Shown here piece by piece: positions 1 through 64,000 of a DNA stretch of 64,000 nt. Within the stretch, counting starts at the first letter, position 1; each line of letters opens with the position of its first letter. This stretch comes from Gordius sp. MW1 (Eukaryota; Nematomorpha; Gordioida; Gordea; Gordiidae), in the NCBI GenBank assembly GCA_964036665.1, contig OZ038530.1:4278001-4342000 (forward strand). The letters are read 5' to 3'. The translations under genes were made by a program, and so were the position numbers. The notes under the pieces were generated by a model. It made no database searches, was not told the DNA's origin, and was given only the letters and a program-made list of their open reading frames with translations.

Positions 1-3000
1 GCGATACAACAAACTAATCGCAACAATAAAACGTTGTCTTTAAAATGATATTTCTCGCAGCTTAAAACCTCTTTTCGGAAGTCAATCGAGGATAATAGGA
101 TTCTCAAATTGGCTTACTTTTAAATATTTTTTCATGCTCTTTCACATAGAATCGAAAAATCTTTTCACCTCAAAATTTTTCACATTTTTTTCTTTCAACC
201 GTATTCATCCGATAAGAGTTGTCGTTTTCAGAGGTGGTTTCCATGATAAAAAATAAAAACTTATCAGAATCAGAGAACTATTACTTTGAAATCATGATCG
301 CATAGACCAGTTTTCAAAAATTAAGCAATCACGTTGCGATACAACAAACTAATCGCAACAATAAAACGTTGTCTTTAAAATGATAGTTCTCGCAGCTTAA
401 AGCCTCTTTTCGGAAGTCAATCGAGGATAATAGGATTCTCAAATTGGCTTACTTTTATATATTTTTTCATGCTCTTTCACATAGAATCGAAAAAAATAAA
501 TATTTTTACCTCAAAATTTTTCACATATTTTTCTTTGAACGTATTCATCCGATGAAAGTTGTCGTTTTCAGACGTGGTTTCTATGATCCCAAGTAAATAT
601 TTATCAGAATCTAAAAACTATTACTTTGAAATCATGATCGCATAGTGCATTTTTGAAAAATTAAGCACTCACGTTGCGATACAACAAACTAATCGCAACA
701 ATAAAACGTTGTCTTTTGTCAAAATGATAGTTCTCGCAGCTTAAAACCTCTTTTCGGAAGTCAATCGAGGATAATAGGATTCTCAAATTGGCCTACTTTT
801 ATATATTTTTTCATGCTCTTTCACATAGAATCGAAAAAAAAATATTTTTACCTCAAACTTTTCACATATTTTTCTTTCAACCGTATTCATCCGATGAAAG
901 TTGTCGTTTTCAGACGTGGTTTCCATGATAAAAAGTAAAAATTTATCAGAATCAGAAAACTATTACTTTGAAATCATGATCGCATAGTGCATTTTTGAAA
1001 AATTAAGCACTCACGTTGCGATACAACAAACTAATCGCAACAATAAAACGTTGTCTTTTGTCAAAATGATAGTTCTCGCAGCTTAAAACCTCTTTTCGGA
1101 AGTAAATCGATGATAATAGGATTCTCAAATTGGCTTACTTTTATATATTTTTTCATGCTCTTTCACATAGAATCGAAAAAAATAAATATTTTTACCTCAA
1201 AATTTTTCACATATTTTTCTTTGAACCGTTTTCATCCGATGAAAGTTGTCTTTTTCAGACGTGGTTTCTATGATAAAAAGTAAAAATTTATCAGAATAAG
1301 AACTATTACTTTGAAATCATGATCGCATAGACCAGTTTTCAAAAATTAAGCAATCACGTTGCGATACAACAAACTAATCGCAACAATAAAACGTTGTTTA
1401 AAATGATATTTCTCGCAGCTTAAAACCTCTTTTCGGAAGTCAATCGAGGATAATAGGATTCTCAAATTGGCTTACTTTTTTATATTTTTTTAAGCTCTTT
1501 CACGTAGAATTGAAAAAAATAAATCTTTTTACCTCAAAATTTTTCACATTTTTTTCTTTCAACCGTATTCATCCGATAAAAGTGTTCGTTTTCAGAGGTG
1601 GTTTCCATGATAAAAAGTAAAAACTTATCAGAATCAGAGAACTATTACTTTGAAATCATTATCGCATAGACCATTTTTCAAAAATTAAGCCATCACGTTG
1701 CGATATAACAAACTAATCGCAACAATAAAACGTTGTCTTTAAAATGATAGTTCTCGCAGCTTAAAACTTCTTTTCGGAAGTCAATCGAGGATAATAGGAT
1801 TCTCAAATTACCTTACTTTTATATATATTTTCAAGCTCTTTCACATAGAATCGAAAAAAATAAATCTTTTTACCTCAAAATTTTTCACATTTTTTCTTTC
1901 AACCGTATTCATCCGATAAAAGTTGTCGTGTTCAGAAGTGGTTTCCATGATAAAAAGTAAAAACTTATCAGAATCAGAGAACTATTACTTTGAAATCATG
2001 ATCCCATAGACCAGTTTTCAAAAATTAAGCAATCACGTTGCGATACAACAAACTAATCGCAACAATAAAACGTTGTCTTTAAAATGATAGTTCTCGCAGC
2101 TTAAAACCTCTTTTCGGAAGTCAATCGAGGATAATAGGATTCTCAAATTGGCTTACTTTTATATATTTTTTCATGCTCTTTTACATAGAATCGAAAAAAA
2201 TAAATATTTTTACCTCAAAATTTTTCACATATTTTTCTTTGAACCGTATTCATCCGATGAAAGTTGTCGTATTCAGACGTGGTTTCCATGATAAAAAGTA
2301 AAAATTTATCAGAATCAGAGAACTATTACTATGAAATCATGATCGCATAGACAAGTTTTCAAAAATTAAGCAATCACGTTGCGATACAACAAACTAATCG
2401 CAACAATAAAACGTTGTCTTTAAAATGATATTTCTCGCAGCTTAAAACCTCTTTTCGGAAGTCAATCGAGGATAATAGGATTCTCAAATTGGCTTACTTT
2501 TAAATATTTTTTCATGCTCTTTCACATAGAATCGAAAAATCTTTTTACCTCAAAATTTTTCACATTTTTTTCTTTCAACCGTATTCATCCGATAAGAGTT
2601 GTCGTTTTCAGAGGTGGTTTCCATGATAAAAAATAAAAACTTATCAGAATCAGAGAACTATTACTTTGAAATCATGATCGCATAGACCAGTTTTCAAAAA
2701 TTAAGCAATCACGTTGCGATACAACAAACTAATCGCAACAATAAAACGTTGTCTTTAAAATGATAGTTCTCGCAGCTTAAAGCCTCTTTTCGGAAGTCAA
2801 TCGAGGATAATAGGATTCTCAAATTGGCTTACTTTTATATATTTTTTCATGCTCTTTCACATAGAATCGAAAAAAATAAATATTTTTACCTCAAAATTTT
2901 TAACATATTTTTCTTTCAACCGTATTCATCCGATGAAAGTTGTCGTTTTCAGACGTGGTTTGTATGATAAAAAGTAAAAATTTATCAGAATAAGAACTAT

Positions 3001-6000
3001 TACTTTGAAATCATGATCGCATAGACCAGTTTTCAAAAATTAAGCAATCACGTTGCGATACAACAAACTAATCGCAACAATAAAACGTTGTTTAAAATGA
3101 TATTTCTCGCAGCTTAAAACCTCTTTTCGGAAGTCAATCGAGGATAATAGGATTCTCAAATTGGCTTACTTTTTTATATTTTTTCAAGCTCTTTCACATA
3201 GAATCGAAAAAAATAAATCTTTTTACCTCAAAATTTTTCACATATTTTTCTTTGAACCGTATTCATCCGATGAAAGTTGTCGTTTTCAGACGTGGTTTCC
3301 ATGATAAAAAGTAAAAATTTATCAGAATCTAAAAACTATTACTTTGAAATCATGATCGCATAGTGCATTTTTGAAAAATTAAGCACTCACGTTGCGATAC
3401 AACAAACTAATCGCAACAATAAAACGTTGTCTTTTGTCAAAATGATAGTTCTCGCAGCTTAAAACCTCTTTTCGGAAGTCAATCGAGGATAATAGGATTC
3501 TCAAATTGGCCTACTTTTATATATTTTTTCATGCTCTTTCACATAGAATCGAAAAATCTTTTTACCTCAAAATTTTTCACATTTTTTCCTTTCAACCGTT
3601 TTTATCCGATAAGAGTTGTCGTTTTCAGAGGTGGTTTCCATGATAAAAAATAAAAACTTATCAGAATCAGAGAACTATTACTTTGAAATCATGATCGCAT
3701 AGACCAGTTTTCAAAAATTAAGCAATCACGTTGCGATACAACAAACTAATCGCAACAATAAAACGTTGTTTAAAATGATATTTCTCGCAGCTTAAAACCT
3801 CTTTTCGGAAGTCAATCGAGGATAATAGGATTCTCAAATTGGCTTACTTTTTATATTTTTTCAAGCTCTTTTACATAGAATCGAAAAAAATAAATCTTTT
3901 TACCTCAAAATTTTTCATATTTTTTTCTTTCAACCGTATTCATCCGATAAAAGTTGTCGTTTTTAGAGGTGGTTTCCATGATAAAAAGTAAAAACTTATC
4001 AGAATCAGAGAACTATTACTTTGAAATCATTATCGCATAGACCATTTTTCAAAAATTAAGCCATCACGTTGCGATATAACAAACTAATCGCAACAATAAA
4101 ACGTTGTCTTTAAAATGATAGTTCTCGCAGCTTAAAACCTCTTTTCGGAAGTCAATCGAGGATAATAGGATTCTCAAATTACCTAACTTTTATATATATT
4201 TTCAAGCTCTTTCACATAGAATCGAAAAAACTAAATCTTTTTACCTCAAAATTTTTCACATTTTTTCTTTCAACCGTATTCATCCGATAAAAGTTGTCGT
4301 TTTCAGAAGTGGTTTCCATGATAAAAAGTAAAAACTTATCAGAATCAGAGAACTATTACTTTGAAATCATGATCCCATAGACCAGTTTTCAAAAATTAAG
4401 CAATCACGTTGCGATACAACAAACTAATCGCAACAATAAAACGTTGTCTTTAAAATGATAGTTCTCGCAGCTTAAAACCTCTTTTCGGAAGTCAATCGAG
4501 GATAATAGGATTCTCAACAAAAAATAGATATTTTTACCTCAAAATTTTTCACATATTTTTCTTTCAACCGTACTCATCCGATGAAAGTTGTCGTTTTCAG
4601 AAGTGATTTCCATGATAAAAAGTTAAAATTTATCATAATCAGAAAACTATTACTTTGAAATCTTGATCGCATAGAGAGGTTTTCAAAAATAAAACACTGA
4701 CGTTGCGATTACAACAAACTAATCGCAACAATAAAACCTTGTCTTTTGTCAAAATGATAGTTCTCGCAGCTTAAAACTTCTTTTCGGAAGTCAATCGAGG
4801 ATAATAGGATTCTCAAATTGGCTTACTTTTATATATTTTTTCAAGCTCCTTCACATAGAATAACAATAAATAAATAATTTTACCTCAAATTTTTTCACAT
4901 TTTTGGATTCAACCGTATTCATCCCGTTAAAGTTGTCGTTTTCAGACGTGATTTCCATGTTAAAAAGTTAAATTTTATCATAATCAGAAAACTATTACTT
5001 TGAAATCTTGATCGCATAGAGAAGTTTTCAAAAATAAAACACTCACGTTGCGATACAACAAACTAATTCGCAACAATGAAACCGTGTCTTTTGTCCAAAT
5101 GATAGTTATCGCAGCTTAAAACTTCTTTTCGGAAGTCAATCGAGGATAATAGGGTTGTCAAATTGGCTTACTTTTATATATTTTTTCAAGATCTTTCACA
5201 TAGAATAACAAAAAATAAATATTTTTACCTCAAAATTTTTCACATTTTTCTTTCAAACGTATTCATCCGATGAAAGATGTCGTTTTCAGACGTGATTTCC
5301 ATGATAAAAAGTTATAAGGTTGTCAAATTGACTTACTTTTATATATTTTTTAAGCTCCTTCACATAGAATAACAAAAAAAAATATTTTTACCTCTAAATT
5401 TTTCACATTTTTATCTTTCAACCGTTTTCATCCGATGAAAGTTGTCGTTTTCAGACCTGATTTCCATGATAAAAAGTTAAAATTTATCATAATCAGAAAA
5501 CCATTACTTTGAAATCATGATCGCATAGAGAAGTTTTCAAAAATAAAACACTCACGTTGCGATACAACAAACTAATCGCAACAATAAAACATTGTCTTTT
5601 GTCAAAATGATAGTTCTCGCAGCTTAAAATTCTCAAATTGGCTTAATTTAATATATTTTTTCAACTCTTTCACATAGAATAACAAAAAACAAATATTTTT
5701 AAGCCAAAATTTTTCACATATTTTTCTTTCAACCGTATTCATCCGATGAAAGTTGTCGTTTTTAGACGTGATTTCCATGATAAAAAGTTAAAATTTATCA
5801 TAATCAGAAAACTTTTACTTTGAAATCTTGATCGCATAGAGAAGTTTTCAAAAATAAAGCATTGACGTTGCGATACAACAAACTAATCGCAACAATAAAA
5901 CCTTGTCTTTTGTCAAAATGATAGTTCTCACAGCTTAAAACTTCTTTTCATAAGTCAATCGAGGAAATAGGATTCTCAACTTGGCTTACTTTTATATATT

Positions 6001-6116
6001 TTTTAAGCTCCTTCACATAGAATAACAAAAAATAGATATTTTTACCTCAAAATTTTTCACATTTTTATCTTTCAACCGTTTTTATCCGACCAAAGTTGTC
6101 GTTTTCAGACGTGATT
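1..6116 (+). repeat. ~340-bp satellite array, forward block
   Basis: Head-to-tail monomers recur at about 333, 674, 1015, 1357, 1696, 2036 and so on, roughly 18 units. Each unit carries a hairpin: GTTGCGAT and ATCGCAAC form an 8-bp stem around an 11-nt A-rich loop. Units share a fixed module order, namely hairpin, TCGCAGCTTAAAACCTC, GAAGTCAATCGAGG, a T-rich stretch, CATCCGATGAAAGTTGTC, then ATGATCGCATAG. Monomers up to about 4400 are very similar; those from about 4500 to 6116 are more diverged and some are internally deleted (for example near 4516 and 5310). No convincing coding sequence is present. Confidence 0.95.
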
Positions 6117-9053
6117 CTGAAAACCACAACTTTCGTCGGATGAATACGTTTTAAAGAAAAAAATGTGAAAAATGCTGAATATTTAATTTTTGTTATTCTA
6201 TGTGAAAGAGCTTGAAAAAATAAATAAAACTAAGCGAATTTGAGAATCCTATTATCCTCGATTGACTTCCGAAAAGAAGTTTTAAGCTGCGAGAACTATC
6301 ATTTTGACAAAAGACAAGGTTTTAGTGTTGTGATTAGTTTGTTGTATCGCAACGTGAGTGTTTTATTTTTGAAAACTTCTCTATGCGATCATGATTTCAA
6401 AGTAATGGTTTTCTGATTATGATAAATGTTAACTTTTTATCATGGAAATCACGTCTTAAAGCGACAACTTTCATCGGATGAATAAGGTTGAAAGAAAAAA
6501 ATGTGAAAATTTTTGAGGTAAAAATATTCATTTTTTGTTATTCTATGTGAAGGAGCTTGAAAATATATATAAAAGTAAGCCAATTTGAGAATCCTATTAT
6601 CCTCGATTGATTTCCGAAAAGAAGTTTTAGCTGCGAGAAGTATCATTTTGACAAAAGACAAGGTTTTATTGGTGCGATTAGTTTGTTGTATCACAACGTC
6701 AGTGTTTTATTTTTGAAAACTTATCTATGCGATCAAGATTTCAAAGTAATAGTTTTCTGATTATGATACATTTTAACTTTTTATCATGGAAATCACTTCA
6801 GAAAACGACAACTTTCATCGGATGAATACGGTTGAAAAAAAAATATGTGAAAAATTTTGAGGTAAAAATATTTATTTTTTGTTATTCTATGTGAAGGAGC
6901 TTGAAAAAATATATAAAAGTAAGCCAATTTGAGAATCCTATTATCCTCGATTGACTTCCGAAAAGAAGTTTTAAGCTGCGAGAACTATCATTTTGACAAA
7001 AGACAAGGTTTTATTGTTGCGATTAGTTTGTTGTATCGAAACGTGAGTGACTTCTCTATGCGATCGTGATTTCAAAGTAATAGTTTTCTGATTATGATAA
7101 ATTTTAACTTTTTATCATGGATCACGTCTTAAAACGACAACTTTCATCTGATGAATACGGTTGAAAGAAAAAAATGTGAAAAATTTTGTATTTCTTTTTT
7201 GTTATTCTATGTGAAGGAGCTTGAAAAAATATATAAAAGTAAGCCAATTTGAGAATCCTATTATCCTCGATTGACTTCCGAAAAGAAGTTTTAGCTGCGA
7301 GAACTATCATTTTGACAAAAGACAAGGTTTTATTGTTGCGATTAGTTTGTTGTATCGCAACGTCAGTGTTTTATTTTTGAAAACTTCTCTAGGCGATCAA
7401 GATTTCAAATTAATAGTTTTCTGATTATGATAAATTTTAACTTTTTATCATGGAAATCGTGTCTGAAAACACAACTTTCATCGGATGAATACGGTTGATA
7501 GAAAAAAATGTGAAAAATTTTAAGGTAAAAATATTTATTTTTTGTTATTCTATGTGAAGGAGCTTAAAAAAATATATAAAAGTAAACCAATTTGAGAATC
7601 CTATTATCCTCGATTGACTTCCGAAAAGAAGTTTTAAGCTGCGAGAACTATCATTTTGACAAAAAATAAGGTTTCATTGTTGCGATTAGTTTGTTGTATC
7701 GCAACGTCAGTGTTTTATATTTGAAAACTTCTCTATGCGATCAAGATTTCAAAGTAATAGTTTTCTGATTATGATAAATTTTAACTTTTTATCATGGAAA
7801 TCACTTCTGAAAACGACAACTTTTATCGGATGAATACGGTTGAAAGAAAAATATGTGAAAATTTTTGAGGTAAAAATATTTATTTTTTGTTATTCTATGT
7901 GAAGGAGCTTGAAAAAATATATAAAAGTAAACCAATTTGAGAATCCTATTATCCTTGATTGACTTCCGAAAAGAAGTTTTAAGCCGCGAGAACTATCATT
8001 TTGACAAAAGACAAGGTTTTATTGTTGCGATTAGTTTGTTGTATAGCAACGTATTTATTTTTGAAAACTTCTTTATGGGATCAAGATTTCAAAGTAATAG
8101 TTTTCTGATTCGTATAAATTTTAACTTTTTATCATGGAAATCGTGTCTGAAAACTACAACTTTCATCGGATGAATACGGTTGAAAGAAAAAAATGTGAAA
8201 AATTTTAAGGTAAAAATATTTATTTTTTGTTATTCTATGTGAAGGAGCTTAAAAAAATATATAAAAGTAAGCCAATTTGAGAATCCTATTATTCTCGATT
8301 GACTCCCGAATAGAAGTTTTAAGCTGCGAGAACTATCATTTTGACAAAAGACAAGGTTTTATTGTTGCGATTAGTTTGTTGTATCGCAACGTGAGTATTT
8401 TATTTTTGAAAACTTCTTTCTGCGATCAAGATTTCAAAGTAATAGTTTTCTGATTCGTATAAATTTTAACTTTTTATCATGGAAATCGTGTCTGAAAACC
8501 ACAACTTTCGTCGGATGAATACGGTTGAAAGAAAAAATGTGAAAAATTCTGAATATTTATTTTTTGTTATTCTATGTGAAAGAGCTTGAAAAAATATATA
8601 AAAGTAAGCCAATTTGAGAATATTATCCTCGATTGACTTCCGAAAAAAGTTTTAAGCTGCGAGAACTATCATTTTGACAAAAGACAAGGTTTTATTGTTG
8701 CGATTAGTTAGTTGTATCGCAAACGTGAGTGTTTAATTTTTAAAACCTTCTTTATGCGATCATGATTTCAAAGTAATAGTTTTTTGATTCTGATAAATTA
8801 TAACTTTTTATCATGGAAATCACATCTGAAAACGGCAACTTTCGTCGGATGAATACGGTTGAAAGAAAAAAATGTGAAAAATTCTGAATATTTATTTTTT
8901 GTTATTCTATGTGAAAGAGCTTGAAAAAATATATAAAAGTAAGCCAATTTGGGAACCCGATTATCCTCGATTGACTTCCGAAAAGAAGTTTCAAGCTGCG
9001 AGAACTATCAATTTGACAAAAGACAAGGTTTTATTGTTGCGATTAGTTTGTTG
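6117..9053 (-). repeat. ~340-bp satellite array, inverted block
   Basis: From 6117 the same monomers run in reverse complement (GTTGCGATTAGTTTGTTGTATC, shown here only as modules: stem GTTGCGAT, then CGATCATGATTTC, then CATCGGATGAATACGG). About eight to nine copies follow, ending at 9053 where a hAT-like end begins. Short open frames on both strands here are by-products of the repeat; the same peptide recurs with scattered stops. Confidence 0.93.
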
Positions 9054-10010
9054 TAGTGTTGTAAAAACGGCTGGCTGGTTTTTACCAGCGTGTTGCCAAG
9101 CTTAGTAATTGGTGTATAAATTACGCCTAACCCTTTCAGTGTTAGGTGAATTTTTTTGGTTCACCCTTGGTGTTTGGCGCTGTTTACACCCATACACCAA
9201 GAGTGTTTGGGTGTAATTTTTTGGTTCACCCTTGGTGTATTGGCGCTTTTCACACCCATATATCAAGGGTGTTTGGGTGAAATTTTTTTGTTCACCCATG
9301 GTGTATTGGCGCTTTTCACACCCATACACCTTTGGTAACCTTTTGGTTTGGTTTTGGTCGTTTTGGGTTTTGTATGGAAATGTGAAGTTTTTATAATTTT
9401 TGTATTTAATAGTTATTTATGAAATCAAGAATTTTCAATCCGTTTATATAAATGTCATTGTTTAAAGTCGGTGTATTTGGATTGATAGCGTAGGTAGAGG
9501 GAAATGGAACGCAATATTTCTGGTTATAAAAGCCCATCCTCAGGGGAAAAAATAATAAAAATTGGCCTATTCAGGATTGCCATTGAAGGTGGGGGGGTTG
9601 ATTTAGGGAGGGGCGAAATTTGGCTATTTACCTTTTTCCTAACTCCATGTGTACCTATTATATTGTTATAAAAAACATCCATCTCTACAATCGCTATTGT
9701 TAATTTCTCGCTATAACCAGTTTTGTAATTTCTATTGTTTTTTTTGTATCTATATCTCCGTATTTACTCACTTTACTTCATTTTTTATTTTTCGAGCCTT
9801 CATCTCCTTTTTTATTTTTATTATTTTCTCCCCTGACGTTGGGCTTTTATAGCCAGAAAAATCGAGTTCCATTTCCCTCTACCTACGCCATCAATCCAAA
9901 TACACCGACTCTAAAAAATGATTTTTAATAGTTATTTATTTATGTAATGAACTTTTATTGATGGGAAATATGAAATGACGTCACTAAGCTAGTTATAATC
10001 AACATATAAT
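9054..10010 (+). mobile_element. Truncated hAT-like element (family C)
   Basis: It begins TAGTGTTGTAAAAACGGC exactly where the satellite stops. This matches, inverted, the right terminus of the 10.7-kb element at 23340-34017 (which ends CCGTTTTTACAACACTA). Both share a CCTTTTGGTTTGGTTTTGG block (here about 9340) and a TGACGTCA site (9976-9983). Three ~65-bp tandem repeats (about 9150-9330) built on TTCACCCTTGGTGT lie near the end. I find no right terminus, so the copy is truncated near 10010-10070. The MITE at 9476-9910 is inserted in it. No transposase is visible. Confidence 0.75.
9476..9910. mobile_element. Palindromic MITE with ~90-bp terminal inverted repeats
   Basis: The left arm begins AGTCGGTGTATTTGGATTG and the right arm is its reverse complement, ending at 9910. 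Identity continues about 90 bp inward with a few mismatches, through GGTAGAGGGAAATGGAA and TATAAAAGCCCA. The interior is a T-rich 240-bp loop without a coding sequence. I could not fix a target-site duplication; TTTAAA on the left and TCTAAA on the right are only similar. Confidence 0.8.
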
Positions 10011-10065
10011 TTGTTCCAATTGGTATGCGATACATCATTCATGCAGATCATTAAAGGTGTATTAT

Positions 10066-12107
10066 TAAAATATTTTTTTTTACCTTTTTAAGGTGAAACA
10101 GGTGTCAAATGTCAAAATCTTTAAAACTATTGAAATGAATATTTTTTTTGGAAATTGGTTCATTGTATCACTAGTGATGCGGAAAAACCGAGAAAAATCT
10201 CAGTCTCGTCTCGTCTCGTCTCGAAAAACCGAGACGAGACGAGACGAGAATTTGAAAAATGGAGTCGAGTTCGAGACGAGAATTTTGAGGTCGTGACGAG
10301 ACGATACGAGATTTTCTCGGCGAGATCTCGACTTTTTATTGATCGTTAGATTTTAGTAATTTATTGTGTATTTTAATTTACATATAAGGTAATAAGTGTA
10401 AATCAATATGTATGGAATATATTTGATATTAAAAAAAATCCCAAGTGTATTTAATATTAAATATTTTTGCAAAAAGATTAAAATTTGGCAATCATTTACC
10501 TAAGTATGGTTGATTTTTGTCATACATTTAAATACGTACTCATTAATTTAAAGTATAAACCTTATGTTCTTAATTCTATAATAATGCTGCTTTTATTGTT
10601 GTTTTTACAATGTTTTAATTTGTGCAACTAGTTATCAATTCTGTAAATAATAATAACATCATTAAATGTCACTCGCACTTTGTGGTTTATAGCGCCATAG
10701 TAAACATGCAATAACACTATGGGCTATAATTAATGATGGTCATATTAATGGACTTAAACATTTGCCTTAAATATGTTAAGGTCTACTTTGAAGCATTAGC
10801 AAAGGTTAATAAAGGGTCTCATTTTGCTCAATTATGCAACTAAATCAACTATAAGCGAACTTATAATTTTCGAAGTCCATTTATAGTTGACAGACACAGT
10901 GAATTGAATACAAATATTATAATTTGCTAGAACAATAAAATTTAATTTTTTATATTTCAAATTTATTTATAGTTTTTTTAGTCTGCACTTTTTATAGAAA
11001 TGTTATCTTTATGAGTTAATTCATATCTTTATATTGTCAATGAGATGTCGTGTCCCGCTAAATCTTTAAAAAGTTTGCGTGTTAAAGTTTTTCGAAAAAT
11101 ATAAAATTTGCCATTTGGATTTTTGAACACTTATTTATATTTTTAATAAAACAGGAGAAATTTTTATTCCGAATATATTTTTTTTTAAAAGTCGAGACGA
11201 GACGAGAATTCTCGTCGAGACGAGACCGAGATTTTTCTAGACCGAGACGAGATTTTCTTAATCGCTCCCGAGACGAGACGAGATTTTGTTTTCGAGACCG
11301 AGACGAGATCGAAACACTATGTATGACTAACACAAGTTTTACACTCAAAAATAATATTTTTTAACCTGTTCAATGTGAAACAGGTGACAAATTTCAAAAT
11401 CTTTAATATCTATGGAATGAATAATTTTTTTTGGAAAGTGGTTCATTCAAGTTTTAAACTCGAAAATATTATTTTTTCACCTATTAAATGTGAAATAGGT
11501 GACAAATTTCAAAATCTTTAATATCTATTGAAATGAATATTTTTTTGGAAATTGGTTCATTATATGACTAACACAAGTTTTAAACTCGAAAATATTATTT
11601 TTTCGCCTATTAAATGTGAAACAGGTGACAAATTCCAAAAACTTTAATATCTATTGAAATGAATATTTTTTTTGTAAGTTGGTTTATTATAAAACTAAAA
11701 CAAGTTTTAAACTCGAAAATAATATTTTTTCACCTGTTCAATGTGAAACAGGTGACAAATTCCAAAATCTTTAATATCTATTGAAATGAATATTTTTTTT
11801 TGGAAATTAAAACAAGTTTTAAACATGAAAATAATATTTTTTCACCTGTTCAATGTGAAACAGTTGACATTCCAAAATCTTTAATATCTATTCAAATGAA
11901 TATTTTTTTAAAAATTGGTGCATTATATGCCTAAAACAAGTTTTAAACTCAAAAATAATATTTTTTCACCTGTTCAATGTGAAACAAGTGACAAATTCCA
12001 AAATCTTTAATATCTATTGAAATGAATATTTTTTTTGGAAATTGGTTCATTATATGATTAACACAAGTTTTAAACTCGAAAGTAATATTTTTTCACCTGT
12101 TCAATGT
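10066..12107 (+). repeat. ~110-125-bp minisatellite with E-box hairpins, left part
   Basis: The unit is ACAAGTTTTAAACTCGAAAA, T-run, CACCTGTTCAATGTG, AAACAGGTGACAAATTCC, AAAATCTTTAATATC, ATTGAAATGAATATTTTT, GGAAATTGGTTCATTAT. Each unit contains CACCTGTT and AACAGGTG facing one another, which can form a hairpin and gives two CAGGTG/CACCTG E-box cores. The array is interrupted by the hAT element at 10172-11319 and by the LTR element at 12108. It resumes at 18068. Confidence 0.9.
10172..11319. mobile_element. Non-autonomous hAT element with CGAGACGAGAC subterminal repeats
   Basis: The ends are TAGTGATGCGGAAAAACCG and, inverted at the right, TAGTGTTTCGATCTCG. They are flanked by TGTATCAC (10164-10171) and TGTATGAC (11320-11327), a 7/8 match to an 8-bp duplication as expected for hAT insertion. 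The host minisatellite reads continuously if the element is removed. Both ends carry dense CGAGACGAGAC repeats facing inward, plausible transposase-binding arrays. The 800-bp interior is AT-rich and non-coding. A second, left-truncated copy of the family lies at 59857-60550. Confidence 0.85.
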
Positions 12108-12343
12108 TGTTAGGATGACCGTACAATATACAACACCAGTTATTTGTAACTACTATATATGAAACAGAGATATTTCGTATTTATTGACTCGGACAGAATT
12201 CAGATGATACCAAGTGCGATTATCGTAATTATATATATAAAACAGCTGTGTTACAAAGAATAGAATATTGTCAATCCGTTACACGTCGAATATATTACAA
12301 GTTATAATACAATCTCTGCATGGAGAAGTTACAATTCCTGACA
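12108..12343 (-). repeat. LTR, 3' copy in element orientation
   Basis: In element orientation it starts TGTCAGG and ends CCTAACA, the TG...CA form typical of LTRs. It has one apparent difference from the 17381 copy (TTATTTG versus TTATTCG). Confidence 0.93.
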
Positions 12344-13051
12344 CCTCATCCTTTCAAATTGGGGGACCACCAGGTCCTTGCTGTCCCGCCCTGGAGTATT
12401 TCCCAATAAGGTCATCTCTTCCTCAGGGCCGACCACGACCTGACTGGTATCCATTGTAACCTCTTCCACCTTTGCAGGCTCCGCCGTAGACAACGTGATT
12501 ACCGGCGCTATCGACATCACCGACGCTACCGATTCGACTGGCGCTACCGTCCTCTCCTGCCTTGCTGGCCTGAGAGGGCTTCTCCGCCTACACATCGGCA
12601 TTTGGTGCCAGCTGCTGCACCCCCTGCAGAAGGCTCTCGTTTGCCTTATTGCTGTCGGCCGTCTTGCCTGTGGACCAGTCCTCGCCTCGGGACGTATCTG
12701 CCGATTTTGTGTTCGTTGTGTCGTAGTCGTTAGGGTTGAGCGCGGGGCCACATTTTGTTGACGCACCTGGTCCACTTGTCCAGCTAAACCCCGGGGTTGG
12801 CCACGGTGTCGGTGTACCGCGTTGCTCTGCCTACCCGAGTTAGATCTCGCTGCCTCATGACGAGTTGCCCGTCTGTGCCTACCCGCCGCCCTTTCTTCCG
12901 TGTGGATGTTTTCGTGGCGCACGCTAACGTAGGGTTCCATGCGCCGTCGCTCTCGGACCTCAAACACTATCGGTCTCGGCCGCCCCCTACGTTCGTGGTC
13001 AAGTGCTCTTAAACGCACTTCTACGATCACCCATTCCGTTCTATATTCCAT
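12329..13051 (-). CDS. Arg-rich downstream ORF (ORF3) of the LTR element
   Basis: A 240-residue open frame begins about 30 bp after the pol stop and runs into the LTR. The first two thirds are strongly Arg-rich (for example ERRGRPRPIVFEVRERRR), the rest is acidic and Ser/Val/Pro-rich. Around residues 140-155 a CX2CX3HX4C cluster (CRGC..H..MC) resembles a CCHC zinc knuckle with one residue missing. Nucleic-acid binding is an inference from composition. It is not a recognisable envelope: I see no signal peptide, transmembrane segment or cysteine-rich ectodomain. It might instead be a displaced nucleocapsid-like module, since no zinc knuckle was found upstream of pol. Its upstream half is GC-rich compared with the surroundings. 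Confidence 0.55.
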   Translation of the reverse strand: MEYRTEWVIVEVRLRALDHERRGRPRPIVFEVRERRRMEPYVSVRHENIHTEERAAGRHRRATRHEAARSNSGRQSNAVHRHRGQPRGLAGQVDQVRQQNVAPRSTLTTTTQRTQNRQIRPEARTGPQARRPTAIRQTRAFCRGCSSWHQMPMCRRRSPLRPARQERTVAPVESVASVMSIAPVITLSTAEPAKVEEVTMDTSQVVVGPEEEMTLLGNTPGRDSKDLVVPQFERMRCQEL

Positions 13052-13083
13052 CTAGATAAAATATAAACAGATTATCATATCAA

Positions 13084-16053
13084 TTATCTATGACGTAATT
13101 GTTCCACGTGCCGTACGTGTCTACCCGGAGAAGCTAGCACCTCTATCTCGTACATTTTAGTACCCTTTTGAGATAGGATCTTAGCTTCTAACCATTTCTC
13201 TTTTCCTATATAATTTCGTGCCCACACAGCATCACCGATTTTAAATCTAGAATCGCCCTGTGATGTAGTGTCCAATCGTACGGATTGTAGCATCGTATCA
13301 ACCGGCGTGTGTGGTAAACGGCCCAGGAATATTTGGCTAACCGGTTGCCGAGAAGGGAACCTTGGTGCGACGTTGTGGTAAAGTCGATAGAGCCAATTCC
13401 CGTCCTTCTCGACCTTAGCGTTCTTTAACCACCGTTTAACCACCGCCACGTGCCTTTCCGCGAGTCCATTCGTACTCGGATGATACGGAGGTGTAAGTAA
13501 ATGTTGTATTCCCCATTTACTACAAAATTGTTTGAACTCGACGCTGGCAAAAGCTGTGCCGTTGTCGGATACAATCTTCTTCGGTATACCATACGCACCT
13601 GCAAGATTTTTTAAGAAATCGACCACTACTTCCGTAGATAACTTGCTCACTTGTTTATATTCAACCCAACTTGAGTGCGCATCTACGAGAATAATGTATC
13701 GTTTTCCTTCAAAATCAAAGAAGTCCAGGTGTACTCTTTCCCAAACTTGTTTTGTTGACGGCCATCTCGCCTTCTTGTCGTGTCTTGGCGTCCTGGCAAG
13801 TTTTCCGCATTGCCCGCATTGTCCCACGAACAAGGTAATATCTCGCGATATCTTGGGCCACCAGACGTGTCTCTTCGCTAGACCTTTCATCTTGGCTATG
13901 CCCGTATGTCCTGCATGAAGTAATTCGAGCACTTGAGGTCGCAACACAGATGGAATTACTATATTTTCGTGGCGTAGTAACACGTTGTTGTTGACCTCCA
14001 GTTCGTTTATCACGCTTCGATAAGAAGATGGTACCGTTTCCAATGTACTTTTTCCCGTCAAGTAATTTAACACCAAAATTAAGTCTGGATCCTCTTGGAC
14101 TAATTTTGCAAGATCGACATCACCGCAATTTTGTGTTATAACATTTATTTCCGCGAAGTTTTCTCCCTCTAACTCTTCGAAAGTTAGGTCATCATTATCG
14201 CTTCCCAGTCTTGATAATGTGTCTGGCAAGTGATTTGACTTACCTTTGCGGTATTTTAAGGTTGCATTGAAATTTCCCAGCGCTAATAACCATTTTTGCA
14301 GCCTCGGACTTAACAATAGATCCCTATTGTCCTTTGCAAAAAGTGATACCAGTGGTTTATGGTCGGTAAAAATATCGAAACTTCGACCAATTAAATATTC
14401 ACGGCAACGGGTCAAACTCACTACTACCGCCAAAGCTTCCTTTTCAATCACTGAGTAATTAAGTTCTACTTTGGAAAACTTTCGTGAAAAGTATAGGATT
14501 GGGTGCTCTTCATGACCGATTACATGCGCTAGCACACCGCCGACACCTAGCTGTGACGCATCCACCGCTACGGCTAATGGTAGATCGGGAACAAAGCATG
14601 TCAGAACAGGATCTTTACTTAAAATCTTCTTTAATGCGTCGAACGCTTCCTGCTCCTTGTTCCGCCATACAAATTTTACTTTGTCCGTCGTCAACAAGTA
14701 TAAAGGTGCCGCTATCTCAGCGATGTTAGGCATAAACTTGTTGTAGTAATTCACCGACCCAAGAAAGGATAGTGTCTCTTTCTTATTCTGAGGTGGTCGC
14801 ATCTTAAGGATCGCATCCACTTTGCTCTGTAAGGGACGAACGACTCCGTTACCCAATTGATGTCCTAAATATTTTAGTTCCGTCACTCCTATGGCACATT
14901 TACTACGCTTTACCCGTAATCCACGTTCCTGGATTCGATCCAACACTGCCAACAAGTTATTATCATGCTCTTCCATTGTAGCTCCCACTACAAGAACGTC
15001 GTCTAAGTAGTAAAACACACCAGAAAGACCTTGAAATATTGATGCCATGGTCTTCTGAAACACGGGCGCACTTAGGCTGAGACCGAAAGGCAGTCTTTTA
15101 AACGCAAACAAGCCTAAGGACGTGTTTATTGTGGTCAACTTCGACGAGCGGTTATTTAACTTGATTTGGAGGTAAGCGTTAGCAAAGTCCAACTTACTAA
15201 AATATTTTGCACCTTTGAGATTTGCGAAAATTTCTTCTATTCTAGGTAGGGGGTACTTTATTTCTACTACCCAAGGGTTAAGCGAAACCCTGTAGTCCGC
15301 GCATAGGCGCAAGCTGCCATCCGGCTTTTTGACGGGTACCAGTGGCGTAGCCCATTCGCTATACTCCACCGGCTCGATTATCCCTTGCTCCACCCATTGT
15401 AGCAAGATGGCTTCTACCTTTTCCCGCCAAACAAACGGTATTCTTCGCGCTGGCCAAAACCTTGGTACAGCGTCTGGCTTCAGTAGGATATCATATTCGT
15501 ATCCCCTTAGGCAACCAAGCTCGTCTATAAAGATAGCCTTGAACCTTTCCAGCATCCGCTGTAGACTTCCTGACCAACTATTTAGAGACCGGACTGCATC
15601 GCCACCCATAAGATTACGAGTGTCGGTAGAAGATGTCGGTTGATCCCCCGACTCCACTTTTACCGATAGTCCGTTTATTTCGGCTCCGAGAGAGGTAGAC
15701 AGAGCCCAAGCCATAAATGGCATCCTTAAGGGGTTCCTACCTGCTCCGCCGAAATCTTTTTCACCCATTTCCCGTGGTCCACTACATTGGATCTTCTCAC
15801 ATAAGCCAAACCAATTATTCAACGGCCCTATCACCTTAAGCCATTCCCACCCTAATATAGGTTTAATCTCCACGGACGTAATATACAAGGGTAATATCAA
15901 TTTTTTGATTCCCACCTCTACCTCAGCCATAACCTTACCCACTATTTTTATTTCTCCCCCGTCTACCTGTCTAGCCCTAACATTCGTTTTCTCCCACTTC
16001 TTATTCGGCCAGGTAGACTTAAATTGTTTATCGCTTATTAGCGATATGGTTGC
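13084..16053 (-). CDS. Ty3/Gypsy pol: protease tail, RT, RNase H, integrase
   Basis: A 989-codon open frame continues from the protease catalytic motif. Numbering from the first Met (15942): the protease C-terminal ILGWEWL at 29-35; reverse transcriptase about 170-350 with LDFANAYLQI at 251-260 and the catalytic YLDD at 312-315; RNase H from VAVDAS (Asp471) to TDHKP; the integrase zinc-binding HX3H...CX2C (H676, H680, C709, C712); and integrase core acidic residues D740, D793 and E829. These residues are all present. The domain order PR-RT-RH-IN is that of Ty3/Gypsy. The frame opens directly after a TGA (16054-16056) that falls inside the protease D-S-G motif, so the polyprotein is either broken or needs readthrough. 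Confidence 0.93.
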   Translation of the reverse strand, partial: ATISLISDKQFKSTWPNKKWEKTNVRARQVDGGEIKIVGKVMAEVEVGIKKLILPLYITSVEIKPILGWEWLKVIGPLNNWFGLCEKIQCSGPREMGEKDFGGAGRNPLRMPFMAWALSTSLGAEINGLSVKVESGDQPTSSTDTRNLMGGDAVRSLNSWSGSLQRMLERFKAIFIDELGCLRGYEYDILLKPDAVPRFWPARRIPFVWREKVEAILLQWVEQGIIEPVEYSEWATPLVPVKKPDGSLRLCADYRVSLNPWVVEIKYPLPRIEEIFANLKGAKYFSKLDFANAYLQIKLNNRSSKLTTINTSLGLFAFKRLPFGLSLSAPVFQKTMASIFQGLSGVFYYLDDVLVVGATMEEHDNNLLAVLDRIQERGLRVKRSKCAIGVTELKYLGHQLGNGVVRPLQSKVDAILKMRPPQNKKETLSFLGSVNYYNKFMPNIAEIAAPLYLLTTDKVKFVWRNKEQEAFDALKKILSKDPVLTCFVPDLPLAVAVDASQLGVGGVLAHVIGHEEHPILYFSRKFSKVELNYSVIEKEALAVVVSLTRCREYLIGRSFDIFTDHKPLVSLFAKDNRDLLLSPRLQKWLLALGNFNATLKYRKGKSNHLPDTLSRLGSDNDDLTFEELEGENFAEINVITQNCGDVDLAKLVQEDPDLILVLNYLTGKSTLETVPSSYRSVINELEVNNNVLLRHENIVIPSVLRPQVLELLHAGHTGIAKMKGLAKRHVWWPKISRDITLFVGQCGQCGKLARTPRHDKKARWPSTKQVWERVHLDFFDFEGKRYIILVDAHSSWVEYKQVSKLSTEVVVDFLKNLAGAYGIPKKIVSDNGTAFASVEFKQFCSKWGIQHLLTPPYHPSTNGLAERHVAVVKRWLKNAKVEKDGNWLYRLYHNVAPRFPSRQPVSQIFLGRLPHTPVDTMLQSVRLDTTSQGDSRFKIGDAVWARNYIGKEKWLEAKILSQKGTKMYEIEVLASPGRHVRHVEQLRHR

Positions 16054-17247
16054 TCAACTGTCTCCCAACCACTCAATTATCTTATTGTCAATTTTTAATT
16101 TAGTAAAGGGACGGCTACTTTGCGTCAATCCCTTAAACCACATTTTAATTCCCTCTACTTGGTTATCCTTCTCAAAAATTTCATTAATTCCTGCTTCCTG
16201 TGTATCCTTAATCATATCTTTTGCTACTTCATTAATATTTCCAACCATTTTATTTGTCGTTATTTTATTAATATTCCTTAGACCTTCGCTAACCCCCGAG
16301 TTTATTTTTATTCCGTTTTGATTTTTACCGCCAGGTGCTCTTAATACTTCTTTCCTCTCTTTTCTTATATTTAAAGGAAAGCATCTCAAGGAGGGCTTAC
16401 CATCTACTGGAAAATTTGATATTGGGGTTACCAGGGGCCTTATATTTTGTTTATAAGGTAGAGATTTCATCGAAGACGAGAAGGGTCTAAAGTAGGGATA
16501 TGCATGTGACATATGTTGCTTTGAATATTTTATTAAAAGGGAAGGGGATAATAAAGAGGGTATTTTTACTTTACCTTTAAAAGCGGGATAGGCATATGGC
16601 ATCTGTTGTTTTGAGTAATTCTTTGAAAGAGTAGTAGAAAATAACGATGTTATTTTTAACTCATGTTTAGTGAAAGTTAAGAAAGTAGGGCATTTGCTTA
16701 TCGCAAGGGACATTAAGGGAGGAATTGTTGGTTTATTGAAGGGAACTGGTTTTATTAGGGATGGTAAAGTTATATTACTATTTTTAGTAGTAAGGTTTAA
16801 ATCACAGTTTTTTATTTTACCTCCTAGCTTAGGTAATGTTAAACTTATACTTAAAGGAATTTCTTTAAAGGGAGTGGAGTTGTGTATTAGGGTAAGGGGT
16901 TTTGGTTTATTTACTAGGTCAGTGGGGGTAGGGATTTGTACTAGGGGAGGGTGTATTATTCTGTTTATTAGGGGAGGGTACTGTGGGTTACTTCTTTTGT
17001 AAGAGGGTTTTAAGATATTTAACTTGGGAGGGGATTTTTGAATAATTATTTTGGGAATTGATCTTGGGATAATTATTTTGGGAGGGGATTTTTGAATAAT
17101 TATTTTGGGAGGGGATTTTGGGATAATTATTTTGGGAGGGGATTTTTGAATAATTATTTTGGGAGGGGATTTTGGGATAATTATTTTGGGAGGGACTGGA
17201 CTTTTTTTACGAAAATTATTTATAGTTATAGCAGCCCTCCCTGGTTG
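16054..17247 (-). CDS. gag-like Pro/Lys/Ile-rich ORF ending in the protease active site
   Basis: The frame is open for 397 codons, from just after a TAG at 17248-17250 to a TGA at 16054-16056, with the first Met at 16713. It starts with about six copies of a 9-residue repeat PKIII(P/Q)KSP encoded by 27-bp tandem repeats (17037-17200), followed by Pro/Leu/Ser-rich sequence. Its last residues, IIEWLGDS, are the start of a retropepsin catalytic motif whose glycine codon is replaced by TGA. Position argues for gag-pro, but I see no capsid homology region or zinc knuckle. There may be an upstream frame with a shift, or an unusual gag. Confidence 0.6.
   Translation of the reverse strand, partial: QPGRAAITINNFRKKSPVPPKIIIPKSPPKIIIQKSPPKIIIPKSPPKIIIQKSPPKIIIPRSIPKIIIQKSPPKLNILKPSYKRSNPQYPPLINRIIHPPLVQIPTPTDLVNKPKPLTLIHNSTPFKEIPLSISLTLPKLGGKIKNCDLNLTTKNSNITLPSLIKPVPFNKPTIPPLMSLAISKCPTFLTFTKHELKITSLFSTTLSKNYSKQQMPYAYPAFKGKVKIPSLLSPSLLIKYSKQHMSHAYPYFRPFSSSMKSLPYKQNIRPLVTPISNFPVDGKPSLRCFPLNIRKERKEVLRAPGGKNQNGIKINSGVSEGLRNINKITTNKMVGNINEVAKDMIKDTQEAGINEIFEKDNQVEGIKMWFKGLTQSSRPFTKLKIDNKIIEWLGDS
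17037..17200 (-). repeat. 27-bp tandem repeat in gag-like ORF
   Basis: About six alternating 27-bp units (GGGAGGGGATTTTGGGATAA and GGGAGGGGATTTTTGAATAA types on the plus strand). The multiple-of-three period keeps the minus-strand reading frame open. Confidence 0.9.
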
Positions 17248-17380
17248 CTAATCATTTTCCCCTCTCCGGCACCTACAACTACAGGACGGGTCAGGTTCTA
17301 TTTTATCTACTTGTTTTTCAACCCTAAATTTGTTACTATAACCACTTCGGGGTCTTCCTTGCCATCCCCCACGCCCCAGT

Positions 17381-17616
17381 TGTTAGGATGACCGTACAAT
17401 ATACAACACCAGTTATTCGTAACTACTATATATGAAACAGAGATATTTCGTATTTATTGACTCGGACAGAATTCAGATGATACCAAGTGCGATTATCGTA
17501 ATTATATATATAAAACAGCTGTGTTACAAAGAATAGAATATTGTCAATCCGTTACACGTCGAATATATTACAAGTTATAATACAATCTCTGCATGGAGAA
17601 GTTACAATTCCTGACA
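17381..17616 (-). repeat. LTR, middle copy (5' LTR of the full element)
   Basis: A 236-bp LTR directly upstream, in element orientation, of the complete internal region. Two bases after it comes TGGGGCGTGGGG, at the position expected for a primer-binding site; I cannot assign the tRNA. Confidence 0.92.
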
Positions 17617-17831
17617 CCTCATCCTTTCAAATTGAGGGACCACCAGGTCCTTGCTGTCCCGCCCTGGAGTATTTCCCAATAAGGTCATCTCTTCCTCAGG
17701 GCCGACCACGACCTGACTGGTATCCATTGTAACCTCTTCCACCTTTGCAGGCTCCGCCGTAGACAACGTGATTACCGGCGCTATCGACATCACCGACGCT
17801 ACCGATTCGACTGGCGCTACCGTCCTCTAGT
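17617..17831 (-). repeat. Duplicated 3' internal fragment between LTRs
   Basis: This copy of 12344-12558 carries the end of ORF3 and the polypurine tract. At 17829 it jumps from CTACCGTCCTCT to AGT-LTR, the same AGT that precedes the middle LTR. This suggests recombination or template switching rather than independent insertion. Confidence 0.9.
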
Positions 17832-18067
17832 TGTTAGGATGACCGTACAATATACAACACCAGTTATTCGTAACTACTATATATGAAACAGAGATATTTC
17901 GTATTTATTGACTCGGACAGAATTCAGATGATACCAAGTGCGATTATCGTAATTTTATATATAAAACAGCTGTGTTACAAAGAATAGAATATTGTCAATC
18001 CGTTACACGTCGAATATATTACAAGTTATAATACAATCTCTGCATGGAGAAGTTACAATTCCTGACA
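17832..18067 (-). repeat. LTR, outermost right copy
   Basis: A third 236-bp LTR with about one difference from the middle copy (ATTTTATATA versus ATTATATATA). It abuts the right AATGT duplication. Confidence 0.92.
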
Positions 18068-18818
18068 AATGTGAAACAGGTGACAAATTTAAAAATCTTT
18101 AATATCTATTGAAACGAATATTTTTTTTTGAAATTGGTTCATTATATGACTAAAACAAGTTTTAAACATGAAAATAATATTTTTTCACCTGTTCAATGTG
18201 AAACAGTTGACAAATTCCAAAATCTTTAATATCTATTCAAATGAATTTTATTTTTAAAAATTAGTGCATTATATGCCTAAAACAGGTTTTAAACTCGAAA
18301 ATAATATTTTTCCACCTGTTCAGTGTGAAACAGGTGACAAATTACAAAATCTTTCATATCTATTGAAACGAATATTTTTTTATGGAAATTGGTTCATTAT
18401 ATGACTAAAACAAGTTTTAAACTCGAAAATAATATTTTTTCACCTGTTCATTGTGAAACAGGTGACAAATTCCAAAATCTTTAATATCTATTAAAATGAA
18501 TATTTTTTTAAAAATTGGTGCATTATATGACTAAAACAAGTTTTAAACTCGAGAATAATATTTTTTCACCTGTTCAATGTGAAACAGGTGACAAATTCCA
18601 AAATCTTTAATATCTATTCAAATGAATATTTTTTTTGGAAATTGGTTCATTATATGACTAAAACAAGTTTTAAACTCGAAAATAATATTTTTTCACCTGT
18701 TCAATGTGAAACAGGTGATAATTTCAAAAATCTGTAATATCTATTCAATGAATATTTTTTTTTGGAAATTGGTTCATTCATTATATGACTAAAACAAGTT
18801 TTAAATATGAAAATATAT
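18068..18818 (+). repeat. E-box minisatellite, right part
   Basis: Continuation of the ~110-125-bp repeat array interrupted by the LTR element. It has about six units with the same CACCTGTTCAATGTGAAACA hairpin core. Confidence 0.9.
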
Positions 18819-19228
18819 ATATTGGAAGTTTTGAGGAGTTAGGTTTAATCTACATTAACTTTTATAAAAATTATTTTAATTGGCTTATTCTAAGACGTAT
18901 ATAAGTTGTATAAAATTTGTGGTCAGACAAAAGGTGTCATAATCTTTAAATTGGGTCAATTCATTTATTATCCTATATTTTGCACAAAGCATTATTAAAA
19001 CAAATAGCATTTATAGAAAAAAAGTCTAAATCATACAGGTTAAAAATCTAAATCTTTTAAGTAGATCTCAATTAAAATATTTCTTTTACGTTTCCATCTT
19101 TTAAGGCTTTATTAAGTCCCACTCATTATAAACGTATAAAAGTTGTAGATCCTACAGATAAAAAGTGTCAGAATCTTTTTAATTGGCCTAAATACGATAT
19201 GTAAATAAACGTCTTAAGGTCCTCATGA
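18819..19228. other. AT-rich spacer
   Basis: No gene or element terminus is seen. Two loosely related ~280-bp segments share GTATAAAAGTTGTA and AAAGGTGTCATAATCTTT / AAAAGTGTCAGAATCTTT, so this may be the edge of another old tandem repeat. Confidence 0.5.
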
Positions 19229-20149
19229 CTAGTGATGGGGAAACCCGGGGTTTTCTAAACCCAAGCCTGAGGTTACTAACCTAAAACCTTTTAGGCTTAG
19301 CATGGGTTTTGCATCCACCTACGGGTTCCCCAACGTCCCAAACTAAAATTTTGGGGCAAGATTCAAACTCTAGCCCAAAACATTAGGTCGGAACGAAATG
19401 CAAAACCCCGAGAAACCCCATTCCATTCATAAGGTATGGTTTTTATATCCTAATATTTCGGGTGAATGACGGTCACTAAGCAATTTTATAAAATAAATTC
19501 TCAATTATCATTTGTTTTGATTTATAAAATAAATTAAAATAATATTATATCCTAATATCAATATATAAAATAATAATATCAAATAAATACTCTCCTATAT
19601 TGCAATAATAATTGTAAATGTATTATTTCGGTTTTGGCCATCTGTAAACGATTTTAATTTAGATTGTCACATTATATCCTTTTACCACGCATGTAGTAGT
19701 AGCACAGCACCATACCAAATAACTCCCCCCCCCCCTCTCTTTCCCTTCTCACACAATCCAGCTTATAATGCGAGCATGGGGATACCCTTGCTCCAAAATA
19801 TTCACACCCAAAGAGCAGCCTTGCTCCAACCCTGCTCTACTCCGGGCCATCCCTGTTCCACCCCGCTCCAACCCCACATAACCCAAATATTATTTTGTAT
19901 GGGAGGCGATGCGCTACTATGCTATGACGCATATGCATAAGTTTAGAGAGGGAGGGAGGGGTAGGGGATAGTGCGTGCTTGCTAGAAGCTATGCAGTAGT
20001 TAAGAGAGGGAAGGAGGGGTAGAAGTTAGTTATTGTTAATAAATATGGTGCGTGCTGTGCAGGCAGTGTGCACCGATTTTAATTACACATCTATATAAGT
20101 AAAAATGGATGCGTAAATGTAAAAGTTGTGTTAAAAATAATTGTTTTAA

Positions 20150-22862
20150 CACTTCGTAGGGGTAAAAAATGCTGACACGGATGGTATTTGGGGTTATAAT
20201 TACCCCAAACTTTAAATAGCTATAACTTCCATATTTTATAATATAAACTTGTCAAAATTTGAAGAATAAAATGTATAACTGTTATGTTCATATACCATCT
20301 TCAGACGAAGAACTATAAAAAACTGCACTTTTTAATATTAGACTTATTAAAAAAATCAAAAAATGCAATAAAAATTACACAAATAAGCACTTTGAATTAC
20401 TACGAGGAAAAATTAACATGTAAAAATTAGAGTTTAAAATTTGAATATTTCCAATAAAAAGAAATGTATACAAAAAAATTTTTCACAAATGGGTTTACGA
20501 TAATGGGTTTTAACGCGAGAGGTACCAGTGTAACCTGTAGGTGACACCACTTTGAACGCTTATAATTTTTAAACTATTGGATGAAATATTAATTTTTAAA
20601 TTGAATAAGGAAGAGCACACTTAGGCGAATCAGCGCATATGTTTGATTTCTCTTACTCTTCCTTCTTTCATTAATAATGAGGTCTCAAATATCGCTAATT
20701 TTGAAATTTCGACTGCTTCTCATATATTCACTTAAAATGGAGACTGAACCATATGTAATGTTATTTTAATTTATATCATTAAAATCTTGACACTTTCACA
20801 ATTATTTTGATATAAAATTTAATTGTTTTTGGTTAATTAAAATGGGAATAATGTTGGTCCAAAGTTTGGTGTAACCTGTAGGTTACATTGGGCAGAGGTC
20901 CATACCTATAAGCTTATTTAAATGAGTAATGCTACTTTTTTATTTGCTTTAATTTGATTTTTTATAAGTAATTTCTTATAAAAATATCCTTATTACAAAG
21001 TTAATATCGCTTTGAGGTAAAAATTATATGATTAATTTAACCTTTGACCCCATCCACTTGGAAAATCCTGAAGATTACTTGAAACAATTTCTTTCAAGTG
21101 ATGTTATTTTGTATGTGGTGAATATGAGTAAATTTAACTGTTAATGAATTTAAAGTCTAAATCTCAATTCTTTTATTAAGGCTACTTGTTTCCTAAGTAT
21201 TGTATATTAAAATGTTTTGAAAGCTCTGACCTGACTTTTTTAAGATAATGGTATCTAGTGGAATGCGTAGAATCGCTTCCTAGAAATAACTAAATATTTA
21301 CATTTGGCCGACAACAGCAAATTGGTAAGGGTTGACACTTTTTTCAAAGTATGAAAAGTTCAAAAGCAACTTTAAACATGCTAGCTCTTCTCACATATCC
21401 ATGGATGAGTGTATGGTTCCTTATTTCAGGACCACAATGCAAAACAATTTATAAAAGGCAGGCAATTTCGTTTCGGCTATAATATGTGGTGTGCTGCAAC
21501 AAAAAATGGCTACCTTGTCACATTTCAACCTTACCAGGTGGCTAAATTTTCCTTAAATTGACAAAACGAAATAAGTTTAGGAGGAGCGATCATACTAGAC
21601 TTAGTAAATTAACTACGACCAGAATTTGGTCCATACAATATTTATTTCGATAATTTTTTTACGAGCCACAATTTATATGATATGTCTTTCAAAGATGAAT
21701 ATTGGGGGCACAGGAAAGGTGCGGGTCGATTGTTTAAAATGCCTGATCATCGATGTAAAAGAACGAGGGTTTCTATTAAAAAATACTTATTTGATGGCTG
21801 TCCGGTGGAATTATAATAATATTGCCACAATGTTGTCAAATTGTCATAGGGTCAAGCCTATCACCTCTATTGGAAGAATCACTAAAGCGAAAAAATAGAA
21901 AAAAATTGTAATTCAATATCCTCATATGATCAAAATGTCTAATTGATTTATGGGCGGTGTCGATCGCTTTGAGCAAAATATGGATGCAACTAGATTATCA
22001 TTTCGCGACAGAAAAATCCTATATTTGCATTTGGGCTGGATGCTGCATGCCAAAATGCATGGCATCTATATTGCTTCAATAGGGGAAAATTACATTATGT
22101 AATTTCAAAAAAGAGATAGTGCAAAATTATTTTAAAAAATACGGACAACCGCGTAAACGGACTTTAAACCCTAAATTAACTAATTTTAAGAAAAATATAA
22201 CATACAACAAAAGGTATCGTGTCGTGTACTCAGAGGCGTTGTGTCGTCTGTCATAAAGCTAGTAGAATTTTTTTGCATATTATAAAGTAAGCCTTCTCAT
22301 ACATTGTTGTCAATATTTCATAATAATTAACATATTTTATACTCATTGATGTTAGTTTATACATTTTTATGTATTTAATAAAAAAAATCATCATTATTGT
22401 ACACATAATTGTAAAATTAATAAATTTTCTTTATACGTGAGTATATCTGTGCTGCCAAGTGTAACCTGTAGGTGACACCCCTTTTTTCTCTAAATAATTT
22501 TTTCAAAATTTTTCAATTGTATAGCTTCATTTAGCATGTAAGAAAGCCCAGAAAAAAAATTTCATAAAAATTTATTTGGCCGAACTGGGTCTGGTACCTG
22601 TCGGATTAATAATAAATTTTAAAAAAAAATGTTTAAAAATTTTTTTTGTTCATATTATGGAAGGTGGGGTGGGTGGAAGACCCCGGGCATCTAAAACACG
22701 CTGTATCTTAAAAACTATTGGATAAAAACTAGCCAAATTTTGCAGAGATATTCTAGGGTAAATTTTGTTAAGCTACTGAAAATATGAAATTGTAATAAAT
22801 TTTTTTCTACAGCGTTTTTAAACGGCTTGGGGTCATTAGGACCCCACCCGATCGACGGAGTG
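20150..22862 (+). mobile_element. piggyBac-superfamily element
   Basis: Flanked by TTAA on both sides (20146-20149 and 22863-22866), the obligatory piggyBac target. The ends are CACTTCGTAGGGG and, inverted at the right, CACTCCGTCGATCGGG, imperfect inverted repeats. Three subterminal copies of GTAACCTGTAGG(T) occur at 20531, 20871 and 22461; the middle one is a perfect palindrome GTAACCTGTAGGTTAC. It sits in the loop of foldback element A. The transposase within is dead. Confidence 0.88.
21040..22200 (+). pseudogene. piggyBac transposase pseudogene
   Basis: Conserved piggyBac (DDE_Tnp_1_7) signatures appear in order but in shifting frames. They are HLENPEDYLKQFL near 21053; SMDECMVPYF at about 21400, which carries the first catalytic Asp; KQFIKGRQFRFGYNMWCAAT after a frameshift near 21431; GPYNIYFDNFFTSHNLYD at about 21625, with the second Asp region; RVDCLKCLI...KERGF at about 21730; then MGGVDRFEQNMDATRLSFRD at about 21950. 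At least three frameshifts and several stops separate them. This is a decayed transposase, not a gene in use. Confidence 0.85.
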
Positions 22863-23741
22863 TTAATAATTATTTACCTAAGAACTTATTAATGTCTTTT
22901 TTGATGATAATAGTGATTTTGTTGCTTTAAATTTTAAGGGAAAATCTCCAGGTAAAAACTAAATTAGTAAACATCCATTTTTACTTATAGATGTGTAATT
23001 AAAATCGGTGCACACAGCCTGCACAGCACGCACCATATTTATTAACAATAACTATCCCCTACCCCTCCCTCCCTCTCTAAACTTATGCATATGCGTCATA
23101 GCATAGTAGCGCATCGCATCCCATACAAAATAATATTTGGGTTATGTGGGGTTGGAGCGGGGTGGAACGGGGTTGGGAACAGGGATGGCCCGGAGTAGAG
23201 CAGGGTTGGAGCAAGGCGACTAGCCTTGCTCTTTGGGTGTGAATATTTTGGAGCAAGGGTATCCCCATGCTCGCATTATAAGCTGGGTTGTGTGAGAACG
23301 AGAAGGGAAAGAGAAGGGGGGGGGTTATATGGTATGGTGTAGTGTTGTAAAAAACCAAGGGTTTCTATTGGTTGCCTGCAAGCGTTGGCGTTTTTTTTCA
23401 CCCAACCTTTTCAGTGTTAGGTGAATTTTCTTGGGAGGGCTTTGGCGTTTTCGTAAAAAACACCCAAGGCGTTTTGGGTGTTTTTTGGGGCACCTTTGGC
23501 GTTTAGGTTTGGGTGTATTAAACAGCTAAAGGGTTTGGGTGGATAATATTATTAACCTTTTGGTTTGGTTTTGGTCGTTTTGGGTTGGGCATGCAAATAT
23601 ATCAATTTGTTTATATTGTTCATCATATTTGTGTATTTAGATATAGGTAATGAACTTTTAATTTAAGAAAATAAAAATAAATGTATTAGTAGGTAGTGAA
23701 TTAATATGTTTTATTTATGAAAAAAAATTTGTGAAGACTTG

Positions 23742-24327
23742 CCCCCCCCCCTTATTTTTTACCCTTTCTCACCTGGGAAGGAACGGCGGGCAGGTGGGGT
23801 GATTGCCCCCCCCCCCTAATATTTAACCCTCTTTCTGATGCGAGGGAGTAGGGGGCAGGGGGGTGTTTTGCCCCCCCCCCCAATTTTTTACCCTCTTTCT
23901 GATGCGAGGGAGAGGGGGGGGCAGGGGCTGTTTTGCCCCCCCCCCCTAATTTTTTACCCTCTTTCTGATGCGAGGGAGAGGGGGGGCAGGGGTGTTTTGC
24001 CCCCCCTAATTTTTTACCTTCTTTCTGATGTGGGAGAGAGGGGGGGCATAGAAGGTGTTTTGCCCCCCCCCCACCCTAATTTTTTAACTTCTTTCTGATC
24101 AGGGGGAGAGGGGGGGGGCATGGGGGGTGTTTTGCCCCCCCCCCCAATTTTTTACCCTCTTTCTGATGCGAGGGAGAGGGGGGGCAGGGGCTGTTTTGCC
24201 CCCCCCCCTAATTTTTTACCCTCTTTCTAATGCGGGGGAGAGGGGGTGCATGGGGGTAGTTTTGCCCCCCCCCCCTAATTTTTTACCCTCTTTATGATGC
24301 GGGGGAGAGGGGTGCAGGTGGGGTGTT
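23742..24327 (-). repeat. G/C-homopolymer minisatellite, left inverted block
   Basis: About eight to nine ~70-bp units of C-run, TAATTTTTTACCCTCTTTC, TGATGCGAGGGAGAGG, G-run, CAGGGGTGTTTTG. It is the reverse complement of the large block at 25616-30812. Confidence 0.93.
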
Positions 24328-25615
24328 TTCAATAAATAGAACGATTATAAAGTGAGATATATCTGGCCATTCGAGAGCAGATATTGAATTCAATCCTTCA
24401 ATTAAAAATTAATATTTTAATTCATTCTAAATTAATGACAGCTAACAGATCCCCCTCTAAATATTCCCGGCAATAGCAATTTTAATTACAAAATTTAATT
24501 TCAAATATGTTTTGAATTCCTCGCCTCTTGTAAAAGACGAAGACTTATTAATCATATAATGTCCCTTTTATTTTATATTTAAACTATATTTTCAATATCA
24601 GAGAACGGCATCCCGCGCGACTCGACATATCACCACTCCCATGTAGCATGTACATGTTCATGTACTAATCCACCCTCTCTCTCCCTTCTCTCGTTGCAAT
24701 GCATGCGCAATACCAGATTTAAGTTAAGTACTAAACTAAATATATAAAAAAAATCATGGCACAACAAGGCATGGTGTGGCGTGGGCTGGCTAGGCTCTTT
24801 GTTACATCATTTTACATTCATTTCTTTTTTAACGTACAACATATCAAGGTATGTAGAGGTTGCGAATCATATTATTATAAATAAAATAGATGAAAATTAA
24901 CTTTTTTTTATTATGTCAACTACTAATTAAGTCATAAGCAATTAGAAAATTAAGTTTCTTATTGAACAATAAGCAATAATTTAAATTAAGATGCTTAACT
25001 CATTTTTGTTACTCAGAAAAGTCCGATATTTTTTATGATCCTTATAAGCATAGTAAACGCAAGGTCTAAGTCAACAGGACGTAGAGTGTTGGTGCCTTGT
25101 GAAAGCATAGTAATTAATAGCATGATATGCTTTTTGGAAATACCTTAAGTTTTTCCATTAAATGCCCAGATAACTTAAATAGTAAAACTTACTTACCCAT
25201 GATGGCAAATTTTTTTAAATTGGTAAACTTTCATATTAATATTATATTAATAATACAACTTATTTCTTAAATGAAGTTAAATTAAAAAAATTTATTTTAA
25301 TTGATATGGTATATTAAGACAATTGTTGACCGCAAATCTTCAAAAATATATTTTCGAATATTAGAAAATCTTTGTCATATAATAAGTCAATTTTCAAAAA
25401 AAAAAAATTCAATAGAAAATGTCGATTAAGACATTTGTCACCACTGTGACCGCAAATCTTCCGAAAAATATTTTTTATAATAGTAGAACATCTTTCAGTC
25501 ATATAATAAGTCTAATTTCAAAAAAAAATATTAATTTTAATAGAAAATGTTGATTATGACATTTGTCACCACTGTGACCGCAAAAATTCACAAAAATATT
25601 TTGAAAGGGTTAAAA
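24328..25615. other. AT-rich spacer between inverted minisatellite blocks
   Basis: No gene is seen. 25310-25610 contains about 2.5 tandem copies of a ~125-bp unit marked by GTCACCACTGTGACCGCAAA and a short A-run. The remainder is unique AT-rich sequence. Confidence 0.6.
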
Positions 25616-28600
25616 AGGGCTTTCCGGCCCCCCCCCCGTGAGAAAGAGAGTAAAAAATAAGAAGAGGGGTGTTTCACCCCCCCCTCTCCCCCACTTAAGA
25701 AAGAGGGTAAAAAATAAGGGGGGGGGGGCAAAACACCCCCCTCTCCCTCGCATCAGAAAGAGGGTAAAAAATTAGGGGGGGGGGGCAAAAAACCCCCCAT
25801 GACCCCCCCCCCTCCCCCACTTAAGAAAGGGGGTAAAAAATTAGGGGGGGGGAGGCAAAACACCCCCCGTGCCCCTATCTCCCCCACATCTGAAAGAGGG
25901 TAAAAAATTAGGGGGGGGGGGCAAAAAACCCCCCATGCCCCCCTCTCCCCCACTTAAGAAAGAGGGTAAAACCCCCCTTCTACCCCCCCCCCTCACTCGC
26001 ATCAGAAAGAGGGTAAAAAATTAGGGGGGGGGGCAAAATAACCCCCTCTCCCCCATATCAGAAAGAGGGTAAAAAATTAGGGGGGGGGGCAAAACACCCC
26101 CCTCTCCCTCGCATCAGAAAGAGGGTAAAAAATTAGGGGGGGGGACAAAACACCCCCCATGCCCCCCTCTCCCCCACATCAGAAAGAGGGTAAAAAATTA
26201 GGGGGGGGGGCAAAACACCCCCCATGCCCCCCCCCTCTCCCCCACATCAGAAAGAGGGTAAAAAATTAGGGGGGGGGGCAAAAAAAACCCCATGCCCCAC
26301 TCTCCTCCACTTAAGAAAGAGGGTAAAAAATTAGGGGGGGGGGGCAAAACACCCCCCTTCCACCCCCCTCTCCCTCGCATCAGAAAGAGGGTAAAAAATT
26401 AGGGGGGGGGGGCAAAAAAAAACCCATGCCCCCCTCTCCCCCACTTAAGAAAGAGGGTAAAAAATTAAAGGGGGGGGGCAAAACACCCCCCCTGCCACCC
26501 CCCTCTCCCTCGCATCAAAAAGAGGGTAAAAAATTAGGGGGGGGGCAAAACACCCCCCTCTCCCCCACATCAGAAAGAGGGTAAAAATTGGGGGGGGGGG
26601 CAAAAAACCCCCCTCTCCCCCACATCAGAAAGAGGGTAAAAATTGGGGGGGGGGGGGGCAAAAAACCCATGCCCCCTCTCCCCCACTTAAGAAAGAGGGT
26701 AAAAAATAAGGGGGGGGGGGGCAAAACAGCCCCCTCTCCCTCGCATCAAAAAGAGGGTAAAAAATTAGGGGGGGGGGACAAAACACCCCCCATGCCCCCC
26801 CCCTCCCCCACATCAGAAAGAGGGTTTAAAATTAGGGGGGGGGGGCAAAACACCCCCCATGCCCCCCCCCTCTCCCCACATCAGAAAGAGGGTAAAAAAA
26901 TTAGGGGGGGGGGGGGCAAAAAAACCCCATGCCCCACTCTCCTCCACTTAAGAAAGAGGGTAAAAAATTGGGGGGGGGGGGGGCAAAACACCCCCCTTCC
27001 ACCCCCTCTCCCTCGCATCAGAAAGAGGGTAAAAAATTAGGGGGGGGGGGCAAAAAAAACCCATGCCCCCCTCTCCCCCACTTAAGAAAGAGGGTAAAAA
27101 ATTAAGGGGGGGGGGGCAAAACACCCCCCTGCCACCCCCCTCTCCCTCGCATCAGAAAGAGGGTAAAAAATTAGGGGGGGGGCAAAACACCCCCCTCTCC
27201 CCCACATCAGAAAGAGGGTAGAAAATTAGGGGGGGGGGGGCAAAAAAAACCCATGCCCCCCTCTCCCCCACTTAAGAAAGAGGGTAAAAAATTAAGGGGG
27301 GGGGCAAAACACCCCCCTGCCACCCCCCTCTCCCTCGCATCAGAAAGAGGGTAAAAAATTAGGGGGGGGGCAAAACACCCCCCTTCCACCCCCCTCTCCC
27401 TCGCATCAGAAAGAGGGTAAAAAATTAGGGGGGGGGGCAAAAAAAACCCATGCCCCCCTCTCCCCCACTTAAGAAAGAGGGTAAAAAATTAAAGGGGGGG
27501 GGGGCAAAACACCCCCCCTGCCACCCCCCTCTCCCTCGCATCAAAAAGAGGGTAAAAAATTAGGGGGGGGGGGGCAAAACACCCCCCTCTCCCCCACATC
27601 AGAAAGAGGGTAAAAATTGGGGGGGGGGCAAAAAACCCCCCTCTCCCCCACATCAGAAAGAGGGTAAAAATTGGGGGGGGGGGGGGGGCAAAAAAACCCA
27701 TGCCCCCTCTCCCCCACTTAAGAAAGAGGGTAAAAAATAAGGGGGGGGGCAAAACAGCCCCCTCTCCCTCGCATCAAAAAGAGGGTAAAAAATTAGGGGG
27801 GGGGACAAAACACCCCCCATGCCCCCCCCCCCTCCCCCACATCAGAAAGAGGGTTTAAAATTAGGGGGGGGCAAAACACCCCCCATGCCCCCCCCCTCTC
27901 CCCACATCAGAAAGAGGGTAAAAAATTAGGGGGGGGGCAAAAAAAACCCCATGCCCCACTCTCCTCCACTTAAGAAAGAGGGTAAAAAATTGGGGGGGGG
28001 GCAAAACACCCCCCCTTCCACCCCCTCTCCCTCGCATCAGAAAGAGGGTAAAAAATTAGGGGGGGGGGGGCAAAAAAAACCCATGCCCCCCTCTCCCCCA
28101 CTTAAGAAAGAGGGTAAAAAATTAAGGGGGGGGGGCAAAACACCCCCCTGCCACCCCCCTCTCCCTCGCATCAGAAAGAGGGTAAAAAATTAGGGGGGGG
28201 GCAAAACACCCCCCTCTCCCCCACATCAGAAAGAGGGTAGAAAATTAGGGGGGGGGGGCAAAAAAAACCCATGCCCCCCTCTCCCCCACTTAAGAAAGAG
28301 GGTAAAAAATAAGGGGGGGGGGGGCAAAACACCCCCCCTCTCCCTCGCATCAGAAAGAGGGTAAAAAATTAGATGGGGGGGGGGGGCAAAAAACCCACCC
28401 TGACCCCCCCCCCCCTCCCCCACTTAAGAAAGAGGGTAAAAAATTAGGGGGGGGGGGGAGGCAAAACACCCCCCATGCCCCTATCTCCCCCACATCAGAA
28501 AGAGGGTAAAAAATTACGGGGGGGAAGGGGCAAAAAACCCCCCATGCCCCCCTCTCCCCCACTTAAGAAAGAGGGTAAAACCCCCCCCCCCCCCCCTTCT

Positions 28601-30812
28601 ACCCCCCCCCCCCCTCACTCGCATCAGAAAGAGGGTAAAAAATTAGGGGGGGGGGCAAAATAACCCCCTCTCCCCCATATCAGAAAGAGGGTAAAAAATT
28701 AGGGGGGGGGGGCAAAACACCCCCCTCTCCCTCGCATCAGAAAGAGGGTAAAAAATTAGGGGGGGGGGGACAAAACACCCCCCATGCCCCCCTCTCCCCC
28801 ACATCAGAAAGAGGGTAAAAAATTAGGGGGGGGGGGGGCAAAACACCCCCCATGCCCCCCCCCCTCTCCCCCACATCAGAAAGAGGGTAAAAAATTAGGG
28901 GGGGGGGCAAAAAAAACCCCATGCCCCACTCTCCTCCACTTAAGAAAGAGGGTAAAAAATTAGGGGGGGGGGGCAAAACACCCCCCTTCCACCCCCCTCT
29001 CCCTCGCATCAGAAAGAGGGTAAAAAATTAGGGGGGGGGGGCAAAAAAAACCCATGCCCCCCTCTCCCCCACTTAAGAAAGAGGGTAAAAAATTAAAGGG
29101 GGGGGGGGGCAAAACACCCCCCCTGCCACCCCCCTCTCCCTCGCATCAAAAAGAGGGTAAAAAATTAGGGGGGGGGGGGCAAAACACCCCCCTCTCCCCC
29201 ACATCAGAAAGAGGGTAAAAATTGGGGGGGGGGCAAAAAACCCCCCTCTCCCCCACATCAGAAAGAGGGTAAAAATTGGGGGGGGGGGGGGGGGGGCAAA
29301 AAACCCATGCCCCCTCTCCCCCACTTAAGAAAGAGGGTAAAAAATAAGGGGGGGGGCAAAACAGCCCCCTCTCCCTCGCATCAAAAAGAGGGTAAAAAAT
29401 TAGGGGGGGGGGCAAAAAAAACCCCCCTGACCCCCCCCCCCCCCCCTCCCCCACTTAAGAAAGAGGGTAAAAAATTAGGGGGGGGGCAAAACACCCCCCA
29501 TGCCCCTATCTCCCCCACATCAGAAAGAGGGTAAAAAATTAGGGGGGGGGGGCAAAAAAACCCCCATGCCCCCCTCTCCCCCACTTAAGAAAGAGGGTAA
29601 AACCCCCTTTCTACCCCCCATCCCTCCCCTCACTCGCATCAGAAAGAGGGTAAAAAATTAGGGGGGGGGGGCAAAATAACCCCCTCTCCCCCATATCAGA
29701 AAGAGGGCAACAAATTAGGGGGGGGCAAAACACCCCCCTCCCTCGCATCAGAAAGAGGGTAAAAATTAGAGGGGGGGGGACAAAACACCCCCATGCCCCC
29801 CTCTCCCCCACATCAGAAAGAGGGTAAAAAATTGGGGGGGGGGCAAAACACCCCCCATGCCCCCCCCCTCTCCCCCACATCAGAAAGAGGGTAAAAAATT
29901 AGGGGGGGGGGCAAAAAAAACCCCATGCCCCACTCTCCTCCACTTAAGAAAGAGGGTAAAAAATTAGGGGGGGGGGGCAAAACACCCCCCTTCCACCCCC
30001 CTCTCCCTCGCATCAGAAAGAGGGTAAAAAATTAGGGGGGGGGCAAAACACCCCCCTCTCCCCCACATCAGAAAGAGGGTAAAAAATTAGGGGGGGGGGG
30101 GGCAAAAAAAACCCATGCCCCCATCTCCCCCACTTAAGAAAGAGGGTAAAAAATTAAGGGGGGGGGGCAAAACACCCCCTTGCCACCCCCCTCTCCCTCG
30201 CATCAGAAAGAGGGTAAAAAATTAGGGGGGGGGGGGAAACCCCCTGCCCCTCTCTCCCCCGCATCAGAAAGAGGGTAAAAAATTAGGGGGGGGCAAAACA
30301 CCCCCTGCCCCTCCTCTCCTTCGCATCAGAAAGGGGGTAAAAAATTATGGGGGGGGAGGCAAAACACCCCCTATGCCCCCCTCTCCCCCACATCAGAAAG
30401 AGGGTAAAAAATTAGGGGGGGGGGCAAAACACCCCCCTCTCCCTCGCATCAGAAAGAGGGTAAAAAATTTGGGGGGGGGGGGGCAAAACACTTCCCTGCC
30501 CCCCCCCTCTCCCTCGCATCAGAAAGAGGGTAAAAAATTAGGGGGGGGGGGGGCAAAACACCCCCATGCCCCCCTCTCCTTCACATCAGAAAGAGGGTAA
30601 AAAATTGGGGGGGGGGCAAAACACCCCCCATGCCACCCCCCTCTCCCCCACATCAGAAAGAGGGTAAAAATTAGGGGGGGGGCAAAACACCCCCCTCTCC
30701 CCCGCATCAGAAAGAGGGTAAAAAATACGGGGGGGGGGGGGCAAACACCCCACCTGCCCGCCGTTCCTCCCCAGGTGAGAAAGAGGGTAAAAATAAGGGG
30801 GGGGGGGCAAAT
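25616..30812 (+). repeat. G/C-homopolymer minisatellite, main block (~80 units)
   Basis: Units of about 60-70 bp: G-run (7-18), CAAAACACCCCCCATGCC, CCCTCTCCCCCACATCAG, AAAGAGGGTAAAAAATTA. Subtypes differ by CACATCAG, CACTTAAG or CGCATCAG. Variants recur in order: the CCCCTATCTCCCCC unit is at about 25872, 28484 and 29507, and the AGGGTTTAAAATTAG unit at about 26821 and 27848. This shows higher-order duplications of about 1.02 and 2.6 kb. Long open frames through it, such as VGERGAWGVFCPPPLIFYPL, are translation artefacts of the repeat. Confidence 0.93.
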
Positions 30813-32504
30813 CTTCACAAATTTTTTTTCATAAATAAAACATATTTCACTACCTACTTCTATAATGCATAATAATTAACTATATTTTATAATACTTCTC
30901 ATTATGACGTCACAATGGGAAAAGTTTTAACTCAGTGACGTCATGATACATTTATTTTTATTTTCTTAAATTAAAAGTTCATTACCTAAGTCTAAATACA
31001 CAAATATGATGAACAATATAAATAAATTGATATATTTGCATACCCAACCCAAACGACCAAAAGCAAACCAAAAGGTTAATAATATTATCCACGCAAACCC
31101 TTTAGCTGTTTAGTACACCCAAACCTAAACGCCAAAGGTGCCCCAAAAAAAACACCCAAAACGCTTTGGGTGTTTTTTACGAAAACGCCAAAGCCCTCCC
31201 AGAAAATTCACCTAACACTGAAAAGGTTGGGTGAAAAAAACTCGGGCCTTCGGCCCTCGTTGGAAGGGGGAGAAGGGAAGGGAAGGGAAGAGGGGAAGGG
31301 AAGGGGGGGACGACTCATCTGTACTTCGTATAAATGTATCATATTTGCTATGCAATTTATGGGCGAGAAAGGTGGGAAGGGGCGAGAATGCCTATAGGGG
31401 GGTATTAAATGCCTAATGATTAATTAATTATTTATACAAATTTTCCATTTATAGGCAAAATTTAATATAGGCAAAATGTAATATAGGCAAGGGTTAGATA
31501 TAGTGTTTGCATCTAGTTGCGTATTACATTAGTTTTTATTGCCTTTAGTGATTATGGGCCTAACAAACATTATATTATAAAACATCACAATGTTAAGAAT
31601 TTGCAGAATTGTTGGGAGAAATATTTTGTTGAATTTGAACAATTTTTAATTAAAAAAATCAAAAATTTGGCCAATGGTCATTTTTTCTCTATTGGTCAAT
31701 ACCAACAGATACTCTATAAGTCAATGATAGCCAAAAAAACGGAAAAAAAATTTTGATGCTCACTTTGGCCAATGGTCATTTTTTTCCATTGGTCAGCAGC
31801 CAGCACACGGTAAAAGTGGATATAAATTCATAAGAGTAAAAAAAACGAAAAAAAAATTTTCGAATCACATTTTGGCCAATGGTCATTTTTTCCATTGGTC
31901 AGCAGCCAGGACACGGTAAAAGTGGATACAAATTCATAATAGTCAAAAAAAAAGTTTTCGAATCACATTTTGGCCAATGGTCATTTTATTCCATTGGTCA
32001 GCAGCCAGCGGACGGCCAAAAAATCATAATAGCAATGGTAGGAACAGGAACAATCATAATAGTCAAAAAAAACGAAAAAAATAATTTCGATTCACATTTT
32101 AGCCAATGGTCATTTTTTCCATTGGTCAGTAGCCAGCGGACGGCCAAAAAGTCATAATAGTTATGGTAGTAACAGGAACAATCATAATAGTCAAAAAAAA
32201 CGAAAAAATAAACTCGGATTCACATTTTAAATAATGGTCATTTTTTTCATTGGTCAGCAGCCAGCGGACTGCCAAAAAGTCTTATTATCAATGATAGTAA
32301 CAAGAACAATCATAAGAGTCAAAAAAACTCCGGGATTCTAACCCAAAAACTAGTTAAATTGCATAGCAATTAAAAGTAAACAACTTTTATTTATGTTTAT
32401 TATATAATAAAATGAAACAATAATAGAACAAGCGGACGGCCAAAAAGTCATATTATCAATGGTAGTAACAGGAAAAATATATTAATTTTATTTAACAAAT
32501 AAAA

Positions 32505-32580
32505 AAATTTTTTGCCCTCTCCGGGAATCGAATCAGCAATTGAGAACGTTCGCCGGGGTTCGAACCCACATTAATAGAGG
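32505..32580 (-). other. tRNA-like segment in element B (first unit)
   Basis: The minus strand reads GGGTTCGAACCCCGGCG, then about 20 nt later GATTCGATTCCCGGAGAGGG. Both resemble tRNA T-arms or RNA polymerase III B boxes (consensus GGTTCGANTCC). I cannot find a matching A box or D arm, so this is not called a tRNA gene. Confidence 0.5.
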
Positions 32581-33547
32581 CATAGGCTTTTGTAGGGGCA
32601 CAGGCACCCATATCAGTAGAGGCATAGGCCCTTGTAGTGGAGGGCATAGGGTAATTAATTAATATCAATGTTACCCAATTCAAAAACGAATAGATATACT
32701 TATGCATTAATTTAACATAGCAATTAAAACCCGACCCCGCCCGAAAGCGAGGGAGATAGAGATGAGGGGTGGGTCACCTCTTTCTCATGCATTAATTTAA
32801 AAAATCGATAACCTAATATACCCAATGCAAATAGATAGGGACGGACGGACAACGGACGCACGGACGGACAACGGACGGACGGACAACGGACGGACAACGG
32901 ACGGACGGACAACGGACGGACAACGGACGGACGGACAACAAAAAACGAGCCCATAAATTGCATAGCAATTAATAGTCGAAAAAAACGGAAAAAAAGTTTT
33001 CGAATCACATTTTGGCCAATGGTCATTTTATTCCATTGGTCAGCAGCCAGCGGACGGCCAAAAAGTCATAATAGCAATGGCAAGAACAGGAACAATCATA
33101 ATAGTCAAAAAAACGAAAACAATAATTTCGATTCACATTTTGGCCAATGGTCATTTTTTCCATCGGTCAGGAGCCAGCGAACGGCCAAAAAGTCATAATA
33201 GCAATGGTAGTAACAGGAACAATCATAATAGTCAAAAAAAACGAAAAAATAAACTCGGATTCACATTTTGGCCAATGGTCATTTTTTTCATTGGTCAGCA
33301 GCCAGCGGACGGCCAAAAAGTCTTATTATCAATGATAGTAACAAGAACAATCATGTGAGTCCAAAAAACTCAGGGATTCTAACCCAAAAACTAGTTAAAT
33401 TGCTTAGCAATTAAAAGTAAACAACTTTTATTTATGTTTATTATAATAAAATGAAACAATAATAGAACAAGCGGACGGCCAAAAAGTCATATTATCAATG
33501 GTAGTAACAGGAAAACTATATTAATTTAATTTAAAAACTAAAAAAAA

Positions 33548-33608
33548 ATTTGCCCTCTCCGGGAATCGAACCAGCAATTCAGAACGTTCGCCGGGGTTCG
33601 AACCCGCA
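33548..33608 (-). other. tRNA-like segment in element B (second unit)
   Basis: The same paired B-box-like motifs as in the first unit, with GGTTCGATTCCCGG a perfect B-box match on the minus strand. Confidence 0.5.
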
Positions 33609-34171
33609 TTAATAGAGGCATAGGCTTTTGTAGTGGCACAGGGACCCATATCAGTAGAGGCATAGTCCCTTGTAGTGGAGGGCATAGGGTAATTATAGCA
33701 ATTAATATCAATGTTACCCAATTCAAAAACGAATAGATATACATACTTATGCATTAATTTAGCGTAGCAATTAAAACACGACCCCGCCCGAAAGCGAGGG
33801 AGATAGAAATGAGGGGTGGGGCACCTCTTTCTCATGCATTAATTTAAAAAATCGATAACCTAATATACCCAATGCAAATAGATAGGGAGGGTAACGGACG
33901 GACAACGGACGGACGGACAACAAAAAACGAGCCCATAAATTGCATAGCAATTAAAACGCCAACAACTAAGCTTAGCAATAAGCTGCAAAAAACCAGCCAG
34001 CCGTTTTTACAACACTAGTATGGTGCTGTGCTACTACTACATGCGTCTGCGTGGTAAAAGGATACAATGTGTTAATCTAACCCTAAATCGTTTACAGATG
34101 GCCAAAACCGAAATAATACATTTACATTTATTATTAAAATATAGTAGAGTATTTATTTGATATTATTAATT

Positions 34172-35825
34172 GCTATGCAATTTATGGGCTCGTTTTTTGT
34201 TGTCCGTCCGTCCCTATCTATTTGCATTTGGTATATTAGGTTATCAATTTTTTAAATTAATGCATGAGAAAGAGGTGCCCCACCCCTCATCTCTATCTCC
34301 CTCGCTTTCGGGCGGGGTCGGGTTTTAATTGCTATGTTAAATTAATGCATAAGTATATCTATTCGTTTTTGAATTGGGTAACATTGATATTAATTGCTAT
34401 AATTACCCTATGCCCTCCACTACAAGGGCCTATGCCTCTACTGATATGGGTCCCTGTGCCCCTACAAAAGCCTATGCCTCTATTAATGTGGGTTAGAACC
34501 CCGGCGAACGTTCTGAATTGCTGGTTCGATTCCCGGAGAGGGCAAAAAAAATTTTATTTTTTAAATTAAATTAATATATTTTTCCTGTTACTACCATTGA
34601 TAATATGACTTTTTGGCCGTCCGCTTGTTCTATTTGTTTCATTTTATTATATAATAAACATAAATAAAAGTTGTTTACTTTTAATTGCTATGCAATTTAA
34701 CTAGTTTTTGGGTTAGAATCCCGGAGTTTTTTTGACTCTTATGATTGTTCTTGTTACTATCATTGATAATAAGACTTTTTAGCCGTCCGCTGGCTCCTGA
34801 CCGATGGAAAAAATGACCATTAGCCAAAATGTGAATGGAAATTATTTTTTCGTTTTTTTTGACTATTATGATTGTTCCTGTTACTACCATTGCTATTATG
34901 ACTTTTTGGCCGTCCGCTGGCTCTTGACCGATGGAAAAAATGACCATTGGCCAAAATGTGAATCGAAATTATTTTTTTCGTTTTTTTTTGACTATTATGA
35001 TTGTTCCTATTCCTACCATTGCTATTATGACTTTTTGGCCGTCCGCTGGCTGCTGACCAGGGGAATAAAATGACCATTGGCCAAAATGTGATTCGGAAAT
35101 TTTTTTTTAGTTTTTTTTGACTATTATGAATTTATATCCACTTTTACCGTGTCCTGGCTGCTGACCAATGGGAAAAAAATGACCATTGGCAAAAATGTGA
35201 TTCGAAAATTTTTTTTTCGTTTTTTTTTACTTTTATGAATTTATATCCATTTTTACCGTGTGCTGGCTGCTGACCAATGGAAAAAAATGACCATTGGCCA
35301 AAGTGAGCATCAAATTTTTTTTCCGTTTTTTTGGCTATCATTGACTTATAGAGTATCTGTTGGTACTGACCAATGGAGAAAAAATGACCATTCGCCAAAT
35401 TTTTGATTTTTTTAATTAAAAATTGTTCAAATTCAACAAAAATTTCTCCCAACAATTCTGCAAATTCTTAACATTGTGATGTTTTATAATATAATGTTTG
35501 TTAGACCCATAATCACTAAAGGCCGTAAAAACTAATGTAATACGCAACTAGATGCAAACACTAAATCTAACCCTAACCCTTGCCTATATTACATTTTGCC
35601 TATATTACATTTTGCCTATAAATGGAAAATTTGTATAAATAATTAATTAATCATTAGGCATTTAATACCCCCCTATAGGCATTCTCGCCCCTTCCCACCT
35701 TTCTCGCCCATAAATTGCATAGCAAATATGATACATTTATACGAAGTATAGATGAGTCGTCCCCCCTTCCCTTCCCCCCTTCCCTTCTCCCCTCCCCCTT
35801 CCCACGAGGGCCGAAGGCCCGAGTT
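34172..35825 (+). mobile_element. Element B copy 2 (forward)
   Basis: Reverse complement of copy 1: it begins AATTGCTATGCAATTTATGG, continues with GTCCGTCCGTCC, a tRNA-like segment (about 34490-34546) and ~125-bp repeats, and ends CGAGGGCCGAAGGCCCGAG. It is inserted in the right arm of foldback A: the flanks GATATTATTA and ATTTTATATATTG are contiguous in the intact left arm near 19530-19560. Length is about 1.65 kb. No coding capacity is recognised. Confidence 0.75.
34488..34548 (+). other. tRNA-like segment in element B copy 2
   Basis: GGTTAGAACCCCGGCG followed by GGTTCGATTCCCGGAGAGGG on the plus strand. The second motif is a perfect pol III B box. No A box is seen at the expected distance. 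Confidence 0.5.
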
Positions 35826-36214
35826 TTATTTTATATATTGATATTAGGATACAATCTTATTTTAATTTATTTTTTAAATCAAAACAAATGATATTTAAGA
35901 ATTTATTTTATAAAATTGCTTAGTGACCGTCATTCAGCCGAAATATTAGGATATAAAAACAACCCCAAGGTGACGTGACCTTGGGGTTTCTCGGGGTTTT
36001 GCATTTCGTTCCGACCTAATGTTTTGGGCTAGAGTTTGAATCTTGCCCCAAAATTTTAGTTTGGGACGTTGGGGAACCCTAGGTGGATGAAAAACCCATG
36101 CTAAGCCTAAAAGGTTTTAGGTTGGTTTAAAACCTCGAGGTTTTAAAACAACCTAACCTAAAACCTGACCTTGGGCGACCTCGGGTCCGCCCCACCTAAG
36201 GTTTTTCCCACCAC

Positions 36215-38265
36215 TATTCTTGAGAAAGGGGGTTGAAAAAATATTAAAAAGTGAGTAAATATTCGGGGCATTGTGTCCATGTTAGAATACCAATAAGAAT
36301 TTTTGCAGGGGGAAAGTTTTAGATTGAGAAATTAAAATTTTCGTTTTGCGTTTAGATTGTTTCAATATCACTATTTAAGCGTGTCTCTAGTTTTTGTGAA
36401 ACAAGCTCCATGCGATCGTGATTTAAAGTTAATAATTTTTGATGACTGATCAAAAAAAAAATTTCACGGAATTCACCTCTGATATCAAAAACTTTCATGA
36501 GGTCTATATCAGAGGTCAGATTTGTTAGGAATTTTCTGCCCGAACCCGGCCCGGTTCAATTCTCTAACCTCATTGCCCGCCCGAGCCCGCCCGAAACATT
36601 AATGCTGCCCGAAATGCCCGGCCGAAATATTAAATTTGCCTGTTAGGCCCGAAATTTTGCGACCTAAAATTTTTTTAATATTTAAAAGTCGAATGATTTT
36701 TATAAATGAAACTTTTGTACTTTAATTTTAATCCTAATTGGTCAAAAAAACGTAGTATTTGGTCTTTCTAAAATATTTGAGCTTAGTGATAGCGATGAGT
36801 GATAAGGGAATAATAAAGGCGAATTTGGAGAAGCCTTGTTAAATCATTTGTTAAAAAATTAAATGATATTAGAATGAAATTTAACACTTTCAGGCGTTGT
36901 ATCGATTTGGGCGTGACTATTTTGTACTAGTATAGACGGCACATGCGAATTACGAACAATGAAAGGGCTGCATAAATATAAATATTTTAATTCTTTTCAT
37001 AACCTAGCTAGGGACTTGATGGAAATAAAGGGGTTCTGGCAAAAATTGTAAAAATAACTTGGGGACGGATGGCGATTTTTTAGCATTTTCATATGCAATT
37101 TAATGAAAAGTAACAAAAAAATACACTATCTAAAAAATCTCATTAAGCCCGAATTGCCCGAATCCTATCTTCTTCGTGCCCGCCCGAAAATAAAAATTTA
37201 GGACAGTTGCCCGGCCCGACCCGGCCCACGGGCCGGGCGGGGCCTGTTCGGGCAGCGGGCCGGGCCGGGCAATCTGATCTCTGGTCTATATGGTTGAACA
37301 AAAAAAGTCACAAAATTTTGAGGTAGAAAGAAATATTTTTTCATATTCTTTAGAAAGGGTGTTGAAAAAATATTAAAAAGTGAGTAAATATTCGTGGCAT
37401 TGTGTCCATGTTAGAATACCGATAAGAATTTTAGCACAGGAGGAAGTTTTAGATTGAGAGAATTTAAAATTTTCGTGATGCGTTTAGTTTGTTTCAATAT
37501 CGCTTTTTAAGCGTGTCTCTAGTTTTTGTGAAACAACCTCTATTAGATCCGTGATTAAAAATTAATAATTTTTAATGCCTGATCAAAAAAATTATTTTCA
37601 CGGAATTTATCTTTGATATCGATAATTTTCATGAAAGCTATAGGTTGAACAAAAAAAGTCACAAAATTTTGAGGTGGGAAAAAATATTTTTTCCATATTT
37701 TTGTAAAAGGGGGTTGAAAATTATATATAACTGAGTAAAATAAGTGGCATTATGTCCTTGTCAAAATCCCGATAAGAATATTTGCACAGGGGGAGGTTTT
37801 AGATTGGGCGATATAAAAATTTTCGCGTTGCGCTTAGTTTGTTTCAATAAAACGTGTCTCTAATTTTTGTGAAACAAGCTCTGCGATCATGATTTAAAGT
37901 TAATAATTTTTGATGCTTGATAAAGAAAATTTTTTTAATGGAATTCATCTCTGATATCCAAAATTTTCATCAAGGCTATATGGTTGAACAAAAAAGAGAA
38001 AAAATTGAGGTTGAAAAAAATAGTATTTTTCATATTTTTGTGAAAACGGGTTGAAAAAATATTTAAAAGTCAGTAAATATTCGCGGCATTATGTCTTTGT
38101 TAGAATCCCGATAAGAATTTTTAAAGAGGGGGAAGTTTTAAATTGAGAGAAATTAACTTTTCGTGTTGCGTTTAGTTTGTTTCAATATCGCGTGAAACAA
38201 GCTCTATGCGATCGAGATTTAACGTTAATAATTTTTGATGCCTGATCAAGAAGTCGTAAAAGACC
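36215..38265 (+). repeat. Diverged ~350-bp satellite related to the 1-9053 array
   Basis: Four or so units (excluding a hAT insertion) share module order with the inverted form of the first satellite: CGTTGCG..TTAGTTTGTTTC, GCGATC.TGATTTAAAGT, ATGGAATTCATCTCTGATAT, TTTTCATGAAGG-like, GGTTGAACAAAAAAAG, TTTTGAGGT, TTGAAAAAATAT. Sequence identity is low but collinearity is good. The block lies 2-0.1 kb beyond the 3' end of the DUS2 gene. Confidence 0.8.
36510..37283. mobile_element. 774-bp hAT element with GGCCCG-rich ends
   Basis: An exact 8-bp duplication GTCTATAT (36502-36509 and 37284-37291) flanks termini CAGAGGTCAGATTT and, inverted, CAGAGATCAGATTG. It splits a monomer of the diverged satellite at GTCTATAT/GGTTGAAC. 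Subterminal blocks are dense in GCCCG and GGGCCG repeats. The interior is AT-rich without a transposase. Confidence 0.9.
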
Positions 38266-38375
38266 GATTATTGACTTTCCAGAATTTCATAATACATTAA
38301 TTTTACATTTTCACCAAATTTCAAAATCTCAGTAGGTTGGCCGAATAACTTTTAAATATGGTTTTATTATTTTAG

Positions 38376-38538
38376 TCATTTATTATAAAATATTACCCTT
38401 TTTTCAATAAAATTGTAGAATGCCATCATATATTTATTTGAATAAAACCTTCTAATTAAGTAATTATGAAAAATATTAATCCAAAAGGCACCGAATTTCA
38501 TAGCCAAATTGTAGCCGTCATATATTCCCATTTCAAGG
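38376..38538 (-). CDS. DUS2: DUS2 exon 9 (dsRBD end, stop)
   Basis: Acceptor GTTTAG|CCTTG. Encodes [17 protein letters not shown], which fits the last helix of a dsRBD (pattern KKLAEQAAA) only loosely, then an AT-rich tail to TGA. Chosen because frame and position fit; transcript evidence would be needed to confirm. Confidence 0.65.
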
Positions 38539-41500
38539 CTAAACTAATTATTATTAGCTCGGGAGTAAGCGTAATATAAGGCCGCGTATGCAGATGATTG
38601 TTGAGCTATTTTTTTACTTTTTTCCCTATATAAATTGTTTATATATATAATCCATCTATAAAATCATAATATAATTTATAAGGCATCTTACCATCTAACG
38701 GTGGATATAGAAACATGGTGTAATTCGACAATTGCTCTGAAAGAGCGATTGTCAGGTGTAGAATGTGTTATATAATAAGGCATTGGCCATTTATTAATTG
38801 CACATATGTCTCTCAAGGCTAATTTAGGGTTGGCAAAGGTAGATTTATAATTATTAAAATCAAATTTAGAATATCCTTTGTTTCCAATATACAGATCTTC
38901 AGAACACCTCCACGCTCGTTTATCGTAGTGGACGTCATAATATAATACAGATAAATCAGAATCCTTAAACTTCAAATGTGATTTTTTAACTAATTTAATG
39001 AAATATAATTTACATATTTTAAACGTTATTAGTTTTTAGGATGTTTTTAATAAGGAAAGAATCGTCAACATACTCACCTAAAGAAAAGTCAATATTAGGT
39101 AAGTTTTCCTCAATATTAGGCTTCAAAGCTTCACAGGCCCAAATCTGGCTAATAATTAAAAATAAAATTAATTAAAAGGAGTTTTTACCATATGTCACGC
39201 ATACACTGAGATTTTAATAATTTTTGAAATTCTAGAGATTTTCCATCATGGTAAAACATTTGTTGGAGGCAATATTTCGTATTTACAAATGTCATGTCAT
39301 AGGATATCGCCTAAAATATTAATCGTTATTTAAGAATATAATTTTTGAGATTAGAAAGCAAGAAGACAAAATTTACATATTTGATATAATTTCGAATAAC
39401 TGCATCACGCGATACCGTATGCTCGTTAAAAACTGACAAATTTTTCATAGCTGCACGGGCGAGCATTATTGAAGTTGTACCTACATACACAAATTAGCAA
39501 ACTTAGCTTTTATCTCTCAAAAACGTTAAAAGTATATTACCACATTGCCGCGCATAATTAAGTGCGTCCTGACGAGAGCTTATAAGATTAGAGCCACCAT
39601 TAGCTATAACAGAAATCGAAAGACTACGGCCTATTTCATATATAAAATCAGGACGATTTTTAGTTGTGTCTGATTTTTTTTCATCCGGAGTACGACCGTG
39701 AACAGTTATAGCATCTATGCCCGTTCGTTGTAATGCGTGACACGTTTGAAGAGTGGTATTTAAATCAGGTAGCACCCTGATTTTGCAAGATGTGTAAATG
39801 CCTAAATGTATCAACAATTTACAAATAATTTTAACTTATTGAGAAACCAAAATTGTAAAGGCATATATTATTTCTATAATCAAATGTATTAATTACTCAT
39901 AAATAAAACATAAAAATCAAATAAATTGACTTATTTTAAAACCAAAATTCTCAGAGCACATATTATTTTTTATTTAAAATAAAAACAGTTTTATTGCCAA
40001 AACATAGTAATTACAAATTTGAATTTTAAAACTAAAACAACACGAAGCAAATTTTAAATATCAAAGTTCCAAAACAAACCTTTTGGCTTGTTCTCATTAA
40101 CTAAGGCTTTTAAAACATTACAGGCAACCTCATTCTGGGCAATGGATTTTAAAAGTGCAGATCCAATACCAGCTTTTATAGAATAATCTTTAGGACATCC
40201 CATATTTAGATCGATTCCAGCTATGATAGGGCCATCATAACGCTCTGTTTCACCAAAAAATAAGATAAAAAATAGGTTTTTTTATTTTTTGCAAATATTA
40301 ATTTAAAAATCTTACATTTGATTCTTAAATATTTAATATTTAGTGCAATTCTAACCTCTTCAAGTCACAGATTAAGTGTGCAATTAAAGGCAAGTAGTAA
40401 ATGGAGGCAAAATTAGATATAAAACATTCTAGCGAAATACGGGGAAAGTCGAAGGGTACACATAATTTTATTAGCGTCAAGTTTGAGCATAGAGTTATTG
40501 CAAAATTAGATGGGAATAAGGGCTCATTAATATATAAAGAGCATGTGGGAAGTCAAATTTCAATGGGAGATGTTTGTGCCAAGGAGAAAAGATTTTTTCG
40601 CAGCACCTATCTTTTACAAAGTAACAAAAAGATTTCAATTTAGGCGGCATTTCTACCAGCCTCAGTGGTGCAATACTAAGCGGTTTTGATTAATTATGGC
40701 TTTTGCTATATAACCTATTGACCTAACAATGCAATAAATTTTACAAAACTTAGAAATGATTATTTTTTTGTACTGAGTGCTCCAGTAAGGCGCCCCTTAG
40801 TAACTGGTTAACTTATATCCTGTTAAATTAATTGCTATATTAATATAAAAATCGATTATAATCCAATTAATTATTTGTTAACATATTTAATGCTGATCTT
40901 TAAAGCATCGCAGGCTAATTTATAACTTATACCCTGAGACGAACTCAGTTTTCAAAAAGCCCCCCTCCCAAGCATGCTAATTTGTATTTTAAATGCTGAC
41001 TTGCTATGGATGTGGCTAGATATTGTTAAGGAGTGATGCAACACCCTACATTTACAAAAATTGTCGTTTTTATTAGTTTCATCAATAGCATAATTCTCGA
41101 AATAATTTTAATCATTATAATAACCGTTCCATTTTGTAACAAATTATTTTTATTAACTTAGTATACAGGGTGGTATACATTAAATAATTTTAAATAGCCC
41201 TTTTTACATATGGTCATTGTTATTAAAAAATTTGTCATATAAAATATAAAAAAATTGCCGAGTATTGGCTTTATTAAGGTGTAAGTTATACTTATAGACA
41301 AACGAAATTTAATATTGGTAAGAATTGATAAGGTAAAAATTTAGTGTCAGCAAAGATATAAGAGGAGAAAATTTATAAAGAAGCAGTTGACATTTAGTTT
41401 GACAATATAAGCAAAATTTCAGCCCCCCCCCCTTTTCACATGTCTGGAATTAATGCTTGTCCCCTCCAGTGTAAAGCTCTAGCTTCGCCACTACAACCAT

Positions 41501-44500
41501 ATAATTCAAAACGAATCTGTTTTTTTAAACAGATGCTGTGGTTTGCGATCTTGAAATAAAGAAATGCTTTGATGATGATTTTGATGATGTTATAAATGAA
41601 TATGTACCCTCCCAAACATCCATTGATCCCGCATGGCCCAACTCTACAAGCGGCTAACCAAACCAGCATACACACATACGGACAAGTCGTATTGGGTTTA
41701 GACCTTGGTTTGCGACGGGAATTCAAATGGGTATTTTTAGTCGCAAACGTACACACCCCTATAATTGGAGCTGACTTACTGCACCACTATAAGTTAGTTG
41801 TGGACATCAACAATAAACGACTTATAGACAGCACCACACAATTATCGTCGAGAGGAACATCCTCACCACACCAGACGTTCGGCATCCGTGTAGCACTCAG
41901 CAATCACAGCACAAAATTCGATGCAATTCTGCACGAATTTCCATGACTCATATCCCCTCTAAACTTCAATCGACAGATTCCACCCCATGATGTGCTCCAC
42001 CACATTCTGACAAAAGGCCCAGCACAGCACTCACGCCCCAGACGATTGGCGCCCGATAAATTAAGTTCAGCCAAGAAAGAGTTCGAATATATGCTGGAAC
42101 TTGGGATCATCAGAGAGTCAAAAAGTAATTGGGCATCCCCATTACATCTGGCTGCCAAAAAGTCAGGCGACTGGAGACCGTGTGGGGACTATCGCGGGCT
42201 GAACAAAGTCACATTGCCTGATCGGTATCCCATTCCCCACATACATGATTTTTCCGCCAACCTCCACAACAAAACAATATTTTCCAAGCTCGACCTGGTA
42301 AGAGCATATCACAACATTCCAATTGCAGCAGGTGACATCAGCAAAACAGCCGTGACAACGCCATTTGGTTTATACGAATTCACTAGAATGCCCTTTGGTC
42401 TAAGAAACGCGGCTCAGACATTTCAACGGTTCATAGATGAAGTGTTAAGAGGGCTCGACTATGCCTACCCTTATATCGACGATATACTTATAGCTAGCAC
42501 CTCGGAAAAAGAACACGAAAATCACTTAAGGACCGTTTTACAACGACTACAGGACTTTGACCTCCGAATAAGTCCTTTAAAATGCAAGTTTGGAACTCAC
42601 GAACTCGAGTTTCTGGGACATCATATATCAAAAACTGGCATCACTCCACTAATGGATAAGGTCGACGCTATCCGCGAATTTCCACTACCGGACTCCACAA
42701 AGAAGCTTCGCAGATTCTTGGGGATGATAAATTTTTATCGTAGATTCCTACCCGGAATTTCCCGTACCCTTCAACCTTTAACGGACGTGTTAAAGAAACC
42801 AAAAAAATCTCTAACTTTCAACGACGACCAGATAAAAGCGTTCGAAAAAGCAAAATCAGCTTTAGCAGATTTTACCGCACTTAGTTTCTTAGATACAGAT
42901 CCACGAACAGAAATAAGGTTGACTACAGACGCATCGGACACAGCAGTCGGAGCAGTATTGGAGCAGGTAATTTCGGACCAGGTAAAACCAATATCATTTT
43001 ATTCGGTCAAGCTGCAACCAACGCAAACGCGATATAGCACTTTCGGCCGGGAGCTTCTTGCAATTTATTTAGCTATTAAGCACTTTCGCCACTTTTTAGA
43101 AGGTCGAAGTTTCTCCGTGTATACGGACCACAAACCACTAATTTACGCCTTTAACGCTAAACCTGACCAGTATTCACCTAGAGAAACGAGACAATTGGAC
43201 CTAATATCGCAATTTACAACTGATATTCGGTACATCAAAGGTGAAAGTAATACAGTTGCAGACGCGCTCTCTCGGACGGAGGTAGATTCTATCAGGTTAC
43301 CAGAAATGCCCGATCTAGAAGAGATTAGTAGACAACAAATAAATGACGAAACCCTGAGAAACTTAAAGGATTCATCATCTTTGAAATTGCAGTTAGTACC
43401 AATTTCAGGATCAGAGCGAAAAATCCTTTGCGATCTCTCAACCGCCAAACCACGACCGGTAATTCCAGAAACACTCAGAAAAATAGTTTTCGACCATTTC
43501 CACACTATATCACACCCAGGTATACGCGCCACTGTGAAACTAATTACAAATCGGGTAGTCTGGCCGTCAATAAACAAAGACGTTGTGAGATGGGCAAGAA
43601 CTTGTGAAAGGTGCCAACGATGCAAGGTATTTCGACACACCGTTACAGTACCCGGAACATTCGCTAAACCCGACGCCCGTTTTGCCCACATCCACATAGA
43701 CTTGGTAGGGCCACTACCACCATCAAACGGATATACGCATATGTTAACAGCAGTGGACCGATTCACCAGATGGCCCATGGCTATTCCTTTGAATGATACA
43801 TCCACGGAGGTTATCGCAAAAAAAGCTGATAGAACACTGGATTGCGAACTTCGGTGTGCCACATACCATTACCACCGATAGAGGATCACAGTTCCAATCA
43901 TCTCTCTTCCGAGAACTCTCCAATCTCTGTTGCACACATATTAAAACAACCGCCTACCATCCCGCCGCAAACGGACTCGTCGAACGATTCCATAGACAAC
44001 TTAAAGAGTCGTTAAAAGCCGCCGGGGAGACTAAGTGGAACGAAATTTTACCATTGATATTATTAGGATTAGGTTCAACTATCAAAGAAGACATAGGAGC
44101 AACAACAGCAGAATTGGTGTACGGTACGACCTTACGACTACCAGGAGACTACGTCCTAAAAACCGAACCTAACCCATTACAACATCATTTCGTTGACAAG
44201 CTCAGGAGGACCATGGCAAAAATTCCTTACCCCATACCAAAACACCATGCTACAACAAAAGAACAAGTTAGCAGCTACCTGTTCGAAGCAACCCACGTGT
44301 TCGTCAGACACGACGCCGTCAGTAAGCCACTCTCTCCAACGTATGACGGTCCTTACAAAGTATTTAAATATATGTGCGAATTAATTTTGTTTTCTATCTT
44401 TCGTTCGAATAATTCCCTTTCCCGGTTGATAAATTGGAATGGGTTGTCTCTCTTTTTTCCCAGGGACGTGTTTGGGCGAATTTTCTTTATCTCGGCTATT

Positions 44501-47500
44501 TGGCTCTTCATTGCCTGAGGAAGCTTTCTTCATGTATTCTACGCTATCAAAGGGACGACCTTTACCACCCTTTTCCACGTGACAAACAGCTGATGCTTTG
44601 GAGGAACCGGACTGGGTGCAATTGGTAGCTGATATGGGACATAACTTATCGGTCGTCACCACTTTGCATATGGTGTTACCGGTAAAGGTAAACTTAACCG
44701 ACACCTCTTGTTGATGTACCGTCGAGTTATTTTTCTGGGCACCACTTTTTTCACCGGCTGTCGTCGTATGAGCAGATTCAGTTTTTCGGTCTCGATGTGT
44801 TGTGGCTAGAGGCAAAATCTTTTTGGGGGCTTCAGCTTTTTCGTTCTTTACATTCGATTTTGCATCCTCGAGTAATGGTACTGTTTTGGATTTGCCCTCA
44901 ATTTTCTTGTCACCATCGGGTGCCCTCGGTTTTTGCAGAAGCTTGATGGGTGACTTAAGGTTAGGATTGACATCTTTAGCATTATATTCCATTGATGAAA
45001 GTGGTAAAGGCTTTTTGGGTTGGTTTTTAGCGAAATTTCTATCTCCGTATCTCCTATTTCCCCCAACATTATTACCACTTTGTTGAACATGATCCTACTT
45101 TTTCACAAATTTTTCTTTGCCTATATCTTTCTTAGAACTTAAGCCCTCTTTGCTAGATGTTCCGTTATTTGCTTGACGTTGAGGATGATTTTTAGGTGAA
45201 GCCAGTATTTTGGGTATTGGGTCTGTGGTATCGTCAGGACAAGACTGGGTTCCATCTTGTGTAGCATTGCCTTCAGTGGTAGGGGTCAATAACTTGGTTT
45301 TCTTATTCCTCTCTGCTTGTTGACGAGCTATATTATTTTTTCTACGTTCTAAGGCTGCAGCTGCTTTTTGCTCCCTCACACGTTTAGCCTCATTCTTTTT
45401 CTCTAACCTTCTCTTATGTATGTAATCAATAAGGGGTGTTGATTTTTGAATAAATCCACGTTTCAATTCTTGCTCCCGCAATTCAATTTCTTCAACCCAT
45501 TTGTCTAATGGTACAGGTTGATGTTCAATTACCTTTTTAACTTTATCCAATGTTTCCAAAAACGTTTTATAGTCTTCGTCTTCATCTATGGTTCCAGCTT
45601 TTGGGTCCTTTTTGGCAGAAATTTTAGGGATTTTTTGATATGGAGCATATTCCACAATAGCAGGATATTCATTTCCTTTATCATCTAAAAAAACATAGCC
45701 ATCAAACTTCTCCTTAAAAAGCCATATTTCATCTGTATTTACAAAATTAATGTATGCTCTATTGAAAGTTAGAAAACAAAATTAATTCGCACATATATTT
45801 AAATACTTTGTAAGGACCGTCATACGTTGGAGAGAGTGGCTTACTGACGGCGTCGTGTCTGACGAACACGTGGGTTGCTTCGAACAGGTAGCTGCTAACT
45901 TGTTCTTTTGTTGTAGCATGGTGTTTTGGTATGGGGTAAGGAATTTTTGACATGGTCCTCCTGAGCTTGTCAACGAAATGATGTTGTAATGGGTTAGGTT
46001 CGGTTTTTAGGACGTAGTCTCCTGGTAGTCGTAAGGTCGTACCGTACACCAATTCTGCTGTTGTTGCTCCTATGTCTTCTTTGATAGTTGAACCTAATCC
46101 TAATAATATCAATGGTAAAATTTCGTTCCACTTAGTCTCCCCGGCGGCTTTTAACGACTCTTTAAGTTGTCTATGGAATCGTTCGACGAGTCCGTTTGCG
46201 GCGGGATGGTAGGCGGTTGTTTTAATATGTGTGCAACCTAAGAGATTGGAGAGTTCTCGGAAGAGAGATGATTGGAACTGTGATCCTCTATCGGTGGTAA
46301 TGGTATGTGGCACACCGAAGTTCGCAATCCAGTGTTCTATCAGCTTTTTTTGCGATAACCTCCGTGGATGTATCATTCAAAGGAATAGCCATGGGCCATC
46401 TGGTGAATCGGTCCACTGCTGTTAACATATGCGTATATCCGTTTGATGGTGGTAGTGGCCCTACCAAGTCTATGTGGATGTGGGCAAAACGGGCGTCGGG
46501 TTTAGCGAATGTTCCGGGTACTGTAACGGTGTGTCGAAATACCTTGCATCGTTGGCACCTTTCACAAGTTCTTGCCCATCTCACAACGTCTTTGTTTATT
46601 GACGGCCAGACTACCCGATTTGTAATTAGTTTCACAGTGGCGCGTATACCTGGGTGTGATATAGTGTGGAAATGGTCGAAAACTATTTTTCTGAGTGTTT
46701 CTGGAATTACCGGTCGTGGTTTGGCGGTTGAGAGATCGCAAAGGATTTTTCGCTCTGATCCTGTGTGGTGCTGTCTATAAGTCGTTTATTGTTGATGTCC
46801 ACAACTAACTTATAGTGGTGCAGTAAGTCAGCTCCAATTATAGGGGTGTGTACGTTTGCGACTAAAAATACCCATTTGAATTCCCGTCGCAAACCAAGGT
46901 CTAAACCCAATACGACTTGTCCGTATGTGTGTATGCTGGTTTGGTTAGCCGCTTGTAGAGTTGGGCCATGCGGGATCAATGGATGTTTGGGAGGGGGTGG
47001 GATTACGCTAACTTCAGCGCCTGTGTCGACGAGATATTTTCGTTGGGTGGACCGGTCGAATAAATAGAATAGGCGGCTGAAAGTACGGCCGTTTCCCATT
47101 GTCGCCCATATGGGACGGCCCGTCAGTTTTTTTGTTGGGAGTTGGTGTTAAAATTGCATGGCTGCATGCACTTCCTGGCTTCCTTTCCAAATTTATAATG
47201 GTACCAACATGTGTCAGTTGGGCGTTGTCTGGATGATGACCTAGATCTGCCTGACCTTCTCCATGTCGTCCTACTGTCGTTGGGATTGCCTGTTAATTGA
47301 TTTACTCTGAGTTCTAATTGTGACACAGCTTTGATCAGTTCCTGCATTTCGTTTGTTTGAGTATTGGGAATAGGAATATTGGGAGTAGGGTTATTTGGAG
47401 TGAGGTTATAGGGAGTAGCTACTGATGCTAAGCTACTGACTCTGAACGTTTCGTGAATCCTATCAGCGACTTCTGCTATACGATCAAGTGATTGGTCATC

Positions 47501-50497
47501 TCCCATTGTAGCCAAGATGCTTACCACATGTTGGGGTAGCTTATCCATCCAGAGGCTTTTTAAAATCTTTTCGTCCATCACATTATTACCTAAACGAGAT
47601 TTTAAGTATCTTACCAATTGGGATGGGGTGCGGTCTCCTAGGAATATCGAAGAGAATAAATTCCTTATCCTTTTTTCATCACTGTCTCCTAGTCTTTTTA
47701 CGATTGCTTCCTTCAGTTTGTCGTAAGGGGTAATTTCAGGAACCGTGAATATGAGGTCTGCCACCTCTTCCGCGACTTCTGGGGGTAGTGATTCGACTAG
47801 GTAGGAATACTTAGTCTTCTGCGAGGATATGTTGCGTGTGTGAAACACGGCTTCTACCTGTGACAACCATATGCGAATATTTTTAGAATGGAATTCAGGA
47901 ATTCTCACATGAACTGCGCTTTCTCTTGGTTCATTAGAGTCTGGAATTGTTGAGTTTGTTTCCATCACGTCTCAGGTCACCAATGTAATGATTGTTAGGT
48001 AGTTGTTTATTTTCTGTATTTTCACACGCGCGATAATAATGCAAATGAAATATTAATAAACAAATATTGATATTAGCGATGAATGTTATTTGAGATATTA
48101 GCGATGAATGTTATTTGAGATATTAGCGATGAATGTTATTTGAGCGATAAGATGATATTTATCATGACGGAAGGAATTGTTCATGGATGGATGATTTTTA
48201 ATCGACAAGTAAAAGTAAAGTGAATTGTCCGTTCGCTACTTTATCTCGCCAATGTCTAAAACGCCACAAATATATTGATTCTATTTAATTAACTTAATAT
48301 TTAATACAACACAATTAGGACATTTTGCGTAGAAATGTCTAAAGAATAACACATTCTGGAATTACGACAAGGGTTTGCAGATTTCAAAATATTACCTGAT
48401 ACTATGTTGAATGCTTTCCATGATTCTAATCTCATGAATAATCCTTTAATCCACCAATATACTAGAGGATATCTGACCAAGTATTAGTTGGAAGTTATTG
48501 TTTATTTACAAACCAAGGAGGCTTGACTACATAATTGAAAATGGTTCATATCAAATTTGGATATATATTGTGACTACTAACATACTAAACCATCTATTTA
48601 TTATATACATATACTAACTCACTAACCTACTAACAATAATTTATGGGCACAATGAATAATGGCCTCCATTCCATGGAAAAATGGAACCTTATGATTACTT
48701 GGAAATGACAGAAGGAGTAGGAATATTTGATGATATATGGCAAAAGGTAAAACTAATGTCAAACCCAAAGGTAAAAACTGCGAATGTTCTTGTTAATTTT
48801 TAAAAAATGTAAATATTCAAGTAGTAAAATATAATTTAAGCTTATTTTTGTATGTTTTCTTAAATAATTGATAACTATCTATATATTAGATTGTACATAA
48901 ATATTAAAAAATACTTAAATACTATAGCATGCAATTTCTGATATTAAGACTTAATATCTTAACCATCATATTTTATCTTACAAATGTATAAAAATTATTT
49001 AAGCATCTTTAAGTCCAGACTTTTAGTCAAATTAACTCATAGTGGCCAATCCCAATTAAATTCCAGCTGATTTACCAATTGAGAACTCTAATATTATGAT
49101 GTTTTGTTAGTTTTTTAGGCTATTTATTTTATATGAATACAAAATTTAATTAGAATAATATTTATAGGAATTTAGCATCCAAACATTTTGGTGTAACTTG
49201 CATATTTTAATGGAATTTTGTTAGTATTTAATAGTGCCTGTTAAATTATTGAAATAATTTAAAATGTTTTATGCCAATCTATTAAATACCTTATGATTTG
49301 CTCTTAATACAATTATTTTTTGCATATTTATATTACCTTAGCCAAAAAATGTAGGCTTAAACTCTTATTTTGTTATTACAAGATATTTTATAAAATATTA
49401 TATATCCCTACTTAAGTTTATTAGTATTTAACATTTCATATTTTAGTCTACATTATGTAATTTTACTATATATGTAAATGCACCAGGAAAATATTTTTTT
49501 AATTTGTAATCAATATATGACTCTTTCATAAACAATACTTTAATTAAAAATTTTTTACACTTTATCAACTTATTGGAAGTTTATTATGTTAATATCACGA
49601 GTTTGTTTTAAATATAGTCTTTATATATTAGTTTTTAATAATTAATTTTTAATTTAATCTTTTTTTTTTTAGAATTTATCAGCGGCAAGAGAGATATTTT
49701 ACTTTTAAGATATTTATACAGTCTCTAGTTTGAAATCGCTTTAGGGGAAATATAATTTATTTTTTGTAAAAACAAAAACAATCCTCAAGTATTCTTTATG
49801 TCTTAGCCTCCCTTAATCTTGCACTGCTCGCTAAGACTAACTCACACCATCCCTCCTGCTCTGCGCCCTCCTTTATTTAAAAAACATGTTGACATAAATG
49901 CACACATGTGTGCTAAAAACGTTTTGTCGAGAATTCACCCCCCCCCCCTCTATCGACTTCCCACTAAAGGGTCCGTTTAATACCTAACAAACCATCTAGC
50001 AAAATATTTAATATTTAATACTAATAGGCAAATAACTGTTTACCAAGCATAACACATAAGGTTTTTTTCCCTAGTCTTTTTAGAGTTTTTTACAAGTTTA
50101 TTAAAAAGCAGCGTGTAAATTATTGCTTAACAGTTTCTTTATTTATAATTAAGTTATTGAGTATAATGTTATAATCATGGTATAGATATATACATATGGG
50201 CTCGAAATTCAACGCTGCTTTTAATAAATTCGTAAAGAACTCTAAAGAGGCTAGGATAAATAAACAACATTCAAATGTAAGTTTTTGTTTATACTCTTTG
50301 AAAAGGCCACATATGCTCACTTAAGTTACCATATAGTCCTGTCCATCTCGCCCTTTTAATAATAACGCATGTGTTGTTACCATGTCTAAGTTTTACAACC
50401 GACAAAGAAATCACCACGGAAATTATAATATCCCCAGCACAATTTGATCCATCAAGAGCATGCTCATTAATCTAATTTATTTGTGCATTTATTTATA

Positions 50498-50549
<52 letters not shown>

Positions 50550-53500
50550 AAAGTTGATTAACTTTAATTAGGAATTAACTTCAATTAGGAGAAAAATTAT
50601 TTATCTTATAAAAGACAAATAACTGTTTACCAAGCATAACACACTTATAAGGTCTAGGGTTTTTCTTTTTTAAATTTATCCTAGCCTCTTTAGAGTTCTT
50701 TACGAATTTATTAAAAGCAGCGTTGAATTTCGAGCCCATATGTATATATCTATAACATAATTATAACATTATATTCTATAACTTAATTACAAAGTAAAGA
50801 AACTGTTAAGTAATGAGAAACTTTAATATAGAAGGAAATACTCTAGAGCTCCCTCGACATCCTTTAGGCCGAAAGCACTGTGGGCTTAAATTCTAGTAAT
50901 CATACTATCCCGCCTAAACTTTGATCTCGCGAGTCGAACTATACTTAATTTGTTCGGACTAATCAGCCTCCCCCCCTCCCCACAGCCCCTTAATTAAACT
51001 TCTTTAGCCATTATTGGTATACGCCTATTGATACTATTATCTCGGCTCACACCCCTCCCACACACAGCAAGCCACGCCGCTCCCAGGGGCTTTAGGCGTC
51101 ATGTAAGTTATCTGCATGTGCATGATACTTTAATTAATCATCGTCATCATACTAATAACCTCTTAAGCATTTTTACCCCTCTTGATGACAAAGCTTATGC
51201 GTCCGAACACATATGCTAGCTATGTGTTTACGTCCAAGTCGGTGCTAGAATTAATCATCGTCTTCATACTAATACTTAATCAAAGCACTTAAAATTACCT
51301 CACTGAGAATTTTACTTTGCAATCAACATATTCGAGGTATTTAAGCTTCCCCTCCCCCCAAATAACTCTCACGACCCAGCTACATCCATAATACCCTGGT
51401 AATTTCTTTCCTTCGGCCTAATCATTATATGTTGGTAATACTTCTTCTCGACAACTATACTTATATGAGCTATGGTTAAAATCCACCTACTTCCAAATCA
51501 ACCCAGATCAATCGCTGCTAAGTATATTTATCCATGCGCTGCTGCTAGCCTCGCTCTTAGAAGTGTTCTGAAAACTATTACTTAACACTTCGTCATACTA
51601 TTGGTAAGCGTTGCTGTATTTATTGGTAACGTCAGGGCCCTATCCTCAGACTTGCTGAATACTACCCACATTTTCTAATTTAATCTACAACGCATTATTT
51701 CAAAATATATAACACTTAAGAAAGGGTTTAACTCATCCGTCCATAATCTATTCCTCAACCTCGTCCACTATCTTAACCGCTAATGAAGATCAAAATAGCC
51801 TCAATAAATATCAATTCCCTTATGATACAAGGCCAACAACAGATGATGTTAACATTCGCAAGAAATCATAAACTCGACATCTTATGCCTACAACAGACGC
51901 GGATTCCTCATTCTAGAATCGACAGCAACTCTGAGTACACCCTTTACCACGTGGGTTTTACAGACAATTCAGCCACAGGGGTTTCAACATTTATAAGTAA
52001 ACGTCTTTCCGTTCTGAGTATCGACTGGGTAAATGAAAGAATTCTTATAATTAATCTAACAATAGGGATACGTGTGGTGTCGATAAACGTTTATGCCCCT
52101 ACATCTTCCTACAAAACTAAGGTTATTAACGAATTTTTCAGTCTTCTCTCTGACAAAATCAAAAAATTAAGCTGCAAGTCGGTGCCAATTATAATCGGTG
52201 ACTTGAATTCATCCGTCGGGCGCACTGACCGTGACAACCCTAATTTAATAGGCCCTAACACCTTAGGCTCCAACAACAAAAACGGTATTATTCTAAAAAA
52301 ATGGTGCAATACGGGAAATTGGCGAATTACTTCAACATTCTCAGATCTTCTCGGCTGGCCACCTTCCGGAAAAAAAACAACTTGCAATCAAGCCAAATAG
52401 ACCATCTGATCTGTAGGTCAAGACATTTAAAAATCGTCAGAAACTTTCATATAATTTTGGACCCCCTCACTGATGACGCTGACCATTGTGCAATAGCCGC
52501 TGAACTAGTGTTGAAAGCAGCTACCCTACGGGTTCCTTCGACACGCAAATCCCAGAAAATAAGGCCCCAAGGTCTGTCCCAAACCACTGAATTTAGGGAC
52601 CGCCTACACCTAAAAATCGAAAACAACAACCTTTCCGACCTGTCGATAAACGATCACAGCATTAAAATATAAGAAATTTTTACAATTCCCTTGAAGGACC
52701 AGAGTCGAATTAGAACAAAGACATGGTTTTCAGAAAAAACACTTGGGCTCCTCAATACAAAATCTAACATCTACTTTGATAGTGATGAGTTTCCTTTCAA
52801 AAACGCATGCTTATCCGCTCTCAGCAAGCGTATTAAATCCAGCATCAGACAAGACAAAATTGCGTTTATTAACGCAAAAACCACAGAGGCGGAAACCAGC
52901 TATTTACCATCCTAGACAGCCTTAACTATAACACATTCTCCAAACGAGCCTACAACAGCATAAACACAGTTGGCGGCTCCAACGACTCCTTGGCCCAAAC
53001 CAAAGCTTGGGAAGATCATTTCCGATTAATCTTGTCGCCCCAGCCCTTATTCCCTGTAGTGGATATATACAAAGGATTTATCGTAAACTTTAAAGGCCTA
53101 CCACCCCTCCACATCGATACGGATCCCCCCTCTTCATTCGAAATTGACAGAGCTATCAAGTCACTCAAATCCCACAAAGCGGCCGACCCGTCAGGTCTAA
53201 CCTCAGAAGCACTCAAAGTCGACTCTCATATCTCTAGCTCTCTTTTGCGCCACTTGTTTCGGAAAGTTTGGACGAAAGAGATTATACCGGACTCCTGGAC
53301 AATAGGTCACTTGATCAAACTTTTCAAAAAAGGAGATCCATCCAATCCCAACAACTACCGGGGCGTGACTATCATTAACCTGGAATCAAAAATATTCATC
53401 AAGGTTATATACAATCGAATTTACAGCGAGGTGGATGAAATAATTAAAAACAATCAAACAGGGTTTAGGGAGTGCCGTACGACGACAGAGCACATAATAA

Positions 53501-56004
53501 CATTAAGGCACATAATGGATATCTCACGGACAAGCGGTGCCCCCCTGGTTCTTGTTTTTTTAGACATCGCTAAAGCTTTTGACTCGCTGTGCCATCTATA
53601 CATTTGGGAAGCGCTATGCCTATTAGGCTTGCCTAAGAAAATAACTCTCATGATCTTTCTACTCTATGACATGAAACTAGTTATATCCTACCTCCACCAT
53701 AAATCGGAGCCCATACCAGTAACATCGGGTGTCAGGCAAGGTTGCCCGCTGTCCCCTCTCCTCCTTATAATTGCGATGGATCTAATAATGAAGAGATCCA
53801 CACTTCCGACCGATGGTATCAAACTAAATGGCACTATTCTATCATCACTGCTGTTCGCAGACGACATATGTCTAGTGGCCCCTTCTATTTCCAAAGCACA
53901 ACTTATGTTAGACAGGTTCAGCATCCAAGCCAAGCAAGCAGGACTGTTTATAAACCCCGAGAAATGCTCAATGATTCGTATAAACGATTCTTCGAACTCT
54001 ACTCTGCTAGTCAACAAAAACGTAATAAATGCATCTGAAAAAGTCCGTTATTTGGGAGTGGACCTTACTCCAGATACCTACGCCGAAGCTGATGTCGAAT
54101 CGAAGATCCGTCGGACCATGGTCAAATTCTACTCATGCTTAGCGATTTGGCGCTCACGTCAACTGACGCTCCATAAACGTCTGAGGATTTTCAAAGTGGC
54201 TATCCAACCAATTCTCTTATACGGTTGCGAATCTTGGTCACTGAAGGCTCCCAGCTTAAAGAAACTACAAGTCAGTCTCAATAAAATGCTACGTATCGTT
54301 TGCCGGATATTTTACCCGACGAGAATAACCAACGAGGATCTATGGGTGCGCTGCAAAATCGGTCCAATTAAAAACATTCTACTGGCGAGGAAATGGGGCT
54401 TTCTGGCTCATCAAGTACGAAGGAAGGGAACCAACTATTGTCTGTCTTCCCTGTTCTGGCGTCCACCCATGCTAAAAGGTCGCAAATGCAATGGCAGCTG
54501 GCTCTACAAGGTGTTCCGCGATGTCCAAACACTAGGCCATGATTGGAATTCATTGCTGACCATCATGCAAGACAGGAAACTTTGGAAAGACTTCTCAATG
54601 AACCATTTATTGCGGCTCTCTCATTAAGGATCTTCACACGGATTATTCATTTACGACATTATCATTATAGCTTTACATTACTCTCAGGTCAATAGGTATT
54701 ACATATTTACATGTCATAATTACATTGCATATTAATCATTTTATTACAGCATACTCACACACGTTATCACTAACGTGGCCTGATGCGCCATTTGGCGTTA
54801 GAAGGGGCTCAATCTTAGATTGCACTAACTAAGCTCTTGGGCGTCTTCGCGGCAAACATACATACATACATATAATTCAAAACATTTTTACGGATTTAAA
54901 ATTGATCAATTATTAATTAATATGAGAATAATAATAAAAAAGGAAACTGCAAATAACAAAATGTAACTTGTTTTACCCAGTCGGCTGTTTTTAGGATGTT
55001 GAAAATCGTTGTGATAATAACAATTCTGAGGCACTAATTTCCTACTAACCAATACAGCATTATCCGGATCTTTCGTGCCCAATTGAAAGACTAATTTAGA
55101 CGCTTCTATCATAGGATTAGTTCTAAAAACTATGTCATCTTCAAGGTAGGTTGTATTTGAAATGGAATTAAAATCATTTGAGGCCTCATCCACAGTCTCA
55201 TCTATTAGTTGATATAATATAAATATTAAAACAAATTGTAAGTCTGCAAATACGAGATTTTACAGCCCAAACCCCCGGCCTGCAGAAAAAGGCTATTCTC
55301 GATCTGTTGTTGAAATATAATAGATTCCCGAAAAAAATTTAACATTCCCTATATTTTATTAGTCAAAATTTTAAATCACATTTGATAATAGAATGTAAAA
55401 ATAATGACATTGGCTGACAATTTGGTCCGTTATTTATAAATCTTGGGTTTAAACTTAAATGCGTTAGCCGAAGCAACTCTATACATTAAAAATAACAAAT
55501 TATGTTCAAATTAATCAGCCCTAATTTCTATTTTTAGTAAACCATGTCATCGGATACATTGTTTCTGTACAAGTCTCTAAATGTATCAAGGGGGAGAGGG
55601 GAGGGGGGAGAGAGATTTTTGAATCTTGTTGCATCAACATGGTAGTATAAGGTAACGAGAAATTAATAAAAAAAAAATGCTTAGAATAGTGTTGTCAACC
55701 GCTATGAATTAACCTTTTTACATTATATTGGGTATACAGACCTCTAACCGCGATCATAAAATCAAAAGTAAATGTTTAAAAATGTACCCGATTCATTTAG
55801 TTGACCGTTCTCTTTGATTACAAAGTCGTATGTTTGAAGTTTGGTATTCCAATATCTGTGACACCTTAAGAAAAGGCGATCCACTATTTCTTCTGCAAAG
55901 ACGATGTCTGCACCATAATCCAAGGCCAAAAGTCTGGATGGCAATGTGCCAAACCGAACCATGGGAGCAAGGATAAGTTTCTGATCAAAAAAATTCTCCC
56001 CCAT
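38376..56004 (-). CDS. DUS2: tRNA-dihydrouridine(20) synthase, DUS2 family, nine exons
   Basis: FMN-dependent enzyme that reduces uridine 20 in the tRNA D-loop using NAD(P)H. Nine exons: 56004-55788, 55201-55046, 40244-40080, 39801-39541, 39480-39377, 39310-39189, 39148-39078, 38989-38692, 38538-38376. All junctions are GT-AG and the sum is 1557 nt, 518 residues plus TGA (human DUS2 is about 490). Visible family motifs: [20 protein letters not shown] near the start (FMN barrel), [12 protein letters not shown] with catalytic-type Cys141, SCKIRVLP (185-191), VHGR (213-216), VIANGG (244-249), NTKYCLQQM, and a C-terminal dsRNA-binding domain of about 417-487. The dsRBD is characteristic of animal DUS2. 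Intron 2 is 14.8 kb and full of mobile DNA; other introns are 40-586 nt. The last two exon joins are the least certain. The gene looks intact. Confidence 0.9.
38692..38989 (-). CDS. DUS2: DUS2 exon 8 (linker and dsRBD)
   Basis: Encodes [10 protein letters not shown] (linker motif) and the first two thirds of the dsRNA-binding domain: [18 protein letters not shown], then [15 protein letters not shown]. Acceptor AATTAG|TT keeps the frame; donor AGATG|GTAAGA. Confidence 0.85.
39078..39148 (-). CDS. DUS2: DUS2 exon 7
   Basis: Encodes [20 protein letters not shown]. Preceded by a 40-nt intron ending ATTATTAG. Donor TTTAG|GTGAGT. Confidence 0.8.
39189..39310 (-). CDS. DUS2: DUS2 exon 6
   Basis: Encodes [19 protein letters not shown], the helical domain motif. 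Acceptor TTTTAG|GCG, donor ATATG|GTAAAA. Confidence 0.92.
39377..39480 (-). CDS. DUS2: DUS2 exon 5
   Basis: Encodes [17 protein letters not shown] and the following helix to NYIKY. Preceded by a 60-nt intron; donor TAT|GTAAAT in phase 0. Confidence 0.92.
39541..39801 (-). CDS. DUS2: DUS2 exon 4
   Basis: Encodes [30 protein letters not shown] and SVIANGGSN, the FMN phosphate and substrate-binding segments. Acceptor ATTTAG|GC, donor TGTG|GTAATA. Confidence 0.93.
40080..40244 (-). CDS. DUS2: DUS2 exon 3 (catalytic loop)
   Basis: Acceptor GAAACAG|AGCG after a 14.8-kb intron. Encodes [15 protein letters not shown], with the cysteine that acts as general acid in the family, then SALLKS. Donor AAAAG|GTTTGT. 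Confidence 0.92.
40245..41606. other. DUS2 intron 2, left part; unassigned
   Basis: No confident gene. A plus-strand open frame of 80 codons (40401-40643) has no recognisable homology. 41415-41495 is the end of a DNA-transposon-like repeat (reverse complement TTGTAGTGGCGAAGCTAG). After it, a TTTAAACAG|ATGCTGTGG junction is followed by a coding-like acidic stretch, [20 protein letters not shown], which ends where the Gypsy arm begins. Confidence 0.5.
41608..43881 (+). pseudogene. Gypsy pol (PR tail, RT, RNase H, IN part), broken
   Basis: In one frame from the protease tail ([16 protein letters not shown]) there is a TGA at 41944-41946, then 629 open codons from 41992. RT motifs: [44 protein letters not shown] and the catalytic YIDD at residues 161-164. 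RNase H: LTTDAS and YTDHKPL. Integrase: HISHPG/CERCQRC zinc site and [15 protein letters not shown] with the first catalytic Asp. The frame then breaks at an A7 run (43819-43825). The element is not intact as it stands. Confidence 0.9.
43793..44396 (+). pseudogene. Gypsy integrase, downstream frame of the left arm
   Basis: Continues the integrase in another frame: [20 protein letters not shown] (second catalytic Asp), then [18 protein letters not shown] (catalytic Glu) and a C-terminal [12 protein letters not shown]. At that point family homology stops. Relative to the right arm it has a 3-bp deletion (SNLCCTH versus SNLLGCTH). Confidence 0.88.
44381..45769 (-). pseudogene. UPF3: Captured UPF3 fragment between Gypsy arms
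   Basis: UPF3 bridges UPF2 and the exon junction complex in nonsense-mediated mRNA decay. One minus-strand frame of 463 codons starts mid-domain with [39 protein letters not shown] and PYQKIP (end of the UPF3 RNP-type UPF2-binding domain). It continues through the charged helical segment ([19 protein letters not shown]) and ends with [13 protein letters not shown], the exon-junction-binding motif near the family C-terminus, then a TAA. The frame is broken by a single UAG (45095-45097) about midway. The N-terminal half is absent and there is no visible intron, although animal UPF3 genes usually have several here. This suggests an RNA-derived copy; a genomic exon truncated by rearrangement is the alternative. 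Confidence 0.85.
45759..46635 (-). pseudogene. Gypsy integrase, right arm, frameshifted
   Basis: Integrase from the zinc site (CERCQRC) through the core, split into two frames at the same A7 run as the left arm (46352-46358). Frame one ends CATYHYHR; frame two has [18 protein letters not shown] and [12 protein letters not shown]. The last residues ([12 protein letters not shown]) read through the arm-UPF3 joint. Confidence 0.88.
45770..46995 (-). mobile_element. Ty3/Gypsy, right (inverted) arm with internal deletion
   Basis: Reverse complement of the left arm, starting at the base next to the UPF3 homology. RT and RNase H are missing: at about 46762 the sequence passes from the protease tail straight to the linker before the integrase, corresponding to loss of 41841-43407 in left-arm coordinates. 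Short CA identity at the joint suggests microhomology repair. Confidence 0.88.
46707..47099 (-). pseudogene. Gypsy protease with deletion fusion
   Basis: Encodes [14 protein letters not shown], an intact retropepsin D-T-G motif, and [16 protein letters not shown]. At residue ~114 it fuses across the deletion to the pre-integrase linker ([10 protein letters not shown]) and stops. It lies downstream of gag with a small gap in the usual Gypsy order. The fusion peptide is a by-product of the deletion. Confidence 0.85.
47123..47968 (-). CDS. Gypsy gag polyprotein
   Basis: A 281-codon open frame. The capsid-like domain of about residues 20-190 contains [31 protein letters not shown] and [10 protein letters not shown], characteristic of Gypsy gag in invertebrates (Mag-like). 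A low-complexity Asn/Pro/Ile linker is followed by an Arg/Ser-rich patch and a zinc-knuckle-like [18 protein letters not shown] near the C-terminus. It sits just inside the LTR and upstream of the protease. It has no counterpart in the left arm, so the inverted duplication did not include it. Confidence 0.85.
   Translation of the reverse strand: MMETNSTIPDSNEPRESAVHVRIPEFHSKNIRIWLSQVEAVFHTRNISSQKTKYSYLVESLPPEVAEEVADLIFTVPEITPYDKLKEAIVKRLGDSDEKRIRNLFSSIFLGDRTPSQLVRYLKSRLGNNVMDEKILKSLWMDKLPQHVVSILATMGDDQSLDRIAEVADRIHETFRVSSLASVATPYNLTPNNPTPNIPIPNTQTNEMQELIKAVSQLELRVNQLTGNPNDSRTTWRRSGRSRSSSRQRPTDTCWYHYKFGKEARKCMQPCNFNTNSQQKN
47984..48268 (-). repeat. Putative 5' LTR of the Gypsy element
   Basis: On the minus strand the segment begins TGTGGCGTTTTAGAC, ends AATCATTACA, and is followed by TTGGTGACCTGAGACG, a typical primer-binding-site context. 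Within it a 25-bp unit, GATATTAGCGATGAATGTTA-type, is repeated three times (48071-48143). No second LTR is present to verify the limits. Confidence 0.55.
48330..48780 (+). pseudogene. Coding-like fragments of unknown origin
   Basis: Two plus-strand stretches have protein-like composition within AT-rich intron: [20 protein letters not shown] followed by [12 protein letters not shown] (48360-48486) up to a TAG, and [20 protein letters not shown] (about 48675-48745), the latter followed by AAAAG|GTAAAAC. I do not recognise a family. They may be exon relics of a host gene copy or of a transposon. Confidence 0.3.
48781..50029. other. AT-rich intronic DNA, nothing recognised
   Basis: Long A/T runs, a C-run at about 49939-49948, and no coding or element termini seen. 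Confidence 0.6.
50030..50820. repeat. Paired direct and inverted repeat unit around a 50-G run
   Basis: GGCAAATAACTGTTTACCAAG occurs at 50033 and, as direct copy, at 50625. 50073-50112 is inverted at 50211-50253 (AGTTCTTTACGAATTTATTA type). The latter is inverted again at 50684-50730, and ATGGGCTCGAAATTCAACG (50196) pairs with its complement at 50720. The arrangement resembles a palindromic non-autonomous DNA element and a partial second copy in reverse. Confidence 0.65.
50498..50547 (+). repeat. Uninterrupted run of 50 G
   Basis: Fifty consecutive G residues, flanked by TTTATA and CCAAAG. It is intronic relative to DUS2, appearing as C on the transcribed mRNA sense strand. Exact length is likely to be a sequencing or assembly approximation. 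Confidence 0.85.
50850..51782 (+). mobile_element. Probable 5' region of the RTE-like LINE
   Basis: Base composition rises in C and G compared with surrounding intron, and the segment leads directly into the endonuclease ORF. No ORF1 is recognised; stops occur in all frames. The 5' limit is uncertain. Confidence 0.4.
51783..52900 (+). pseudogene. LINE apurinic-type endonuclease, frameshifted
   Basis: Encodes an APE-type endonuclease: [10 protein letters not shown] (first motif), [11 protein letters not shown] (catalytic Glu replaced by Gln in the usual QET motif), [11 protein letters not shown], and [14 protein letters not shown]. The frame shifts near 52300-52390 into [13 protein letters not shown] and [13 protein letters not shown] (the SDH-type end motif). 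A further stop lies near 52671 and another shift near 52915. As written it cannot encode one protein. Confidence 0.8.
52990..54627 (+). CDS. LINE reverse transcriptase (RTE-like)
   Basis: A 545-codon open frame. RT motifs in order: [77 protein letters not shown] and the catalytic FADDICLVA at about residue 290. The C-terminal region [12 protein letters not shown]...[10 protein letters not shown]...[15 protein letters not shown] is typical of RTE-related LINEs. It is preceded by the frameshifted endonuclease, so the element is not functional as assembled. It lies antisense in DUS2 intron 2, ending 160 bp from exon 2. Confidence 0.88.
   Translation: MAQTKAWEDHFRLILSPQPLFPVVDIYKGFIVNFKGLPPLHIDTDPPSSFEIDRAIKSLKSHKAADPSGLTSEALKVDSHISSSLLRHLFRKVWTKEIIPDSWTIGHLIKLFKKGDPSNPNNYRGVTIINLESKIFIKVIYNRIYSEVDEIIKNNQTGFRECRTTTEHIITLRHIMDISRTSGAPLVLVFLDIAKAFDSLCHLYIWEALCLLGLPKKITLMIFLLYDMKLVISYLHHKSEPIPVTSGVRQGCPLSPLLLIIAMDLIMKRSTLPTDGIKLNGTILSSLLFADDICLVAPSISKAQLMLDRFSIQAKQAGLFINPEKCSMIRINDSSNSTLLVNKNVINASEKVRYLGVDLTPDTYAEADVESKIRRTMVKFYSCLAIWRSRQLTLHKRLRIFKVAIQPILLYGCESWSLKAPSLKKLQVSLNKMLRIVCRIFYPTRITNEDLWVRCKIGPIKNILLARKWGFLAHQVRRKGTNYCLSSLFWRPPMLKGRKCNGSWLYKVFRDVQTLGHDWNSLLTIMQDRKLWKDFSMNHLLRLSH
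54628..54886 (+). mobile_element. LINE 3' UTR with (CATA)n tail
   Basis: A 230-bp 3' segment with CGTTAGAAGGGGCTC and CTTGGGCGTCTTCGCGG, ending in CATACATACATACATATA. Simple-repeat 3' tails are usual for RTE-type LINEs rather than poly(A). Confidence 0.75.
55046..55201 (-). CDS. DUS2: DUS2 exon 2
   Basis: Acceptor CTAATAG|ATGAG. Encodes DDIVFRTNP...[17 protein letters not shown], matching the family segment before the catalytic loop. Donor GGTTA|GTAGGA was chosen because it gives the exact family spacing (17 residues) between QLGT and AGID when joined to exon 3. Confidence 0.85.
55202..55787. other. DUS2 intron 1
   Basis: A 586-bp AT-rich intron, GT to AG on the minus strand. It contains a short purine-rich tract GGGGAGAGGGGAGGGGGGAG (about 55590). 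No other feature. Confidence 0.8.
55788..56004 (-). CDS. DUS2: DUS2 exon 1
   Basis: Start ATG at 56004. It encodes the N-terminal TIM-barrel strand [20 protein letters not shown] and [10 protein letters not shown]. Donor G|GTACAT; one nucleotide carries over. Confidence 0.9.
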
Positions 56005-56984
56005 TTTATCTAGTGTTATTGTGAAAGATAATGATAAAATTATTGTTGCTTTTAAAATAATGCGCTATAATTACCGCTAAAGCCATGCACTAGTCCCCCA
56101 AAGCCCGACAAGGGCTGGGGAAAAAATAAAATAATTGAGCTTCGGGCCTTAGATCGGGGTTCCTAGCGTATACATTATATAACTTCTAAACCCGCTCCTC
56201 CTTCCTATCTATGATCATTATTTGATTAGTATTGTAAATTTTATTATCACTTTTGAATATAAATATGTAGTAGATATTAGAACTTTAATAAATAAGATAA
56301 ATAATTCAGGCAGCTTATTTATTTTATCTGTTAAATCTTTTATAATATAAGTTAAATTATTAGGGTAAAAAAACTTAATTAAATAATACCAAGTATAGAT
56401 GCCGGGGTGTCCCGAAAACGGATCGGGTCCTGCCTAAAATATATTTGAAATTATTTTAAATTAGGTGGGGCTGATTTTATAAAGTATGGGGTCAGGTCAA
56501 AATTTATGAGTCATTCGTTTTTTCGTTGGGTTGAACTCGGATTGTAAAAATATAATTACTTACGTGTCAAGTTGGATTGAAAAAAATTGACTTTGCAAGC
56601 CTCTAGCTAACTTATCCTTTGTCAATTATGCAATCAATTACATTAGCTATTTATAAATTAAATTAATATAAAAAAATCGTGCCGGGCCCAACCAAAAACA
56701 TTAAAACATATCGCGTAGGGTTTAGGGCCGATGAAACTCCATTAAAAGCTTTAGCTGTCGCTATTTATACTATTAAATAAAAAAATAAACATTTTAATAT
56801 ATGAATTTCATCATAAAACTTGAAATATTTCTAAACGTTTTCCTATGTGTCGCTTATTAAAGAGGATAATTTGTCCAAACGCTCCCGGTAGACAAAACCT
56901 TGTAAAATAAGGTTTTATTAATCCATATAATATATTTTAATAGTTAAAAGTTGTTTGTATGGATAAATGCAGAGGTAAAAAAGA
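56005..56984. other. Region upstream of DUS2, degenerate repeat-like
   Basis: Should contain the DUS2 promoter, but I cannot define one; no clear TATA element or initiator. 56100-56170 and 56395-56740 hold GC-richer blocks (CGGGCC and GTGCCGGGCCCAACC) resembling subterminal sequences of a decayed GGCCCG hAT element like the one at 36510. Confidence 0.4.
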
Positions 56985-57400
56985 TTATGGACACGATAAC
57001 GAGCGACGGACAACCATCTCCTTGGTGTTTGCTAAAGAAACAACCAGGGAATTTAAGCGCCTGTCTGGATATAGTTTAAGGTCACCATCACCAAGCGAAA
57101 AACGGTATACATGGAGCTGAATGTTACAGGCACCCCACCGCTAGATGACCATCTAAAGTACCCTAAAGTAAACAGGTTTACATACCTCGGCTCAATGCCA
57201 CATTAAGAGGGAAGGTTGCGCAATAGAAGTCAATGCCCCGATCCAAAAAGGATGGCTTAAATGGCGAAGTATATCCAGTGTTATGCGCGACAAGAAAATT
57301 CCAATATGGTTGAAGCGCAAAGCTTACAAATCCATCATGTAAATCGAAAAGAGGAGGGGACGACCTCGTTTCACGTGGAAAGGGCAAGTGGACAAATTTA
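56985..57400 (+). pseudogene. Dead RTE reverse-transcriptase fragment
   Basis: In shifting frames it shows VNRFTYLGSMPH followed by KGWLKWRSISSVMRDKKIPI and WLKRKAYKSIM. These match the post-catalytic region of RTE reverse transcriptases (FKYLGS, GW.KWR, DKKIP..LK.K.Y). Upstream PSPWCLL resembles the start of the FADD motif without the aspartates. It has multiple stops and is independent of the 52990 LINE. Confidence 0.65.
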
Positions 57401-59580
57401 TGTAAACTAAGAAGATTAATCAATACTGGCCCTTACCCGATTAAGATGGAAAAAATTCATTAAAATAAACCCCACAACTGTAGGAACAATTACTTGATAA
57501 AGAGAAAGAAAAAGGTAAGCAACATTGTGAATTTCAATTTTTCAAATCTTCAACCCAGCTACCTATTTTTTGATGACAGTGACTTTAAACAATTTTAAAT
57601 TATTTTGATAAGGAGCATTTAATTCCTTATTTTTGTATAATTTACTATTTATATCATTTTTTCACGTACAGAGGACTTTATAATTTGTTAAAATTTTAGG
57701 CCTACACTCAGCAGGTCCAATGTCTTTTGCAATTTTGCTTACTCGATGGTGCCCAAGTCCAAACAAAGTAAAAGTAGATAATAACTTTAAAAAAATTTCC
57801 TTTATAAATGAGACAGAAATAATTTTATTTAATGCCAAGTTGGGCTTGAATAGTAGTAGCTAATGTAAGAATAGTTAAAACCTATTTTAAAAAAAAATAT
57901 TAAAGCCAATTTTCAATTATTCAATCAAATTTTAAAATAGTAAGGATGAATTGGGATAGGAGACTAAAATTTAAACATTATTAAATTAATATCAAATTGT
58001 CAGAACAAGAGCAAATTTGAATGACATAAATGTTTTATCTAATGTAAAATATCCTATTCTGTGGTATGCCAAATTTCCAATATTAACATTCAATGGGTTG
58101 TATACAAAGTTAATTAGAAAAAAATGCTTGAGTAAGTCAAAATTTAAATTTAATTGTGAACTAAAAACTATTGTTAATAAAAAAACACCTAAAATTTTTT
58201 ATTACAAAATTTCAAACAATCTGCTAACAAAGTTTAATACTACTTACTTATATAAAATCAGGAGATATTTGAATAAGACATTTGTCAATGTGAATTGTAT
58301 ATTTCAATTAATCTGATACGCAAAATCATAAAAACCCAATTTCTACCCACTCAATTACCTTTTAGTAGTAATTTTAAAATCCCCCAAAACATTTTAATCC
58401 TAATATATAAAAACCATCTAACCCAAAATTATTTTTTTAAACGCCAGATAATTTGAAATAAAATCAGTTATACACCTGAATAAATTTATAACTTTAATTA
58501 GATTCTATTATATTATAATGTATAATAAAAATTAAAAAAAAGTAGTAAATTATACAAGAAAAATTATTTAAAGAATTCTTATGAATAAATGTGACCAAAA
58601 CATAAAAAATTAAAACATTAGTATAAATTTCCTGTATCTCTATGATTATTTCCAATTGCAAATTAATTATAACGGTTTATAGTAAGTTGGTGCCTATTCA
58701 ATCAACAGTTCATGTGTGACTAATGAATATAAAATTAATCAAATAAATATGCCTCAGCCTTAGAAAAATGTAAAACAAATTAATTCCACAAAATTCTATA
58801 CTTGCTTTATATAAATTTTATTCCTTATTAAAATATATTCAAGCATAAATATTTATATGATTTATATATTGTTTGTAAAATGTACTAAAAGTTTATTGTA
58901 TATTTGATATAATAAAAGTACCAAGATCTCTAATGTTACGGAAAGTAATTAAAACTTGAAGACGCCAATGTAGGAAAATATAAACAAATTGCAACTCTAA
59001 ATATATGTCAATATGGTACATCACAAACAAGATACATGTCAAATTACGGACTAACAGGTGTTATCAATTCGCCGAAAACCAACATGCCGAATATAACCTG
59101 AGACCTTAACCAACATCTCTCCATTATCATAAAAAGGCCCTAAATTGATTACCTTCGATAATAATTATAAAAATAACCCGAATATTAACTTATATCGAAT
59201 ATTGATTCTTGCTTAATTGTTAGGGGACATTTTTTAACATTGGGACATTCAATTCGGCAAGATGGTTTTGGGCAAGTCAACGGGCCACCAGACTAAATCA
59301 TAGACTAATAAAACCATAGACTGCCCAACAGCTTATTTTTCAGCCTTAATAAGACATTATATGAATACATAGTTTTGTCATACGCATTACTTTCCAAATC
59401 TGTGTTGGCAGGTGCATTCAAAATTACTAGAAATTCTATAATTGTGCAATATAAAATAAATACACGAACCTACACTGTATTCGATAAATAACTATTTAAT
59501 GGCAAATCTAGTTAGAATTGGAGGGTAATTATTTGGAATATAAATTTGATTATAATAATTTTTATCATAAATTAATCACG
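57401..59580. other. AT-rich DNA, no supported gene
   Basis: Contains a 99-codon open frame at 58017-58316 of Lys/Asn/Ile/Leu composition, expected by chance in such DNA. A short exon-like piece ending in LHSAGPMSFAILLTRWC (about 57700-57760) follows TTTTAG, with no identifiable family. Confidence 0.5.
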
Positions 59581-59588
59581 TGTACCTT

Positions 59589-59848
59589 CATTGGCGTAGG
59601 GGGTGGTGGTTTTCGGGTTAGAACTCTCCCATGATTTTCAACTTATATAATTTTTATATTGTATTGTGTGTTTAATAAAAATAAATATTTGTTGGAATTT
59701 TACTTTTAGTATTTATTATTTTTACGTTATTGTCACTTTAAACTTTTAGGAAAAAAACATTTTATCCAAAAAAATAGTTACAACACAAATTTCACCTTGA
59801 AAATTTTATAACCCCCCCCCCCTTGAGGAAATCCTAGTTACGCCTATG
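59589..59848. mobile_element. 260-bp MITE with 8-bp duplication
   Basis: The ends are CATTGGCGTAG and, inverted, CATAGGCGTAA. Exact 8-bp TGTACCTT duplications flank it (59581-59588 and 59849-59856). A run of 12 C precedes the right end. The size and 8-bp duplication suggest a hAT-class non-autonomous element; GGCGTAG-type ends recur at 62818 and 63300. Confidence 0.8.
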
Positions 59849-59856
59849 TGTACCTT

Positions 59857-60550
59857 AATATAATAATGCTGCCTTTATTGTTATTTTACAACTTTTAACA
59901 TGTGCAACTAGTTATCAATTCTGTAAATAATAATATTAACATTAAAAGTCACTCGCACTTTGTGGTTTATAACTCTATAGTAAACATGCAATAAACACTA
60001 TGGGCTATAATTGATGATGGTAATATCAATGGACTTCGTTTGCCTTAATTATGTTATAGTCTACTTTAAAGCTTTAGCCTGGGTTAATAAAGGGTCTCAA
60101 TTTGCTCAATTATGCAACTAGGTCAACTATAGATAAACTTATAATTTTCTAAGTCTATTTATAGTTGACAGACACAGTGAATTTGATACAATTTTCTATA
60201 CTTCGAATTTATTTATAGTTTTTTTAGTCTGACTTTAATTCATATCTCTATATTGTCAATGAGATTTCGTGTCCCGCTAAATCTTTATAAAGTTTGTATA
60301 TTAAGGTTTTTCAAAGAAAAAAAAGGTTTGCTATTTGGATTTATTCACACTTAATTAATATTTTTAATAAAATAGGCGAAAGTTTTAGTCCATATATATT
60401 TTTTTTAAAGTCTAGACGACACGAGAATTCTCGTCTAGACGAGACTAATATTTTTCTAGACCGACACGAGATCGAGATTTTCATAATAACTTCCGAGACG
60501 AGATGAAATTTTATTTTCGAGATCCGAGACGAGACGAGATCGAAACACTA
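59857..60550. mobile_element. Left-truncated copy of the CGAGACGAGAC hAT family
   Basis: Homologous to 10575-11319 over its length (shared ACTAGTTATCAATTCTGTAA and CACTCGCACTTTGTGGTTTA). It ends with the same CGAGATCGAAACACTA terminus. The left ~400 bp of the family is missing; the 260-bp MITE is inserted at or near its left edge. Confidence 0.82.
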
Positions 60551-60714
60551 TCTGCCCTCAGGACCTAAATTACTGAGGGCTGTGGTTACTAAATACTACT
60601 GGGACATAAATGATATTGCTAAGGTGTTGGTATTTTTCACTTTCTTTCTCTCGGTAGAAGAGATGAGGTCGAAATAGGTATTAGATTGGCCAATATATCC
60701 GCCGCAGTGTAGTC

Positions 60715-61560
60715 CTAACAAGCATTTAGGCCGCGAGCCCACGGGATGATTGTTACGCCGTCGGGTCTTTTAACGTCATTGGAGCTTAGGCGTGGGTTCA
60801 AGTGAGTAAGAAAAGCCGGCTTATTTAAAAATTGCCCCATTATTTTGTTTATTGTGGGATGACGGGGATGCCGTCCTTTGCTGTATTGGCAGTGTAAAGG
60901 ATGATGACCTTTTGCTAGAACGAGTTGGAGATAGAGGTGGTAGTTGAAGAGTGACACGGCAGCTGAGGCATAGGCCTTTAGCTATTCGAATTGACTTGGT
61001 GGGGCCTCGAGCCATTCGTTGCCGCTGGAGGATGCCAAATTGAAGTGAGGATTTTACAAAGATAGGTTGTTCGAGGAGAGGTAAGCTACGGAACCTGCTA
61101 TCAGTGATCCCAATCCTTTTTGGTGGTTTCAATTAGGTGAGTTAAAAAATCTTGTTTGTGGTCTTTCCAGAACTGAGGAGGCTGTCGAGGTGCGTGTCTT
61201 GGGATGAGTAAGTCGGTCGATTAGCACATCTGTAGATAAACGGGTTGAAATGAACCCTGCAAGTGAAATTATATGGGGGTGGGGGGGGGGTCGGATTCCT
61301 ATACCACCTCGCTTGGAGGAAAAGGTGGCTTGGAGCTATTTTTTTCAATAGAGTGGAGTAAGTTAATGCTAAGAAAGACGAACTAGGCGTGTAAAGCATA
61401 GTTTAGTTTTGGTATAAAAAGGGAAAAAAGCATGGTAGGGAATAAGAGGCTCCAGGGTGTGGCTTATGGAGTCGATAAAGCTGGAGAAATTCTCTAGGAT
61501 AGTTTCAATAAATTTACCATTAGTGGTGTTAATGTGCTTAAATGGTACAACCATAACCTA
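60715..61560 (-). pseudogene. Possible BEL/Pao gag remnant
   Basis: GC-richer than its surroundings, with minus-strand fragments in different frames. They are ILENFSSFIDSISHTLEPL (61500 region), then RIAKGLCLSCRVTLQLPP and KGHHPLHCQYSKG, reminiscent of the LCxxC...HH..LH zinc-knuckle region of BEL/Pao gag. Stops and frameshifts are frequent. The assignment is tentative; another decayed retroelement is possible. Confidence 0.3.
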
Positions 61561-61699
61561 TGGTAGTAGCATACATCTCGCCCATTACCCTCAGCATAAC
61601 GAGCGCATGCTGCTTAATGACTCGGTTACTAGCACTGGCAGATTAAAGTTGCTTGGCTGCTGGTTGAGTGAGATACTAAATAACCGAGTGTTTAGCAGA

Positions 61700-64000
61700 G
61701 TTGCTTGATATAAACCGTGGCATCGAGCAGGGTTGTTACTAAACATGGTTTTCAGCAAATTTAATTATAGCGTACTAGTATAGTTGGCAGCTGGCATATA
61801 ATGCTAATTAATTATACTGATTTTAATAATTTATCCATAAATGCTAATCAATATTTTTTTAAATATATACTAATCCAAAAATCATTATAAAAAATTAAAA
61901 ATATATAATAAATTAAGAACTTTGCCCCCTCCCTTTTTTTGTCTCGTTGGTTTGCCCCCCCCCCTCTTTTTTTACCCTTTTTTTCACAGGTGTAATGTTC
62001 AATTCGCGTACGTTTGATATCGCGTAAGTCAATCAAACACGTCAATCATGTATTTCTGCACTACAATTGCAAAAAAAAGATTATTATAGGCTGGTATAAA
62101 AGTCAATCAAAAATTGTGGTTTGTTATACAATAATTTTGTTAAGATTTTTTTATAAAGGTTTAACATAATATAAATTAAGCTTCATTAAATATTCAATTT
62201 TATTTTTATGGAATATTTTTTTGTTTTAATATTTTTTAAATATATTTTATTTTTTATATAAATTATATTTGTAATATATAAAAATTTTATTGTAGACAAT
62301 ATTAAGTTTTTTAAACTATTATAAACAAATTCAATTAATTTATATGTATTAAGGTTTTAAACTATTATAAAAACAGTGGGGAACTTAAATAATTATTTTA
62401 TATAATGGATCTTATAATCACTGATGATCTTAGGTGTCATATATTATTTGATTTAATCCAATCTATATAAATTTAGCTTATTAAATTTATTTTGCATCTG
62501 ATAAAGCTGTTATAATATAAAATAATGATATTGATAATATTATTTTAATAAATATATTTTTTTAGCCTTTACATATCATCTTTATTGGAAAAAGACATAT
62601 TAAAATCATGTTTTATCAAATATCATTATTAGACATTGGAAAAAGAATAATATATTTTATTTAAAGTAAATATAAAGTAGAAACAGTATATATAAAACAA
62701 CTGTGACAATTAAAAATAATTAATAAGCAACTATTATAAAATTAAAAATTATTAAAATTGTGTTGAATATATATTGCATGACTATCTATGGAATAATTAA
62801 GGGGGTAAGATCAGTGGCGTAGCTAGGGGGGGGGCCCAAGGGGCCCGGCCCCCAAGAGCAAAAACCGGGCCCCATGGCCCCCCCCCCAAGCGAAAAATCT
62901 TGGGCCCCTGGGCCCCGTACGCCATTTTTTTTTATTTTATCTTAGTTAAGAAAAAATAAGAAGATTATAATTATTTGTTTTTGAATATAACTTTTAATTA
63001 TAATATAAAGAATAAAGCCCAAATATTTGTTTAATAAATGCAATTTAACGGCTTATAGCCTAATATTAACTTTAAATGATATTAGAAATGATGATCACTA
63101 TCAAATTCTTAATAAGATTTAGTATCTTCTAAACGTATTAAAAAACCAAAAAAGTATGACACTTCACTTTTACTCTTTTGAATCTACCAATTCATTAATT
63201 GATTTCTGATTTATATTATCCTATCATAGCAGAATTAAACATAAGATTTTTGGAAATTAATTGTAATTTATATATGTCCTTAGATTAGAAGGTTTCATGG
63301 GCGTAGCCAGCATTTGAATTAGAGAGGGGCAATAATGATTTAGGGAGAAACAAAATGATTATTTTTTCAAATTTCAGCCATAATTTTAATAAATTTCAAC
63401 AAATTTTTGGATTTAGAGGGGGCGGCCCCCCCTACCCTTTTTTAAATCTTTTTTATCAGAAGTAATTAACCATTATGAACTAAAACTGCCAGATGCCAAA
63501 ATAATAATAGCAAAATTATATAATATATTATAATTCTTTACTTCGAATAAAATAAATTGCAATGATATTTTTTCACCTATTAAAATTTTGCTCTCAATAG
63601 TGTTTCTAAATTTTATTATTTTGACTAAATAATTTTAACTATCCCAATAACTTCATGTTCATGCGAAGGATCGTTCTCATTGCTAAAATGGATTAAAACT
63701 ATCTTCGTTCCATAATTGGACAAGATAGGTTATCTTCCTTAGCTTTATTGAGCTTAGAACATGACTTTATAAATGATTCGTTTGCAACACCGAGTAAAAG
63801 GAGTAATGAACTTATTAAAAGACTAATTTTGATATTAATGAAAAATTACCTGGGCTTTTAAACTTGTTTTAAACTTTTTAACACTTTCTAAATATATTAA
63901 AATATTATTAAATTTACAAAAATTCCATTGGATTTAATTTAATTGTCCATCTCACATGCTTATGGTCTAACATATCTTGCATATTTTTATGTACCAAATG
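61700..64000. other. AT-rich DNA with MITE-like scraps
   Basis: No gene. 62814-62925 is a small palindromic GC island, CAGTGGCGTAGCTAGG to CCCGTACGCCA, with GGGGCCC/GGGCCCC runs. 63298-63440 starts GGGCGTAGCCAGC and ends in a GGGGGCGGCCCCCCC block. Both look like ends of GGCGTAG-type DNA transposons. The rest is low-complexity A/T. Confidence 0.5.

Follow-up and report, generated by a model that had tools for sequence, protein, structure and literature searches.

A spliced UPF3 fragment between inverted Gypsy arms in a DUS2 intron of Gordius sp. MW1, and a possible origin by fold-back reverse transcription

The insert and its parts

How does a spliced piece of a host gene come to lie between inverted copies of one retrotransposon? 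The question is raised by a locus in a 64,000-nucleotide stretch of the Gordius sp. MW1 genome (contig OZ038530.1, positions 4,278,001 to 4,342,000 of the forward strand; hereafter the window, with coordinates counted from its first letter). Positions 41607-48268, inside a large intron of DUS2, form a single composite insert, which runs from a Gypsy arm (+) through an antisense UPF3 retrocopy to an inverted Gypsy arm ending at the tip of a 5' LTR. The inverted structure had been recognised in the initial annotation, but its extent was put at 41607-46995; the insert in fact reaches 48268, where it ends at the 285-bp 5' LTR. The location in a DUS2 intron, also proposed there, is supported by a DUS2 exon at 40081-40242 (-) and by an upstream APMVR-type stretch near 55968 (-) that is assigned by motif only, without a Pfam match. 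An exon-like stretch at about 41505-41606 lies to the left of the insert; no second copy of it was found among the matches from the 40 of 133 candidates scored. Copy numbers throughout are lower bounds, because the genome searches scored 40 of 102, 40 of 133 and 40 of 615 candidates. The intact LTR tip at the end of the insert, the likely target-site duplication and the inverted copies elsewhere in the genome are additions to that annotation. The parts are as follows.

41599..41602, no strand: AATA, candidate left copy of the target-site duplication
41607..44364, + strand: left Gypsy arm, with PR, RT, RNase H and integrase, without 5' LTR and gag
44357..44364, + strand: capture joint, AAAGTATT common to Gypsy and the antisense UPF3 3'UTR
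44365..45769, - strand (sense): UPF3 retrocopy, spliced, 5'-truncated inside an exon, no poly(A)
45764..45769, - strand: loop joint, CTTTC also present in the tail at 44398-44402, flanked by one retained mismatch
45770..45801, + strand: inverted copy of the UPF3 tail, 32 nt, with the last codons, the stop and 16 nt of UTR
45802..46763, - strand: right Gypsy arm, integrase part
46762..46763, - strand: deletion joint of the right arm, 2-nt CA common to both sides
46764..47983, - strand: right arm, PR, gag and leader; gag matches DUF7041
47984..48268, - strand: 5' LTR, 285 bp, TG at 48268-48267 and CA at 47985-47984
48269..48272, no strand: AATA, candidate right copy of the target-site duplication

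The arms belong to a Gypsy LTR retrotransposon, with RT, RNase H and integrase in that order, an LTR bounded by TG..CA and 4-bp duplications in the family. The left arm gives a Pfam match to the zinc-binding integrase domain over its cut-off and one to the rve core under its cut-off. Many near-identical copies exist in the genome, and the element is young and recently active. Mechanical detection of inverted repeats recovers the two arms as three blocks, each 100% complementary as a rounded figure.

43406-43928/46241-46763: 523 nt
43929-44402/45764-46237: 474 nt
41607-41840/46762-46995: 234 nt

About 1.57 kb of RT/RNase H present in the left arm is missing from the right. A base-by-base alignment of the integrase part covers 966 columns and shows a single substitution and a single 3-nt gap between the arms. 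Both stop at the identical Gypsy base, as initially noted, and both carry a private substitution that none of the 27 aligned Gypsy copies has (rows of at least 98% identity and at least 100 columns; the dropped 99-nt row of locus L034 also lacks it), together with a difference in the length of an A run that is absent from all 26 alignments covering that run. The Gypsy part of the left arm stops at 44364 in an 8-nt shared word, recognised against four other Gypsy copies and the native UPF3 3'UTR, whilst the loop joint is a 5-nt fold-back match next to the kept mismatch. The sequence common to the arms beside the breakpoint does contain the last codons and the stop, but its length, first given as about 34 bp, is 32 nt exactly, plus 5 past one mismatch. 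Since the arms share the joint, the 32-nt UPF3 tail and the private substitution, one joint was made once and then copied in inverted orientation, as had been proposed.

The loop piece is indeed UPF3 (PF03467, E 4.3e-33, profile positions 54-171 of 172). It is a pseudogene, truncated at its 5' end and interrupted by one in-frame stop, and its 3' end reaches 16 nt beyond the stop codon, or 24 counting the shared word. Its apparent lack of introns is confirmed by spliced alignment to the native gene on a different contig (G000:C1:25214106-25218915), which removes 10 of 10 introns of the copied span, the last of them 40 nt long. That the native gene might itself be intronless here is thus false. 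Neither a second UPF3 retrocopy nor another Gypsy-UPF3 joint was found in the genome searches, in which 4 of 4 first-look candidates were scored and UPF3 matches lay only at the insert and the native gene. Of 1398 sites compared, 17 distinguish the copy from the native gene (6 synonymous, 11 not, with 21% synonymous expected). This divergence is far higher than that of the left Gypsy arm from its family, which amounts to 5 substitutions in 2761 sites, flagged where the base is shared by at most 10% of 13-29 copies and with site 44365, which is UPF3, left out. If the whole insert came from one event, a divergent source allele is therefore needed, and that such a UPF3 allele lies behind the excess is our guess.

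On the right the insert ends exactly at the LTR tip, with AATA beyond it. On the left, where the LTR is missing, AATA precedes the broken arm and is followed at 41603-41605 by TGT, the three nucleotides with which the LTR begins, and then by one unexplained A; because this end has no LTR, the case for a duplication there rests on the 7 nt before that A. Among 199,735 left/right pairs drawn at random from host DNA nearby, 180 show such a match of a 4-mer plus TGT, and the family duplication is 4 bp in all five copies with both ends read, L035 included. The AATA and TGT before the truncated arm suggest that this insert too came in by its LTR tips and that its left LTR and gag were lost afterwards.

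Inverted loci elsewhere in the genome

Each of two probes gave four inverted pairs and no direct pair within 10 kb, among the 80 matches listed per probe. Random placement, which ignores local clustering of insertions, predicts 0.15 inverted and 0.15 direct pairs (P 1.8e-5); without the window locus three inverted pairs are left (P 4e-4). Within 20 kb there is one direct pair, with one probe. The counts include L055 and L056, and single loci may be nested insertions. The arms of L055 are 85% alike and L056 comes from a more distant family (~69%); as older or of a different family, both were set aside as tests of the model.

At L035 and L054 the LTRs are identical and a target-site duplication is present (AGTT and AAGGTA, respectively), so that in both the inversion preceded integration. 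L054 represents a related subfamily, with pol about 80% alike, and in it an LTR edge abuts inverted RT sequence. Since their LTR order is normal, these loci are cousins rather than copies of the geometry proposed below. L034 is the other palindrome with LTRs outermost; its outer ends lack a duplication (ACGT against ATAG), its interior is mosaic and a further LTR fragment adjoins it on the right.

A proposed origin and its rivals

We think it fairly probable that a single accident of reverse transcription in a Gypsy virus-like particle produced the insert, by a switch of the plus strand to UPF3 mRNA, fold-back and integration of a palindrome. The 3' end of Gypsy plus-strand DNA, in the integrase region, would have used AAAGTATT to pair with the 3'UTR of a spliced UPF3 mRNA packaged in the particle, which would then be copied as an extension up to mid-exon. 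The new 3' end, GAAAGT, may have folded back, with GAAAG pairing to CTTTC in its own new UPF3 tail and the mismatch kept, and the strand could then have copied itself back through Gypsy to the 5' LTR, jumping ~1.57 kb at the 2-nt CA. The resulting double-stranded palindrome, with a 5' LTR tip at both ends, would integrate with a 4-bp duplication of AATA, and a later deletion would take the left LTR and gag and leave TGT. The order of the parts, the splicing, the short words at the joints, the single origin of the arms and the LTR tip on the right can be read from the sequence; strand polarity and the order of the steps, as well as fold-back, palindrome integration and the later deletion, are what we infer. 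Both capture of mRNA with template switching and foldback synthesis of the second arm, as raised in the initial annotation, give the best fit to the lost introns, the short homology at the two joints, and the joint and private substitution common to the arms.

The same capture could have given an ordinary Gypsy-UPF3 provirus that was inverted later in the chromosome, through break-induced fold-back or through template switching in replication. The short words shared at the joints suit DNA repair equally well, the arms differ by two changes and L034 lacks a duplication, but the end of the right arm coincides with an LTR tip beside AATA, AATA also precedes TGT at the broken arm, and L035 and L054 were inverted before integration; we regard a chromosomal inversion as rather unlikely. 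Inverted structures are a known type of artefact, and the present one is read from assembled sequence alone. A palindromic chimeric read is nevertheless improbable, given that the arms differ by the substitution, the 3-nt gap, the 1.57-kb deletion and their outer ends, and share a substitution that the other aligned copies lack.

Autointegration of Gypsy DNA into itself could be proposed by analogy with the known inverted retroviral circles, and the LTR edge against inverted RT in L054 could fit it. None of the three joints inside the window insert carries an LTR tip, and for this insert autointegration was rejected as very improbable. Two separate, opposite Gypsy insertions beside a LINE-made UPF3 pseudogene are scarcely credible, even with many near-identical Gypsy copies in the genome: the arms share their Gypsy break base, UPF3 tail and private substitution, and the shared tail contradicts independent insertions here. 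Nor is there the poly(A) and flanking duplication of a LINE processed pseudogene; the UPF3 copy runs directly into Gypsy 16 nt after its stop, and its far end adjoins its own tail copy, which leads on to Gypsy.

As for fold-back synthesis in the particle, the preponderance of inverted pairs over direct ones suggests a fault that keeps recurring in a recently active element. More tentatively, the Gypsy family may repeatedly make hairpin-type inverted products of reverse transcription that are inserted by its integrase, among them palindromes that end in the same LTR tip on either side, and a host mRNA may form the loop. If so, inverted duplication would count among the regular side pathways of LTR retrotransposition, and fold-back synthesis would be a route by which hairpin-forming loci against retrotransposons could arise; those lying in introns that are transcribed would already supply double-stranded RNA against the Gypsy family. 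Because capture joint, fold-back joint and LTR tip can be read in one young insert, one can argue from sequence how the steps of LTR-mediated gene capture followed one another.

Comparison with known systems

In LTR-mediated retroposition of host mRNA the element parts flanking the copy usually share one orientation, which is not known to be a requirement; the arms here are inverted. The process was reportedly described by Tan et al. in 2016. Full-text searches of an open-licence library, to which Tan et al. 2016 does not belong, found no described case with the same geometry. The circular retroviral DNA with an inverted segment of Shoemaker et al. 1980, which is said to have LTR ends at its joint and to have been attributed to autointegration, resembles the insert as an inverted segment in a reverse-transcription product; unlike these circles, the window insert has no LTR ends at the joint.

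The insert shares with LTR-mediated retroposition, as set out in the available parts of PMC5408686 and PMC9674220, a spliced host mRNA fragment joined directly to an LTR-retrotransposon with microsimilarity at the switch, here a UPF3 copy without its parent's introns and the word AAAGTATT. It differs from the cases in those parts in that the element parts are inverted copies, both with the same joint and a tail piece of the captured gene.

The complex LTR elements made by template switching (PMC1950507) were rearranged during reverse transcription and integrated with a target-site duplication, as is proposed here. They are fusions of two co-packaged elements, and the text of that paper contains no word starting with 'inver'. 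Identical outer LTRs flanked by a duplication are seen at L035 and L054; L034 has no duplication, and the window insert retains one LTR.

Pxyfem, the LTR-integrated PxyMasc retrocopies of Plutella (PMC9674220), is an insect retrocopy that has LTR-element sequence at its flank and shares 4 nt at the point of the switch. It differs in producing silencing RNA from multicopy clusters, and its authors were able to find neither LTRs nor, beyond the far side of the long form, the same element, whereas here an LTR tip remains.

Layout of the insert and its host intron

A single composite insert occupies window 41607-48268, with a UPF3 retrocopy between two inverted Gypsy arms. A DUS2 exon (40081-40242, minus strand) is found to its left and, near 55968, an upstream stretch recognised by motif only to its right, which places it in a DUS2 intron.

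Parts of the composite insert (window coordinates, strand)
41607-44364, +, left Gypsy arm, PR-RT-RNaseH-integrase
44365-45769, -, UPF3 copy, antisense
45770-45801, UPF3 tail piece of 32 nt, sense opposite to the main UPF3 copy
45802-46763, -, right Gypsy arm, antisense integrase
46763, right-arm deletion joint between integrase and PR, about 1.57 kb absent
3' of the deletion joint on the + strand, -, right arm, antisense PR and gag
ending at 48268, -, antisense 5' LTR, last part of the insert

The same intron carries frames that by eye look like the endonuclease and reverse transcriptase of a non-LTR retrotransposon (51777-54627, +), and a shorter second inverted repeat (50142-50261 and 50674-50793; 120 nt, 96%). 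An exon-like stretch behind an AG (about 41505-41606, +) stops at the insert; no second copy of it was found among the genome matches listed. A further LTR-type pol frame of 989 aa, flanked by two more open frames, was picked out by eye from the frame list at 12329-17247 (-), and about 24000-31000 appears by eye to be repetitive, several of its translated frames being open as Gly/Pro-rich peptides.

Origin of the UPF3 piece and of the two arms

The native UPF3 gene lies on a different contig (C1:25214106-25218915), and a search of the genome (212 Mb, 12 contigs) gave UPF3 matches in the composite insert and the native gene and nowhere else. Spliced alignment of the copy to the native gene needs 10 introns. 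The copy starts inside an exon and ends 16 nt past the stop codon (24 including the word shared at the capture joint), where poly(A) is absent. The piece is thus a partial mRNA copy, without the hallmarks of LINE-made copies. It differs from the native gene at 17 of 1398 aligned sites (6 synonymous, 11 not, two of the latter jointly making one stop), a divergence several times higher than that of the Gypsy arm from its family (5/2761).

A substitution common to both arms (44072/46094) is absent from all 27 aligned Gypsy copies, and a common A-run length difference from all 26 alignments spanning the run, although in these and the following counts rearranged copies, such as the inverted Gypsy locus L035, may give more than one row. 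Between the arms there is one substitution, where the right arm is the odd one against 26/26 copies, and one 3-nt gap, where the left arm is the odd one, again against 26/26. Their sequences indicate that both arms have one origin.

Joints, ends and a proposed path of formation

At the capture joint, AAAGTATT is common to Gypsy and the antisense UPF3 3'UTR, exactly at the transition; six Gypsy loci were taken for comparison, and the normal continuation is present in all four that were readable in orientation. At its far end UPF3 is followed by a second copy of its own tail. Here a strand ending GAAAGT could pair, through GAAAG, with CTTTC of its own tail (44398-44402), which would leave one mismatch, still visible in the sequence. 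The right-arm deletion joint has CA common to both sides.

The simplest single path would be extension of a Gypsy plus strand along UPF3 mRNA, folding back of the extended strand onto itself, and integration of the fold-back product. With the opposite polarity, a second molecule with an identical joint would probably be required.

Target-site duplications in this Gypsy family are 4 bp in 5/5 copies with both flanks read (ACCT, CTGG, ATAT, ATAT and, at L035, AGTT), a count that omits three more pairs tried, in which the outer 3' end was not readable. On its right the insert stops at the precise LTR tip, with AATA as the next four bases. On its left it is broken inside PR; the bases leading up to the break are AATA, TGT, which matches the start of the LTR over three bases, and a single unexplained A. 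In nearby host DNA, 180 of 199,735 random pairs contained, inside 12 nt, TGT together with a 4-mer drawn from another place; AATATG is present in 21 of 10,987 host 12-mers and AATATGT in none. On this evidence the insert can be read as an integrated palindrome whose two ends were LTR tips, its left side being trimmed later.

Other inverted copies and the order of events

Two short Gypsy probes, with 80 matches listed for each, both gave 4 inverted and 0 direct pairs within 10 kb among those matches, against a random expectation of 0.15 of either kind (P 1.8e-5); with the window left out, 3 inverted pairs remain (P 4e-4). Within 20 kb there are still 4 inverted pairs for each probe among the matches listed, and one direct pair for the PR probe. 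The two probes together mark six loci among these matches, the window and L035 being found by both.

Inverted Gypsy-type loci compared
G000:C1:21985500-21995000, L035
G000:C1:8613500-8623400, L054, related Gypsy subfamily
G000:C4:16149900-16159300, L034, second Gypsy palindrome
G000:C6:3618200-3628100, L056, more distant Gypsy family

L035 runs LTR, gag, inverted integrase-to-gag, 53-nt poly-T, 32-nt integrase bit, then gag to LTR; its LTRs are identical (288/288), with AGTT on either side. In L054, LTRs identical across 382 bp enclose two inverted arms (1731 bp, 99.1%) with a 139-bp loop between them, and the flanking duplication, AAGGTA, is 6 bp rather than the 4 of the window's family. Since both loci have identical LTRs and flanking duplications, their sequences indicate that inversion preceded integration. 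The L035 poly-T (3999-4051) marks the point where the inverted duplication turns, and at this place the element itself seems to carry a short A run; the T run may come from slippage during switching or from faulty assembly. In L054, inverted RT directly adjoins the LTR edge.

L034 is a palindrome (3321 bp, 99.7%) with its 5' LTRs outermost, around a mosaic centre that combines a complete 3' LTR, a U3 piece in inverted orientation, and bits of RT, integrase and gag; its right edge adjoins an additional LTR fragment, and no matching duplication was found at its ends. The model is tested neither by L055, another inverted pair with arms at 85%, nor by L056, a 2.5-kb inverted repeat (98.1% arms) whose spacer contains tandem repeats.

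The main rival explanation is DNA-level fold-back following integration. The ending of the right arm at the LTR tip, the AATA/TGT remnant at the left end, and the examples of L035 and L054 make it less likely.

Among the titles and abstract openings listed from an open-licence library, none described an element whose inverted arms enclose a host mRNA, and passages of PMC5445492 and PMC8708047 gave nothing relevant. LTR-mediated retroposition with microsimilarity is established, as are complex elements made by template switching (PMC5408686, PMC9674220, PMC1950507, PMC13317346, PMC12789967).
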